Shown here: in pieces, positions 1-64,000 of the stretch | How the letters are laid out: each line of letters opens with the position of its first letter | How positions within the stretch are numbered: the first letter of the stretch is position 1 | NCBI GenBank assembly: GCA_947561395.2 | Contig: OX387182.1 | Location: 44,013,949 to 44,077,948, forward strand | Direction of reading: 5' to 3' | Length of the DNA stretch: 64,000 bases | Source of the DNA: Buxus sempervirens | Taxonomy: Eukaryota; Streptophyta; Magnoliopsida; Buxales; Buxaceae | Made by a program: the position numbers and the translations under genes | The notes under the pieces: generated by a model | Told to the model about the DNA's origin: nothing | What the model saw: the letters and a program-made list of their open reading frames with translations, nothing else | Databases searched by the model: none

Positions 1-936
1 ACTTGGACCAACCGGTCTAACTTGGCACATTAGTGGGCCTTCCAACGGGGCCCACCAAGCCCAAGGAACCAAAGCATGATAATTGAACAATTAAAATAAA
101 ATGAACCGATTGAACCGGGCAGGCCAAGCCCAATGCGGCCCGCCCGTACCTTGTGATATGGGTGAATGCATAAACTGCCTGGTTTGGCCGAGACCATGGG
201 CTAGGGCCTGTCGGGCCCGCCAAAGCCCGCTAACCGAACCAAGTTAGGGTGCAAACCCTAAACTTTGAAGCACCGGGCTTTCAAAGCCCGAAACCTGGAT
301 CATGGGCCCCAAGCCCAGTGACCAGCCCATCTTGGTAGAATTAAATAAAATAACCCAAAATTACTTGGCCACCGTGGGGGCCCACCTCATGGGCCCACAA
401 ACCAATCCGGCCCACCACTTGCATGAAAACTACTTAAGCTTTAAACTCGAATCTTAATAAAACCAACTCACTAAACCAAAGCTCACAGGGCCTCCCTAGG
501 CTTAGACCGAGGCCCACAAGGGCACACGGGCTTACCCAAGCCCACCAAGGACACCATGGGCCTCCCAAACGGGGCCCACCCAATCCGACTCAGATCACCT
601 AAAATAACCAAGATAAAATCAACTAAAAGGACCCACACCACTCAGGTGGTCCCGCCAAGACTTAACCAAGTTACATGCTGGATTAGGAATCGGGTGAGAA
701 CCAAAAGTGAGAAAAGCTGACTCAAGTTAGGGAACCCACGGGACCCGTCATCCGACGGGGCGGATTGGGGTGTCTACGGACTTCCCCAACCCGCAACCGA
801 GAACCGACCTTAGAATCTCAAGCCGCAGACCAAAGAGCCCTAATTAAACAAAATTAGGCACCCAGGTGTCCGCCTGCACCCCGTCAGGTGGTGGCGACTC
901 CGAATTACCCCGCGCCGCATTTCCCACGCGCGCACA
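1..936 (+). mobile_element. Family-A Tat-type LTR, 3' portion cut by window edge
   Basis: Aligns by eye to the 3' third of the complete LTR at 2239-5839: same GGCCCA-rich text, same CCGTCATCCGACGGGG motif and the same end block (TGCACCCC, GGCGACTCC, then GCGCGCACA). The reverse complement recurs at 18609-19620. The sense direction comes from the LTR at 39706-42189, whose matching GCGCACA end sits beside a primer-binding site. The end is placed at GCGCACA, about 936. No primer site follows, so this is a solo LTR or a cut element. The left end and target duplication are outside the window. Confidence 0.8.
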
Positions 937-941
937 CACAC

Positions 942-1088
942 ATTTCATTTTTCTTTTTTCTTTTTTTATTTTTCCTTTTTTTTCTCTTTTTCTTTTCTTT
1001 TTCTCTTTTTTCCTCTTTTTATTTTCTTTTTCTTTCTTTTTTTCTCTCTTTTCTTTTTTTATTCTTTTTTTCTGTTTTTCTTTTGTAT
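942..1088. repeat. Long polypyrimidine tract
   Basis: About 145 bases of almost only T and C on the plus strand. On the minus strand it is a polypurine run. Its Phe/Ser-rich reading frames are by-products of composition. It lies between the LTR end at 936 and the hairpins at 1084. Confidence 0.85.
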
Positions 1089-1150
1089 CTGACATATTTA
1101 GTAGGATATCAAAGCCCTTATTTGTATCCGACTTGATTCGTCAGATACAA
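1084..1150 (+). promoter_or_regulatory. Hairpin pair upstream of the antisense PMD gene
   Basis: Two imperfect inverted repeats of the GTATCCGAC type. The clearer one has arms TTGTATCCGAC (1122-1132) and GTCAGATACAA (1140-1150) with a 7-base loop. The same motif class sits upstream of TATA boxes elsewhere in the window. Here only a weak TTTATTTA follows, so promoter function is inference. Confidence 0.5.
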
Positions 1151-2238
1151 GAGGCTTTATTTAGTCGCGTGCGACCACGACTCTTCATTCTTTTCCTTCT
1201 TCTCCAAATACTCAGACTGGATACACATTTCTTCTCCTTCGTCCCCGACGACTGCTCTTTCTTCTCCGGCAACTTCTCTGAGCTCCGGCGACTCCGGTGA
1301 CTTCAATTGCTTTCGGCGAAAGCTTGCAAATTTGGCCGCGTCTTCTCCTGTCGGAACAGTGGTGTCTTTACGATTGTTGGTGGCCTTGCCGAGACTGTTG
1401 CCTTGATCCTTTCTGGGTGAAGCTTCCTCGTTTCCCGATCAGTGCATCTCTTCAACTCCTGGGGTTTCGTGCTAAGTATCCCTCAGATACCCTTTTGTGG
1501 GTGAGCTTGAAGCTTCCATTTTACTTTGTAGATTTCTCATTCGACCCACACAGGTATGCCGAACAGTTACTTCATTTTTCTAGCATTTTTCATGATTTAA
1601 TGCTTCACCTAAGTGCATGATTATTGTTGTGCAATTTATCTTCTCATGATTAATCCTTGAACGGCCTAAATCCCCAAATGCTAGTTTGTTCATCATTGCA
1701 GCCTGTCAATTTTCCTTGCCAAAGACACCTTTGAAAATGTGATGCTTTTGGATAAATCTCAATTCTCACGCTTTGATTATTTATCTATTCTTGATTGATA
1801 CAAATTCCCCAATTTTGAAGCTTGCTTAGACTGATTTTGATGCTTTGTATCTGCTAGAATGAATTACCAATCCAAGTTTAACCCATGCCCAATTTTCTGC
1901 ACTTTCTGGTTATTGAGTTGCTGTGTTGCCTTGCTGTGAAATGTTGATTTGGAGCAATCATGTTTTGAAAAGTCATGACTGTTACCTGAATCCATGCGGC
2001 CAAGAATGCTTATCTGTTTCCAAATCCCTGTTTGACCTCCTAGACTAATTCTCTGCATTTTTCCTATTTCTGCTTTACTCTTGAATGTCATGCCATCTGA
2101 ATTTTGCACATCTGAACATCCTTGTCCCTTTCTTGATACTTGTGCCCTTTCGAACCCCAGCTTTCAACCATGAAATACTACCAGGTCTCAACTCTGATTT
2201 TGCTTTGACTACCCCAAGATGAGTTGAACCTTTGTATG
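1151..2238 (+). other. Putative non-coding first exon and start of 5'-UTR intron of the PMD gene
   Basis: The sequence from about 1160 to 1553 is CT-rich with CTCCGGCGACTCC-like text, as in plant 5' leaders, and ends in a good splice donor (CACAG before GTATGCC, 1553/1554). A matching acceptor (TTGCCTATAG) lies directly before the ATG at 6305. The intron would be about 4.75 kb and contain the solo LTR at 2239-5839. No long reading frame is convincing here. Exon limits are inference from splice-site appearance. Confidence 0.4.
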
Positions 2239-3017
2239 TGTAAGCACCCAAATTTTGATCAAACCAAAAAAGAAAAAAAGAAAAGAAAAGAAAATAAGAA
2301 AACAAAAAATGTGCTAAAAGACAGCAAAACAGCTCAAAACCTAGCTGAAAAGTCAAACCCTAAGGGGGCAAAAGTTGACTTTTTGATCAAGTGCAATTTG
2401 GCCACCTTGTTTTATCTCAATGGATAGAGAATCCCGACACGGTTCCAACGCAACTGAGTTTGCTGGAATCGGAGTCCGGATGAAGGTTCTGCAGGCCGGT
2501 CAAACTTGAGGGGGAGCCGAAAGTTGACTTTCTGCTAAACCCCGAATCAGCTGCGTGACCCTATCCCAATGGATAGAGGACTCCAATACGGTTCTAATGC
2601 AATTGAGTTTGCCTAAATCGGGGTCCGGATGAAGAAGATATGAGCCGGTCAAACTTGAGGGGAGCATAAATTGACTTTCTGCTAAACCCTAGAACATCTG
2701 TCCAAACTTGTCCCTGTGGACAGGTCATGCTGACACGATTCCAATGCAACTGAGTTTGCTCGAATCGAAGTTCCGGATAATAAGTTATGAGCAAAACAAG
2801 AAACCCTAAAAACTGCCCACGTGGCAAAAACAGCAGAGAAAACAGCAGAAAAAGGTGTCTAGGGGCAAATCCATAAATAATCAGGACATTCAAAAATATC
2901 TGATGGCATATCTGTAATTATCTGGGGACAAATCTGTAAATATCAAGTTGATGTTAAAATAGCTCAGGGACTAATCTGCAATTACCAAGAAAATCATCCC
3001 CACATGCTTAATTCCCC

Positions 3018-3385
3018 ACCACATCTTTCTCTCTCTCTCTCTCCTCCATAACTCATCCCCCACATGCTTAATTCCCCACCACATCTTTTCCCTCTCTCTC
3101 TCTCCTTCATAAATTCTGGTTCCCCATGTGCATCCCCATGCATCATGCATGCAAACACCTCTCTCTCTCTCTCTCCCCTCATGAGTATCCATGCATGCAT
3201 CATGCATGCACCTCTCTCTCTCTCTCTCTCTTCCCCTCATGATCACCCATGCATGCATGATGCATGCACCTCTCTCTCTCTCTCTCCCTCATGATTAGTG
3301 TTCCCCATGTGCATCCCCTATGCATCATCCATACATGCACCACCTCATGCATCCTTCTCTCTCTCTCTCTCTCTCTTCCAAACAC
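3018..3385. repeat. CT microsatellite blocks alternating with CATGCATG repeats
   Basis: At least six runs of CTCTCT, each about 15-25 bases, alternate with ATGCATGCATCATGCATG-like text and CCCCATGTGCATCCCC in units of about 60 bases. It lies in the U3-like part of the solo LTR. Coding frames here are artefacts. Confidence 0.85.
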
Positions 3386-3431
3386 CTTTTCCCCATGCAT
3401 GCATCATATGCATTCACCTATCATCACCCAC

Positions 3432-3440
3432 ATAATAAAA
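3432..3440 (+). promoter_or_regulatory. TATA-like box of solo LTR
   Basis: ATAATAAAA followed by GCCCC, about 1.2 kb into the LTR and before a CT-rich leader-like stretch. It is weaker than the TATA boxes in the other LTRs. Confidence 0.4.
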
Positions 3441-4695
3441 GCCCCATGGAGCCCCATACGTAAGGAAGGAGAGCTCATTTTGTTGGTTTCCATTTTTCTT
3501 CTCCAAGCTCTCTCCTACAAGCCCCTCTCCATCTCCAAGCTCTCTCCCATTGACCACCTCTCCCACACTTGAACCTCCTTCAATCAAACCTCTCTTGATC
3601 CCCTCCTCTTCTCTTCTTCTTCATGTGGAGCTAGGAGAAGCTTGGTGGTGAAAGGAGCAAGGGGGTGTACGGCTGCTGTCCACACCACTAAGGACCACTA
3701 CACACCTCCAACAAGGTTTCTAACCCTAAGGTGAGTCCCCTTGATGTATCTTGTTCCACATATATAAAGATGGTAGGATGATGAACATGTTTGCCATGAA
3801 ATGCTTGTTCCTTTAGTTCTAGAATGTTTTGTTGTTCTATTTCTTTTCCTACTCTTCTTCCTCTTTGAAAAGAGAAGTTCCCATGGTAAGGGGAAAGGTT
3901 CAAGCATGAAATAAGGGAGGAGGGTATTCGTGGGTCCTAAGGTCACCTTTGAAGGCTCATGCCCACGCTCCCTTCCTTGTTTATTTCTCACCATTTAAGG
4001 GAGGGTGTGTCCTCCTATCTCCATCTTGTGTACCCCGTAAAGCCCCTCATACCCCTTCTTTTAATGGTATTTTTCTTCACTTGCATGCTTGTTGTTTTGT
4101 AATGTTTATAAGACATAAAGCATGTGTGCCTAGGATAGGACCTTTTTACTTGAATGCCTTAAAGTATGATCCCTACATCCATTTTTTCCCCATAGTATTT
4201 GGGCTATTGTTTTAAGCCATCTTGCAAGATCCCATCCCCCACTTGCATGCACAAACACACACACTTAATCAACTTTTTAGCAAGTTTCTAGTCTTGAGTA
4301 TGTAGGAATGAGTTGCTGTTTTTTAGCATGTGTTTTAAATTATTTTCAGCATATATGCTTGTCCTTGCTTGAATATAGTTTGGCCGTTGAGACTTGGAGG
4401 AGGACCTTTCGGGTCCCTCACCTATCTTCTCTCATAAGGAAGGTGAGTAACCTCCACAAATAGCAAAGAGATATCTATGATCTCTTTATGTCATATGGAT
4501 TCTCATCCATGAGTGGAGGGGCAAGGCCCCAAGCCTTGTTCTCTATTGTTTTCATCCAAAAAGCAACAAAAATGGCCTGTTCAGGCTCAATGCCCCAATC
4601 CCAGACAATTGTGGGTCCACGCAGGGGCCCACACAGCCCCCAGGAAGCCCATGAAACTACCCCAATTGCAAAGGCCCGAAAAAAGGCAATTTTGA

Positions 4696-4724
4696 GGTGA
4701 TCCGACAACTCAGGTCGGATCACC
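4696..4724 (+). promoter_or_regulatory. Perfect 11-bp-stem hairpin with AACTCAG loop
   Basis: Arms GGTGATCCGAC (4696-4706) and GTCGGATCACC (4714-4724) pair perfectly around loop AACTCAG. A second GCCGAC/GTCGGC-type pair follows near 4740-4755. The equivalent position in the LTR at 18609-21825 carries a hairpin with a different stem and the same loop. Confidence 0.75.
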
Positions 4725-5844
4725 TGGGGCTTGTGTGAAGCCAACAAGTAATGTCGGCTACATGGCAGAAATGTCATTTTGGAATATCTTGTGATCCTTG
4801 CCGAATTTTTATGATACTTTCAAGCAAACCGAGCAAACCAACAGGGTTTCTGGGTCACCCGGAAACCTAACTTGGGACATGGACCACCGGTCCAATACAG
4901 TGCATTAGTGGGCCTTCCAACAGGGCCCACCAAGTCCAATGAACCCTTTTGTGCATATAAATAAACAAGATAAGCTAATTAACCAACCCAGCCAGGTGGG
5001 CCAAACCCAATGCGGCCCACCCGAAACTGTTTTGTGAAATGGCATGTTTGAATTGTATGGTTTGGCCGAGACCCAGGGCTAGGGCCTATCGGGCCCGCCA
5101 AAGCCCACCAATCAACCAAGTGAGGGTTCAAAGCCCTAAACTCCAAGAACTTGGGCTTTCAAGCCTAAATTTGGACCATGGTCCCCAAGCCCTATGTCCA
5201 AATCACTTTTGCAAATTAACCAAGATAATCTAAAAATATTTTGGCTACCGCCATGGGGGCCCACCAAGGGGCCCGCAAACCATTGCAGGCTCACTTGTTG
5301 CATGAAAATCACATAAGTCTCCAACTTAAATAAACTAAGTAAAATCAATTCATTTCACCTAAGCCCACAGGGCCTCTCAGTTTAGACTGAGGCCCACCAA
5401 GGGATTCGTGGGCTTAACCAAGCCCACCAGGGACACAAGGGGCCTTCCAATGGGGCCCACCCTAGCAGACTCAGATCATTTAAAACAAACAAGATAAAAT
5501 CAATTAAAGGAACCCACACCACTCAGGCGGTCCCGCCAGACTGAACCGAATGGCATGCTGTACTAGGAATCGGGTGAGAACCAAAAGTGAGTTGACTCAA
5601 ACCAGGGAACCCACGGGACCCGTCATCCGACGGGGTGGACTGGGGTGTCTACGGACTTCCCCAGACCGCAACCGAGAACTTACTTAGAATCTCAAAGCCG
5701 CAGACCAAACCTTAATAGAAGAATTTAGGCACCCAGGTGTCTGCCTGCACCCCATCAGGCAGTGGTGACTCCAAACAAATCCCGAGGCATGCATCATTTT
5801 GCATGCGCCTCGTCGTGCGGTCGAAATCAGGCGCGCACAGTATG

Positions 5845-6304
5845 GTTTGGAACGAACTTCGCATTAACATGGGCATGCCTGGACTGTCCATTTTGTGCAA
5901 TAACCTTGATTTGATGTTAGAAAATCTTCAAATCATTTTTTCCGACAATTAAGATTCCCTGAAACTGCCAACTTGTAATAAACTGCTCTGCTCGTGCTTT
6001 GATTTTTCTTTGATATTCCTGGCAACTTTCCTGCTTTCTTATTGCTGCCTTTTGATGATTGTTGAAGTAATCTTGCCATATGCCCTTCGTGATTTTTATT
6101 GATGTCAAGTGCATCCCCTCATATCTTTGTGCTTGACTTAAGTCTTTCACCAAAAATTTTGAACTGAAACAGAGAAAGAAAGTAAAGTAAAATTCCTGAT
6201 AACTTTAGATTGAAACAAAGAACAATAGCAGAATTAGAATTCCCGATAAACACCCAGAATATAATTAAGCAGAGATTCATAAAACGCTTCCCTGTTGCCT
6301 ATAG
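5845..6304 (+). other. Remainder of putative 5'-UTR intron, AT-rich, no gene seen
   Basis: This continues the sequence interrupted at 2238 by the solo LTR. It has no credible reading frame and ends in a pyrimidine-containing acceptor TTGCCTATAG directly before the ATG of the PMD gene. Confidence 0.4.
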
Positions 6305-9157
6305 ATGGCTAGAGGCCGTTCCCATGTTCGAGAGGAGGCTGACCCTGCTGACCAGCCCTCCACTTCACGGGCTCGGACAGAGGCGAGTTCTAGTGCTACC
6401 CTGTTGGAGCCGCTAGATGATTCCAGAGAGAGCTCTGGAGAGGGCTCTGCTGAGGTAGGCTTCCTAATTTTTCTTTTCCCTCCTTCTATTCTCTTTCTAC
6501 ACAAACCTTCACATTTCTCTTTTGAATTTTAGCCCGTTGTTGCTCCTGCTCGAGGTCGGGGCAGAGGCCGAGGTAGAGTTGGAGAGAGGGGCCGAGGTCG
6601 AGCCAGAGAGAGGGGCCGAGGCCGAGCCGGAGCTTCGGGTCAGGAGGGTGTTGTTTCAGCTTTCTGCCTAGGGATCTCCGCGGAGTTGAGAGCATCTGTT
6701 CATGATACAGAGCTCCTTAGTTGCTTGGATAGCCACCCCTCCATGTGCATCCGTGCTGATGTTCCACTCCCGTATCCTCCCTCCCATCTATGAGGCAGTT
6801 GGGGGAGGTTCAGTGAGTTGGCTCAGACGCTTTCTCCGGCACTCAGGCGCGAGTTTAGTAGGTGTTGCCTCGATTATTTTCTCCGTATCCCCACATTTCG
6901 AGTTGACCGCCCCCTTATCTTTGCCATGATGGAGTGATACTTCCCGAAGACGCAGTCCTTTCATCTGCTGGACATGGAGCTTGGGATCCGTCCCTCCGAT
7001 TTTGTCATGATCATCGGCATTCCTTTGGTGGGGCGGACTATAGTGTTGGACCGGCCTTCAGCTGCGGATATCAGCCTTCTCTTGGGATATGAGGACTTGC
7101 CTGATGGTATTTGGGATGGGAGGAGCGGCCATGTCTCCATCAGCTGGCTACGAGAGAGCCTCACTCGGCACTTCAATGGGAGGCATGCGACCATTACCGG
7201 GGAGGACGTGGCTTTTGCTCCTATATTCCGGCATGTATTCTTGCTGATGCTTGGGAGTTGCTTTTTCCAGGAGGACATGACCAGTGTTAGTCCTCTCTTT
7301 TTGGATGCTCTAAAAGATCTCCGCCAGACCCGGCAGTTAGCATGGGGTCGGCTTATATATGGGACCATCTTGGCCGGATTATGCCGAGTGGTTCGAGGCT
7401 TGGCCGCTCCGAGGGGCGATGGTGTTAGTTGCCAGTTCTTCTAGCAGATCCTGCAAGTACTGGGTTCATCTGCTTTGTCTCACCCACCCAAAATTTATCT
7501 TTTTTATCCTTAACCGATTCCTCTTTTGCCAGGTATTTATGTATACCTATATGACCTACTTCCGCCCTTCCCCCGTGCCTAGTGTTGCGGAGTTCCCCGT
7601 TGCTATGCGGTGGTCTGTCATGGATAGAGATGCAAACAGGAGCCAGCCCCGCACTGCTTGGGTTCATTTGGATTGTGCCTCTGATGTAAAATTCTTCGCC
7701 CCTTTCTCTTTTGTCTCTTTTCCTGTACCTTGTTTGTATCTGACAACATTTTTCTTCTTTGTAGCTCCTACTAGCACGCTTTGATGATGTGGATATCGGG
7801 GTCACCCGTGAGATGATAGTACAGGACGCTTTTAAGCGAGACCTCCGATGTCAACCTTACCAGTGCTTCCTTGGAAGGCTTTGTAGGGTGATGTATCTAG
7901 GAGAGTGCCTGTACTATCAGCACATAGGTGTACCTCGTATCCTAGTTCCTCCTCCTCCTGTGGGTCCCAACACGCTCCTCCCCGAGTTTGATATTGATCA
8001 GTATCAGGATGCAGAGGGGCTTATAGTAGTTGGGGATTATGACGAGTGGATCAGGAGGGTGTCCATTGGATGCCTGATGGATCGACCCACTCATGCGGGA
8101 GTGATAGAGATCGGTGGGATCTATATTCGAGTTCACGACGATACTGTAAGTCACCTTCTCTTATCTCATTTCCTTTAATTCAGCATACATGATTCTAATT
8201 CCGCTCTTATTGGCAGGTGGATGAGCTGAATGCTCTGTGGGACCAGTTCCAGAGCTAGCAGGCCGCAGTCGATGATATGATTGCCGAGCACGATGCGATC
8301 GTGGCCAAGAGAGATGCCCGGATCAGAGAGCTGGAGGCTTTGGTTGCTGAGCTTAGGGCTAGCCAGGTATCTAGTTCTTTATAACTCCATATCTTTCATT
8401 TCTATGTTCCTCTGTTGTTCTGATATGAACTGTTTTTACTTTTATAGGGTCCAGTCCCAGATCATGGTATTGCCTTCGAGCCAGATCCTCCTGTTCCTGA
8501 TCCATCTCCGGTTCAGACTGCTGACCCCGAGGACACCCCAGCTGCTGACTCGGTTGTAGCTCCTGTTCTTGCTACTCCTGCGGACCCTGTGGGCCTCTCA
8601 TCTCCTATGAGGGCTCCTGATCCTGAGGACATCCCGGTCGCCGACCCGGTTGTATCACTTGTTTCTGCTGCTCCTGCAGATCCTGCAGGCACCTCATCTC
8701 CTGTGGCGGCTCCTGCTCCTGCTCCTGAGGTCCCTAGTAAGTTTTCTTCAGTTTTACCTCCTCGGTTCATTTTGGTATTTCAATTTCTGACCTTATTTCC
8801 ATTAATCCAGATATTTCTGTTCCTGATCCTCCTCCTGCTACTACCGAGACTTCTGGAGCTGTAGGAGTCGAGATTGCTGCGGTTGAGGACCCAGTTAAGC
8901 CTGAGGCGGCTATCCTTCCAGCCCAGCCTGCTTCTGCTGAGCCTGAGGCTTCCTCATCAAATTCTGTTCCTACAGGCCCACCTCCTGACAATTCAGCCTA
9001 CTGCCTTGAGTATCAGATTCAGTCCTATCTAGGCCGGAGACCACGCTATCTTGCCGAGCGCATTATCTCGCATGTCTTTAGGTGTCAACCATCTCGAGGA
9101 AGAGGCCGCAGAGGAGGACGTGGCAGAGGACGTGGGGATGATCTCGCACAAGAGTAG
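6305..9157 (+). pseudogene. Degenerate multi-exon gene with plant mobile domain (PMD)
   Basis: Seven exons can be traced with GT-AG borders: 6305-6454, 6533 to about 7480, 7533-7685, 7765-8145, 8217-8366, 8448-8736 and 8811-9157. The product starts MARGRSH, then has an Arg/Gly-rich basic stretch (6540-6640). Next comes a region like the plant mobile domain (aminotransferase-like PMD family): YFPKTQSFHLLDMELGIRPS near 6940, then GIPLVGRTI and WGRLIYGTILAGLCR. A charged coiled-coil-like exon, a Pro/Ala/Asp repeat exon and a Gly/Arg-rich tail (RGRGRRGGRGRGRG) follow. Stops at about 6792, 6939 and 8255 break it; the one near 6939 looks like Trp TGG to TGA. PMD proteins occur as host factors and as passengers of plant transposons. 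It lies antisense to Tat#1, beyond its integrase. The role is unknown; a captured host gene or element-borne antisense ORF is likely. Confidence 0.7.
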
Positions 9158-9360
9158 TAGATTAGGATTTTTGTACAGTTTGCATTATCCTTGTACTATT
9201 GAAACTTGCATATATATTAAAAAAAGTTTTTATTCTTGTTCTCTCTTATCTTGCTCTCTTTTTCTTCTCATTTTTATGCAATGTAAACTTGTATACAGGT
9301 GAAACAGGTAAAAAATTCGGATTTTTCTTCCTTTGCTCTTTTTTTTTTGGGCCTTTTTCC

Positions 9361-9505
9361 TTGTATCTGATATATCAGATCGGATACACTGATATTTTTT
9401 TGTATCCGGCATATTATATCGGATACACATAGTTTCTCTTGTATCCGACATTTTTCATCGGATATGAAGGGAACCTCTTGTATCCAATCTGATATATCGG
9501 ATACA
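9361..9505 (+). promoter_or_regulatory. Hairpin cluster between the two antisense genes
   Basis: Four consecutive inverted repeats of the TTGTATCCGGC / GGATACA class, for example TTGTATCCGACA with TCATCGGATA. A TATA box follows 11 bases later. The same arrangement is found in several LTRs and in the Tat#2 leader. Confidence 0.7.
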
Positions 9506-9516
9506 TTAAAACATGC

Positions 9517-9523
9517 TATAAAT
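9517..9523 (+). promoter_or_regulatory. TATA box for the DUF7745-like gene
   Basis: TATAAAT in the context ATGCTATAAATGCAACTGG, directly after the hairpin cluster and about 250 bases before the first ATG at 9771. Position and context support a promoter; transcription is untested. Confidence 0.5.
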
Positions 9524-9770
9524 GCAACTGGCATTGGGATTTGAGTCATTTTTACGACTTTTTGAGTTTAGAAAACACATTTTTCGCCTTTTCTTCCTCC
9601 CATTGATTCTTAGCATGCTCCAACCATCTCCAATGACTTCCAGATCATCCTCTGTCCCATTATTGTCTGTCAACGCAGCCTCCCCTGCAAAATAACCTTT
9701 TAGAGCAAAATCCCCTAACCTCACTAGGTACAACCCTGTAGATTCATTCTACACTAGGTGGGTTAACTCT

Positions 9771-11304
9771 ATGACCCTTGATGAAGAGAGGAAATGGGAT
9801 TCCACTCATCTAGGTCACGTCCTGCTTATACCCAAGATACCTTTCAAATGGGAAATTATTGAAGCCATGATTGGCCACTGGGTACCTGATCTGAACCTTT
9901 TTCGTTTTGGAGACAATGAGATGACTCCAACCATTGAAGAGGTTGAAACCATCCTGGGCTTGAGGTTTGCAGAGAAGGTAGTGAACCCACCCATTAAGCC
10001 TAGCTACAAGAAAGAGGCTTCCACCTTTCTAGGTATAGGAAAGAAGAATTTAGGGGATTCTGACACCCTTTTTGACTTTATTCAAGTCTTTTTTTGACTG
10101 GGAAGCTCTTGAGGGGGGAAAACAAGGAAGCCAGGTTCAATGCCCTAACTCTGATAGTGGTTAACCAACTGCTTTTTCCGCGGGATGACGATGAAGTCGA
10201 CTTAGCCCTTATCTCACTTGTATGTCAGGTTAGGGAGCAAGAGAGATTGGCCCCTATGATTTTGGCAGGGATGTACCAGACTTTGACTGACTGTTATCAC
10301 AGGAAGAAGAAGCGCTTCCTGTCATGTGCCCCTATCCTGCAGGTAAAATTCCCCTTTTTTTCTTTTGCTTTTTTCTTTACAATATATTGAAATATATCTC
10401 CTCTTCTGCAGCTTTGGTTACTTGACCACCTGAGTTAAATTGAGGAGATCAATCGGCACTTCTTTCCATGCCTGAAGGTTCCAATCTTGATGAGCAACCG
10501 GGGGTGCCTTGACATCCCGGGAGGCAAACAGGGTTGGTTAATTTCTTGGCTACACTCCAGGATGATCAGGTGAGGTGGCCTGGCACTTATCAACCCAATG
10601 CAGAGACAGTGATCAGCTTCAAAGATAGAAACTTTTTGGTTCTAGCAGGCCTGAGATATGCTGTACTCTACCTTCCCTTGTGAGTTCTTCGGCAGTTCAG
10701 AGCGATCCAGGGGATTATAATCCCAAGTGGATACGAGGACCATCTTGGGCCACTTTCACCAACCACCATGAAGCTGAACGCTTGGTTGATGAGGGAGTGG
10801 TCCTATATTCGTTTCATGCGGAGCCAAGTTTTCTCAGAGTCCCATGTGAAGGACTACCTCTTCTGGATCAAGAAGCAGATCCAGAGTTAGGCCCCAGTAC
10901 CCGAGGATCCTCCTGTAGTTTTGGCTCCCACTTATGAAGACATCCTAGAGTCTGAGAGAACCTCTCACAAGCGACTTCAGCAGATATGGGTTCGAAAGGC
11001 CCAGGAGCTTAGGATACGAGGTGTTTATCTGAAGAGGCAGCTTGAGGAGCAAATATCTCACCATACAGCTATGGAGGAGAAACTGGAGGAGCAGCGGCAG
11101 GCTCGCCGCTTTGAGGTGCGGATGATACGGCAGAAGTACTAGGATGCTTTAACCAGCCTTAGGAGTATGCGGATTAGATAGACCCTTTCAGATGAGGTCA
11201 TTTCCTTCTTGAGTGATCCCGCTGCAGAGGGGGCTTCTGGGGTTATTGCAGCTCAGGCAGTTCGGATTTGGGAGCTTGAAGAGCGGCTAGAGGATAGAGA
11301 CTAG
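9771..11304 (+). pseudogene. Degenerate DUF7745-like gene (PMD-related), coiled-coil tail
   Basis: The first exon (MTLDEERKWDSTHLGHVLLI...) contains HWVPDLNLFRFGDNEMTPTIEE and ILGLRF, the signature I associate with the plant DUF7745/PMD-related family. A run of T at 10087-10093 shifts the frame. The product then continues RGENKEARFNALTLIVVNQ ... MILAGMYQTLTDCYHR. A 69-base GT-AG intron (10343-10411) splits the next part (FLSCAPILQ / LWLLDHLS). The C-terminal third (from about 10920) is a charged, probably coiled-coil stretch (RQLEEQISHHTAMEEKLEEQ). Stops at about 10433, 10680, 10888, 11140 and 11178 break it. It follows the PMD gene in the same direction and is convergent with Tat#1 integrase. 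Function unknown; the family assignment is from recall. Confidence 0.6.
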
Positions 11305-12280
11305 CCTTCTTTCCTGCACATTTAGTTTTTTTTTCTTTTTTTTTCATACCTTTGTATGAAAGCAAACTCCAATAGTGGAAAGACAAAGGATTTAATTCAA
11401 AAATAAATTTTTTATGTTATTGGCCTCAGAATGCTCAGATGCTTGTAAAAACAAAGGTTTTATGAAAAGTATTTGCTTTATCATCACTGACCAAAGTATA
11501 GTTTTTTTTCTTTTTTATTTTTTATTTTTTGAAATTTGGTCCATATACTTAATCATACATAATTAAAGGAATTAAAATCAGGTTGAATAATGAAAAGGGT
11601 AATCCAAACAATAAGGAGGGATCAAATCTGTCTCTCTTAGGACCTTTAGAGTCATCCCCAAATAACTTTTCTTGCATATTTGACCCCTCTATTCCCAATA
11701 CTCATGCTGACTTTACCTCAAGCTTGGACCTCCGTGATCAACTCAACCTCTAATTTTTTTTCTTTTTTTTCTTTTTTCCTTTTGCCAATGTTGCCCCTAG
11801 CACCAGTTATGGTTTTCTCTAGGGCTGGCTTCCGCATTCCATCATCACTAATCTTACTCTGAAATTTAAATGAACACACTAAGATCACCGAGGGCTTAAA
11901 AATAGGACGAAACAAAGGCTAGGCTTGGTTTATGAAAGAAAAGGTATTAAAGGCTCAAAAAATTTTTCAAATGTGACAATAGGTCAACCGGACTTACAAT
12001 CATGATGAATTTAACCCTTTTTCCCCAAATTGCATTCTTTTCATCCCTTTTCACACTTGGCTTTCATTTGCCATTTTTCTTTGCTTTTTCTCTCTTCTTT
12101 CTTTTTTCTTTATTTTTGCCCCAATTGGCCTTGCCCCAATTTGTTTTGCCCTAGTATAAGACTGTAAGTCTAGTTTAGGTATATCAACGAAAAGAACCGG
12201 CTCGACTTGGCTAATCTAGGGATTAAAATTTGAGGGAAATAAAGAAAAATGGCCTCGGATCATTTCCTAGTAATATTCAA
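11305..12280. other. Spacer between convergent genes, no gene seen
   Basis: T-rich, low-complexity sequence between the 3' end of the DUF7745-like gene (plus) and the integrase stop of Tat#1 (minus). It probably holds both 3' UTRs. I see no supported frame or repeat family. Confidence 0.5.
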
Positions 12281-13327
12281 TCAAGGAAAATACCTTTTTA
12301 CCACATCAGAGTTAATTGGCTCAGGAAAATCTGTCCTATCCATTTCCGTCAAGATGAGTGCACCCCCTGATAGGACCTTCTTGACAACATAAGGCCCTTG
12401 CCAATTTGGCTTGAACTTACCACGAGGATATTCCAAAAATGGTAAGATTTTCTTTAGCACCAAGTTTCCTTCTTGGAAAGTTCTGGGTTTCACCTTCTTA
12501 TTGTAGGCGCGGGCCATTCTCCTCTGATATAATTGGCTATGACAAAGCGCCTTCAAACGCTTCTCTTCTATCAGGTTGAGTTGATCATGTCTTGACTATA
12601 TCCATTCGGCTTCTTCCAATTCAGCTTCCATGAGCACTCTAAGTGATGGGATTTCTACTTCCACTGGCAAAACTGCTTCCATCCCATAGACTAGGGAATA
12701 TGGGGTTGCCCCAGTTGAAGTCCGGATTGAGGTTTTGTAGGCATGTAGAGCAAGTGGTCGCATTTCATGCTAATCTTTGTAACTTACTACCATCTTCTAA
12801 ATGACTTTCTTTATATTCTTATTTGCTGCTTCTACTGCCCCATTCATCTTTGGCCTGTACGGAGTGGACTTGTGAGGGGTAATCTGAAACTGCTCACACA
12901 TCTTCTTCATGTCCTTATTCTTAATATTTGAAGCATTGTCTGATACTATGACACTTGGTAGTCCATAGCGACAAATAATGTTGTGCTTCAAAAATTTAAG
13001 AACATGGCTGCTTGTGATATTCGCATATGAAGCTACTTCTACCCACTTAGTGAAATAATCTATTGCTACCAGGATAAATCTGTGCCCGTTTGATGCCTTT
13101 AGGGAAATCATGCCGATGACATCTATGCCCCACATAGAGAAGGGCCATGGTGAAGTCATGTTATGCAACTCACTTGGGGGTGCATGCTTGTTATCTACAT
13201 ATATCTGACATTGATGACACCTCCTGAAATGTATACAACAATCATGCTCCATCATCGACCAGTAGTATTCCAACATTAGAATTTTCTTTGCAAGCATGTG
13301 TTTATTCATATGGGGTCCACAGACTCC
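12281..13327 (-). pseudogene. Tat#1 integrase
   Basis: Integrase inserts element DNA into the host genome. A zinc-binding HHCC region (GPHM...CHQCQ, near 13200-13310) is followed by the catalytic core: WGIDVIGMI (Asp), IVSDNASNIKNKD (Asp) and MNGAVEAANKNIKK (Glu). The C-terminal part reads KPNWQGPYVVKKVLSGGALI and ends SDVVKRYFP. Breaks: a stop near 13328 (GG to stop in the H-GGVCGPH motif), another near 12771-12800, and a break before 12557. It is the antisense neighbour of the DUF7745-like gene. Confidence 0.88.
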
Positions 13328-14005
13328 TCAATGTACAGTTTCAATCAACCTTTCCGACTCAGCCTTAGCAACACATCTGAGCAAAATGTCATTATGTGAT
13401 CTCTTGTACAAATGTACACCACTTAGTAGGAATTGACCGGCTAATCTCTGTATCATCCTTTTCTCAATAGAAGTGGCATTTTCTGGCAAACTCCGATTGT
13501 TCAAGAAATTTTTGATGTCTTGAAACCATGGTGCTTCCTCTTCTGGTGCTCCCTCTAGAACAAGACAATAAGCCGGTTCATCTCTGACCTCAATTTCCAG
13601 TGGTTTGATGTCTACCCCTTCTGGCATGCTGATCATCAAAGCCAATGTTGCTAGGACATCCGCGAACTGATTCTTGGCCCTTGGCATATAGTTGAAGGAA
13701 ATTCGAGTAAAATTTATACTTATTTCTTCCAAATACTGGTGATAGGGGATCAATTTGTGATCCTTGGTTTTCCATTCACCAGTTGTTTGGAAGATGATAA
13801 GACTTGAATCTTCATATACGTTAAGTTCCTCCACTTCATGATCTATGGCGACTTGCAACCCAATTATGCATGCTTCATACTCTGCGATATTATTGGTGCA
13901 CTGGAATCTCAACTTCACTGTGATGGGGATGTGTGAATCATCTGGTTTGACCAAGACTGCCCCTATTCCATTACCATTTATGTTGGCGGCCCCATCAAAG
14001 AACAT
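13328..14005 (-). pseudogene. Tat#1 second (archaeal-type) RNase H
   Basis: RNase H cleaves the RNA of the RNA/DNA hybrid. The frame opens MFFDGAANINGNGIGAVLVK (first Asp), then NIAEYEACIIGLQVA (Glu), YEDSSLIIFQ (Asp) and KNQFADVLATLA (last Asp). This is the extra RNase H that Tat elements carry behind their original one. Downstream the frame leads to the integrase zinc region (RSHNDILLRCVAKAESERLIETVH). The start of this frame is not a true protein start; it follows a nonsense change after ESPW at 14006. Confidence 0.85.
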
Positions 14006-15480
14006 CTACCAAGGACTTTCACTTTCCTTTTCTTCAGTAAATAGAATTGCCTCATCAAGAAAGTTGGTCTTCAAAGGTTGGTATTCTGGCAAAGGATGTG
14101 CACCCAGGTGATCAGCGATGGCTTGACCCTTAATCGCCTTCTGAGTGATGTACGTGAGGTCAAACTCGGATAGTAGCAGCTGCCACTTCGTCGTTTTGCC
14201 AGTTAGTGCCGGTTTCTCAAATAAATACTTCAGAGGGTCCATCCAGGATATCAATAATGTGGAGTGACTAAGGAAGTAATGCCTCAGTCTCTGAGTTGCC
14301 CACACTAGAGCACAACAGGTCTTTTCCAACGGTGAGTACTTGGCTTCATATTCCGTGAATTTTTTACTTAGATAGTAAATTGCCCTTTCTTTTCTACCAG
14401 TCTCATCATGCTGCCCCAAGACACATCCCATCGACATTTCCAACACTGACAAGTACAGGATCAGTGGTCTTCCTAGAGTTGGTGGCACTAGCACAGGCGG
14501 GTTTAGTAAATACTCCTTTATTGTATCAAAGGCCTGTTGGCAATCCTCATTCCAGACCATTGGGTTATCCTTTCTCAGAAGCTTGAAAATTGGTTCACAG
14601 ATAGCAGTGAGTTGTGCTGTGAATCGGCTTATGTACTGAATTCTCCCTAGAAAACCACGGACCTCCTTCTCTGTTCTGGGTGATGGCATCTTAATTATGG
14701 CTTTGGCTTTAGCCGGGTCGATCTCAATTCCTCTTCGGCTCACTATAAATCCCAGCAACTTTCCTGATGTAGCCCCAAAGACGCATTTTGCTGGGTTAAG
14801 CCGTAGACTGTACTTCCTGAGTCGATCAAACACTTTCCTCAGATTGATCAAGTGGTCTTCTTCTTTGCATGATTTGGCAATCATATCATCCACGTAGACC
14901 TCCATCTCTTTGTGGATCATGTCATAGAATAGCGCTGTCATAGTCCGCTAGTATGTTGCCCCGGCATTCTTGAGCCCAAATGGCATGACTGTGTAGTGGA
15001 AGGTGCCCTAAGGTGTGATGAACGCTGTTTTCTCTTGATCTTCTTTAACCATCTTGATTTGATTGTACCCAGAGAAGCCGTCCATAAATGAGAACAGGCT
15101 ATGTACAGCAGTGTTGTCCACCAAGATGTCGATGTGTGGAAGTGGAAAATCATCCTTTGGGCTTGCCTTGTTCAGATCTCTATATTCTACGCACATTCTG
15201 ACTTTCCCGTCCTTCTTTGGTACTGGCACTATGTTTGCGAGCCACTCGGGGTATGTGGAGACTGCCAAAAATCCTGCTTGAAATTGTTTGACCACTTCAT
15301 CCTTGACCTTCAAGGTCCATTCAGGTTTCAATCTTCTCAGCTTCTGTTTAATCAGCTTAACCCCTGGAAAAATTGGCGACTTGTGCACCACCATGTCAGT
15401 GTCCAACCCCGGCATGTCCCAATACGACTAAGCGAACACGTCCTTGTAGTCTGCCAAAAACCGTGACATTTAATTTTGTT
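14006..15480 (-). pseudogene. Tat#1 reverse transcriptase and first RNase H
   Basis: RT copies element RNA into DNA. The order is MPGLDTDMVVHKSPIFPGVK (start of RT), PKKDGKVRMCVEYRDLNKAS, MDGFSGYNQI, MPFGLKNA and the active site YVDDM near 14895, then the original RNase H (YLSKKFTEYEAKYSPLEKTC). The usual first Asp of that domain is absent (LYLSVLEMSMGCVLGQ), fitting its replacement by the second RNase H. Stops occur at about 15008 (Trp TGG to TAG in TPWGTF), 14942 (Gln in ATYQR) and 15425. The near-identical copy in Tat#2 shows the original residues. Confidence 0.9.
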
Positions 15481-16625
15481 GCACATCAGACAGGCATGCC
15501 CCGATTTTCACTATTTTTGGGTCATCTTAGGTTCCAAGATTTATTGAAATGGTCTCCTCAATATTAGGTTAGACCCCCTTTTCATGACATTCCAATTGAT
15601 ATTCAATTTCTTTTGAAAGGTTTTCTTCTTCGACCTCAGTCTCTTCTTTGATTCCCATGAAATCAAAGTCGAGCTCAAGGTCGAAGTTGTATTCAACCTA
15701 GTCTAGTTCCGTTTGCTTATATGGTTCATAAGTGGTTTGGACCTTTTTAAAAAAATTAAATTTCCTAGAAAAAATAGAAAAATCTTTTTGGGTTTTTTGT
15801 GAGCCTCTTGCAAAAACTCTCCCTGAAGACGAAGGCTCATTAAAACCTTCAGGGAAATGGCAATCCACTAATGGAGTTTTTTTTTGGAAGCCGTGTCTGT
15901 TTGCCAGTCAAATGCTGCTTCAAAGTTAAGGGGAGTTTCCTCCCAATTATTTAAAACAAGTTTTTCAGGAGCAGGGGAAATTGTGCAAGCCTGCTCCTCA
16001 AGCCCAGAATCCGATGCCATCATCACCGGGTGAGTACTGCCCTTTTCTGCTACGGGGCCCAATCCAGATACGATCTCATCGAGAACTTTTACCGCTGCCC
16101 AATCAATGAACGACAGCTCCTTATCATCACCAGCCCTTTCGCATTCAGTCATGGTGAAGAAAGCCCCAACATCTTTAGAGAAGTCCGTCTGCTACTTTGG
16201 CTGTGGCCCAGGCCCGCCCACTGTTTCAAGCATAGGAGATGGGTTATAGGGTTGCAGGGTCGGAACAGAAGGCTTTTGGAATGGGTTGATATTGCGGTAC
16301 GGAGGTTTGGACTGATCCATGGAAGGAGAAAGTTGGATGATGCAAAAGGGTTTTGGAAAATTTTCCCTTCAATGAAGGATTTTTCCTCTACTTCACTTCT
16401 CTCCTTCTTCCTGCTTCTGCCTTATCCATCCTCTGGGTTTAAATCCCAACCCTACTTTAGGGACCAGCTTCTTCGCCTTAATTGGCTCCAACATTCCTTG
16501 CAAATTAATTCCCAGGCCTTTCCCTGGGTGAAAGTGGTATTTTTCCAGCACTTTCCTCACCATCTTCTCAGCAGTAGTCCCCTTTTGTTCTTTTTTCTCA
16601 CACCCCCAGGTATGAAATTTACGGT
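15481..16625 (-). pseudogene. Tat#1 linker between protease and RT, with G-patch
   Basis: Matches Tat#2 46759-47640. It contains a G-patch-like segment (16440-16545; counterpart GLGINLQGMVEPI in Tat#2), then a Pro-rich stretch and an acidic segment (DLELDFDFMGI-type, 15600-15700) leading into RT. G-patch segments occur in many Tat polyproteins; their role there is not settled. Frames are broken at several points; the largest open piece is 15868-16152. Confidence 0.7.
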
Positions 16626-18603
16626 CTAGAACTGAAATGAGTGGAATGCAATTTTGTCGACAGTTAAGTCCACATTAATAAAGGGTACGTTAGGTGCCAC
16701 AATGGGAGGTACCAAATTCTCAGCTTGGACAGTTATCACCCTTTGTCCTCTTATGTACTTCACCCTTTGGTGAAGTGTGGATGGTATTGCCCTAGCCAAG
16801 TGTATCCACGGTCTCCCTAGGGAGTGTGTTTTAGAGCTATCAAAAGCCCTCACGATCCTCCCATTCTGCTTGATCTTGGATTGATCCAGACCAAGTTTGG
16901 CAAAAGTGATTAATGTGCAGATATTTAAAGCAGACCCATTGTCAATTAAATCCCGTGCCACCATGCTGCCCTTATAAAGCACTGTGATGTGCAAAGGGTC
17001 AACATGGTAACACCCACCTGGGCTTATTTCACCTTCAGAAAAACTTATCACATTATGTGATAAAATTTGACCAACCATTTTGCCTAGTTGGTCCGGATCA
17101 ATAGTTTGGGACACGTGTGCACTCTGAAGCACCCTTAATAATGCGTCCTTGTGCTTTTCTAAATTCAGCAAAAGGCCCAGAAGTGAAATCTGGGTTGGGA
17201 CCTTGTTTAGCTGATCGACAAGATTAAATTCACTCTTTTTTATTATTTTGATGAGGTCTTCTGCCTCCTTTTCTGCACCATGGGGGGTATCTTCTCCTAC
17301 TTTTGCTTTTCCCTTAATTTTTCTTTTTTCTTCTGTTTCTTTTTTCTCTCTATCTATTTCTGTTTCTTTTTCTTTCTCTTCTCCTCCCGGACATCTCCCC
17401 GACCTAGTCATGAGGTTCACCTCTTCCTGGTTCTGGTTCTTGACCACCGGCACCGTAGCCGTGACCCCCTCGCTGTAATTCCATGGTACAGCTACCTTAG
17501 TATAGGCTAGTTTCGGGACATTGATCATTAATGGCTGGAGTTTAGACTGGGATGTATGAGCCGTTTTATGAACATTGTGGACCGATGGAACAGTTACAAC
17601 CAAGGGTTGGAGCTTGGATTCGGATGTGGTTGATGGAACAAAAGAGGTGATGGATGTAGTGGTGGGGTCAAGGTTGATGACCAAAGGAGTTTTTGGCGGC
17701 TTGGCTGGAGAGCAGGTGAGTGAACCACAATTAAAGACCAATGGAGGCCTTGCAATGTTTATCTGGGCCATGAGGGAGGAGACCCGGTTCAAGGAGGAGC
17801 TAATATCCTCAGCAGCCTCATCATTTTTCGGGAGATAACATTGACCTCCTCTTTTTTCTCTTGGAAGAAATGGACTTTGACCGAGGTCCCCACAAGAGTT
17901 ATCAGTTGAGATGGGTCAAAGGCCCTTCTCATGGAGGATATGGCAGTGATGGAATTGGACGGGCCTGCCCCATTGTGGTAAGGCAGGGGGTTTTGCCCGA
18001 TATCATTTCCTGACGAAGCAGGTGTAGCAGTGTTAAAGACCAGGGCTTTCTTATCCAACAAATCCTGGACCGCATGCTTCAGGACCCAACAAGTGTCTGT
18101 AGAGTGCCCTGGTGCACCCATATGAAAGTCACACGTGATTGCCGGATCAAAGTTCCTCCCCTTAGATGCATTCGGGCTAGGCTCCTTCAAGGTTACATAC
18201 TCCCTTTTCAGCAGGGTTGGTAACAGTTGGGAAAGAGACACAGGAAGGAGGGTAAAAACTCTGCTCCTCCTTGCTGCCATCCAGGCATCTGTCTCTTCCT
18301 TAGTAAAGGTCCTCCTCTGATTTGCAGGCACGGAGGGGGAGAAATTGACATTGAGAGGGGTATGGTATGACTGCTGGGCCTGCTAGGCCTGTTGGGGTGC
18401 AGAAATATTGACATGGAGTGGTTTCTTGGAGGTAGGAGCCTGTACCAGGTTTACTTCTCCTTCTTTTCTTGCCCCGTTCTTCTTGAACCCAGTCCCCTTT
18501 TTCTGTGGAAGGGAAGCGGAGGAATCCGATTGCCCGGCCAAAGTAGAGTAGTCAATGAGTTTTCCTGACCTGACCCCTTCCTCGATCCGGTCAACCACCT
18601 ACA
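16626..18603 (-). pseudogene. Tat#1 gag C-terminal half and aspartic protease
   Basis: Gag builds the particle; the protease cuts the polyprotein. From the solo-LTR border at 18603, gag resumes as VDRIEEGVRSGKLIDYSTLAGQ, then a CxFH...C zinc-like segment (CDFHMGAPGHSTDTC, near 18090-18140) and a charged Glu/Lys-rich stretch (ETEIDREKKETEEKRKIKGK, near 17350). The protease motif DLIDNGSALNI lies near 16930. Breaks: a frame change at 17790 and a stop at 16626 after HSFQF, where Tat#2 suggests an open reading through to FIPGG. One deletion lies before LGRPWIHLARAIP. Confidence 0.82.
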
Positions 18604-19719
18604 CCAGGTGTGCGCGCGTCGGAAACGCGGCACAGGAAAAGTTCGGAGTCGCCACCGCCTGATGGGGTGCAGGCGGACACCTGGGTGCCTAAGTTAGTCT
18701 ATTTTGGGCTTTGGTCTGCGGCTTGAGATTCTAAGTCGGGGTCTCGGTTGTAGTTTGGGGAAGTCCGTAGACACCCCAGTCCACCCCGTCGGATGACGAG
18801 TCCCGTGGGTTCCCTGGTTTGAGTCAGCTCGTTTTGGTTTCTCACCCGATTCCTAATCCGATATGCAAATCGGTTAAGTCTTGCGGGACCACCTGAGTGG
18901 GTGTGGGTCCCTTTAGTTGATTTTATCTTGCTTAACTTTAGGTGTACTGGGTCTGATTGGATGAGCCCCATTGGAAGGCCCACGGTGCCCCTGGTGGGCT
19001 TGGTTAAGCCCACAAATCCCTTGGTGGGCCTCTGTCTAGTCCTAGGAGGCCCTTTGGGTTTAGGTTAGTTAGTTGACCTTACTTAATTGTTTAAGTTGGA
19101 CTTTTAGGTGATTTTCATGCAAAGGGGTGGGTCTGCCTTGGTTTGCGGGCCCTTGGTGGGCCCCCATGGTGGATGCCAAAGTATTTGATTTTTATCTTAC
19201 TTAAGTTTGTCAAGGCCTTTTTGGATATTGGGCTTAGGGCCCGTAGTCCAGTTTTAGGCTTGGAAGCCCAAATTCCATGAAGTTAGGGCTTGAGCCCCTC
19301 CTTGGCTTGGTTAATGGGCTTTGGCAGGCCCGGTAGGCCCTGGCCCTTGGTCTCGGCCAAACCACACAATTCATGCATTATTCCATATATCAAGGTTCGG
19401 GTGGGCCGCATTGAGCTTGGCCCGCCCAGTTTAATTGGTTGATTTGACTTAAGTTGCTTAATTGCATTCCTTTGGATTTATCGGGCTTTGTGGGCCCCGT
19501 TGGAAGGCCCACTAGTGTTTCCAATTTGGACATTGATCCAAGTCCCAAATTGGGTTCTCGGGTGGCTCGGGAACTCGGTTGGTACATCCGGTTCGATTGG
19601 GAGAGTAAGGAAGTCGCACAAAACCAAGAAAAATGGGAAAGGGGATTTTCGGCAATGTAGCTGGCTACGCTCAGGGACCAGTGTATCCGGCATCCTTGGC
19701 CGGCTACAAGCAGGTCCCT

Positions 19720-19748
19720 GTTGATCCGGCCTGAGTTGCCAGATCAAC
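19720..19748 (-). promoter_or_regulatory. Hairpin with AACTCAG loop (sense strand)
   Basis: Arms GTTGATCCGGC and GCCAGATCAAC (one mismatch) around loop CTGAGTT on the plus strand, i.e. AACTCAG on the LTR sense strand. It corresponds in position to the hairpin at 4696-4724, whose stem differs. Confidence 0.7.
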
Positions 19749-21000
19749 ACACAAAAGCTGTTTTTTTGGATTTTTCCAAGGGAGTTGGGTTTCTGAGTCT
19801 TCCAGGGGTATTCTAACAATGGTGTGGGCCCCGGGGTGGGCCCACAGTGGTTCGGACATGGGGGAGGCCCCATTTCGGCCTTCTTTTGGGACTTTCCAGT
19901 GAGGCAATGGGGGGAAGAGACATCCGAGTTGTCTCTTCCACTTGGGATCATATATACCAACATTGCAGGGACCAAGGTGTCCCTGCTTTGGTTTTTTGGA
20001 GCTCCATCACAGCACACGACAAAGGTCCATGGAGAACCCTTCGAATCAAGAACTTAAGGCATGCTCCCAGGATAGACCAAAGCATGCATGCTTACTACTT
20101 TAATCCTGGGTACAGCTACTGCATGGGGGGATTAACATGCTTAACATGTAGGCATGCAAGAAGATAATTTAACATGCATAAATACGAATGTAACTAAGTA
20201 AGCCTAGCACTTGTCACCAACAATCAGAAGAAGATCCACACAGCATGCAAGAGATAAAGAAATCAGCAAAGCAAAACCCAATACATGCGAGAAGGCCGGT
20301 GAGATGAACCGTGATCTAACATGCATTTCGTCCACCTCTTAGCAACGTCTAAACCCAAGACTTTATACTTAAACCCACAAAAATGTAGAGAAGGGTGAGA
20401 GAAGGGGGTTTATATAGGGATACATTAGACGTGTCTTGCAGGAGGGAACCTGCTCCCTTCGTTGAGTAACCGAGGCCCTCAAAACAGCACACTTGGTGGC
20501 TTAGAATGGGACAACAAGGCTTCTCATTCTATTAGAAAATCATGCATGGGGGCTCCCTTGCCCTTGAAGACCACTATATTACCAAGCCATGGAAGAAAAT
20601 GCATACAAAGAAACGCTAACACAGCCATACAGCAGTGGGAGATTAGATTCCTTGAACTCCTTAAAAAGAACCCATTTTAATATATGTATTACCTAAAGTG
20701 ATGAGAACCTTACCTGAAGGTTCTTATGCTCTAGCACGGGGTGGAGACACCCTTTTTGAAGCCGGACAGCAGCTGGAGCTTGCCTCTCCTGGTACCAACA
20801 GCAACTACCCACCTTCTTGTTGTAGTGAATATGGAGAGGGAGAAGGAGAAGGATGGTAAGAGTGGTTTCGGATGGTGTGGAGAGGTGGTGGAAGGCAAAT
20901 GGGGTTGAAAGAAGCAAGGTTCGGAGGGGAGCAAGTGAGAGAAGAGAGCTAAAGAACAACAAAAAACCACCAGCCCCCGGAAATGAGCTGCTGTTTGCCG

Positions 21001-21266
21001 TTTATAGACAAACTTAACGTATCCGGCAACTCAGGCCGGATACACTGATCCTTCTTCATAGCCGGCCTCCATGACCAGTTACACGGGTGTCTCTTTGTAT
21101 CCGGCATTCAATGCCTGATACAAAACACAATTATGCGAAAATTTAATGCCGTCGCGAATTTGTCGGGCGATCGGCGCGAATCTCGAGCGAAAATCTCTTT
21201 GTATCCGGTATTTGAGTCCGGATATGAAGAGGAGAAAGTGTATCTGGCATACTTGATCGGATACAA
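21001..21266 (-). promoter_or_regulatory. Hairpin cluster plus TATA box of the solo LTR
   Basis: Inverted repeats of the GTATCCGGC class fill 21019-21266; the best has arms GTATCCGGC and GCCGGATAC (21019-21027, 21035-21043) with loop AACTCAG. Directly downstream on the sense strand is TATAAA (complement of 21001-21006). This fits a core promoter with the cluster immediately upstream. Confidence 0.65.
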
Positions 21267-21830
21267 ATAAAAAAATTACGGATTTGCCCCTCGACTTGAC
21301 CGATTCGACTGATTCGACCAATTTGACACCTTTGGATATCTACGGATTGGTCCCTGTGAATTTTGGATATTTAAGATTTAGTCCCTGAGATATTATGCTG
21401 CGTTGGCTGCCATGTGTGCAGTTTCTTCGCCACGTGTGCAGTTTCCGGTTTTGCTGCGTGGAAACTTCGACAGCTCATATCTCCTTCATCCGAACTCTGA
21501 TTTGAGCAAACTCAATTGCATTAAACTCGTATCGGAGTCCTCTACTCAATGACATAGGGCTAAGCACTTGGCACGGGTTCGAGGAAAAGTCAACTTTCAA
21601 CTCTCCTTCAAGTTTGACCGGCCCACAGAACCTTCATCCGGATTTCGATTCCAGCAAACTCAGTTGCGTTGGACTCGTGTCGGGATTCTCTATCCATTAA
21701 GATAAAGCAAGGTGGCCAATTATCACTGGATCAAGAGGTCAGTTTTTCACCCCTTAGGGCTTGGCTTTCTATCTAGGGTTTGCATTTTCGGCTCTTCCGG
21801 GGAGTGCAAAAATGAGGTGCTTACACCAGG

Positions 21831-22689
21831 GTTGCAAAATTGGTGGTAATCTGACCCACCAGATGATTATAGAAGGGTTGCCCCAGTGTGTTTACGAACG
21901 TTGAAATAATCTCTGGTTCCAACATAGGTGGCCTGACCTGGGAGGCAGCCTCTCTCCACCTCTTGGCATATTGCCATGCAGATTGATCCTTTCCCTTGCT
22001 CATCCTCATCATGTCGTACCAATCTAGCACGATCTCCGAGTTAAATTTGTACTGGTCCAGAAAAGCATCAGCCAAGTCCTTCCATGGTCCACCGTGGCGA
22101 ACCACCTCAGAGTTGCTCCCATCAGACTTCTCTGGAACAATTGGATTAGAATGCCATCATCCCGGCCAAATTGGCATAGGGCCCAACAATAGAGCTTCAG
22201 ATGGCTCATGGGGCAGCCAGTACCGTCGTACTTATCAAAGTCCGGGCACTTGAATTTTGCCGGTAGGCGGACATCTGGGTACATACACAAGTCATCAAAG
22301 GTGGTACCCCCATAACTGTTTCCTCCCTTCACCTCTTTGAGTTCTTCCTAGATCCTCTCTATCTTGTGTAGAAGTTTCTTTTCCATTTCCTCCCTTGCTT
22401 TTTCTTTTTCTATCTCTTTTTCATATTCCATAGTATTTTTCCTGATTAGGATAGGTTCAGGGACTGGTTCAGAAGTGGGTTCAGGAATGGGCTGAGCTGG
22501 AGGTGGAATGTAGGTTTGAGGTGGCGGTGTTTGATGGGAAGTAGAGGCTTGGTTTTGGGCTTGGGCTTGTTGGGCCTGAGCCACCAGTACGTCTCCCAGC
22601 ATCTTGGCTAGTCTAGCCACTTGCTCTTGTAGTTGAGCAAAGTCCTGAGCGGGAACGGTGGCTTGGTCTTGGTTCTCTTCAGTATTCAT
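21831..22689 (-). pseudogene. Tat#1 gag N-terminal half
   Basis: Starts MNTEENQDQATVPAQDFAQL at 22689, the position shared with Tat#2 (43904). It has a Gln/Ala/Pro-rich segment, then FKCPDFDKYDGTGCPMSHLK and RWFATVDHGRTWLMLFW, typical of the retrotransposon gag core. It runs to VGQITTNFATLV, where the solo LTR interrupts it; the rest is at 16626-18603. A stop near 22348 and a small shift near 22090 break it. A pyrimidine-rich AG (TTTTTCCTTCCCCAG) about 60 bases before the ATG resembles a splice acceptor. Confidence 0.85.
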
Positions 22690-22879
22690 TGCTCGAGCTT
22701 TCGATCTGGTCACGGGAGCAATGATTGCAAGTATGTGTACCTGGGGAAGGAAAAACAAAGGAACATGTCAGCTCCCATTTAATCCGAGTCACACACCTAT
22801 AAATGAAGATAAGTGAGTTAGGTGAACACAAGTCCGGATTTATTTGTTTTTTTTTATTTATTTTTGTTTATTTTTTTGA

Positions 22880-23660
22880 TTGTTGGAATATTTTAGGGCT
22901 TCCAAAGGTCCCACAAGATTTTGGGTTTGATTGGAGAAAAGGACCAACCAAAGGATTTTCTTGGAATATTTTAGGGCTTCCAAGTGTCCCACAAAGTTTT
23001 AATTTGATTGGAGAAAAGCACCAACCAAAGGATTTTTGGAATATTTTAGGGCTTCCAAGTGTCCCACAAATTTTTGATTTGATTGGAGAAAATGACCAAC
23101 CAAAGGTTTTCTGGAATATTTTACGGCTTCCAAGTGTCCCACAAATTTTTGATTTGATTGGAGAAAATTACCAACCAAAGGTTTTTTTAGAATATTTTAG
23201 GGCTTCCAAGTGGCTCACAAATTTTTGATTTGATTGGAGAAAATGACCAACCAAAGGTTTTTTTGAAATATTTTAGAGCTTCCAAGTGTCCCAGAAAGTT
23301 TTAATTTTGATTGGAGAAAAGGACCAACCAAAGGATTTTTGGAATATTTTAGGGCTTCCATGTGTGCCACAAATTTTTGATTTGATTGGAGAAAATGACC
23401 AATCCAAGGTTTTTTTTTTGGAATATTCTAGGGCTTCCAAGTGTCCCATAAAGTTTTAATTTGATTGGAGAAAAGGACTAGCCAAAGGATTTTTGGAATA
23501 TTTTAGGGCTTCCAAGTGTCCCACAAATTTTTGATTTGATTGGAGAAAATGACCAATCAAAGGTTTTTTTCGGAATATTCTAGGGCTTCCAAGTGTCCCA
23601 CAAAGTTTTAATTTGATTGGAGAAAATGACCAACCAAAGGTTTTTTGGAATATTTTTATT
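22880..23660 (-). repeat. Tandem array of about 10 units of ~76 bp in Tat#1 leader
   Basis: Each plus-strand unit reads roughly GGAATATTTTAGGGCTTCC, then AAGTGTCCCACAAA, TTTGATTTGATTGGAGAAAA and GACCAACCAAAGG. Units begin near 22884, 22962, 23036, 23112, 23189, 23266, 23340, 23420, 23494 and 23573. The same array, reverse complemented, sits before gag in Tat#2 (42920-43710). Confidence 0.93.
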
Positions 23661-23952
23661 TTTTTTGGCTGAATTTCCTCAGTTTTCGAGTTCAAAAGTT
23701 TGATTGAAAGATGTTTGAGGTGAGTTGGTATCAAGAAATATGACACCTTGGTTCCCTTTTTATGTATCTTCTTTAAGCTTGTGGAAAGGGTAGATTTGAG
23801 TTTCAAAATTAGGTTAAAAAAAATTTTTTTTTTTGAACACTTGAATTATCTTTTCATACTCTCCTTGGGGTGCCTAAAGATTATTCACAATGTTTTAGGC
23901 ATTTTATTCTAAAAATTTGGAATGAAAAATCAATTTTCACATTTCCTGGCTG

Positions 23953-24092
23953 TATCCGACATGACATGTCGGCTAAGGCTATGCCTTATTGTATCCGATA
24001 CAAATGATCGAAACATGCATAAGCTTTTGTAACCAATGGTATATGTCGGATAAGGATATTATGTTGTTTAATCGACCTGAGTTGTCGGTTAA
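23953..24092 (-). promoter_or_regulatory. Hairpin cluster in Tat#1 leader
   Basis: Includes GTATCCGACATG with CATGTCGG (around 23955-23975) and TTAATCGAC / GTCGGTTAA (24068-24076, 24084-24092) with loop CTGAGTT, i.e. AACTCAG in sense. The TATA box that follows the equivalent cluster in Tat#2 is not preserved here. Confidence 0.6.
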
Positions 24093-25685
24093 TGCCGAAA
24101 TGGCCCCTTTTTGACTCATTTTTTCACTAGATCATGTTATTTTCATTCCCATTTAATGTTCACCTTGACTTGGCCTCTAAAAATAGTCTCCAATTGGACT
24201 TTGACACCATACTTGCAAAAATGAACAAATTCATGAGGGTACTTGTACCCTCCAAAGTTATACACCAATTCATGGATCTTGTATACTTAGTTGCCTCATA
24301 CATGGAATTTGGTTAGGATGACTTTAAAATTGAGTTGGAAACTCTTCCTAAAGGTTACACCAACCTTAGGCTATAGACACTTTTGGGAAAAATTTCATCC
24401 TAAGCATATGGACACCATGGCTTTTAATTTACATGAAGATAATAAAAAAAGAAACATGGCTTTACCTTGCCACCTTGTGTTACCTTCAATATGGTATTCA
24501 TATTATACCTTGGCCTATGAAACATGCAAATGGCCTTCCCACAATTACACCCAATTCCCTAAACGTAATTGTTTATTTTAGCTGAAAACATGTTTCTCCA
24601 CCTTTAAGCGTATGGTTTTTGGGTTTTGGCTTAATTGGCAATTTAGAACTCAAGTTTAGTGATTCTAGGAATCGAATCACAGATCCCATTGTCATCACAT
24701 CATTGACTCAAATTCCAAGGTAAATGTTTTTACTTTTGCTTTCCGAAGTATCGACCTCGGTGCGCCAAGCTACACACATTCGGGTTCAACTTCCTATAGG
24801 TAATGGGTAGGCTGTGCAAAGTGTTTAAAGTGCTCAAGTGCATTTAAAATTGAGGTGCATTCATAATGTCGAAGCCCCTTGCCACTCTTTTCGTAGCCAT
24901 GCATTCAATTTTAAGCCAAGGCATATGACATTATATTGAAAGCAAAACACAAGCAAGCAAGATAGCCAAAGCAACTAGATATGCACATAACTATTACATA
25001 CCCAAAAAGTAGCATACAAACATATTATCATATTGTACAAACAACAATTAAACCATGACAAACATGGTTGAAACCCCAAAAGTAACACCTAAATTTCTAG
25101 ATTTCATGCTCTTTAATCATGCTCAAAGTGCTTCATTTGTATCCCAAATTAAAGCCTAAAAATACAGCAACTAGACATTTTGTACAATGAGCATTTGACC
25201 GGAGAAAACATGCTTGAAAACCCCTTAAAACTTTTACTGAATTCTAGGTTTCATGGTTCTCATTTTGATATTCTAAATGCATTATTTATACCCTAAATCA
25301 AAGCCTCAAAATATAGCCACTAAACATATGGTACAAAAGTGTTTCTATTAAAGAAAGCATGCTTGAAAACCCCCAAAATTTACTTTAGATTTCCAAATTT
25401 CATGTTTTTAATTTTTTTCATGTTCAACTCATGGTATTGAAACCCAAAATAACACATGCTATCACAAAATATAGCAAAGTCATATTACAAGATGGGTTTT
25501 TCCTTTAATCACATTTTTAGACACAATCAAGCAACATACCCCATGCTTTTATCCATGTAAAATTTTTTTATCATACAAATCAGGTTTAATATTCAATATA
25601 CACAAGTAAAGTAGGAAAAATAGCAAGCATTCCAAATAAAGAAAAAGCATGAACAAATACACCAATAAAGGCTTAAATCCACAAG

Positions 25686-25703
25686 TCCCCAGTGGAGTTG
25701 CCA
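25686..25703 (-). other. Primer-binding site of Tat#1
   Basis: On the minus strand TGGCAACTCCACTGGGGA, two bases from the LTR end. It resembles the tRNA-Arg-type primer sites described for Ogre/Tat elements; tRNA identity is from recall. Confidence 0.85.
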
Positions 25704-25705
25704 GT

Positions 25706-28159
25706 TGTGAGACATGGAAAAATCACCAAGGTGATTCCCTTCATCATCACACGAGCTTGACTAAATGGGAGGAGTCGCCACCATTCAATTTTAGGTGTGA
25801 ATGGACACCAAAATCATCAAAATAAGCAAAAAGGCAAATCTAGAGTAAAAATTACCCTACTTGAAAATAAAATCCAAAGATGGGTAAGGGGATTAGATTA
25901 TGAACGGGGGAAGGTGTTAGGCACCCCCACTCACCAACACAAGGTGGTTGCCAAGTGTTGTTCATGCTAAAAAATAAGAAAGCTTGCTAAAATATTCAAA
26001 AACCTTGAAAAACGATTAAACATATGTATGATACTTCCACATGAGAAATCCAATGAATTCCAGATCCTCCTTTATGTTAGTATTAGTTTTGGGATATCAT
26101 CATTAAATGGAAATCAAAGCAAAACTTGAACAAAAACCAAGTTGAGACAAATCCGGAAAATTCGGTAAAAGATAGAGTCATTTGTCTTGAAATCATTCAA
26201 ATCAAATTTAGATTGAATCAAACCAAATCCATTTGAAAGATTATGATAAATAGAAGACTCATGCCAATTTTCAATTAAATCCGGTTAAAACCCTAAGAGT
26301 TATTCTTCTTTGAAATCTACTGTTAGAAATTGGTAAAAGTAACAATTAGGCAACTTTGGAAATTCATTTAGGAAAATTGGCTCCATGTAAATCCGTGAAT
26401 TTTTGCTTGAATGAAGTCTGTAGGGCCATCTTTCAAATGAAACTAGCTTCAAACCAAACTTCATCCGGATGTGCCTTGGGTGACCTCCCAAACAGGCCCC
26501 GAGGATCACAGATTAGCCCAGAAATATGCTGTTGAGCAGTTCTAAGTAAATCTATTACCCAAGACACAAATGAAATCAAAAAATTATGAAACTAATTGGA
26601 TTTGAAAGTAGACTCATAAAGGAAGGTACAAAAACAAAAATACTCAAATCGGACTTAAAACGAACACATGGTGCTCATTCAAAGTGACAGGTTCAGCAGT
26701 TTGACCTGAACTGACCTATCAACTTCGATTGAATGGTGTCAAAAATCCACTACATAAAACTTAATGAACTTTTACAGACATGTACTAGACTGCCTCACCT
26801 TTCCCATAGCTTTAGAATCACTCCAAAATTCATCCGGATGATGAAGTTATGAGTGTCCGAAGTTAGGATATAGATGCTGTCCAGTTTTGCCATTTTTTAA
26901 GTAAAATCAATCCAAAACAGTGATTGTGTGTGTGTAATTCGTGTAATCTAAATCAAAATCATTTGAAAAAAAGTATTGAAAAACCTCTAGGAGAAAATAG
27001 GGCACGAATTTGGCTCACCATTCTCTTCGATCGAAGAGAATATGCCAAAAACCCTAAAATAGAGCAAAATGCCCAAAGCTGAGAGGTTGGACCTAGAGGT
27101 CTTCAATACTCAAGACAACTTGTTTGAAATCATTCAGAAATATCCTAGAAATGCTTGGGACTATTTATTTTAGATCTATCATAATGAAGGCAATAGATCC
27201 AAAATACAAGCCAAATCCGACAAAACGAGTGCAATATGTGCATGTGTACAAATTAACTCTTCAATCATATACATAAAAACATATAGCATTCCAAGCATGT
27301 TAATCAAAGGGGGTTCTAAAAAACCTAGGGTTCCATTCCATTCTCATTTCCCTTAGTTCTCTCTCCCCGTTTTACGGTTCCGAGATAGTCTTGGGGTACT
27401 TTGAGTATGAAACAGTTTTCACACAACAAAAGGCTATTCAAAAGGTTCTATGACTAAGGGTCAATCCCCAGTCTTGTTTCCCCTAGATCCCTCTTCACGT
27501 TTTACGGCTAGAGGGAGTCTCGAGGTACTTTGAGTAGGGGAAGGGGTTGCATACACAGAGAGAAGGTCGTTATTTTACAGAAAGGTAGAAGAAAGAGCTA
27601 ACCCTGGAATGTAAGAATAGAAAAATAAAGAGGATTTTAGGCTTACCTGGGCTTCTGGAAGCAATGCAGCAGTGGTTTCCTTCTTCACTTGGAGCTCTTC
27701 AATCTCCAACTTATGGCCATTTGCTTGAGGAGGGGCCTCCTATTTATAGGCAAAGGCTAGGGTTAGGGTTTGCATGATTCTAGACACAAAATGATGTCTA
27801 GAGTCCACCAACCTAAACCCTAAGGTTATTTCTGAGATTTCCACTTCATAAAAATGTGTAAAACAGTAAAAAAGTGAAAAACTCTCGGATTTACTCAATT
27901 TTGAGCAAAAAAGCTTGTATCTGACAACTCAGGTCGGTTACAAGTGAACATTTTTGTATCCGACATATGTTGTTGGATACACTAATATCTGCTTGTATCC
28001 GACAACTTGTGTCGGATATAAAAAAGATCTCTTTTATCCGATGACTTGTGTCGGATACAATCAAGAATGCTTAAATCTGAATTTTGTGCTGGTTACAAAG
28101 GAAAGAATGATTCTTGCCAATTATTAATCATTTTTATTGTGCAATTTGAGGTGTCTACA
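25706..28159 (-). mobile_element. 5' LTR of Tat#1 (family B, 2.45 kb)
   Basis: On the sense (minus) strand it starts TGTAGACACC at 28159 and ends GTCTCACA at 25706, next to the primer site. It contains a TATA box (27750-27741), hairpins upstream of it, and an imperfect duplication of about 130 bp (27330-27540) with GTTTTACGG and GGTACTTTGAGTA. It abuts the 3' end of the gag-only Tekay-type element. Confidence 0.88.
27741..28100 (-). promoter_or_regulatory. Core promoter of Tat#1 LTR with hairpin cluster
   Basis: The TATA box CCTATAAATA (complement of 27741-27750) lies about 165 bases downstream, in sense, of a hairpin cluster at 27914-28100. Hairpins include TATCCGACA/TGTCGGATA (27996-28004, 28010-28018) and CTTGTATCTGAC/GTCGGTTACAAG with loop AACTCAG (27914-27944). 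Confidence 0.7.
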
Positions 28160-28432
28160 CCCACCTACCAAATAAATTTCGTCCTTGAAATTTCAACATC
28201 CTCATCTTCTTATATCCACAACGCTTCTGCTGCACTTATCCCTTCTGCTACCATACATCAAAGCTATTCATAACCAGATAATAATGTAGAAGAGAGTTTC
28301 ATAATTTCACTGCCACCAATCCTTTACATATATACACGTCTATATGATGGTTGAGGAGAAAATCATTTAGCTCCCTTTTAATTTAACTTAAACCAATTAC
28401 TTATCATCATATAACACATGACACACACAGAA

Positions 28433-28433
<1 letters not shown>

Positions 28434-28493
<60 letters not shown>
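28434..28493. repeat. (AT)n(GT)n microsatellite
   Basis: About 12 AT units followed by about 17 GT units, in the non-coding 3' part of the gag-only element. Confidence 0.97.
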
Positions 28494-28494
<1 letters not shown>

Positions 28495-28880
28495 TTTTAT
28501 GGTTACAATACCCCACTTGTATCTTGTTTAATACCCGAGTAAATGTTTGGCATTGTCCAGATGCCTCACATCACTTTAGGTATGTCTCAACACAAGTGGC
28601 TCATCATGCATCTTGAGGTCTCTGGTCTTCCCAATTTGGATTTACTATTCCACGCATCTTCCAATTCTCCTCAATTTGATCTCATTACTATATAAGTAAT
28701 CATATTATATACATTCTACATCATATACCAAACATCAAATGACAATATATTATAATATCATACACAATAATCATAATATCTCATAATATCAAATATAATA
28801 TCGTCACAACCACATAATGCAAATCAATAACGTAATATAATGCAGTATAAGGAAAATATAAGGCATACCCCCAATATCCT

Positions 28881-29999
28881 CTAGATTCCTTTGCCTTGAT
28901 GCATAGCTCCCATTTGCTGAGGGTTTCTAATCCGCAATTGTTGGTAAGTTGCTGGGTGAGGGCATGCGGAAATCTTATGGTCAAACTTTCCACACCTGAA
29001 ACAACCTCCTGGCAATGCATAACATGAGCCGGGTACATGGAAATGCCCACATCCACTACAATTCCCATTAGTCCTCTTACCCTTATTTCCTTCCAGTGAT
29101 ACTCTATAATTCTCACTTCCCCCTTGACCTTCCAAATCACTACGCTGCCTTTTCTTTCCATCCAAATACTTCCTCAACTCATATCCTACACACGGAGACT
29201 TCTCGGTTCTGATTGGATATGGTTTCCTCAAATCTAATTCATTTCTCAAATTTATATCCCCTTCTGCTCTAGTGGCTCTTTGCACTATGTCGTTGTACTC
29301 AGTGAAGACAAGAACCGTCAACATACTCCTAATATCCTGCCTCAGACCCTTCTTAAAGTGCTCAGTCTTCCTCTTCTCATCCTACACCATGTGAGGCGCA
29401 AACCTCGACAATTCAGAAAAGCGTGCCACATATTGAGCCACTGTTTGCTCCCCTTGAGATATATCCATAAACTCTCGCTCCTTTAGTAAGCGAATCTCAT
29501 TGGAGAAGTACTTCCCATAGAATCTATCAACAAAACTATCCCATGACATACGGATTGCTTGGGGGTCCTGCCTCTTCACAGCTCTCCACCAATGAGCTGC
29601 CTCCCCTTCGAAAAGAAATGATGCCAATCTCACTCTCCTATCATCTGGGAAATCCATAGCCTTGGATATCCACTCTATCCTCATAATCCAACGCTCTGTC
29701 TCCATAGGATCTGGAAATCCTCTAAAGATCGGAGGATCCATCTTACAAAACTGCTCCAAGTCTCGTGCTGCCCGTATCTCATCATGCTGTATTGGAGCAT
29801 CTCCATCTCTTTGTCCGTTACTACCTCCATTCTCCTTCTGACTCAATCTCTCCTGCCTCTCCTTAGCAAGGAGATCTTCCAAGGTGCCCACCATGGCCCA
29901 AATGTTACCACCTGGTGGTGGGGCATTATACTGCTACTCTCTAGCCTCAACCCTCTCATCAGGAATATCGGCTTGTGCTCGTCGTTCTCTACTAGTCAT
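28881..29999 (-). pseudogene. Gag of the Tekay-type element
   Basis: Gag packages the element RNA. It starts MTSRERRAQADIPDERVEARE at 29999, has the gag core (DPPIFRGFPDPMETERWI, AAHWWRAVKRQDP, WDSFVDRFYGKYF, EQTVAQYVARFSELSRFAP) and one zinc knuckle CFRCGKFDHKISAC near 28960. It is in one frame throughout, broken only by stops at about 29934 (Gln-type TAG) and 29382. No protease or pol follows. Confidence 0.88.
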
Positions 30000-30124
30000 C
30001 TACAAAATACCACAAGCAATCAATTAGGAACTCTCCCTATTGATATTTCTAGGGGTTCTATCTAGCGTATCACTCCCCAAGACCCGCCTAAGGTTCTCTA
30101 AAACCTAGGGCGCATGAACCAAAT

Positions 30125-30136
30125 GCTCTGATACCA
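30125..30136 (-). other. tRNA-iMet primer-binding site
   Basis: Minus strand TGGTATCAGAGC, complementary to the 3' end of plant initiator tRNA-Met, three bases from the LTR end at 30140. It fixes the orientation of the gag-only element. Confidence 0.93.
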
Positions 30137-30139
30137 CCT

Positions 30140-31450
30140 TGTAACGCCTCGAATCCAGGTCATTTTTTTTTCATTTTGACTCGGATCAAGGCATTAACTT
30201 GTGGTACATTACAATCAGTTCAAATATAAGGAAATAAAGAACTAAGATTTATCAGAGTGCTAGGAAGCTTAAATCATTTATTAGAAACTGAATCATCTTA
30301 TTACATTAATTAATAAAATGAAAGGCAACGACAAATTTAACTAACTCATAAATCCTTCTAGATCACCTACTATTAATCCAAGAGGATAAATACAACTATA
30401 TAAAATGTCCTACACTTGTTTTCAGGATTTTCTAGGCTTCAACCCACTATCAGTCTAACCCATGGCATCCTCTCCAAGATGACCTGTAAAATAGAATATA
30501 AAGTAGGGGTGAGATACGAATATCTCAGTAGGTAACACTATGCATGTAGAAAACAATTTATATAGATAGGGAAAATAACAGTGGTTTCATGCTCGGTAAA
30601 ATTATTGAGTAAATATAGTCGGTAAGGTAAACGATTAATCACAATATAAAATCATTCTCAAAACAGTGCTCTAAATAAAGAAAGTTTATTATGTAAATTT
30701 CGTTTCACTTATTAGAACAATGTATTATAAATCATAAATACCTGGTTTCAATTTATTTTATTTTGTATTTCCTTAAGAAAATTTTAACCCTTATTTCATA
30801 ATATTCAATTTTTAACAATTTAAACTATGTCTTAGCAATTCTGTACAATTATGTCATTTAAGCATTTCATTTAAATAAACAATCTCGTTAGATATGTCTA
30901 AACCCATCAATCAATCTCAGAATCAATCATAAAATCAATAGTAGAAGTCCACCTTCAGGTAGTAGCCTACCTCTGTTGCAAAATGTAAACACATAGTACC
31001 CACACTAATTCCGCAGGAGAATGCACATCTTTACGACTGCAGGTACCCCTTGCAAGAGATAGTATAACTCGACCGCAAGATGTGGACACACAGCATCTGC
31101 CTCAAAGTGCTTGTGCTTAACACATGAACATGTAGGTACACAAGTAAAATTAAAGTTAAATGCTATTACCATCCTAAAAGCCTATGTTAACAAACATTGA
31201 AAACACTCATAAGTGTGTGCATGGTGCTAGAAGAGTTGGTGCCAATTAAGGCATGACTCCTAGACATACTTGTGTACGGAAGCACTCCTAAGTCTTAATC
31301 GACCCTTTTCTTTCATCTGTTCTTTCATCTGCCCCTGGTGTCAGACCAAAATGAAGATATTTACAACTTGCCATCAAGGGCGAAATTTACAAAAATAATT
31401 CTGTAAAACAAATCACCTTTAGAGTTGTTGAGAACCAAAAAAGAGGGTAC
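30140..31450 (-). mobile_element. 5' LTR of gag-only element (right end uncertain)
   Basis: On the plus strand it starts TGTAACGCCTCG. It contains GGGTGAGATACGAATATCTC, which recurs as GGGTGAGATACGAATATCCC in the solo LTR at 50862-54035. The sense start could not be found; the right limit is a rough guess between 31400 and 31830. Confidence 0.6.
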
Positions 31451-31839
31451 AAGTTTGCTTCTTGGTAGGTGAGCTGAAATCCTAAATCTAGGGTTTTTCT
31501 GCCCCTGTTCTGATCTGGCATGTTTCTGTTTGATTGTCTGATCTGGCCGGCTCTCATCTGGTCAAAAAGCCGACCAGGACCCGGGGTGCTTCCAGCGGAC
31601 TCAATGGGTCAAGGCCCACGGCTCACATGACTCAAATGCATGGATCTGGGGTTAGACCCCTTATTAAATTGGGTTGGTTTCCTAAATTAGGGCTAAGGTA
31701 GCCCATGGTCTTGGTTTTACTCAGGTTGATGCAAAAAAGGGCGGGGGTTGCTACCCCTGATGGACTCTTGGGTTTTAAAATGATTTTTCCCTTATTTTGT
31801 TCCAATATTCACATTCACATTCAGATTCAGATCCATTCA
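31451..31839 (-). other. Left part of an interrupted leader (probably of the A2 element)
   Basis: Continuous with 38969 onward once Tekay1 and one copy of ATTCA are removed. It contains CACATTCACATTCAGATTCAG runs at its right end. There is no coding frame. Assignment to the element with LTR 39706-42189 is by position only. Confidence 0.45.
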
Positions 31840-32734
31840 TGTAACACCCTATACCATTTTTTGTCCCTACAGGGCTCTTTATGGTAATAGAGTGTTAGAT
31901 TGCTTGATAAGCATGAAAAGACTTGAATAATTAACTACAATTAGTACAATTAACATAAAAGTCCTAATAAAAAAAAATCGGCTATATAACGTCTGAAACT
32001 AGTGACTCCATAAAATAACTTTCTGAATCACTTGATAAAAACAGTTCATACTAATAACAAAAAAATATGATAACATTCAACTAGCTGAGTTCTATCACTC
32101 AATCTCTCATTATATACATCATATACAATAATCAAAAAAAGACTAGTGACTTTCCATCATTCATAGATATAAGATCTCAAAAATATGATCCAGATTAAAC
32201 AAAAAGAACCTACGACTATATCCCCTCTCAAGGACAGTAGTAATCAGCAGGTCTATAATCCTGCTCTCCCTGCACTCTCTGTCCGGCCTGCTCTGGGACT
32301 GAAAACAAAACATCGATAAAACAAAACACACGTGAGAACATAATTCTTAGTAGGTAGTAAATGCACAAATACAGTTTTTTTTCATGCAAAGATCAATTAT
32401 GCAAATTGAAGAAGAAATATAGTTGAGTTTGGATAATATCATGCTAAAACCACAAAGCATTCTTATAATAAGTATGCTGTATGATGAAATAGAGAAATAT
32501 GCATGATAATAAAATTGCATGCATCTATAAAAGCAAGCATTACAGACTTTCTAATAGTCTAAAATATAGTAGGATTCATGTTAAGCATGTCTGTAAATTA
32601 GATTAAGATATAAGTCCTTCATTTGCCACCTCACGTCTTACTAGGAGAAAGACAGCCAGTCTCCCTGCGGAGTACCCTCTTCCTCGGGTTGGCAAGTACA
32701 ACCCATGTCCAACCATACCATCTGATCCACATAA

Positions 32735-32885
32735 TAACACCCTGATGGGGGAGCCACGCCGGGCCTGTGTTACCCCATCCCAATATACACAACACCTTGA
32801 TGGGGGAGCCACGCCGGGCCTGTGTTACCCCATCCCAATATACCATATCATATAAATCCCAATGGGGGAGCCCGAGGGCCTGTGT
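32735..32885 (-). repeat. Three structured direct repeats in Tekay1 LTR
   Basis: Units of about 65 bp contain GATGGGGGAGCC ... GGGCCTGTGTTACCCCATC. The flanks GATGGGG/CCCCATC pair with each other; in the third unit they read AATGGGG/CCCCATT, so both arms changed together. Open frames across them are repeat artefacts. Confidence 0.8.
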
Positions 32886-34400
32886 TACCCCATTCAAAAC
32901 TGGGTTGCTGCTATAGCAATAGGACTTAAATGTTAATCTAACAAGCCTCTGCTAAACACTACTAGCTTGGAGATGGATCCATACCCCTACCTTTGCCTAC
33001 TATGCCATAATAGACTACAATAACATGTACTGACAAGACATAAAATAAATAGAAGATGAAGATCTACACTGCATCTTGCAGTACCTCATAATCAGTGGAA
33101 TTCACATCCACATAACACAGTGAGTCCTCTGCCCACTTCCAAAATACATAGGACGCAGCCTATTATTTTCAAAAATCTGATTTTTGAGCAGTTATTGACA
33201 TTACACTCCATGTATATGTCTGCAACTCAAACAAAATCATAACACATTGCGAAAACATGAGGCAAACCCATGCAATTGCAAACCAATACCATTTATCAAC
33301 AGCAAAGGGAATTTATAGCTCTACAACACAATTCATGGCTGAATATTCTTCAATTCAGCTATAGAATTCCATATATTTCCTATCACATGCATAGCCCTAA
33401 TAAAAAAACCTTATATGCTAATTAAAACCAAAAAAAAAAAAACAATGGTGAAACCAGAACTTTGTTTGCATGAAGAAACTAAGCAAATTCCATCTTTTCA
33501 AGAAAAATCTTGGCTGAACTTTGCCAGTTTTAATCCAAAATTGTCATGACCCAATTATAATCATGCATGACTTAAATCAAGCAACATATATGCTCCTAGA
33601 AACCATAAGACAAAATTGAATACCAGAATTCAGATACAAGTGGATATCTTAATAAAAATTCAGCAAGAAATCACGAAATTGATGATGCAGAACAGTAATT
33701 TTTGTCTTACAAAACATACAATTCTGCTCTGTTCTGCACAATATTTGGTATGCATATTATATATTGTTGGAAAGCCCTGCGAATCTGGGTTCTAATGCAA
33801 CAAACGGTTTGAAATTTCAATTTTTCCACGAAAAGTTATAGCCATTTTTAAAACACTGGTCTGAGTGTAATGTAATCCGAGAATTACAAAAACTGAAATT
33901 TTTATAGATATCAACTCATACAGTTTTGCAATTCAATTTATTCATGCATACATATATAAATTAGCATCTCAGATGATAAAAATTACTTTAAATACTATGG
34001 AACTTCCAGATTTAAATTTAACAAAGTAAACCCTAATATTTCAAACCCTAACACAAAAATCTGTAAACAATTGCTATAAAAATTCTGTTGGAAGGTACCA
34101 CCTACCTCAAATGCTAAATCTGAACCAAGGTAAATGAAGAACTCTACTAAATCAGCATTCTAATAGTTGCAGCACTCCTGGACAGCAACTAAAATCCCCA
34201 AATGCAAAGCTTCACAACCCCAATGGCTCCATTCTCCTTCCTTAACCAGGATCCTTCAAAATCCCACCAATTCCTTGCACTTCCTCTTCAATTTAGCTTG
34301 ATTTGAGCTGAAATTGTGATGAAGAAGAAGAGGAATCCTCCAGCCCTCTTTCCCCAATTCTATTGCATGGAGAGAACAAATGAAAATGACCCAAAGCCCC

Positions 34401-34410
34401 CCTTTTTATA
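34401..34410 (-). promoter_or_regulatory. TATA box of Tekay1 LTR
   Basis: Complement reads TATAAAAAGG followed by a G-rich run, about 610 bases into the LTR and before a leader-like stretch. The copy in the 5' remnant is also present. Confidence 0.6.
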
Positions 34411-35032
34411 CTAAACCAAAGACCCATTGACCCATCCAACCCCCTTTTTTAAGTGAACCCCTTGGTTTACTTCCAATTGAACCATTCTCTCAATGTTTTT
34501 CTTTTAACCTTAAACAATTGCCATTTAAAATCTAATTAACCAAAGATTAACCCCATTTCATTCCTCATTATTTTTTTTTTATACTAAACCATACACCTTT
34601 TAAACCCATCTTTTATGGTTTGTTTAAGTCAAACTAGTTTTATTACATAAGTAATTAATCTCTCATTAACTCTTCTTTTATTAAGCCATAAATCTTACAA
34701 TTTACATCCAAGTAATAATATAAAGAAATTTTTTTTTTATTATTATTTTTTTTTACCACACTTGGTTCAACACTCATAGTGAGTGAACCAATATAATCCA
34801 TGACTAATCTCACTTTCATTTCACCCTTAATATCAAATCAATTAAATATATTTTTCTTCACATAAACTCATAACCATACTATTATGAAACAAAAACATCC
34901 TTCCTAACAATTGAACTGCCTTACCTCCAAATGGCCTGACTTGACATACACTTTTCAATGGCCATCCTCTGCACATAAGAAAATTTAATATTAAAAACTA
35001 TTTATAGGGTCAGGGTTTCACATTCTACCCTT

Positions 35033-38007
35033 CTAATAAAAATTTCGTCCTCGAAATTTACCTTGGTTTTCATCAAATAGATAGGGGTAATTATCTCTCA
35101 TCTCTTTCTCTGTTTCCCAGGTTGCTTCTTCTTCTGAATGATGTTGCCATAGAACTTTCACCATAGGAATAGTTCTAGTCCGCAAACTATGCTCTTTCCA
35201 ATCCAGTATCTGAATGGGATACTTAATAAAAGTAGCATCTTCTCACACCTCGAATGGCTCGACAGCAATAACATGACTCGGGTCAGGTACATACTGACGC
35301 AACATGGATACATGGAATACGTTATGTACTCTAGCCAATTCTGGTGGTAGCTCAAGGCGATATGCTACTGGTCCAATCCTTTCTAGGATAGTAAATGGAC
35401 CAATGAACCTGGGTGATAATTTTCCCTTCTTGCTAAATCGCATTATACCTCTATAAGGTGACACCTATAACATAAAGAAATCATATAAATAAGGATAAAA
35501 GATCATCCACCATATAAAAATTATTAAAACTAAATCAGTTACCTTTAGGAAGACTTGAGTTCCAACATCGAACTCTAAATGCCTTCTTCTATTATCAGCA
35601 TAACTTTTCTGCCTACTTTGTGCAGCTTGAAGTCGTTGCCTGATTAACTTCACTTTCTCTGCACTATCTTTAATCACTTGTGGTCCAAGATATTGTCTCT
35701 CTCCCACTTCTCTCCAACATAGTGGGGATCTACAGACATCTCCATAGAGAGCTTCAAATGGGGCCATTTGGATGCTGGCTTGGTAGCTATTATTATAAGC
35801 AAACTCTACTAAGGCCAAATGTTCATTCCAGCTGCCCCCAAAATCCAAAACACAGCATCGAAGCATATCCTCTAGTGTCTGAATGGTTCTTTCAGACTGT
35901 CCATCCGTTTGAGGATGGAAGCTGGTGCTAAACTTAAGCTGTGTACCCAAAGCTTCCTGAAGCTTCATCCAGAATTGGGATGTGAATCGAGGATCCCGAT
36001 CAGATATAATTGATGCAGGGACACCATGTAGCCTAACTATCTCCCGAATATACAATTTTGCTAAAGAAGAAAGTGATTGTGTCGCTTGAATAGGTAGAAA
36101 ATGAGCTGACTTTGTTAATCGATCAACCACTACCCAAATAGCATCATGATGTCCACTAGTTCTAGGCAATCCCATCAGAAAATCCATTGTAAGGTGCTCC
36201 CACTTCCATTGTGGAACTGGAAGCGGTTGTAGCAATCCAGGTGTTTTGATATGCTGTGCTTTAACTTGTTGACATATTATGCACTTAGCAACATATTCCG
36301 CAATTTCCCGCTTCATTCCTGTCCACCAATACACTAACCTGAGATTATAGTACATTTTTGAACTTCCAGGATGGACTGCATACTTAGTCTTATGTCCTTC
36401 ATCTAAAATCAGTTGCTTAATTTCTTTATCCTTAGGCACGCATATACGACCCCTGAATCGAAGGATACTGTCTGACACTGAAAAATCCTTGGCTGCCACA
36501 TCTCTTGCATCTACTAATCTTCGAGTCTCTTGCAACTCGGGATCAGTTAACTGCCCTTGTCTAATTTTTTCCATCAAGTCAATTTTTAATTGGATCTGTG
36601 CTACCCTGATTCCCTTGCTGACTAAAGTAAATTCTGCTGGCCAGTCCCTAACTTCTGCAATTAATCTGCATTGATTAACCATAAAGGATGCCAATGAAGC
36701 AATAGACTTTTCTGTCGTTCCTTTACGACTCAAGGCATCAGCTACAATGTTCGCTTTTCCAGGATGGTAATGAATTGTACAATTAAAATCCTTCAAAAGA
36801 TCCATCCATCTCCTTTGTCTCATATTTAGATCCTTCTGTGAGAACAGATATCTAAGACTTTTGTGATCTGAATATATCTCAAATTGTGCCCCGTATAGAT
36901 AGTGTCGCCACAATTTCAGAGCGAAAACGATGGCTGCCAATTCGAGGTCATGAGTAGGGTAGTTGCGTTCATGCGGTCGTAGCAACCTAGAAGCATAAGC
37001 CACTACCCTATCGGACTGCATCAAAACACATCCAAGTCCGATATGAGATGCATCGCAATATACTACAAAGCCCTCATTGACTGTAGGAATTATAAGAACT
37101 GGAGTTGTAGTAAGACGATCCTTTAGTTTCTGAAAACTGATCTCACACTGCTCATCCCAAACAAATGACACTGCCTTCTTAGTCAAATTAGATAGCGGGG
37201 CTGCTATCTTCGAAAATCCTTCAATGAATCTACGATAATACCCCGCTAGACCTAGAAAACTGCGTACTTTAGTAATAGTTGTGGGCTGCGGCCATGTTGA
37301 TACTGCCTCAACCTTGGTTGGATCTACTGATACACCCTCTTCGGTAATCACGTGTCCCAAAAATGACACTTCTTTCAACCAGAATTTACATTTTTCAAAC
37401 TTTGCATACAATTGATGCTGCCTCAATGTATCTAAGACTGTCTTCAAATGACTTTCATGCTCTTCCCATGTCTTAGAATAGATAAGGATGTCATCTATAA
37501 ACACTACGACAAATCGATCCAGATAATCATGAAAAACACGATTCATTAAATCCATAAAAACTACGGGTGCATTTGTCAACCCAAAAGGCATAACCAGAAA
37601 TTCAAAGTGACTGTACTTTGTCCTGAAAGCCGTTTTCTCTATGTCTTCTTCAGCCACTCGCACTTGATGATAACCTGATCTCAGGTCTATCTTAGAAAAC
37701 CAAGCTGCTCCTTTCAATCTGTCAAACAAATCATCTATCCGAGGTAAAGGATATTTGTTCTTCACTGTCACTTGGTTTAGTTGTCGATAGTCAATGCACA
37801 TCCTCATCGACCCATCCTTCTTCTTCACGAAGAGTACTGGTGCTCCCCAAGGTGATACACTATGACGTATAAAACCTTTTGCTAACAAATCCTCTATCTG
37901 TACCCTCAATTCATCATACTCGGGTTGAGACATCCTATAAGGCTGCCTTGAAATTGGTTGTGCACTAGGAATTAATTTAATTTTGAATTCAACCGGTCTC
38001 TTAGGTG
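35033..38007 (-). pseudogene. Tekay1 pol: RT, RNase H, integrase, chromodomain-like end (5' truncated)
   Basis: From the deletion junction the frame reads [14 protein letters not shown], then RT ([28 protein letters not shown] active site), RNase H with its acidic residues ([39 protein letters not shown]), integrase zinc region (CIICQQ) and catalytic core ([25 protein letters not shown]). A 79-base intron (35543-35465) precedes [21 protein letters not shown] stop at 35243-35245 (probably Arg CGA to TGA) interrupts the last part, which then reads IPMVKVLWQHHSEEEATWE, chromodomain-like, to the stop at 35033. Gag and protease are deleted. Apart from this the catalytic residues are kept. Confidence 0.93.
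35465..35543 (-). other. Probable spliceosomal intron in integrase
   Basis: Sense strand: CTAAAG then GTAACTGAT... ends TATGTTATAG then GTGTCACC. Removing these 79 bases joins FLK to [10 protein letters not shown], the usual continuous integrase sequence of this lineage, in phase 0. The length is not a multiple of three, it contains a stop, and it is AT-rich. Confidence 0.85.
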
Positions 38008-38968
38008 GTAAACAATTGCTATAAAAATTCTGTTGGAAGGTACCACCTACCTCAAATGCTAAATCTGAACCAAGGTAAATGAAGAACTCTACTAAATCAG
38101 CATTCTAATAGTTGCAGCACTCCTGGACAGCAACTAAAATCCCCAAATGCAAAGCTTCACAACCCCAATGGCTCCATTCTCCTTCCTTAACCAGGATCCT
38201 TCAAAATCCCACCAATTCCTTGCACTTCCTCTTCAATTTAGCTTGATTTGAGCTGAAATTGTGATGAAGAAGAAGAGGAATCCTCCAGCCCTCTTTCCCC
38301 AATTCTATTGCATGGAGAGAACAAATGAAAATGACCCAAAGCCCCCCTTTTTATACTAAACCAAAGACCCATTGACCCATCCAACCCCCTTTTTTAAGTG
38401 AACCCCTTGGTTTACTTCCAATTGAACCATTCTCTCAATGTTTTTCTTTTAACCTTAAACAATTGCCATTTAAAATCTAATTAACCAAAGATTAACCCCA
38501 TTTCATTCCTCATTATTTTTTTTTTATACTAAACCATACACCTTTTTAACCCATCTTTTATGGTTTGTTTAAGTCAAACAAGTTTTATTACATAAGTAAT
38601 TAATCTCTCATTAACTCTTCTTTTATTAAGCCATAAATCTTACAATTTACATCCAAGTAATAATATAAATAAATTTTTTTTTATTATTAATTTTTTTTTT
38701 ACCACACTTGGTTCAACACTCATAGTGAGTGAACCAATATAATCCATGACTAATCTCACTTTCATTTCACCCTTAATATCAAATCAATTAAATATATTTT
38801 TCTTCACATAAACTCATAACCATACTATTATGAAACAAAAACATCCTTCCTAACAATTGAACTGCCTTACCTCCAAATGGCCTGACTTGACATACACTTT
38901 TCAATGGCCATCCTCTGCACATAAGAAAATTTAATATTAAAAACTATTTATAAGGTCAGGGTTTCACA
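38008..38968 (-). repeat. 5' LTR remnant of Tekay1
   Basis: 961 bases nearly identical to 34063-35022, representing the first third of the LTR in sense. The remaining two thirds are lost in the deletion. Confidence 0.95.
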
Positions 38969-39684
38969 ATTCAGATTCAGAGTATCAAGGTTTTTCTGAA
39001 TCAATAGGTGGGGAAGGATACCCAGCCCGAGGCATTTGCCTGCAAGGGTCTGAGCCAAGTACTAGACCCCTAGCGTACCATGGCAAGAAACCAATGGCGC
39101 TTGAAGAATCCAGAAACCTGGGGAGATGGGTTTACCCTGCTTTCCCCGGCAAGCCACGGGAGCATAGGGCTAATACCATCCCAAAAGTAAGTTTCTCGAT
39201 TGAAGAAGGGTGGCTGCTAGAGAGATCTAGGTTTTGGTTAAGAAGGACATTCACAGGGTGCAGACATTCAGTTCGGATCATCCATGCAGACTCCCTCGTG
39301 CATGTTACCCCATGCAGTTAAAAAATTCATTCACGGTGTAGTGAGGTGCTTGTATGTGCAGTGGGGTCAAGTGTTGTGTCTGCTCGGGTGATTCTTGGAT
39401 AATGGGCTGATTAAGGGTTCCTTAATGTCACTTTTATAGTGAGAATACAAAACAGTATGCAATACAATGTCTGGGTGGATCCCCAGGTAAGTGGAGGGTC
39501 ACAGGGAACCGCTTAAATTTCACTTTCCTTAGGCAATTATCTCGTCCTTGTGACAGGATCCCCAATATCACGTAATTGCATAAGTTCCATAAACTACTAA
39601 GGTTGGACAAGAAGTACTTCCTAATCTGCTTATATCCACCTAAGTTGACTCATTTGATAACCAGGGTCCGACTGGGTTGAGGGG
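38969..39684 (-). other. Leader of A2 element, no gene seen
   Basis: Sequence between the Tekay1 insertion and the A2 primer site. A frame at 39094-39321 has no family resemblance and is not called. Confidence 0.5.
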
Positions 39685-39702
39685 TCCCCAGTGGAGTTGC
39701 CA
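39685..39702 (-). other. Primer-binding site of A2 element
   Basis: Minus strand TGGCAACTCCACTGGGGA, identical to that of Tat#1, three bases from the LTR end. It fixes the sense direction of family-A-like LTRs. Confidence 0.85.
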
Positions 39703-40457
39703 AGCTGTGCGCACCTAAATCTAGATCGCACACGGGGCGCACGTGGTGTTCGTGCGTGCCTCGGGACTTTCGGAGTCACCACTGCCTGAGAGGTGCAGGC
39801 AGACACGGTGTTTGCCCTATCCGGGTCTAAGTCTGGTCTGCGGCTTTTCAGAGTTCTAGCTAAGTCCTCGGTTACGTCCAGGGAAGCCCTAAGACACCCC
39901 GGCCCGCCCCGTCGGTTTGACGGGTCCCTCGGGTATCCCTAGTTTTTGAGTCAAGTTCACCCTTCCTAGACCAGCATACTGTTTATTGGGTTTGGCGGGG
40001 CCCTCTGAAGGTGTGGGTCCCTTTTGCTTTGATTTTATCTTTTTATTTAGTGGAGTGGGTCGGACCCGGGTCCCGTTGGAAGACCCGTGGGTTGCCATGA
40101 TTGGGCCTGGGGCCCAGTTGTGTTATTGGGTGACCCATTTGGGTATTTATTAAATTAAACTATTTACACATGCAACGGGCTTAGTGGGCTTGGAATTGGC
40201 CCATGAGCCAAGGGTTAAAGGGCCTGGGCTTGTTTATGGAAAACATGCTTGGTATAGGCCGGTCAAAATGTGGGCCACTCAGGTGGGCCCAAAGGGGGTC
40301 TTGGTGGGCCCAGTAGGGTCCAAGGTTCACAAGTGGGCTCAAAACAGCCCAAAAATTCTTAAGGGTTGATTCAGACCGGTTCGGGTTGGATTTGGGTCCA
40401 CCCGGGTCGAAAAAATGGATTTTTAAGTTACTTTTATCGAGTGACCGTATTTAATTC

Positions 40458-40504
40458 ACGGTCTGGTCAGAACCGTAAATGTAATACGGTTCAGGCCAGA
40501 CCGT
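40458..40504 (-). promoter_or_regulatory. Nested inverted repeat in A2 LTR
   Basis: Outer arms ACGGTCTGG and CCAGACCGT, inner arms AACCGTA and TACGGTT. It lies in the LTR part where the other family-A LTRs have AACTCAG-loop hairpins, but with unrelated sequence. Confidence 0.65.
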
Positions 40505-41384
40505 AGATTAACTACGGGCACGCCTTGACCGCTCTGAGTATACAGGTTTTGCCCAATTTCGCCGTTTTGTTCCGACTTCGATTGGGATCACTCCGATTGC
40601 CTCCTTGGGGTGTTCGGATGCTCCCCAGAAATTTCCAGCTTCATTACAGAAGTTTACAAGCCATGCTTTTGGCTTCAAATGCACTTTTTATCTTCTTTCA
40701 TTGTCCTATGATGGAAGGAGCTCCCATGTCCTTGATATCAATCTTGAGTTGGTCCTTGGCATGCATGTTGGTAGGATTTCTTGAGAAATGAAGGAGAAGG
40801 ATGAGTTAAGGGTACATTTAGATTGTATGAAGGGGACAAACCCCCCTTTTATTTGTAAACGAAATCAACTAGTTGACACCATGTTAGTTTATGCATTCAT
40901 GTTTGGTTTAATAAGGCTACTCTCTCTTCTTTTCCTCCATAGAGATACCCATTTTCATGGGGTTCTCATGACATGCAACAAATAGATCCAACAAGTTAGT
41001 GGCAGTATAAGAAAACGAGAAGAATTAGAATGTAGTTAAAGAAATTCACATATATGATAAAAGAGAATTTATTAAAAGAGTTACCCCACTACTACCTCCT
41101 TAATTTGGTGAAGTTGTGATTCTCCGAGAATTTCGGCAGCGTTTCCGCGTCTCCTTTGGTTTTCTAAATTGGCTTTGAAAGGGTTTTGCTAGGTTTCTTA
41201 CATTCAAAGGGAGGAAAGGCAGAGTTTGGGCAAGGTTTGGGCTTACCAGGGGTATTTTGGGTATTCTGGTGTTTGGGTATTAAGAGAGACAGGGTTTGGG
41301 CAGAGTTTCGGCATGGAAATGCTGAAGAAGGAGAGGGAGAGGGCCTAAGAGTTTGGCTTGTTGAAATGAGGGGGGTGGCCTCTT

Positions 41385-41640
41385 TATTTATAGGCAAAAT
41401 TTTCGTGCCCGTATTTGAAGTACGGGCATGCCTTGCCAGTACTTCAAGTACAGGCGTGCCTTGCCCGTAATTCAAATACGGGCAAAAAATGTACATTTCC
41501 AAATCTCGCAAAATCGGCCGTACGGGACGCGTGTCCCGCCGTACAGCGACACGTGTCCCCTTCCAGAAGCTCGCCCGTATTTGAAATACGGGCATGCCTC
41601 GCCCGTACTTCAAATACGGGTCAGCACGTTTTTTAAATGC
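41385..41640 (-). promoter_or_regulatory. A2 LTR promoter with CCCGTATTT/AAATACGGG hairpins
   Basis: TATAAATA (complement of 41385-41392) with, directly upstream in sense, several inverted repeats of the CCCGTATTTGAAATACGGG class (41405-41640), plus GGGACGCGTGTCCC. The same layout as the Tat#1 LTR but with different stem sequences. Confidence 0.7.
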
Positions 41641-42501
41641 TGGATTTGAAACACTTTATTAAATTTGATTTATTTAAAGATTTTTATCCGATTTTTTGAT
41701 TATTATATTATAAAACGAGATTCTTTTATTAAAATATTACTAAAAATAAAGATATGATTTTATTTATTTATTTAATTCATTTATTCTGCTTTTTGCTGCT
41801 GTTTTGCCACATGGGCAGCTTTCTTGAAACTTGAACCGCCCATAACTTTTCCGTCTGATGTCCGATTTCAGCAAATTTGGTGTCGTTGGAATCGGCTCGG
41901 AACCCACTATCCACTGGGATCAAATTGGGCAATTGAATTGGGGTCGAGCAAAAAGTCAACTTTCGCTCTCCCAAAAGTTTGATTGACTCATAACTTCCTC
42001 ATCTGGACTCCGATTCTAGCAAACTCAGTTGCGTTAGAACCGTGTTGAAATGCTCTTTTCAATGAGAGGAAGTTTGATGGCCAATTTTCTTTGGATCAAA
42101 AAGTCAAATTTTGGCCCCCTCAGGGTTTGACTTTTTAATTAAAATTTCATTTTTTGCATTTTTTGGGGTGCAAAAATCAGGTGCTAACACTTGGGATGAA
42201 ATTTTTCCAAAAATTGTATATAGCCTAAGGTTGATGTAACCCATAGGATGAGTTTCCAACTCAATTTAATGGTCCTCCTACCCAAAGTCCAAGCAAGAGG
42301 CAACCAAGTGTATCAAGTCCAACAACGGGTGCATAACTTTGGAGGGTACAAGCACCCTCATGAATGTATGAATTGTAGCAAGAATAATGTCCAAGCCCAA
42401 TTTGGGGCAATTTTTAGAGGCCAAGTTAAGGTGAACATCAAGTGGGAATGAAAATAACCTAATCTGGTGAAAAAAATGAGTCAAAAAGGGCCATTTCGGC
42501 A

Positions 42502-42662
42502 TTAACCGGCAACTCAGGCCGGTTAAGAACAATTCCATTCATATCCGGTATAAATTGCCAGTTACAAAGGTATATGCGTGTGTCCGGTCATTATTGCCGG
42601 ATACAATAAGACATATCCTTATCCGGCACTTAATGCCGGATACATGCAGAAAATGTATAAAT
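42502..42662 (+). promoter_or_regulatory. Hairpin cluster and TATA box in Tat#2 leader
   Basis: Hairpins TTAACCGGC/GCCGGTTAA with loop AACTCAG (42502-42526) and TATCCGGCA/TGCCGGATA (42620-42642), two weaker ones between, then TATAAAT at 42656-42662. Tat#1 has the cluster but not the TATA box. Confidence 0.65.
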
Positions 42663-42919
42663 GGGTATTTTTCAGCCCGAATTTTCAGAATAAAATGCCT
42701 AAACACTGTGGATAATCCTTAGGCACCCCAAAGAGAATATAAAAATGTTTCAACAAAATAAAAAAAAAATATATTCTTTTAGGATTAAACCTAATTTTGA
42801 AACTCAAAGAGCAAGCTAAGGTGTCATATTTTTTGATATCATTTCAATTCAAACATGTGTCAATCAAGCTTTGGAACTTCAAAACAGAGAAAATTCAACA
42901 AATTGCAAAAAAAAAAAAA

Positions 42920-43710
42920 AAAAACCTTGGTTGGTTATTTTTATTAATCAAATAAAAAATTGTGGGACCTCTGGAAGCCCTAAAATATTCCATGAAACCC
43001 TTGGTTGGTTATTTTTATCAATCAAATCAAAAATTGTGGGACCTCTGGAAGCCCTAGAATATTCCAAGAAACCTTTGGTTGGTTATTTTTATCAATCAAT
43101 TTAAAACATTTGAATATTCAAAGAAACCTTTGGTTGGTTATTTTTATCAATCAAATCAAAACATTTGTGGGACACTTGAAGCCCTAGAATATTCCAAGAA
43201 ACCTTTGGTTGGTTATTTTTATCAATCAAATCAAAACATTTGTGGGACACTTGGAAGCCCTAGAATATTCCAAGAAACCTTTGGTTGGTTATTTTTATCA
43301 ATCAATTTAAAACATTTGAATATTCAAAGAAACCTTTGGTTGGTTATTTTTATCAATCAAATCAAAACATTTGTGGGACACTTGAAGCCCTAGAATATTC
43401 CAAGAAACCTTTGGTTGGTTATTTTTATCAATCAAATCAAAACATTTGTGGGACACTTGGAAGCCCTAGAATATTCCAAGAAACCTTTGGTTGGTTATTT
43501 TTATCAATCAAATCAAAACATTTATGGGACACTTGGAAGCCCTAGAATATTCCAAGAAACCTTTGGTTGGTTATTTTTATCAATCAAATCAAAAAATTGT
43601 GGGACCTTTGGAAGCCCTAAAATATTCCATAAAACCCTTGGTTGGTCTTTTTCGTACCAACAAAATCAAAAAATTTGTGGGACCTTTGGAAGCCCTAAAT
43701 ATTCCAACAC
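42920..43710 (+). repeat. Tandem array of about 11 units in Tat#2 leader
   Basis: Units read CCTTTGGTTGGTTATTTTTA, TCAATCAAATCAAAA, TTTGTGGGACACTTGG, AAGCCCTAGAATATTCC. Most are 75-76 bp; two are shortened to about 54 bp, giving a 206-bp higher-order repeat (43079 onward and 43285 onward). Frames are open across the array, but the frame changes with each unit, so these are not proteins. Confidence 0.93.
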
Positions 43711-43903
43711 ACAAAAAAATAAAAAAAATATAAAAAAAAAGCAAACAAAAAAATCTGGACTGGTGTTCACCTGACCTACTTGTCTACATCTATAGGGGTG
43801 TGACTCAAGATTAAATGGGAGCTGACATGTTTCTTTGCTTTTCTTTCCCTAGGTACACTTATTTGCAATCATTGCTCCCGTGACCAGATCCAAAGCCAGA
43901 GCC

Positions 43904-46081
43904 ATGAACACTGAAGAGAACCAAGCACAAGCTACTGTCCTCGTTCAAGACTTTGCTCAGCTGCAGGAGCAAGTGGTTGGTCTGGCCAAGATGCTGGGGG
44001 ATTTACTGGCCGCTCAGGCCCAAGCCCAAAATCAAGCATCGACTTCCCATCAGGCACCACCACCTCAGGCCTACATTCCGCCTCCGGTTCAACCCATGCC
44101 TGAGCCCATTTCTGAACCAGTCCCTGAACCCATTCTGATCAGGGAAAATACAGCAGAATCCGAGAAAGAACTGGAGAAGGAAAAAGCCAGGGAAGAAACT
44201 GAAAGGAAAATGTTACTTAGGATAGAGAGAATCCAGGAAGAACTGAAAGAGGTAAAAGGGGGAAACAGCTATGGAGGCACCACTTTTGATGAGCTCTGCA
44301 TGTACCCGGATGTATGTTTACCCTATGAGCCACTTGAAACTATATTGCGGGGCCCTATGCCAATTTGGCCGGGATGAAGGTATACTAATCCAACTCTTTT
44401 AGAGGAGTCTGACAAGGTCCGCCCTGAGGTGGTTTGCCACGGTGGACCATGGCAGGATCAGGAGATGGAAGGACCTGGCTGATGCGTTTTTGGACCAGTA
44501 CAAGTTTAACTCGGAGATCGTGCCAGACTGGTACGACATGATGAGCATGAGCAAAGGGAAAGATGAGCCTGTACGGCAGTATGCCAAGAGGTGGAGAGAG
44601 GCTGCCTCCCAGGTTAGGCAACCGGAAATGATCTCAACGTTCATGGGCACACTGGGGCAACCTTTCTACAACCATTTGGTGGGGCAGATCACCACCAATT
44701 TTGCATCCCTGGTACAGGTGGCAGACCGGTTCGAGGAAGGGGTCAGGTCAGGAAGGCTTATTGACTACTCTACTCTGACTGGGCAGTCTGATTCCTCTGC
44801 CTCCATGGCCCAGAAGAAGGGGGCTGGGTTCAAAAAGACCGGGGCCCGAAAAGAAGGAGAAGTGAACCTAGTCCAGGCTCCTCCAGTTAAGAAGCTGCTC
44901 CATGTGAATATCTCTGTACCCCAACAGGCCCAGCAGTCGTATCAGACCCCACTCAATGTCAACTTCTCCCCCTCCGTGCCTGCAAACCCAAGGAGGACTT
45001 TTTCCAAGGAAGAGAGGGAGGCCTGGTTGGCAGCAAGAAGGAACCGAGTCTTTACTCCCCTTCCCGTATCTCTTTCCCAACTACTGCCAACTCTGTTGAA
45101 AGGGGAATATGTGACTCTGAAAGAGCCCAGCCCAAATGCCACCAAGGGAAGGAATTTTGACCCAGCGGTCACCTGTGACTTCCACATGGGTGCACCGGGA
45201 CACTCTACAGATGCTTGCTGGGTGTTGAAGCACGCGGTCCAGGACTTGTTGGACCAGAAGGCCTTGGTGTTCAACACTGCTGCACCCGCCCCATCCGGGA
45301 ATGATATTGGGCAGAACCCTCTGCCTTACCACAATGGGGCAGGCCCATCCAACTCTATCACTGCCATATCCACCACAAGAAGGGCCTTTGACCCATCTCA
45401 GCTCATAGCTCCTGTAGGGACCACGGTCTAGGTCCGATTTTTCCAAGAAAAGGAAGAAGAGGAGATCAACATGGTCTCCCAGAACAATAATCCTGCTGCT
45501 GAGGACATAAGCTCCTCTTTAAACCAGGTCTCCTCTCTTATGGCCCAGATGAATACTGCAAGGCCTCCATTGGTCTTCAATTACAGTCCACCCATTTGTT
45601 CACCATCCAAGCCATCTATGGCTCCACTGGTCATCAACCTTGACCCTACCACTGCTTCCATCACTTCTTCTGTCCCCACAAAATCCAAGCTCCAGCCCTT
45701 GGTTGTAAATGTTCAGCCAGCCCACACTATCCCCAAACCGGCCCATACATCCCGGTCCAAACTCCAACCATTAGTGGTTAATATCCCTAAATTAGCTTAT
45801 TCTGAGGCCGCTGTACCATGGAATTACAGCAAGGGAATCCCAACTACGGTTCCAATGGTTAGGAACCAGAACCAGGAGGAGGTGAACCTCATGACAAGGT
45901 CGGGGAGATGTCCAGGGGGTGAGGAGAAAGAAAAGGAGACAAAGGCAGAGAAAGAGAAAAAAGAAAATGAAGAAAAAAGAAAACAGAAAGGAAAAACAAA
46001 ATTAGGAGAAGACACCCCCCAGGGTACAGAAAATGAGGCAGCAGACCTCATAAAAATCATTAAAAAAATGAATTCAATCTT
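43904..46081 (+). pseudogene. Tat#2 gag
   Basis: Starts MNTEENQAQATVLVQDFAQL. A deletion after YPDVCLP removes the stretch that reads FKCPDFDKYDGTGCP in Tat#1 and shifts the frame. The core resumes at WKDLADAFLDQYKFNSEIVP (from about 44465), then CDFHMGAPGHSTDAC and DPSQLIAPVGTTV. A stop at 45429 (Lys AAG to TAG by comparison with Tat#1) is followed by VRFFQEKEEEE and the Pro-rich and Glu/Lys-rich segments. A frame break near 46070 leads into the protease part. A splice-acceptor-like pyrimidine tract and AG precede the start. Confidence 0.88.
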
Positions 46082-46758
46082 GTGGATCAACTAAACAAGG
46101 TCCCGGCCCAGATTTCAATACTGGGCCTTTTGCTGAATTCGGAAAAGCATAGGGACGCATTGTTAAGGGTGCTACAGAGTGCACATGTATCCCAGACCAT
46201 TGATCCAGACCAGCTTGGTAAAATGGTTGGTCAAATCTTGTCACATAATGTGATAAGTTTCTCAGAGGGTGAGATCAGCCTAGGTGGGTGCTATCACGTT
46301 GGCCCTTTGCACATCACAGTGCTTTGTAAGGGCAGCATGATTGCACGGGTTTTGATTGACAACGGATCGGCATTAAATGTCTGCCCGTTAATCACTTTTG
46401 TCAAGCTGGGTCTGGACCAGTCGAAAATTAAACAGAATGGGCAGATAGTGAGGGCTTTTGATAGCTCCAAGACCCACTCCATAGGGGAGATTGAACTGCC
46501 GGTCACAATTGGGCCGAATATCTTCAACATCACATTTGAGGTGATGGATATACCGCAGCCTTCAATCTGCTCCTAGGGAGGCCGTGGATACATTCGGCTA
46601 GGGCAATACCATCCACGCTTCACCAGAGGGTGACATATGTAAGAGGGCAAAGGGTGATAACAGTCCTAGCCGAGAATTTAGTGCCTCCCATTGTGTCACC
46701 TGATGTACCTTTGATAAATGTAGACCTGACTGTCGACAAGATTGCATTCCACTAATTT
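46082..46758 (+). pseudogene. Tat#2 aspartic protease region
   Basis: The protease matures the polyprotein. DQLNKVPAQISILGLLLNSE leads to MIARVLIDNGSALNVCPL with the catalytic Asp codon at 46358-46360. A shift after IPQPSICS (46574) and two stops near 46754 break it. The shifted part reads GRPWIHSARAIPSTLHQRVT. Confidence 0.85.
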
Positions 46759-47470
46759 TAATTTGAGGAGGTAAATTTCATACCTGGGGGGTGTGAGAAA
46801 AAGAAGGAAAAGGGGACCACTGCTGAGAAAATGGTGAAGAAAGTGATGGAAAAATACCACTTTCACCCGGGGAAAGGCCTGGGAATCAATTTGCAGGGAA
46901 TGGTGGAGCCAATCACGGCCAAGAAACTGATCCCTAAAGTAGGTTTGGGCTTCAAGCCCAAAGGATGGAGAAGGATGAAGCATGAAGAAGGAGAGAAAAG
47001 AAGTAAAGGAAAACTCCTTCATTTAAGGGAAAGTTTCCCTAAACCCTCCTATACAATCCAAATATCTACTCCTATGGACCAGTCCAAGCCTCCCTACCGC
47101 AACATCAACCCATTTCAAAAGCCTTTTGTTTCGGCCTTGCAACCATACAACCCATCTCCAATACTGGAAGCAGCAAATGGGCCTAGGCCACAGCCAGAGC
47201 AGCAGACAGACTACTCTGAAGATGTTGGGGCTTTCTTCGCCATGACTGAAGGTGAAAAGACAGGAGCAGACATGGAGCTACCATTTATTGATTGGGTAGC
47301 AGTGAAGATTCCGGATGAGGTTATATCTGGACTATGCCCCATAGCAGGAAAGGGCAGTACCCACCCGGTGATGATGGCATCGGATTCCGGGCTTGAGGAG
47401 CGGGCTTGCACAATTTCCCCTGCTCTCGAAAAACTTTTTTTAAATAATTGGGAGGAAACTCCCCTTACTT
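46759..47470 (+). pseudogene. Tat#2 G-patch linker
   Basis: VNFIPGGCEKKKEKGTTAEK is followed by GKGLGINLQGMVEPITAKKL and KVGLGFKPKGW, a G-patch-like motif (46875-46960). A Pro-rich stretch then leads to the RT frame. The open piece is 46831-47544, so this segment itself is little damaged. Confidence 0.75.
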
Positions 47471-49383
47471 TTGAAGCAGCGTTTGTTCGGCAAACTAACG
47501 CGGCTTCAAAAAAAAACTCCAATAGTGGATTGCCATTTCCCTGAAGGTTTTAACGAGCCTTCGTCTTTAGGGGGATTATGTTTAGAGGGCCCACAAAAAA
47601 CCCAAAAAGATTTTTCTATTTTTTCTAGGAAATTTAATTTTTTCAAAAGGGTCCAAACCACTTATGAACCATATAATCAAACCGAATTGGACCAGGTTGA
47701 ATATGACTTCGACCTTGAGCTCGACTTTGACCTCATGGGGATCGAAGAAGAGACCGAGGTCGAAGAAGAAGACATTCCAAAAGAAATTGAATACCAATTG
47801 GAACGTCATGAAAAGGGGGTCCAACCTAATATTGAGGAGACCATATCCATAAATCTGGGGACCGAAGAGGACCCAAAAATTGTGAAAATCGGGTCATGCT
47901 TGTCTAATGTGCAGCAAAATGAAATGTCACGGTTCTTGGCAGGTTACAAGGATGTGTTTGCTTGGTCGTATCGGGACATACCGGGGTTGGACACGGACAT
48001 GGTGGTGCATAAGTTGCCAATTTTGCCAGGGGTTAAGCCCATTAAGCAGAAGCTGAGAAGATTAAAACCTGAATGGACCCTGAAGGTCAAGGATGAAGTG
48101 GTCAAACAATTTCAAGTCGGATTTTTGGCAGTCTCTACGTACCCTGAGTGGCTCGTAAACATAGTGCCGGTACCAAAGAAGGATGGGAAAGTCCAAATGT
48201 GCGTGGACTACAGAGACCTGAACAAGGCAAGCCCAAAGGATGATTTTCCGCTTCCACAAATCGGCATTCTGGTCGATAATACTGCGGTACATAGCCTGTT
48301 CTTGTTCATGGATGGGTTCTCTAGATACAATCAGATCAAGATGGTTAAGGAAGATCAAGAGAAAACAGCATTTATCACACCTTGGGGCACATTCCACTAC
48401 ACGGTCATGCCATTTGGGCTCAAGAATGCCGAGGCAATATATCGGCGGGCCATGATAGCACTATTCCATGACATGATCCACAAGGGGATGGAGGTCTACG
48501 TGGATGATATGATTTCCAAATCATGCAAAGAGGAGGACCACTTGATCAATTTGAAGAAGGTGTTTGATCTGCTCAGGAAATACAGTCTACGGCTTAACCC
48601 AGCTAAGTGTGTCTTTGGGGCTACATCAGGGAAGTTGCTGGGGTTTATAGTGAGCCGAAGAGGAATTGAAATTGACCCGGCTAAAGCCAAGGCCATAATT
48701 GAAATGCCAGCACCCAGAACCGAGAAGGAGGTTCGTGGTTTTCTCGGAAGAATTCAGTACATAAGCCGGTTCATAGCACAGCTTACTGCTATCTGTGAAC
48801 CAATTTTCAAGCTTCTGAGGAAAGATAACCCGACGGTCTGGAATGAGGATTGCCAGCAGGCCTTCGATACGATCAAGGAATATTTACTGAACCCGCCTGT
48901 GCTAGTACCACCAACTCCAGGACGACCACTGATCCTGTACTTGTTAGTGTTGGAAACATCGATGGGATGTGTCTTGGGGCAGCATGATGAGACTGGAAGA
49001 AAAGAAAGGGCAATTTACTATCTGAGTAAAAAATTCACGGAATATAAAGCCAAGTACTCACCATTGGAAAAGACTTGTTGTGCTCTAGTGTGGGCCACTC
49101 AGAGGCTAAGGCATTACTTCCTTAGTCACTCCACACTATTGATATCCCGGATGGACCTGCTGAAGTATTTATTTGAGAAACCGGCACTGACTGGTAGGAT
49201 GGCAAAGTGGCAACTGCTACTATCCGAATTTGATCTCACGTACATCACCCAGAAGGCGATCAAGGGTCAAGCCATAGCTGATCACCTGGCTACACATCCT
49301 TTGCCAGAATACCAACCCTTGAAGACCAACTTTCCAGATGAAGCAATTCTGTACACTGAAGAGGAGGAAAGTGAGAGTTCTTG
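47471..49383 (+). pseudogene. Tat#2 reverse transcriptase and first RNase H
   Basis: Open without stops through RT and the first RNase H. An acidic lead-in (DLELDFDLMGIEEE) is followed by DIPGLDTDMVVHKLP, PKKDGKVQMCVDYRDLNKAS, MDGFSRYNQI, MPFGLKNA, active site YVDDM (about 48498-48512) and YLSKKFTEYKAKYSPLEKTC. The first catalytic Asp of RNase H is missing (LYLLVLETSMGCVLGQ), as in Tat#1. Confidence 0.92.
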
Positions 49384-49960
49384 GCAGATGTTCTTCGATG
49401 GGGCCGCCAACATGAATGGGAATGGAATAGGGGCAGTCTTGGTCAAACCAGATGGTTCACACATCCCGATCGTAGTGAAGCTGAGATTCCAGTGCACCAA
49501 TAATATCGCAGAATATGAAGCATGCATAATTGGGTTGTAAGCCGCCATGGATCATGAAGTAGAAGAACTTGACGTATACGGGGATTCGAGTCTTATCATC
49601 TTCCAAACAACTGGTGAGTGGAAAACCAAGGATCACAAATTGATCCCCTATCACCAATATTTGGAAGAAATAAGCACAAATTTTACTCGAATTTCCTTCA
49701 ATTATATGCCAAGGGCCAAGAATCAGTTTGCAGATGCTCTAGCAACATTGGCTTCAATGGTCAGCATACTAGAAGGGGTAGACATCAGACCACTGGAAAT
49801 TGAGGTCCGAGATGAACCAGCTTACTGTCTTGTTCTAGAGGGAGCACCAGAAAAAGAAACACCGTGGTTTCAAGATATCAAAAATTTTTTGAACAATCGG
49901 AGTCTGCCAGAAAATGCCACTGCTGCTGAGAAGAGGACAATACAGAGGTTGGCGGGTTAG
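49384..49960 (+). pseudogene. Tat#2 second RNase H
   Basis: MFFDGAANMNGNGIGAVLVK, NIAEYEACIIGL, stop at 49538-49540 (Gln CAA to TAA), then YGDSSLIIFQTTGEW and NQFADALATLAS. All four acidic positions are present. It ends at a second Gln-to-stop change (49958-49960, LAG then TAG). Confidence 0.88.
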
Positions 49961-50861
49961 TTTCTGCTAAGTGGTGGACATTTGTACAAGAGGTCACATA
50001 ACGATATTCTGCTCAGATGTGTAGCCAAGACTGAATCGGAAAGACTGATTGAAACTGTACATGGAGGAGTTTGTGGGCCCCACATGAGCGGGCACATGCT
50101 GGCAAAGAAGATCTTGAGGTTGGGTTATTACTAGTCGACCATGGAACATGATTGCTGTATACATGTCAGGAGGTGTCATCAATGTCAAATCTATGCAGAT
50201 AATAAGCATGCACCCCCGGGTGAGTTGCACAACATGACATCGCCATGACCCTTCTCTATGTGGGGCATAGATGTCATTGGCATGATCTCCCCTAAGGCAT
50301 CGAATGGACACAGATTCATCCTGGTGGCAATTGACTACTTCACTAAATGGGTAGAGGCAGCTTCATATGCAAACATCACAAGCAACCATGTTATTAAGTT
50401 TTTGAAGCACAACATCATTTGTCGCTATGGACTGCCAAGTGCCATAGTATCAGACAACGCTTCAAATATTAAGAACAAGGACATGAAGAAGATGTGTGAG
50501 CAGTTTTAGATCACCCACCACAGGTCAGCTCCTTACAGGCCAAAGATGAATGGGGCAGTAGAAGCAGCAAATAAAAATATAAAGAAAATCATTCAGAAGA
50601 TGGTAGTGAGTCACAAGGATTGGCATGAAATGCTGCCACTTGCTCTACATGCCTACAGAACCTCAATCCGGACTTCGACTGGGGCAACCCTGTATTCACT
50701 AGTCTATGGAATGGAAGCAGTCTTGCTAGTGGAAGTAGAAATCCCATCACTCAGAGTGCTCATGGAAGCAGAACTAGAAGAAGCCGAATGGGTACAGTCA
50801 AGACATGATCAACTCAACCTGATAGAAGAAAAGCAGTTGAAAGCGCTTTGTCATGGCCAAT
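49961..50861 (+). pseudogene. Tat#2 integrase, 3' truncated
   Basis: ETVHGGVCGPHM and CHQCQIYADNKHAPP form the zinc region. The core WGIDVIGMISPKAS, IVSDNASNIKNKD and MNGAVEAANKN keeps the three acidic residues. Stops at about 50132 (Trp TGG to TAG), 50247 (Trp TGG to TGA) and 50507 (Gln CAG to TAG) interrupt it. After LKALCHGQ the sequence switches to the solo LTR. Confidence 0.9.
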
Positions 50862-51422
50862 TGCCCCGGATCCGAGTCACGAAATAACACCGTAACTCAT
50901 CCCCGGAGGTTAATTTAAAACACAGGATCGCAATATCAGAGTGAAGGAAAAACATGAATACAACAATAGCTATATAATAGAGTGCGCTAAAATATTCCCA
51001 AACTAAAATAAAACTCACATGTCCAAGTAACTACCCGCAAGTATCGAGCTCTCCAAGAGTATCTGAAAACAAAACAAAAGCAACGGGGTGAGATACGAAT
51101 ATCCCAGTGAGCAGCACATGCATGCACAAATACATTTAGTTCAGTTCTAAAACATGCCATGATTACAAACCATATACAACGATGATAACACGTATAACCC
51201 AACAAAACTTCAACGATCCAATTTACATCCGTGAGGAAAACCATCGTATAAACCAAGCAGTAAAGATGGTATCAAATCATGCATATAGCCGTAAAGTCAC
51301 GTATAACTAGGTAACAACATATCGAAGAAATCATAGTTCAACAACTCAAAAGATATAACTCGGGTCCCAACCCGTATCAACAATAAAGTCACATCATAGC
51401 CATGCCCACGCCTCTCAATGTA

Positions 51423-51844
51423 TATCCGGCCTACTCAGGGTTTCGGATACTGAAATGATAGCGTCATCCAATGCCGGCCTACTCCGGGTATCGGCATTGA
51501 CAACACCATACCACTCAGGGTCACGATGCTGCTCTATACTAGCGGAAAAGATATTAATACCAGATAACCGATAAAACCACATTCAGTGAAGCATAAATAC
51601 CAATATACAAACAGATAAAACATATTGTGCCAAATAAACAAATCCCCACAGTGGTCAATGTCATGTAGTTGCTTAGATTGGTTAATCAACATGCCAGAGC
51701 GACATCCACACCTCCATGTACACAGTTTCGGCCTACTCAGGGTATCAGACACTCTGAAATGACGGCCTACTTAGGGTATCATCGTCCAATGCCGGCTTAC
51801 TCCGGGTATCAGCATTGACAACCAGGCCTACTCAGGGTTTCTGG
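51423..51844 (-). repeat. Hairpin series with constant 15-base loop and varying stems
   Basis: The loop GCCTACTCAGGGTTT (or ...GTAT) recurs about six times. Stems differ: TATCCG/CGGATA (51423-51449), AATGCCG/CGGCATT (51470-51498), AATGCCG/CAGCATT (51788-51816) and CCAG/CTGG (51822-51844). Two further loops (51731, 51765) have weak stems. Confidence 0.8.
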
Positions 51845-52885
51845 CTGCTCTACACCGGTCGTGGCAATACTCCATGGCCATGCCATTACACCAATAAAAC
51901 AAAATACATCACATTACTAAGCTTAGACTCTGGATCCAGGACAAGCTAAACCAGTAGTAAGTATAAAACTAGCAAATCAACCCAATGTATTTTCCATCAT
52001 GTAAAACTGACATATAGATCAACATGTTCAAGGGCATAACATGGGTCACTCAGGACCAACTTACTTCCTCATGGAGTCCTCAAAGTAAATTCTCAAATAA
52101 TTTCCCCCAGAACAGAATAAGAGATAATCCTAAACCGGTCACCGATATAAAACAATATTCAAGTAAATCATTCCTGAAGTGCACCGTGCATTCAAAGGTG
52201 AACTAGCATAATAGTGTAGATGAAATTTCAGTAAAACAAATATGGTTTCAAAACTGACTTTTCAGAAGTAAACACATTATACAGATTCAACTACAGCATT
52301 CAAACTTCGATTAAACATAAATCAGCAAAACATCTAGATTCTCAATTTCGCTCTCATAATCCAAATCAATCAAAACGAATGTTGTAAAAACCTCAAAACA
52401 CATTTTGGATGAGTGGAATAGTCTTAGGATCCCCTATAAGGTCACCATACCAAAAAGCAATCAATTCTGAGATAAAAAGTTTCGGACCTCAAAATATTCT
52501 AAGTCTGGTTAAAAACGTTGACTTTTGGTATATAATATTTCTAGACAAATCTACAAGGAGTTTCGAGCTCAAATTTTGGTTGTAGTCTATTGATGGGTAA
52601 ACACATCTCCTAGAATTTTCTGGGCTCCTGAATCACTCATCTGGGTATTAAACCCAAACCGGGCTTTTTGATAAAAATTGGGATTTAGGCATGAACTGGA
52701 AAGTAGAATTTTTATTGGCTAGGAATTAGACCTTGGAAGTATTTTTATTGGTTCCAAATTGGGGATAAAACCTTATTTACATGTAAAGACTTAAGTAAAT
52801 GGAGCAATAAATACACAGGACATTTACTTAAATGTCTTTCATGTAATTAAGGGGGCTATTTTCACCAAATTCCACAAATTGGGTA

Positions 52886-53155
52886 GGTGCGCTTACTTAA
52901 ATCGAGTGGGGGCGAGGTAGGCGCGAGATAGGCGCGAGGTTGGCGGATAGGTCTTGGTTTAAAATAAATAGGATGCGCTTACTTAACTCGAGTGGGCGCG
53001 AGCTAGGCGCGAGGTGAGCGTGAGGTTCGCGCGAAATGCACGTATGCATTTTTAGTACGCGCGAGGTAGGCGCGAGCTCGGCGTATAGGGCAATTGGTCC
53101 TTGCGCCCACTTCCTGAAGTCGGCGCAAGTGAGCGCCAACTGGGCGGATAGTACT
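52886..53155. repeat. CpG-rich direct repeats (AGGCGCGAG)
   Basis: At least nine copies of GGCGCGAG-like text in an otherwise AT-rich LTR, arranged in two units about 87 bp apart, each starting GCGCTTACTTAA and CGAGTGGG. Confidence 0.85.
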
Positions 53156-53713
53156 CTGGTTTTTGAGTTTCTGTTATTTCCAGATCTTCAACTCTGGCCG
53201 AACTTTTTCGGTCTGTAACAGTTTCTATAGTCTCCTAATATCCCTAGAACACATTCAAACTAGTTTTGAAATTATTCCAACACATTTTTATTTATCATCA
53301 TTCAGTTCTAAAGAAAACAGACTCGGACTATCTCCGTCCAGAAAACACATCAGTATCTCCTTCCAGAAAACATATGCATTCAGATTAAACCTACGAATAA
53401 TATGAAAACCCAGGTTTTAAAACAGTGCCACTCACCTTAAACGCGCTTCCAAGTCTTTGCAACAGCACCCTTCGTGAAGCAAAAACCAACCGAGACCCAC
53501 GACACACAGTCGATCGCCGCCCAGTTGATCGGCACCCAAACTCCTTCGTTTCGCGAGAGTCTTTCCTGGATACCCTTACCACAGAACAACTGGATCGGCA
53601 GGAAAAACCCAGACTTCTTCTCCTATCCAAACCCTATATCACCAGCCGCAATTGCCTTCAACTCAAAGTATCCCCAAACGAAAAGAAAACCCTACGAGTC
53701 TAAATACGCTAGG

Positions 53714-53721
53714 TATTTATA
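53714..53721 (-). promoter_or_regulatory. TATA box of solo LTR
   Basis: Complement TATAAATA, about 315 bases from the LTR sense start. Confidence 0.55.
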
Positions 53722-54035
53722 CTTACCTTATATACACTTTGCCGCTCGACGAGTTTTAAAACCATTTGATTTGGTGCATGCTAGCCCACGCAAGGATTCC
53801 TACCTATTCAACTCATTTAAGTGTGCGATCAGGTACCTGCCACTCCACAGATAACCTACACAGAATCTTCCCCAAATGAATAAATTTTTCCCATTTTAAA
53901 TAATTCATCCTATTTAGATTTTAAATTTAGCTCAAATAAATTTTCTCTTCTCAATTATTAAAATTTTTCATTAATTAAACTAATTAACAACAAAATCTAA
54001 AATATTTTTATGTTATTAAAATTTGGGATTTTACA

Positions 54036-55122
54036 GCCACATTTCAGCTAACAATACACTCCTCTTCCTCTGGTACCTCCTTTGAATGCCTTCTTTAACA
54101 GTTCTGTAAGCATCAGTAGAAGGACACAAGTTCTTAGCAATGCGATTGAAGATATCAGCCACTTTTTCATCACTGCCCAGAGTATGAATTAGAATCCCAC
54201 TTGATCTGAGTAGTTTGACATCGTCAGCATGATCAATGACTGATTAATCCATGAAACAAATGAAGTTGGTAACCCTGTTGTCCAAAGGATGATCCTCCTT
54301 GCACATCTCATAGGCTAGCATGTTCAGAAAAATGGCCTTGATTGATTCATCAACGGTGATCCAAGGGAGTGATAGATATGCGAATATTAGGTGAAAACGG
54401 AAATAGATGCTAGTCGAGAAGAAGAAGATACCTCGAACCTAACCCCAATTGATTGAAGCTCTTTGCTTGAATGAAATGACATTGCTTCCAAGCAACCATG
54501 AGAGCGAGGACTTTAGATGTGTTTGGGACCTAGATACATCTTCTGAAATATGTCGAGGAGACGAATGTTACCTTTTTCCATTTTTTCTGGAGGCAGGTAT
54601 GGCATACTAAAAATGTCCAATTGATTTCAATACATTTCCTGAACAAAATTGCAGGAAACATATAAAGATGTTGGGATATCAGGAGGATGCATTAAATAAA
54701 ATTTTAAGACATCAATTACAATTGAGGGAAGCTGGGTCTCCACCATAAGTAAGTCTTGAGCTACAAGAGCCATAGTATGAGTGCTTATTCCGGTAATAAA
54801 TCCACGTGCAATGGAGTGCATGTAGTAGGGAAGGAAGCAACCATCCAGAAACATAATCCTTGTGAAATGTTCATCATTGAACTTAGTCGTACCAGTACTC
54901 TTTCAAAGATGTGATTTATGCTCTCTCTAGAATTGTTGATAAAATGAATAGCGATATCAGTCTTGAAGTGTTCTCCTTCCTGGAGACCAGGCTATCCACG
55001 ATGATACGGACCAATTGAAACCATTTGGGATCATAACATGTTTTGTTAGACTCGACATCCCGCAACAGAGGTGGAACCAGTGGTATTTTAGCCCTTAGAG
55101 TCGAATATTTTGGTCTGTGCAT
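54036..55122 (-). pseudogene. DUF247-family gene relic
   Basis: The only host-type gene in the window. DUF247 proteins are plant-specific, with a C-terminal membrane segment; some act in grass self-incompatibility, most are uncharacterised. Pieces occur in family order across frames: IPLVPPLLRDVESNKTCYDP (55090-55030), then DEHFTRIMFLDGCFLPYYM (near 54870-54815), TMALVAQDLLMVETQLPSIV (near 54770), KELQSIGVRFE (near 54450), YEMCKEDHPLDNRVTNFICF (near 54310-54255), and SSGILIHTLGSDEKVADIFN. Several shifts and stops (for example FMD then TAA near 54245) break it. The 3' end with the expected membrane segment is cut by the solo LTR at 54035. Confidence 0.85.
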
Positions 55123-55393
55123 CCACTTGTCTCACCTACTTCTCCTTCTCCAAACTTTGCCATTTGGATTTCTCTAGCTTCATCCATCATCCTTCAACCT
55201 TGCTTTGTACAAAATTTGTTTCAAATTTATACACACAGGTCTCTTTTACCTTACAAAATTGGAAAGCATATTACACTACTTGCCCGTAAAAAATATTTTT
55301 TTGTTCTCTTTTTAACTCATTTTACATTGAAGTTCTATGTTTCCGATAATTTATAATCAAACGTGTCTTCCTCTTTTTTCTTTTTTGTTTTTT

Positions 55394-55632
55394 TAAGGCT
55401 ATGTTTGGTTCGATGGAAATCAATGGAAAGGACATTAAAAGAGTATTCTAATTTCCTTTGCTTCGTTTTCCTCTCGTTATGAAAGGAAAACATAGAGAGC
55501 TTTTTAATGGACAAAAGGGGGCCTTTTGGAATATTACTTTCTGATGGCCCCACATTTTCATATGAACCAAACACATGGAAAGTTCATTTTCCTTTACTTT
55601 CCTATAAGTTTTTCCATCCAAACACAGCCTTA
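55394..55632. mobile_element. MITE-like element, 239 bp
   Basis: Ends are inverted repeats: TAAGGCTATGTTTGG at the left, and CCAAACACAGCCTTA at the right (one mismatch). The interior has further ATGGAAA-type inverted pieces and no coding. Flanking duplication is unclear (TTA/TAA possible), so the superfamily is not assigned. Confidence 0.7.
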
Positions 55633-56139
55633 GTTTTATAACCTTTTTCTTTTTTTATTCATTTTTTTATCGTCGATGTTTTTTGAAATGTAGAATTGAC
55701 TACCCACTTTTCTTTTGTATTTAAGTTTAATCTATTAGGCAAACTAAGAAGTGAGTTATATTTTAAGATATTGTAAAAAAAAAGAGTTAAAATTATTAAT
55801 TCTTATATATATAAAACTAATCGAAATATTCAGAAAAGATAAAAATCAAGAATAGTGGATTTGATAAGAGATGATAATATTTTTGAGGTAACCAAAATAA
55901 GCAAAACTTGATATAGATTGCATGTTTCTAAAGTACATTCGACTACAAAACAGCAAAATTAGCTTAAAAAAATGAATAAGAAAGAAGAAGAAAAATCCAA
56001 ATTAAGGCTTTTAAAATTTTAAATGTGCATGATTGATTACTATCGCTCTTTGTACAAAATGTAATAGTGAGTATTGATTCAAAAAATTTAAAAGAGATCT
56101 AGTCTTTCTGAACTCATGGAACTAATTTGAGAAAGCTAG
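55633..56139. other. AT-rich intergenic sequence, nothing recognised
   Basis: No frame, repeat family or structured element could be supported here. The same holds for 55123-55393, upstream of the DUF247 relic. Confidence 0.5.
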
Positions 56140-56461
56140 TGTTTACACCCTATATAACCGACGAATAAGAGACGGACACGTGGTGCCTAGGTGGCTTGAT
56201 TAGGCCACGACATCAAGGCCGTAGACTTTGAAGGGTTGAGCAGGCAACATCAGCATGCATACAGAAGAATGCGGTTCGAGCCACGCAAGCCAATACGACA
56301 AAACCATAAATATCAGAAGATCGTGCCATCGGCCGTTCAAGAATAAAACTATTTTTAGATCATGGCTGGGCGGTTATCACTTTGAAACAGAGAACTGAAG
56401 ATAACCAACCGCCATGAAGATCGTGCGAGAGTAGGACGTTGAGCAACCGTCAAGGAGCGGC

Positions 56462-56468
56462 TATAAAA
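56462..56468 (+). promoter_or_regulatory. TATA box of Tat#3 LTR
   Basis: TATAAAA in GCGGCTATAAAAGGCCCC, followed about 30 bases later by AGCTCAGGG, a plausible transcription start region. Confidence 0.75.
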
Positions 56469-56959
56469 GGCCCCAATTCGAAGAGCTCAGGGACAAAATC
56501 CACACAACCGCAACCGGTTATTATATTATTTTGATCATCCGTGATCCTTTATCCCCTCTAATACAGACGGATAAACTAGGACTTCTCTCACTGCTTCCAG
56601 TCGCAGTGACATCTTAGACCCCTATTTACTCCGATTAACACCAGAATCCTGCCACCGGATAGTAAGTTGAGGCCGCCCCTGACTCGTAGTTCTGTCCTTA
56701 CAGAATCCCGAGCAGCCGGTCCCGAGACTCGCTCTGTTCACGCCAGGTGACTCGTGTATTTTCGGGTAAGCAGCAATCCAAGGTGAACCCCCTGAATTGG
56801 CTTTGCTAGCAGCCGCCCCTTTCCTCCTGCGCTTATACCCGATTACGGCTATAAGACCAGGATAGGCCGGTCCTGCGAGCCCTGTCGGTTTTCTTTTTTA
56901 CTTTTGTTTCCCTTTTGAGGATTATCTGTTGTCGTTTTCGGCTATTCGGCCGATTTATT

Positions 56960-56965
56960 AATAAA
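56960..56965 (+). terminator. Polyadenylation signal in Tat#3 LTR
   Basis: AATAAA followed by GGATTTGTGTG, about 500 bases after the TATA box; it fits the R-region end. Confidence 0.55.
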
Positions 56966-57244
56966 GGATTTGTGTGCCGTTAGTTGCTTTCGCTTTCAAA
57001 CACTTACAAGAACCCGAAACGAAGACCGAACCCCTAGTCTTCATACCATCGCCTGACCGATTTTATTACAGGTGACTTGCAGTACGACTGAACCGATCCC
57101 GGTTCAGATTCGGAACAGGTGCCCGGGGTCAGGAATCGACTCGAAAATCATTGTATCAAACGATACTGGCACGCCCGCGTAGAGACACATCACCACCTTC
57201 GACACGTGTCCACACCGGCCCATTTTTGGAGCAACATCCCTTTT

Positions 57245-57262
57245 TGGCACGCCCGGTGGGAC
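57245..57262 (+). other. Primer-site-like motif of Tat#3
   Basis: TGGCACGCCCGGTGGGAC, a motif found before gag in many Tat elements. A second partial copy, TGGCACGCCCG, lies at 57167. Which one, if either, primes reverse transcription is not decided here. Confidence 0.5.
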
Positions 57263-57285
57263 CATTAGTCTTTGAAAGAGCACTA

Positions 57286-60200
57286 ATGGCGGCAAGAAGA
57301 AGTACTCGGCATGCTGAAAATGCAGCGCCAGAGGAACCTGCCGAATCTCAGGTAAATCCTCTTTATGATTCAGAGGTCCCGGAAGAAGGACCTTCGAGTT
57401 CTCAGCCGGACCTTAATGTGCGACTTATTCAGGCCATACAAGGTCTCAGCCAACAAATGGCAGGCTTTGGCCAGGGTATTAACAAAATTTCTTCTGATAA
57501 TGGTAGAATCCTAGCGGTTTTACAGGAAGGTTTCTCTACAATGGCAAGACCGGTCATGATGACCGAACGAGCCGAAACATCGGCTGCTGGGTCAAATGCT
57601 CACGAAAGGATAAATATCCCGGAGCAGCCACCGATCATGAACCTAGGTGTAAACGGCCGAAACGAACAGGCCAACACCGCCGCTTTTAGGGGAGAAATAC
57701 CTCCTGGTGTCCCAGTTCATCCCAATGTGCCTCCGATCGAGGTGCGACCCATGGGACAAAGGGAAGCACAGGAGAACCATAGAGAAGATACCGGGGTAAG
57801 AAATATGGCCGTAAACCGTAATTACATCCAAAATGTAATTCAAGAAATGATCGGAGATCAATATCACCGACGAATGACTAGGCCAGTTTATAGGAAACCT
57901 TACCCAGGCTGGATTGACCAACAATTTGAATTCCCTAGGAGATACAAAATTCCCGAATTCACTTTGTTTTCAGGAGAAGGTCAACAATCTACCATTGAAC
58001 ACATTGGCCGATTTACGGTTCAATGTGGAGAGGCGTCCGGTAATGATTTCCTTAGACTTAGACTATTTGGAAACTCATTGACCGGACAGGCCTTTACATG
58101 GTATATTACATTACCGGCCAATTCAGTTACAAATTGGGGAATGATGGAAGAGAAATTCCACTCCCAATTTTATCGTACGGAGCCCGAAGTGACCATGGTT
58201 GATCTTGCTCGGTTAAGACAACAACCGGGGGAATCGGCCGATAAATATATTGCTCGCTTTAAATATATGAAAAACAAATGCCGAATTCTTTTACCAGAAT
58301 CGGAATTTGCAAACTTGGCTTTAAACAGACTACACTTTGAACTTCGAAAGAAATTCGAAGGTGAACAGTTCGAAGACTTATTTGAGTTGTCGGCCACAGC
58401 CACCAAATACGAGTGGCTATTACAGGAAGACAACGAAAAGAAAGTCTCGTCTTACGGGTCTTATTACAAGGACCCGAACTTTGAATACGGAGTTGTAGAA
58501 GTCGTGGGAAAACAATCAATCACCTGTCCGATTCTTATCCGAAAAACCAAGGATACAGAAGCAACAAAGGAGACGAGTACTTTTAGCCGAAATTATTCCT
58601 TTGACATAAATAAGACGGCTGAAGTATTTGAATACCTTTTGAAACAAGGATTCTTCAGACTGACCAAAGACCATCCTTTTATCCCAGCCAATGTGGCGGC
58701 CAAGGGTAAAGCTTGTAAATGGCACGGGGTGAAAACTCATGAAACTAATGAATGTACTGTGCTTCGTAATGTGATACAGGAGAATATTGATAAAGGGCTC
58801 CTGAAGTTTGCAGAAACCGACAAAGAAAAGATGCAGGTTGACACACAACCATTCCCTAAAGAGGTGTCGGTGAATATGGTTACCATTGATTTGCCAAAAC
58901 GCACTCCAGCAGTTAAAATCGACCTGGATGGATCTTCCTCAGGGAAATGGGGGAAAACAGCACAACCAGTGCAAAACCAGGTGAATTTACGACCAAGAAA
59001 CCATTGGAGGTATCCACCTACACAAGGACGGTCATGGCGTCAAGAGAGGAGAGGTGAAATCTGGGGTGAGTGGTGGCATAAGTCCAGACGCGAACCCAGG
59101 ATAGAAGAAGACAGGAAACCAGACCTCAACGAGAAAACAACAAAGAAATTGGCTTCGGTTCCTTCTGAATTGTCTTCCAATCAAGCTGCAACCAAAAAGC
59201 GACCGGAAACGGTTGCTAAATCCTCAGAGGAATCTTCCATTAATAAAGATACATCATGCAAGATTCCGGAGAAAATAGAAATGTCACTAGGCCTCCTTTG
59301 CCAAGACTGCAAGCAAAAAGTGATAGCAGAGTACCGGTATTCCCAATACAAAGGGAAATCAGTCAAGTATGAAGATGCACGCCACACTCAGGGGGGCAAG
59401 AGACCCTTGTACTTAACTTCTGGAAGACAAGTAGGCTCGCCGACAAGGACGGCAGCCACCTATAGCTCCGCTAGGGATAGCGGCTATATGACTCACGAAC
59501 AATATAGGATGGTAAACAGGGTCAAACCCAGAATGGTAAAACCAACTATTATGCAGGATGGTCACTGGAAAAGATTGACTCATCCTAAATTTCCTTTCCA
59601 TGCGCAGGCAAGTATCGCAGAACTAACCAGAACGCAAAAGCGACGCTGGCATCGACAGCAAGCTAAGAGACGATACCAGGAACAGAGTACTGGATCATCC
59701 GAGCCATATTGGTCGTCTAGGTTTGTTGCCAAAAGGCGCATTCCGAAACCACAAAGGCTCAAAAAGAGCTCGCCTGATTCACCAATCCCTCCAAATACTA
59801 CGCCCGAACATGATTCCAATGCAGTGACCGAAAGGTTGGTTTCGGATGAGGAATTGACGGACAATTTCGCCGGAGGAGAAGGAGAACAATTGTTAGTTGA
59901 ACAATTGTTAACAGAGTACAGCAGGATCTCAACTCCTTCTACGGTAGAAATAACAGAGGAATTGACGCTCGAAACTCCCAAAGACGAGAACAGTGAGTCG
60001 CTGAGTCAACCTCCTTTGAGTGCGGATGCATCAATCGCCGAAATCTGTTTCGGTCGGATGCCCCCGATACCACTTGACTGTCATATGGTCCTCACTTTAC
60101 CTATGACTTTTGGGGCCAGCATGGAGTTACCACGGTTAGAGGAGATCCAGGAGGAGGAAGACCCAGTAGCTTTGTATGTGATTGATCCGGAACATCTCGA

Positions 60201-60873
60201 AGAAGAGAAAAAAGACCAGAAACCGGCCGATGGTGACAAAATCGGTCTGGTGGGAGAGGTATGTTTCGTTGAACCATCCTTAACCATGACTCAACATCTG
60301 AAACCTTTATTTATAAAGGCGCACATGAACGGGATCCCTATCAATAGAATTCTAATTGATAATGGGGCAGCAATAAATTTCATCCCAATCTCCACATTGA
60401 AGAAATTAGGTAAGTCTTATTCAGATTTAATTTCTTCCGAGATCACCGTCACTAACTTTGCAGGAGATATTACAGGAACTAGAGGAATCCTCCCAATCGA
60501 ACTAACGGTTGGGACACGGCAATCCCTTACGGCATTCTTCGTAATTGAATCATCCGCCGGATACAACGCATTGCTGGGAAGAGATTGGATCCATTCGAAC
60601 AAATTTGTACCATCTTCTTTGCACCAATCGTTGCTGTTTTGGAAGGATGGCAAGACCGAAGAAGTAAAAGCCGACCAGCGGCCATTTGCCGTGGATTCCA
60701 ATGCCGCACATGCATCCCTTTATAACGAAGGGGTAAAACCAATTTCATTTAGTGGATATGACAAGAATGGGCAGCCGATCACTTCAAGTTCGGCTATACT
60801 ACAAACGGCGCAACTACAGATTACAGAGGTAGCCGCAGTCGCCGAACTCAAAGAACTACCAAATGATGGTTAA
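57286..60873 (+). CDS. Tat#3 ORF1: gag-protease polyprotein, 1195 aa
   Basis: Builds the particle and supplies the protease. I chose ATG 57286 (MAARRSTRHAENAAPEEPAE) because the upstream part of the open frame runs through the primer motif. The gag core is at about residues 220-390 (YKIPEFTLFSGEGQQSTIEH, GQAFTWYITLPANSVTNWG, QQPGESADKYIARFKYMKNK). A zinc-like CKWHGVKTHETNEC begins at residue 477. A basic, Arg-rich stretch and an acidic one follow. The protease motif ILIDNGAAINFIP has its Asp at residue 1025, with LLGRDWIH later. It overlaps ORF2 by 11 bases in another frame. No stop or shift is seen, unlike Tat#1 and Tat#2. Confidence 0.93.
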   Translation: MAARRSTRHAENAAPEEPAESQVNPLYDSEVPEEGPSSSQPDLNVRLIQAIQGLSQQMAGFGQGINKISSDNGRILAVLQEGFSTMARPVMMTERAETSAAGSNAHERINIPEQPPIMNLGVNGRNEQANTAAFRGEIPPGVPVHPNVPPIEVRPMGQREAQENHREDTGVRNMAVNRNYIQNVIQEMIGDQYHRRMTRPVYRKPYPGWIDQQFEFPRRYKIPEFTLFSGEGQQSTIEHIGRFTVQCGEASGNDFLRLRLFGNSLTGQAFTWYITLPANSVTNWGMMEEKFHSQFYRTEPEVTMVDLARLRQQPGESADKYIARFKYMKNKCRILLPESEFANLALNRLHFELRKKFEGEQFEDLFELSATATKYEWLLQEDNEKKVSSYGSYYKDPNFEYGVVEVVGKQSITCPILIRKTKDTEATKETSTFSRNYSFDINKTAEVFEYLLKQGFFRLTKDHPFIPANVAAKGKACKWHGVKTHETNECTVLRNVIQENIDKGLLKFAETDKEKMQVDTQPFPKEVSVNMVTIDLPKRTPAVKIDLDGSSSGKWGKTAQPVQNQVNLRPRNHWRYPPTQGRSWRQERRGEIWGEWWHKSRREPRIEEDRKPDLNEKTTKKLASVPSELSSNQAATKKRPETVAKSSEESSINKDTSCKIPEKIEMSLGLLCQDCKQKVIAEYRYSQYKGKSVKYEDARHTQGGKRPLYLTSGRQVGSPTRTAATYSSARDSGYMTHEQYRMVNRVKPRMVKPTIMQDGHWKRLTHPKFPFHAQASIAELTRTQKRRWHRQQAKRRYQEQSTGSSEPYWSSRFVAKRRIPKPQRLKKSSPDSPIPPNTTPEHDSNAVTERLVSDEELTDNFAGGEGEQLLVEQLLTEYSRISTPSTVEITEELTLETPKDENSESLSQPPLSADASIAEICFGRMPPIPLDCHMVLTLPMTFGASMELPRLEEIQEEEDPVALYVIDPEHLEEEKKDQKPADGDKIGLVGEVCFVEPSLTMTQHLKPLFIKAHMNGIPINRILIDNGAAINFIPISTLKKLGKSYSDLISSEITVTNFAGDITGTRGILPIELTVGTRQSLTAFFVIESSAGYNALLGRDWIHSNKFVPSSLHQSLLFWKDGKTEEVKADQRPFAVDSNAAHASLYNEGVKPISFSGYDKNGQPITSSSAILQTAQLQITEVAAVAELKELPNDG

Positions 60874-63800
60874 ACCATCAGAAGTCGCAGAAGCCGTCTT
60901 AAGAAAGATGACGGCTTACATGCAGGAAGAAAAGATAGGGAAGTTGCAGCAGGAACAAGAATGGCTGGAAAACGACGAGATAATGATAAACTCGGCCGAA
61001 TTCATTAATGAACAAGAAGATGAAAGGGTACAAGACCGGAATGAGATTACTCTCGCCGACCTACAAGCAGCACCAGCCAAATTAGAAGACCTAAAGGTAG
61101 ATACCCAAGATCCATTAGAAGAAATCAACCTGGGGACAGAGGCGGAACAAAAGCCTGTTTTCATAAGTAAGTTACTACCACCTTCGGTCAGACAAGAAAT
61201 TAGACGATTGTTAGCCGAATATTCGGACTGTTTCGCCTGGACTTACCAAGAGATGCCAGGATTGGACCGAAAAATGGTAGAACACAGGCTCCCTATCAAG
61301 CCAGAATCTAAACCATTCAGACAACCTTCAAGGAGGATGGGTGACGACGTGGTATGTAAAGTAAAGGTTGAAATAGAACGGCTTTTATCAGCCGGGTTTA
61401 TTAGGCCGATACGATACGCTGAGTGGCTTTCAAACGTTGTACCCGTAATTAAAAAGAATGGTCAAATTAGGGTATGTATTGATTTCCGCAATCTGAATTC
61501 TGCAACGCCCAAGGACGAATATCCAATGCCGATCGCAGACCTCTTAGTTGATAATGCATCACGGCATAAGTTTTTGTCATTTATGGACGGCCACTCCGGA
61601 TATAATCAAATCTTTATTGCCGAAGAAGATGTAGCTAAAACGGCGTTTCGATGCCCTGGAGCATTAGGAACTTATTGTTGGGTAGTTATGCCTTTCGGGT
61701 TGAAGAATGCTGGCGCAACCTATCAAAGGGCAATGAATCTTATCTTCCATGACATGATCTGTCAAATACTTGAGGTATACATTGACGATGTTGTGATAAA
61801 GTCTCAGACCGAAATGGACCACTTGCAACATTTAAAGCAGGTTTTTGAACGACTTCGTAAGTACAGCTTGAAAATGAATCCGTTAAAGTGTGCTTTTGGT
61901 GTATCGGCCGGAAATTTCCTAGGCTTTCTCGTACACCAGAGAGGAATTGAGGTCGATAAAAATAAGGCAAAGTCGGTCATAGAAGCCAAGCCACCAGCCA
62001 ATAAGAAACAGCTACAAAGGTTGCTCGGCCAGGTGAATTTCTTGAGAAGATTCATTTCAAACCTGGCCGGGAAGATCAGGGTCCTATCCCCATTATTGAA
62101 AATCAAGAATACTGAAGAGTTTATCTGGAATGAGGACCATCAAGCCGCTTTTGAAGGCATCAAACAGTATTTGGCAACCCCACCGGTCTTGGTGCCACCT
62201 TCAAAAGAACGGCCGCTAAAACTTTATATAGCGACTGCGAGCGATTCAGTTGGAGTCTTGTTGGCCCAAGAGAACGATCAAGGATATGAGCAGGCTATTT
62301 ATTACCTCAGTAGATTCCTGACTCCAGTGGAAGAAAGGTACACTAATCTAGAGAAGTTGTGTCTCACACTCTATTATGCAGCTACCAAATTACGACATTA
62401 TCTCCTGTCGGCCAAAGAAATTTTCGTCATAGCAGCCACTGATGTGGTCAAGTACATGCTCACTCGGCCTACAGTGAGTGGTAGACTCGGAAAATGGACC
62501 CTGACTCTGATGGAGTTCGACTTCAAATATGTACCGCAGAAAGTGGTAAAAGGACAAGCATTGGCCGATTTTTTGGCCGATCATCCATCTAGTGTACAGG
62601 AAAAAGAATTGGATATCCCAGTATTTCATGCCAGTTTTTGCTATGCCGAATTCCAACCATGGACACTGGAATTTGATGGCTCAAAAACAGAGTTTGCTTC
62701 TGGGATCGGAGTAGTAATAACCTCACCCACTGGTGACAAGCACGAACATGCATTTCAACTTGAAGAATTATCCACAAATAATCAAGCAGAGTTTGAAGCT
62801 ACAATTATAGGGTTGGAAATTCTATGGGAAATGGGTGCTCGAGCGGTTAATATTGTTGGGGATTCCCAACTCGTCTTGAAGCAAATGGAGGGCATATATA
62901 ACTGCAATAGCGAGTCATTAGTACTGTTGCTGCGAAGGGCGAGATTCTTGGCCCAGCAGTTCAATAGAATTGAATTCGAACATCGGCCAAGGAAGGAAAA
63001 CTATCAAGCTAATGAACTGGCCCAGTTGGCATCCGGACTCAGATTGCGCGATTTAGTTAGAACGGTGACCATACAATCTCTCCCCAACTCCGAGAAAAGA
63101 CCATTTCTGGTGGATTCACTGGCATGTTGTAACCAGACAATAAGACAGGATTGGAGAGGTGAGATCTGGGGATATCTTAAAGATCCTACTATAAAGACTA
63201 GCAGATCGACCAAAAGGAAAGCTGCCAACTATTTCATTCTGGGCGATGAGTTATATAAAAAGAGTACTGAGGACATCCCACTTAGATGTGTCAACCCAAC
63301 AGAAGCCATGTTAATAATGGCCGAAGTGCACGAAGGGATTTGTGGCGCACACCAAGCAGGAGTCAAGATGCGATGGTTATTACGTCGGCATGGTTATTAC
63401 TGGCCGTCAATCTTGAAAGATTATCAGATGTTCGCTGCAGGATGTCAGGAATGTCAGAAACATGGACCAGTTCAGAGGGTGCCGGCATTCGAATTGCAAA
63501 CCATAGTCAAGCCATGGCCCTTCAGAGGTTGGGCAATGGATTTAATTGGAAAAGTGTATCCTCCTTCGACCGGTCTACACAACTTCATCATAGTAGCCAC
63601 CGATTACTTCACTAAATGGGTGGAAGCCAAACCTTTGAAAAAAGTGGAACAATCGGATGTGATTGAGTTTATCAGGGAACAGATAATTCACAGATACGGT
63701 ATCCCCGAAACCATCACGACCGATTCAGGTACCGTTTTTGTATGACAAGAAGTGACTGAATTTGCCAAAACATATGGCATCAGAATGATTCAATCTACAC

Positions 63801-64000
63801 CTTATTACGCACAGGCAAACGGACAAGCTGAAGCAACGAATAAGGTGTTGAAAAATATCCTGAGAAAGATGATTGAAGATAAGCCAAGAAGTTGGCATAA
63901 ACTCCTATCTGAAGCATTGTGGGCGTATCGAATGTCTTACAAGACGTCTATTGGAACTACCCCTTTTGCCTTAACCTTCGGTCATGAGGCAGTTATTCCG
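60863..64000 (+). pseudogene. Tat#3 ORF2: RT, RNase H, second RNase H, integrase (one stop)
   Basis: Opens MMVKPSEVAEAVLRKMTAYM. RT has MDGHSGYNQI, MPFGLKNAGATY and active site YIDDV at residue 306. The first RNase H lacks its first Asp (LYIATASDSVGVLL). The second RNase H has Asp605 (LEFDGSK), Glu643 (QAEFEATIIGL) and Asp667 (GDSQLVLKQ), but Asn717 where Asp is expected (YQANELAQLA). Integrase: HEGICGAHQAG and CQECQKHG, core WAMDLIGKVYPP, TTDSGTVFV. A TGA at 63743-63745 (Arg CGA to TGA likely) interrupts it; the frame continues QEVTEFAKTYGIRMIQSTPY, with the catalytic Glu in GQAEATNK, to the window end. RT and integrase catalytic residues are kept. Confidence 0.9.

Follow-up and report, generated by a model that had tools for sequence, protein, structure and literature searches.

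Arrays of palindromic units associated with LTR retrotransposons in Buxus sempervirens are probably promoter DNA sites for a dimeric protein, driving both sense and antisense promoters. The anatomy of these arrays, their geometry, their abundance and their links to TATA boxes and to an antisense gene were observed directly in the window (the whole stretch of 64,000 nucleotides analysed, contig OX387182.1, positions 44,013,949 to 44,077,948) and in its assembly, which was searched in full (676,531,615 bases, 247 contigs).

The array from which the analysis started lies at 21018-21265 and comprises five palindromes with start-to-start distances of 39, 39, 104 and 39 bp (21018-21044, with the loop AACTCAG; 21057-21083, decayed; 21096-21122; 21200-21226; 21239-21265). 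A TATA box (TATAAACG, 20999-21006, - strand) stands 11 bp from the palindrome edge, marking a putative promoter antisense to the LTR. This is a + strand solo LTR (18609-21825) with TG...CA ends and a 5-bp target duplication (CCAGG), inserted into a - strand element within its gag region. It carries a second array, made up of a unit at 19682-19708 and a GATC-type unit at 19719-19749 (CTGAGTT on the + strand) whose centres are 39 bp apart, and the homologous LTR array at 4695-4762 likewise contains a GATC-type unit (4695-4725, AACTCAG) together with a decayed one (4736-4762). Four palindromes starting at 9362, 9401, 9440 and 9479 (9362-9505, period 39) lie 5′ of an antisense gene, and the TATA box TATAAATG follows 11 bp past them (9517-9524, + strand). 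The same box is found 11 bp past the leader array at 42501-42644 (units at 42501, with AACTCAG; 42540, decayed and placed by eye; 42579; 42618), here at 42656-42663 on the + strand and oriented toward gag. The window holds three putative array-TATA promoters, one antisense within an LTR, one upstream of an antisense gene and one reading sense in a 5′ leader. Other arrays lack the box: the - strand element has a decayed leader array (23951-24094), homologous to 42501-42644, with no TATA there, whilst a four-unit array of period 39 at 27916-28059, with 74% identity to 9360-9523, has none at the usual distance. Outside the LTR stretch 1-937, a single decayed unit (1122-1150) adjoins a polypyrimidine tract. 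Pfam detected gag and RT/RNase H domains in the window elements.

Several further features of the window were recorded. Some 1.4 kb (938-2334), with a polypyrimidine tract near 980-1085, separate two LTR-like stretches on the same strand, an arrangement that would fit a short non-autonomous element or else a recombinant. In each of the two large elements the leader contains 76-bp tandem repeats between the palindrome array and gag (22880-23719 and 42880-43670; 10-11 copies among the matches listed). Direct repeats of 99.3% identity at 34063-35022 and 38008-38968 flank an 879-codon open frame on the - strand and look like a young LTR pair.

Hairpins with the constant loop AACTCAG had been reported in the earlier note at a series of positions in the window, with relatives at 1122 and 9361 that have no such loop. 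Six of the former and both relatives were recovered. The word AACTCAG or its complement CTGAGTT occurs 13 times, and complementary arms flank it at six places (4707, 19731, 21028, 24077, 27926 and 42511). Pairing is complete in the stems at 4695-4725 (12 bp), 21019-21043 and 42502-42526 (9 bp each); at least one mismatch is present at 19719-19749, 24068-24092 and 27914-27944. In every window array that has AACTCAG, however, this loop belongs to one end unit and the remaining units have other loops. Among 154 unique TGTA-type units from fetched sequence it was present in 10; each arm had to match 6 of the 8 fixed TGTA-type letters to enter this count, which therefore leaves GATC units mostly outside. 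Both orientations of the loop occur. GATC-type units found without the exact seed kept it in a small sample of four copies, as AACTCAG in three and AACTCAA in one.

Hairpins of this kind are units of arrays with a 39-bp period, in the window and across the genome, and form 27-bp palindromes. The half-site is approximately TGTAKCCGRC and the full unit, TGTAKCCGRC-N7-GYCGGMTACA, is an everted repeat. Genome-wide, TGTANCCGNC-N7-GNCGGNTACA has 14,442 exact places (reversed control 0; the pattern is self-complementary, so that either strand gives identical places), against 142 for spacers 8-30 pooled (reversed control 3); AACTCAG was the loop in 13 among the 50 matches listed for it. In 312,644 fetched bases the spacer was 7 in 179 half-site pairs, with 0-7 pairs at every other spacer from 0 to 30, and 87 of 105 successive palindromes less than 130 bp apart in this sequence had a start-to-start distance of 39 bp. 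The core TATCCGRC occurs 18 times in the window against 1.66 expected, approximately an eleven-fold enrichment. Moreover, a 23-base GATC-type palindrome has 598 exact genome copies (reversed control 0), and AACTCAG units with other arms (position 8 not G) number 4,638.

Fetched loci were of two kinds. L001-L048 were obtained via the exact GATC-type unit, which biases the core and loop of that unit there but places no selection on the units next to it or on the other LTR array. L049-L068 were hand-picked for a TATA promoter from the genome list of CGGATACA...TATAAA, and the promoter spacer classes, DUF7745 linkage, dN/dS, CCG/CGG spacing, CGG-TATA and G.U counts given below are partly or wholly conditioned on that choice. 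Mean pairwise identity, in rows thinned for redundancy, was 0.74 for arms, 0.37 for loops and 0.34 for linkers, and arm positions outside the selection pattern ranged from 0.43 to 0.74. The number of units per array is variable, units inside one array resemble each other, and the outer arms of some units are palindromic up to 14 bp.

We found a link between arrays and TATA boxes. Of 70 arrays with at least two units, 16 have TATA[AT]A within 70 b of the outer edge, in all 16 at 10-14 bp, against a background of 4.9% of 70-base stretches containing TATA[AT]A; the other 54, chiefly the GATC-type LTR array, have none within that distance. Genome-wide, CGGATACA-N0..30-TATAAA occurs 4,457 times and the reversed pattern 329 times; this count and the 70-array survey are both unconditioned on offset. 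TATAAA begins 10-11 bp past CGGATACA in 84 of the first 100 matches listed, all on contig C1, the offsets among them being 10 (49), 11 (35), 12 (2), 3 (10), 1 (3) and 21 (1). A TATA box stands 15-16 b past 27 of 587 paired CGGs and past 8 of 4,640 unpaired CGGs, in a sample partly selected for TATA.

The 33 promoters in fetched sequence fall into three spacer classes, namely LTR arrays (often TTAAGTT), TTAAAA..TGC arrays and leader arrays. Promoters of the LTR class are antisense to their own LTR in 9 of 10 loci (the exception being L037), with the orientation assigned by us from the neighbouring GATC-type unit. The anatomy of array and TATA box supports a reading of the LTR and antisense-gene promoters as antisense promoters, a term used in the earlier note. 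Near the presumed start of many LTR-class promoters there is an imperfect second hairpin of the type CAGC(A)GCCCC...GGGGTTGGC, located just past the TATA box in L029-L068 and on the - strand of the window below 20999, whose arms vary and yet, by eye, seem to pair. Several GATC-type LTR arrays (e.g. L002, L009, L015 and L033) run, on the side opposite the GATC unit, into TGGCAGAAATGCCA or close variants. This stretch resembles the leader promoter minus its TATA box, and may be a promoter that has lost the box or one that uses another start element.

The antisense gene linked to the TTAAAA..TGC class is a DUF7745/plant mobile domain (PMD) gene. In the window a remnant of it with a broken frame, which has open relatives elsewhere, occupies 9633-10348 (+ strand) and starts approximately 116 b past the TATA box at 9517. 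All six hand-picked genome copies of this promoter class, taken with approximately 2.5 kb of downstream sequence, have a DUF7745 homologue in the correct orientation, beginning approximately 114-118 b past the TATA box (two of them extrapolated to the same residue). The six are 68-73% identical to the L045 copy over the main stretch, and two (L049 and L054) have broken frames. The L045 product matches DUF7745 (4.9e-20) and PMD (5.8e-11) in Pfam; a search for protein homologues of the DUF7745 ORF gave 372 candidates, none at E <= 0.001. Ten pairs spanned 237 codons or more, and dN/dS was 0.08-0.22 in nine of them, the tenth being saturated; in ten of eleven shorter pairs (10-84 codons) it was 0.06-0.70, again with one saturated. 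Frames ran from stop to stop and so include some untranslated codons. Given the low values in the long pairs the gene has been selected as a protein, under purifying selection. The divergent L045 element has AACCG-type pairs with an 11-base gap 5′ of the gene, recognised partly by eye. A second PMD-like stretch lies antisense to pol at 6938-7441 (Pfam PMD 5.5e-06, below the cut-off). It is closer to the LTR than the DUF7745 gene is, and an antisense promoter in the 3′ LTR would read toward it.

The common denominator of the palindrome units is CCG-N11-CGG. Fetched sequence contains it 299 times, whereas every other spacing up to 39 gave 12-70 save for 161 at 37, a peak which we take for an array distance. 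When known arm types were removed N11 was no longer prominent (51, against 54 for N24 and 37 each for N7 and N12), and the generality of the motif thus rests on few loci. These include the variants GTAACCGAA and TAACCGGA (L042:714 and L038:3005), which have spacer 7 and TATA at 11 and recur in the units of their arrays. A further family that shares the CCG-N11-CGG geometry, GCCCGTA/ACCGTA-N7-TACGG with a period of 28, occurs in the window near 40444 and at 41407-41483, where it sits in a different LTR and an antisense TATA lies near 41392, as well as in L031, L036 and L044. CGG-N16-TATA was found in this family at two loci (window 41407 and L044:25), whereas no TATA stands at that distance near 40444, in either L036 cluster, at L044:874 or in L031. 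The family (GCCCGTA-N7-TACGGGC) was also noted at 41574-41620 and 40444-40513, and lies in the 5′ LTR of the + strand element. The two periods, 39 (14 + 25) and 28 (14 + 14), differ by approximately one helical turn, which suggests that the sites are held on a single face of the DNA; hairpins in RNA would not need such phasing.

From this arrangement we infer protein binding, dimerisation and activation. A symmetric protein dimer would bind every CCG-N11-CGG unit, with the flanking bases giving specificity. The units would be presented at a fixed 39-bp period, with the last CGG 15-16 bp 5′ of the TATA box in TATA-bearing arrays, and the array would activate the TATA promoter at this fixed distance. 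Its targets would be the LTR antisense promoter, the antisense promoter of the DUF7745/PMD gene and the sense leader promoter. Action at the level of DNA is suggested by loops that are free in orientation, the rigid spacing, the location 5′ of TATA and the fact that G.U is not favoured at positions 1-8.

The dimer that recognises these sites may be a host transcription or silencing factor, a version of the same DNA-site mechanism that we consider quite possible, if somewhat short of probable. LTRs are commonly bound by host factors, and the motif is tied to an element protein by position alone. Set against this, half-sites are uniform inside an array and divergent between lineages, which looks like co-evolution with a changing partner. 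As trans factor, the leading candidate is the DUF7745/PMD protein encoded by the element itself, by its position only: it is the economical choice because the site stands 5′ of its gene, and we put it forward as a tentative guess. Rather more doubtful is a circuit run by the element, in which the antisense-encoded DUF7745/PMD protein, made from an antisense promoter, would bind the TATA-phased palindromes as a dimer and control its own gene together with the LTR antisense and sense leader promoters.

The earlier note held that both arms differ between copies and still pair. Paired change is in part genuine, at three positions in the LTR unit (1, 6 and 10), although the arms are mostly conserved in sequence. 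Mutual information in the thinned rows was higher within units than between them at position 1 (0.31-0.32 against 0.15-0.18) and position 6 (0.50-0.54 against 0.19-0.38). At position 2 (A/G), within-unit agreement (56 and 57 of 68) was equalled by agreement between neighbouring units (53-58), so that this position is an array-wide state and not a matter of stem pairing. Among 80 distinct strings of the GATC-type unit (from 100 listed of 819 copies), 67, 70 and 34 pair at positions 10, 11 and 12 against 27.5, 50.4 and 22.4 expected, with no excess at positions 13 and 14 (17 against 14.9 and 30 against 31.3); ordinary units have no additional symmetry beyond position 10. On the flank tree (43 rows, six of the 49 having been dropped as truncated at a locus end; 18 of its 40 inner branches are weak) position 10 changed 10 times on the left and 10 on the right, with a joint count of 12 against a simulated mean of 17.7 under independent change at rate 1. 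A joint count this low arose in 1 of 350 accepted simulations, and the observed 39 paired of 43 in none. Positions 11 and 12 had ordinary joint counts, and their observed pairing was reached in 4 of 891 and 8 of 305 simulations. The covariation proposed in the earlier note thus has some basis, in the phylogeny-corrected paired change at position 10, but does not extend to position 2.

Such paired change is what stem-loops in RNA, or cruciforms extruded from DNA, would produce if AACTCAG were the ligand and the stem needed only to pair. Position 10 of the GATC-type unit does change in pairs, with three pair types (CG/TA/GC), positions 1 and 6 have surplus within-unit coupling, and the loop of the GATC-type unit is steady. 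We nevertheless regard this explanation as improbable. TGTA-type units mostly have other loops and the orientation of the loop flips; position 2 varies by array, the spacer is rigid at 7 and TATA-linked arrays sit 5′ of the box. Moreover, G.U is not preferred over A.C at positions 1-8 (19 against 24, with three sense-class promoters kept apart and duplicates removed), and the opposite result at positions 9-10 (29 against 1) is mostly due to one shared end variant. It is very unlikely that the pairing is unselected, arising by tandem duplication and recent amplification, with symmetry restored in reverse transcription as templates switch or one arm corrects the other: variable unit number, the likeness of units within arrays and the long outer palindromes speak for this, but loops and linkers have drifted further than the arms, the spacer and TATA distance are rigid, and ordinary units are without extra symmetry past position 10.

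The earlier note offered two options, a structure under selection or a palindrome that some protein recognises. The protein option fits better and the structural one is disfavoured, given the conserved half-sites, the variable spacer of fixed length, the 39-bp period, the TATA distance and loops in either orientation. One counterpoint to the protein-bound site is that symmetric change at the freely variable positions 10-12 exceeds what a sequence-specific dimer needs.

Known systems offer partial parallels. VANDALs of Arabidopsis are DNA transposons with an anti-silencing system, in which the VANC protein binds its motif and removes DNA methylation. The repeat units of VANC targets evolve together (PMC5735166), and the VANC21 motif YAGTATTAY is arrayed in one orientation (PMC5735166, PMC10398659). 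A word search of both papers gave no occurrence of 'palindrom' (PMC5735166, PMC10398659). As in that system, we found element-linked arrays of a short motif in noncoding regions that co-diverge within an array and differ between families; unlike it, the present arrays belong to an LTR element and are everted repeats with a fixed spacer and TATA distance. The VANC domain DUF1985 had no match at E <= 0.001 in 15 Pfam-scanned proteins and ORF pieces, in which PMD, DUF7745 and retroelement domains were found. HTLV-1 has Tax-responsive 21-bp repeats 5′ of the TATA box in its LTR. The two share repeated LTR sites before a TATA box, sense and antisense promoters and an antisense gene, whilst host, protein and motif differ and the trans-activator here is only a candidate. 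The antisense promoter of HTLV-1 lies in the 3′ LTR (PMC7264820, PMC10186651).

In plants, Retand, Grande and RIRE2 carry antisense ORFs, for which TRP28 (PF04195) has been described, and Grande gene23 is transcribed from a promoter 5′ of that gene (PMC11963269, PMC7264820). The available portions of those papers describe no palindromic promoter element, and the gene here is DUF7745/PMD; nine antisense pieces of the window gave PMD/DUF7745 or nothing in Pfam, and none gave TRP28. LTRs of recently active elements of the Retand lineage measure 315-1,194 bp (PMC11963269), a range that excludes the LTR at 18609-21825 (approximately 3.2 kb). No comparable palindromic promoter element was found among the titles and abstract openings of the matches listed, a search whose scope mostly leaves out subscription journals. 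The promoter of the plant retrotransposon Tnt1, with its BI/BII boxes, likewise combines a palindrome with short tandem repeats. Tnt1 is a Copia element with a different sequence, and we know of no 39-bp array or antisense gene in it. Sites of Gal4-type fungal zinc-cluster proteins, CGG-N11-CCG, are bound by dimers and share the CGG triplets and the 11-bp gap. Here the triplets are reversed and the flanking bases specific, and a Gal4-type site was ruled out because CCG-N11-CGG peaks and CGG-N11-CCG does not (46). The MAIN/MAIL1 'DOWN' motif CATGCAGTTT, as printed for MORC1 (PMC9899485), differs by eye from TGTAKCCGRC and was rejected as the site on that ground.

In the accessible text of two papers, a regulatory role for the antisense genes of plant LTR retrotransposons is merely suggested (PMC7264820, PMC11963269). 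The arrays provide a candidate cis element and a candidate protein for these genes, and would explain thousands of palindromes that an annotation might take for hairpins or siRNA precursors. Were the element-run circuit true, it would give the antisense ORFs of these elements a first role and be a retrotransposon counterpart of VANC or Tax, in which half-site specificity shifts from lineage to lineage and the geometry stays fixed. Retrotransposons may, in the manner of VANDALs, diversify private regulatory codes.
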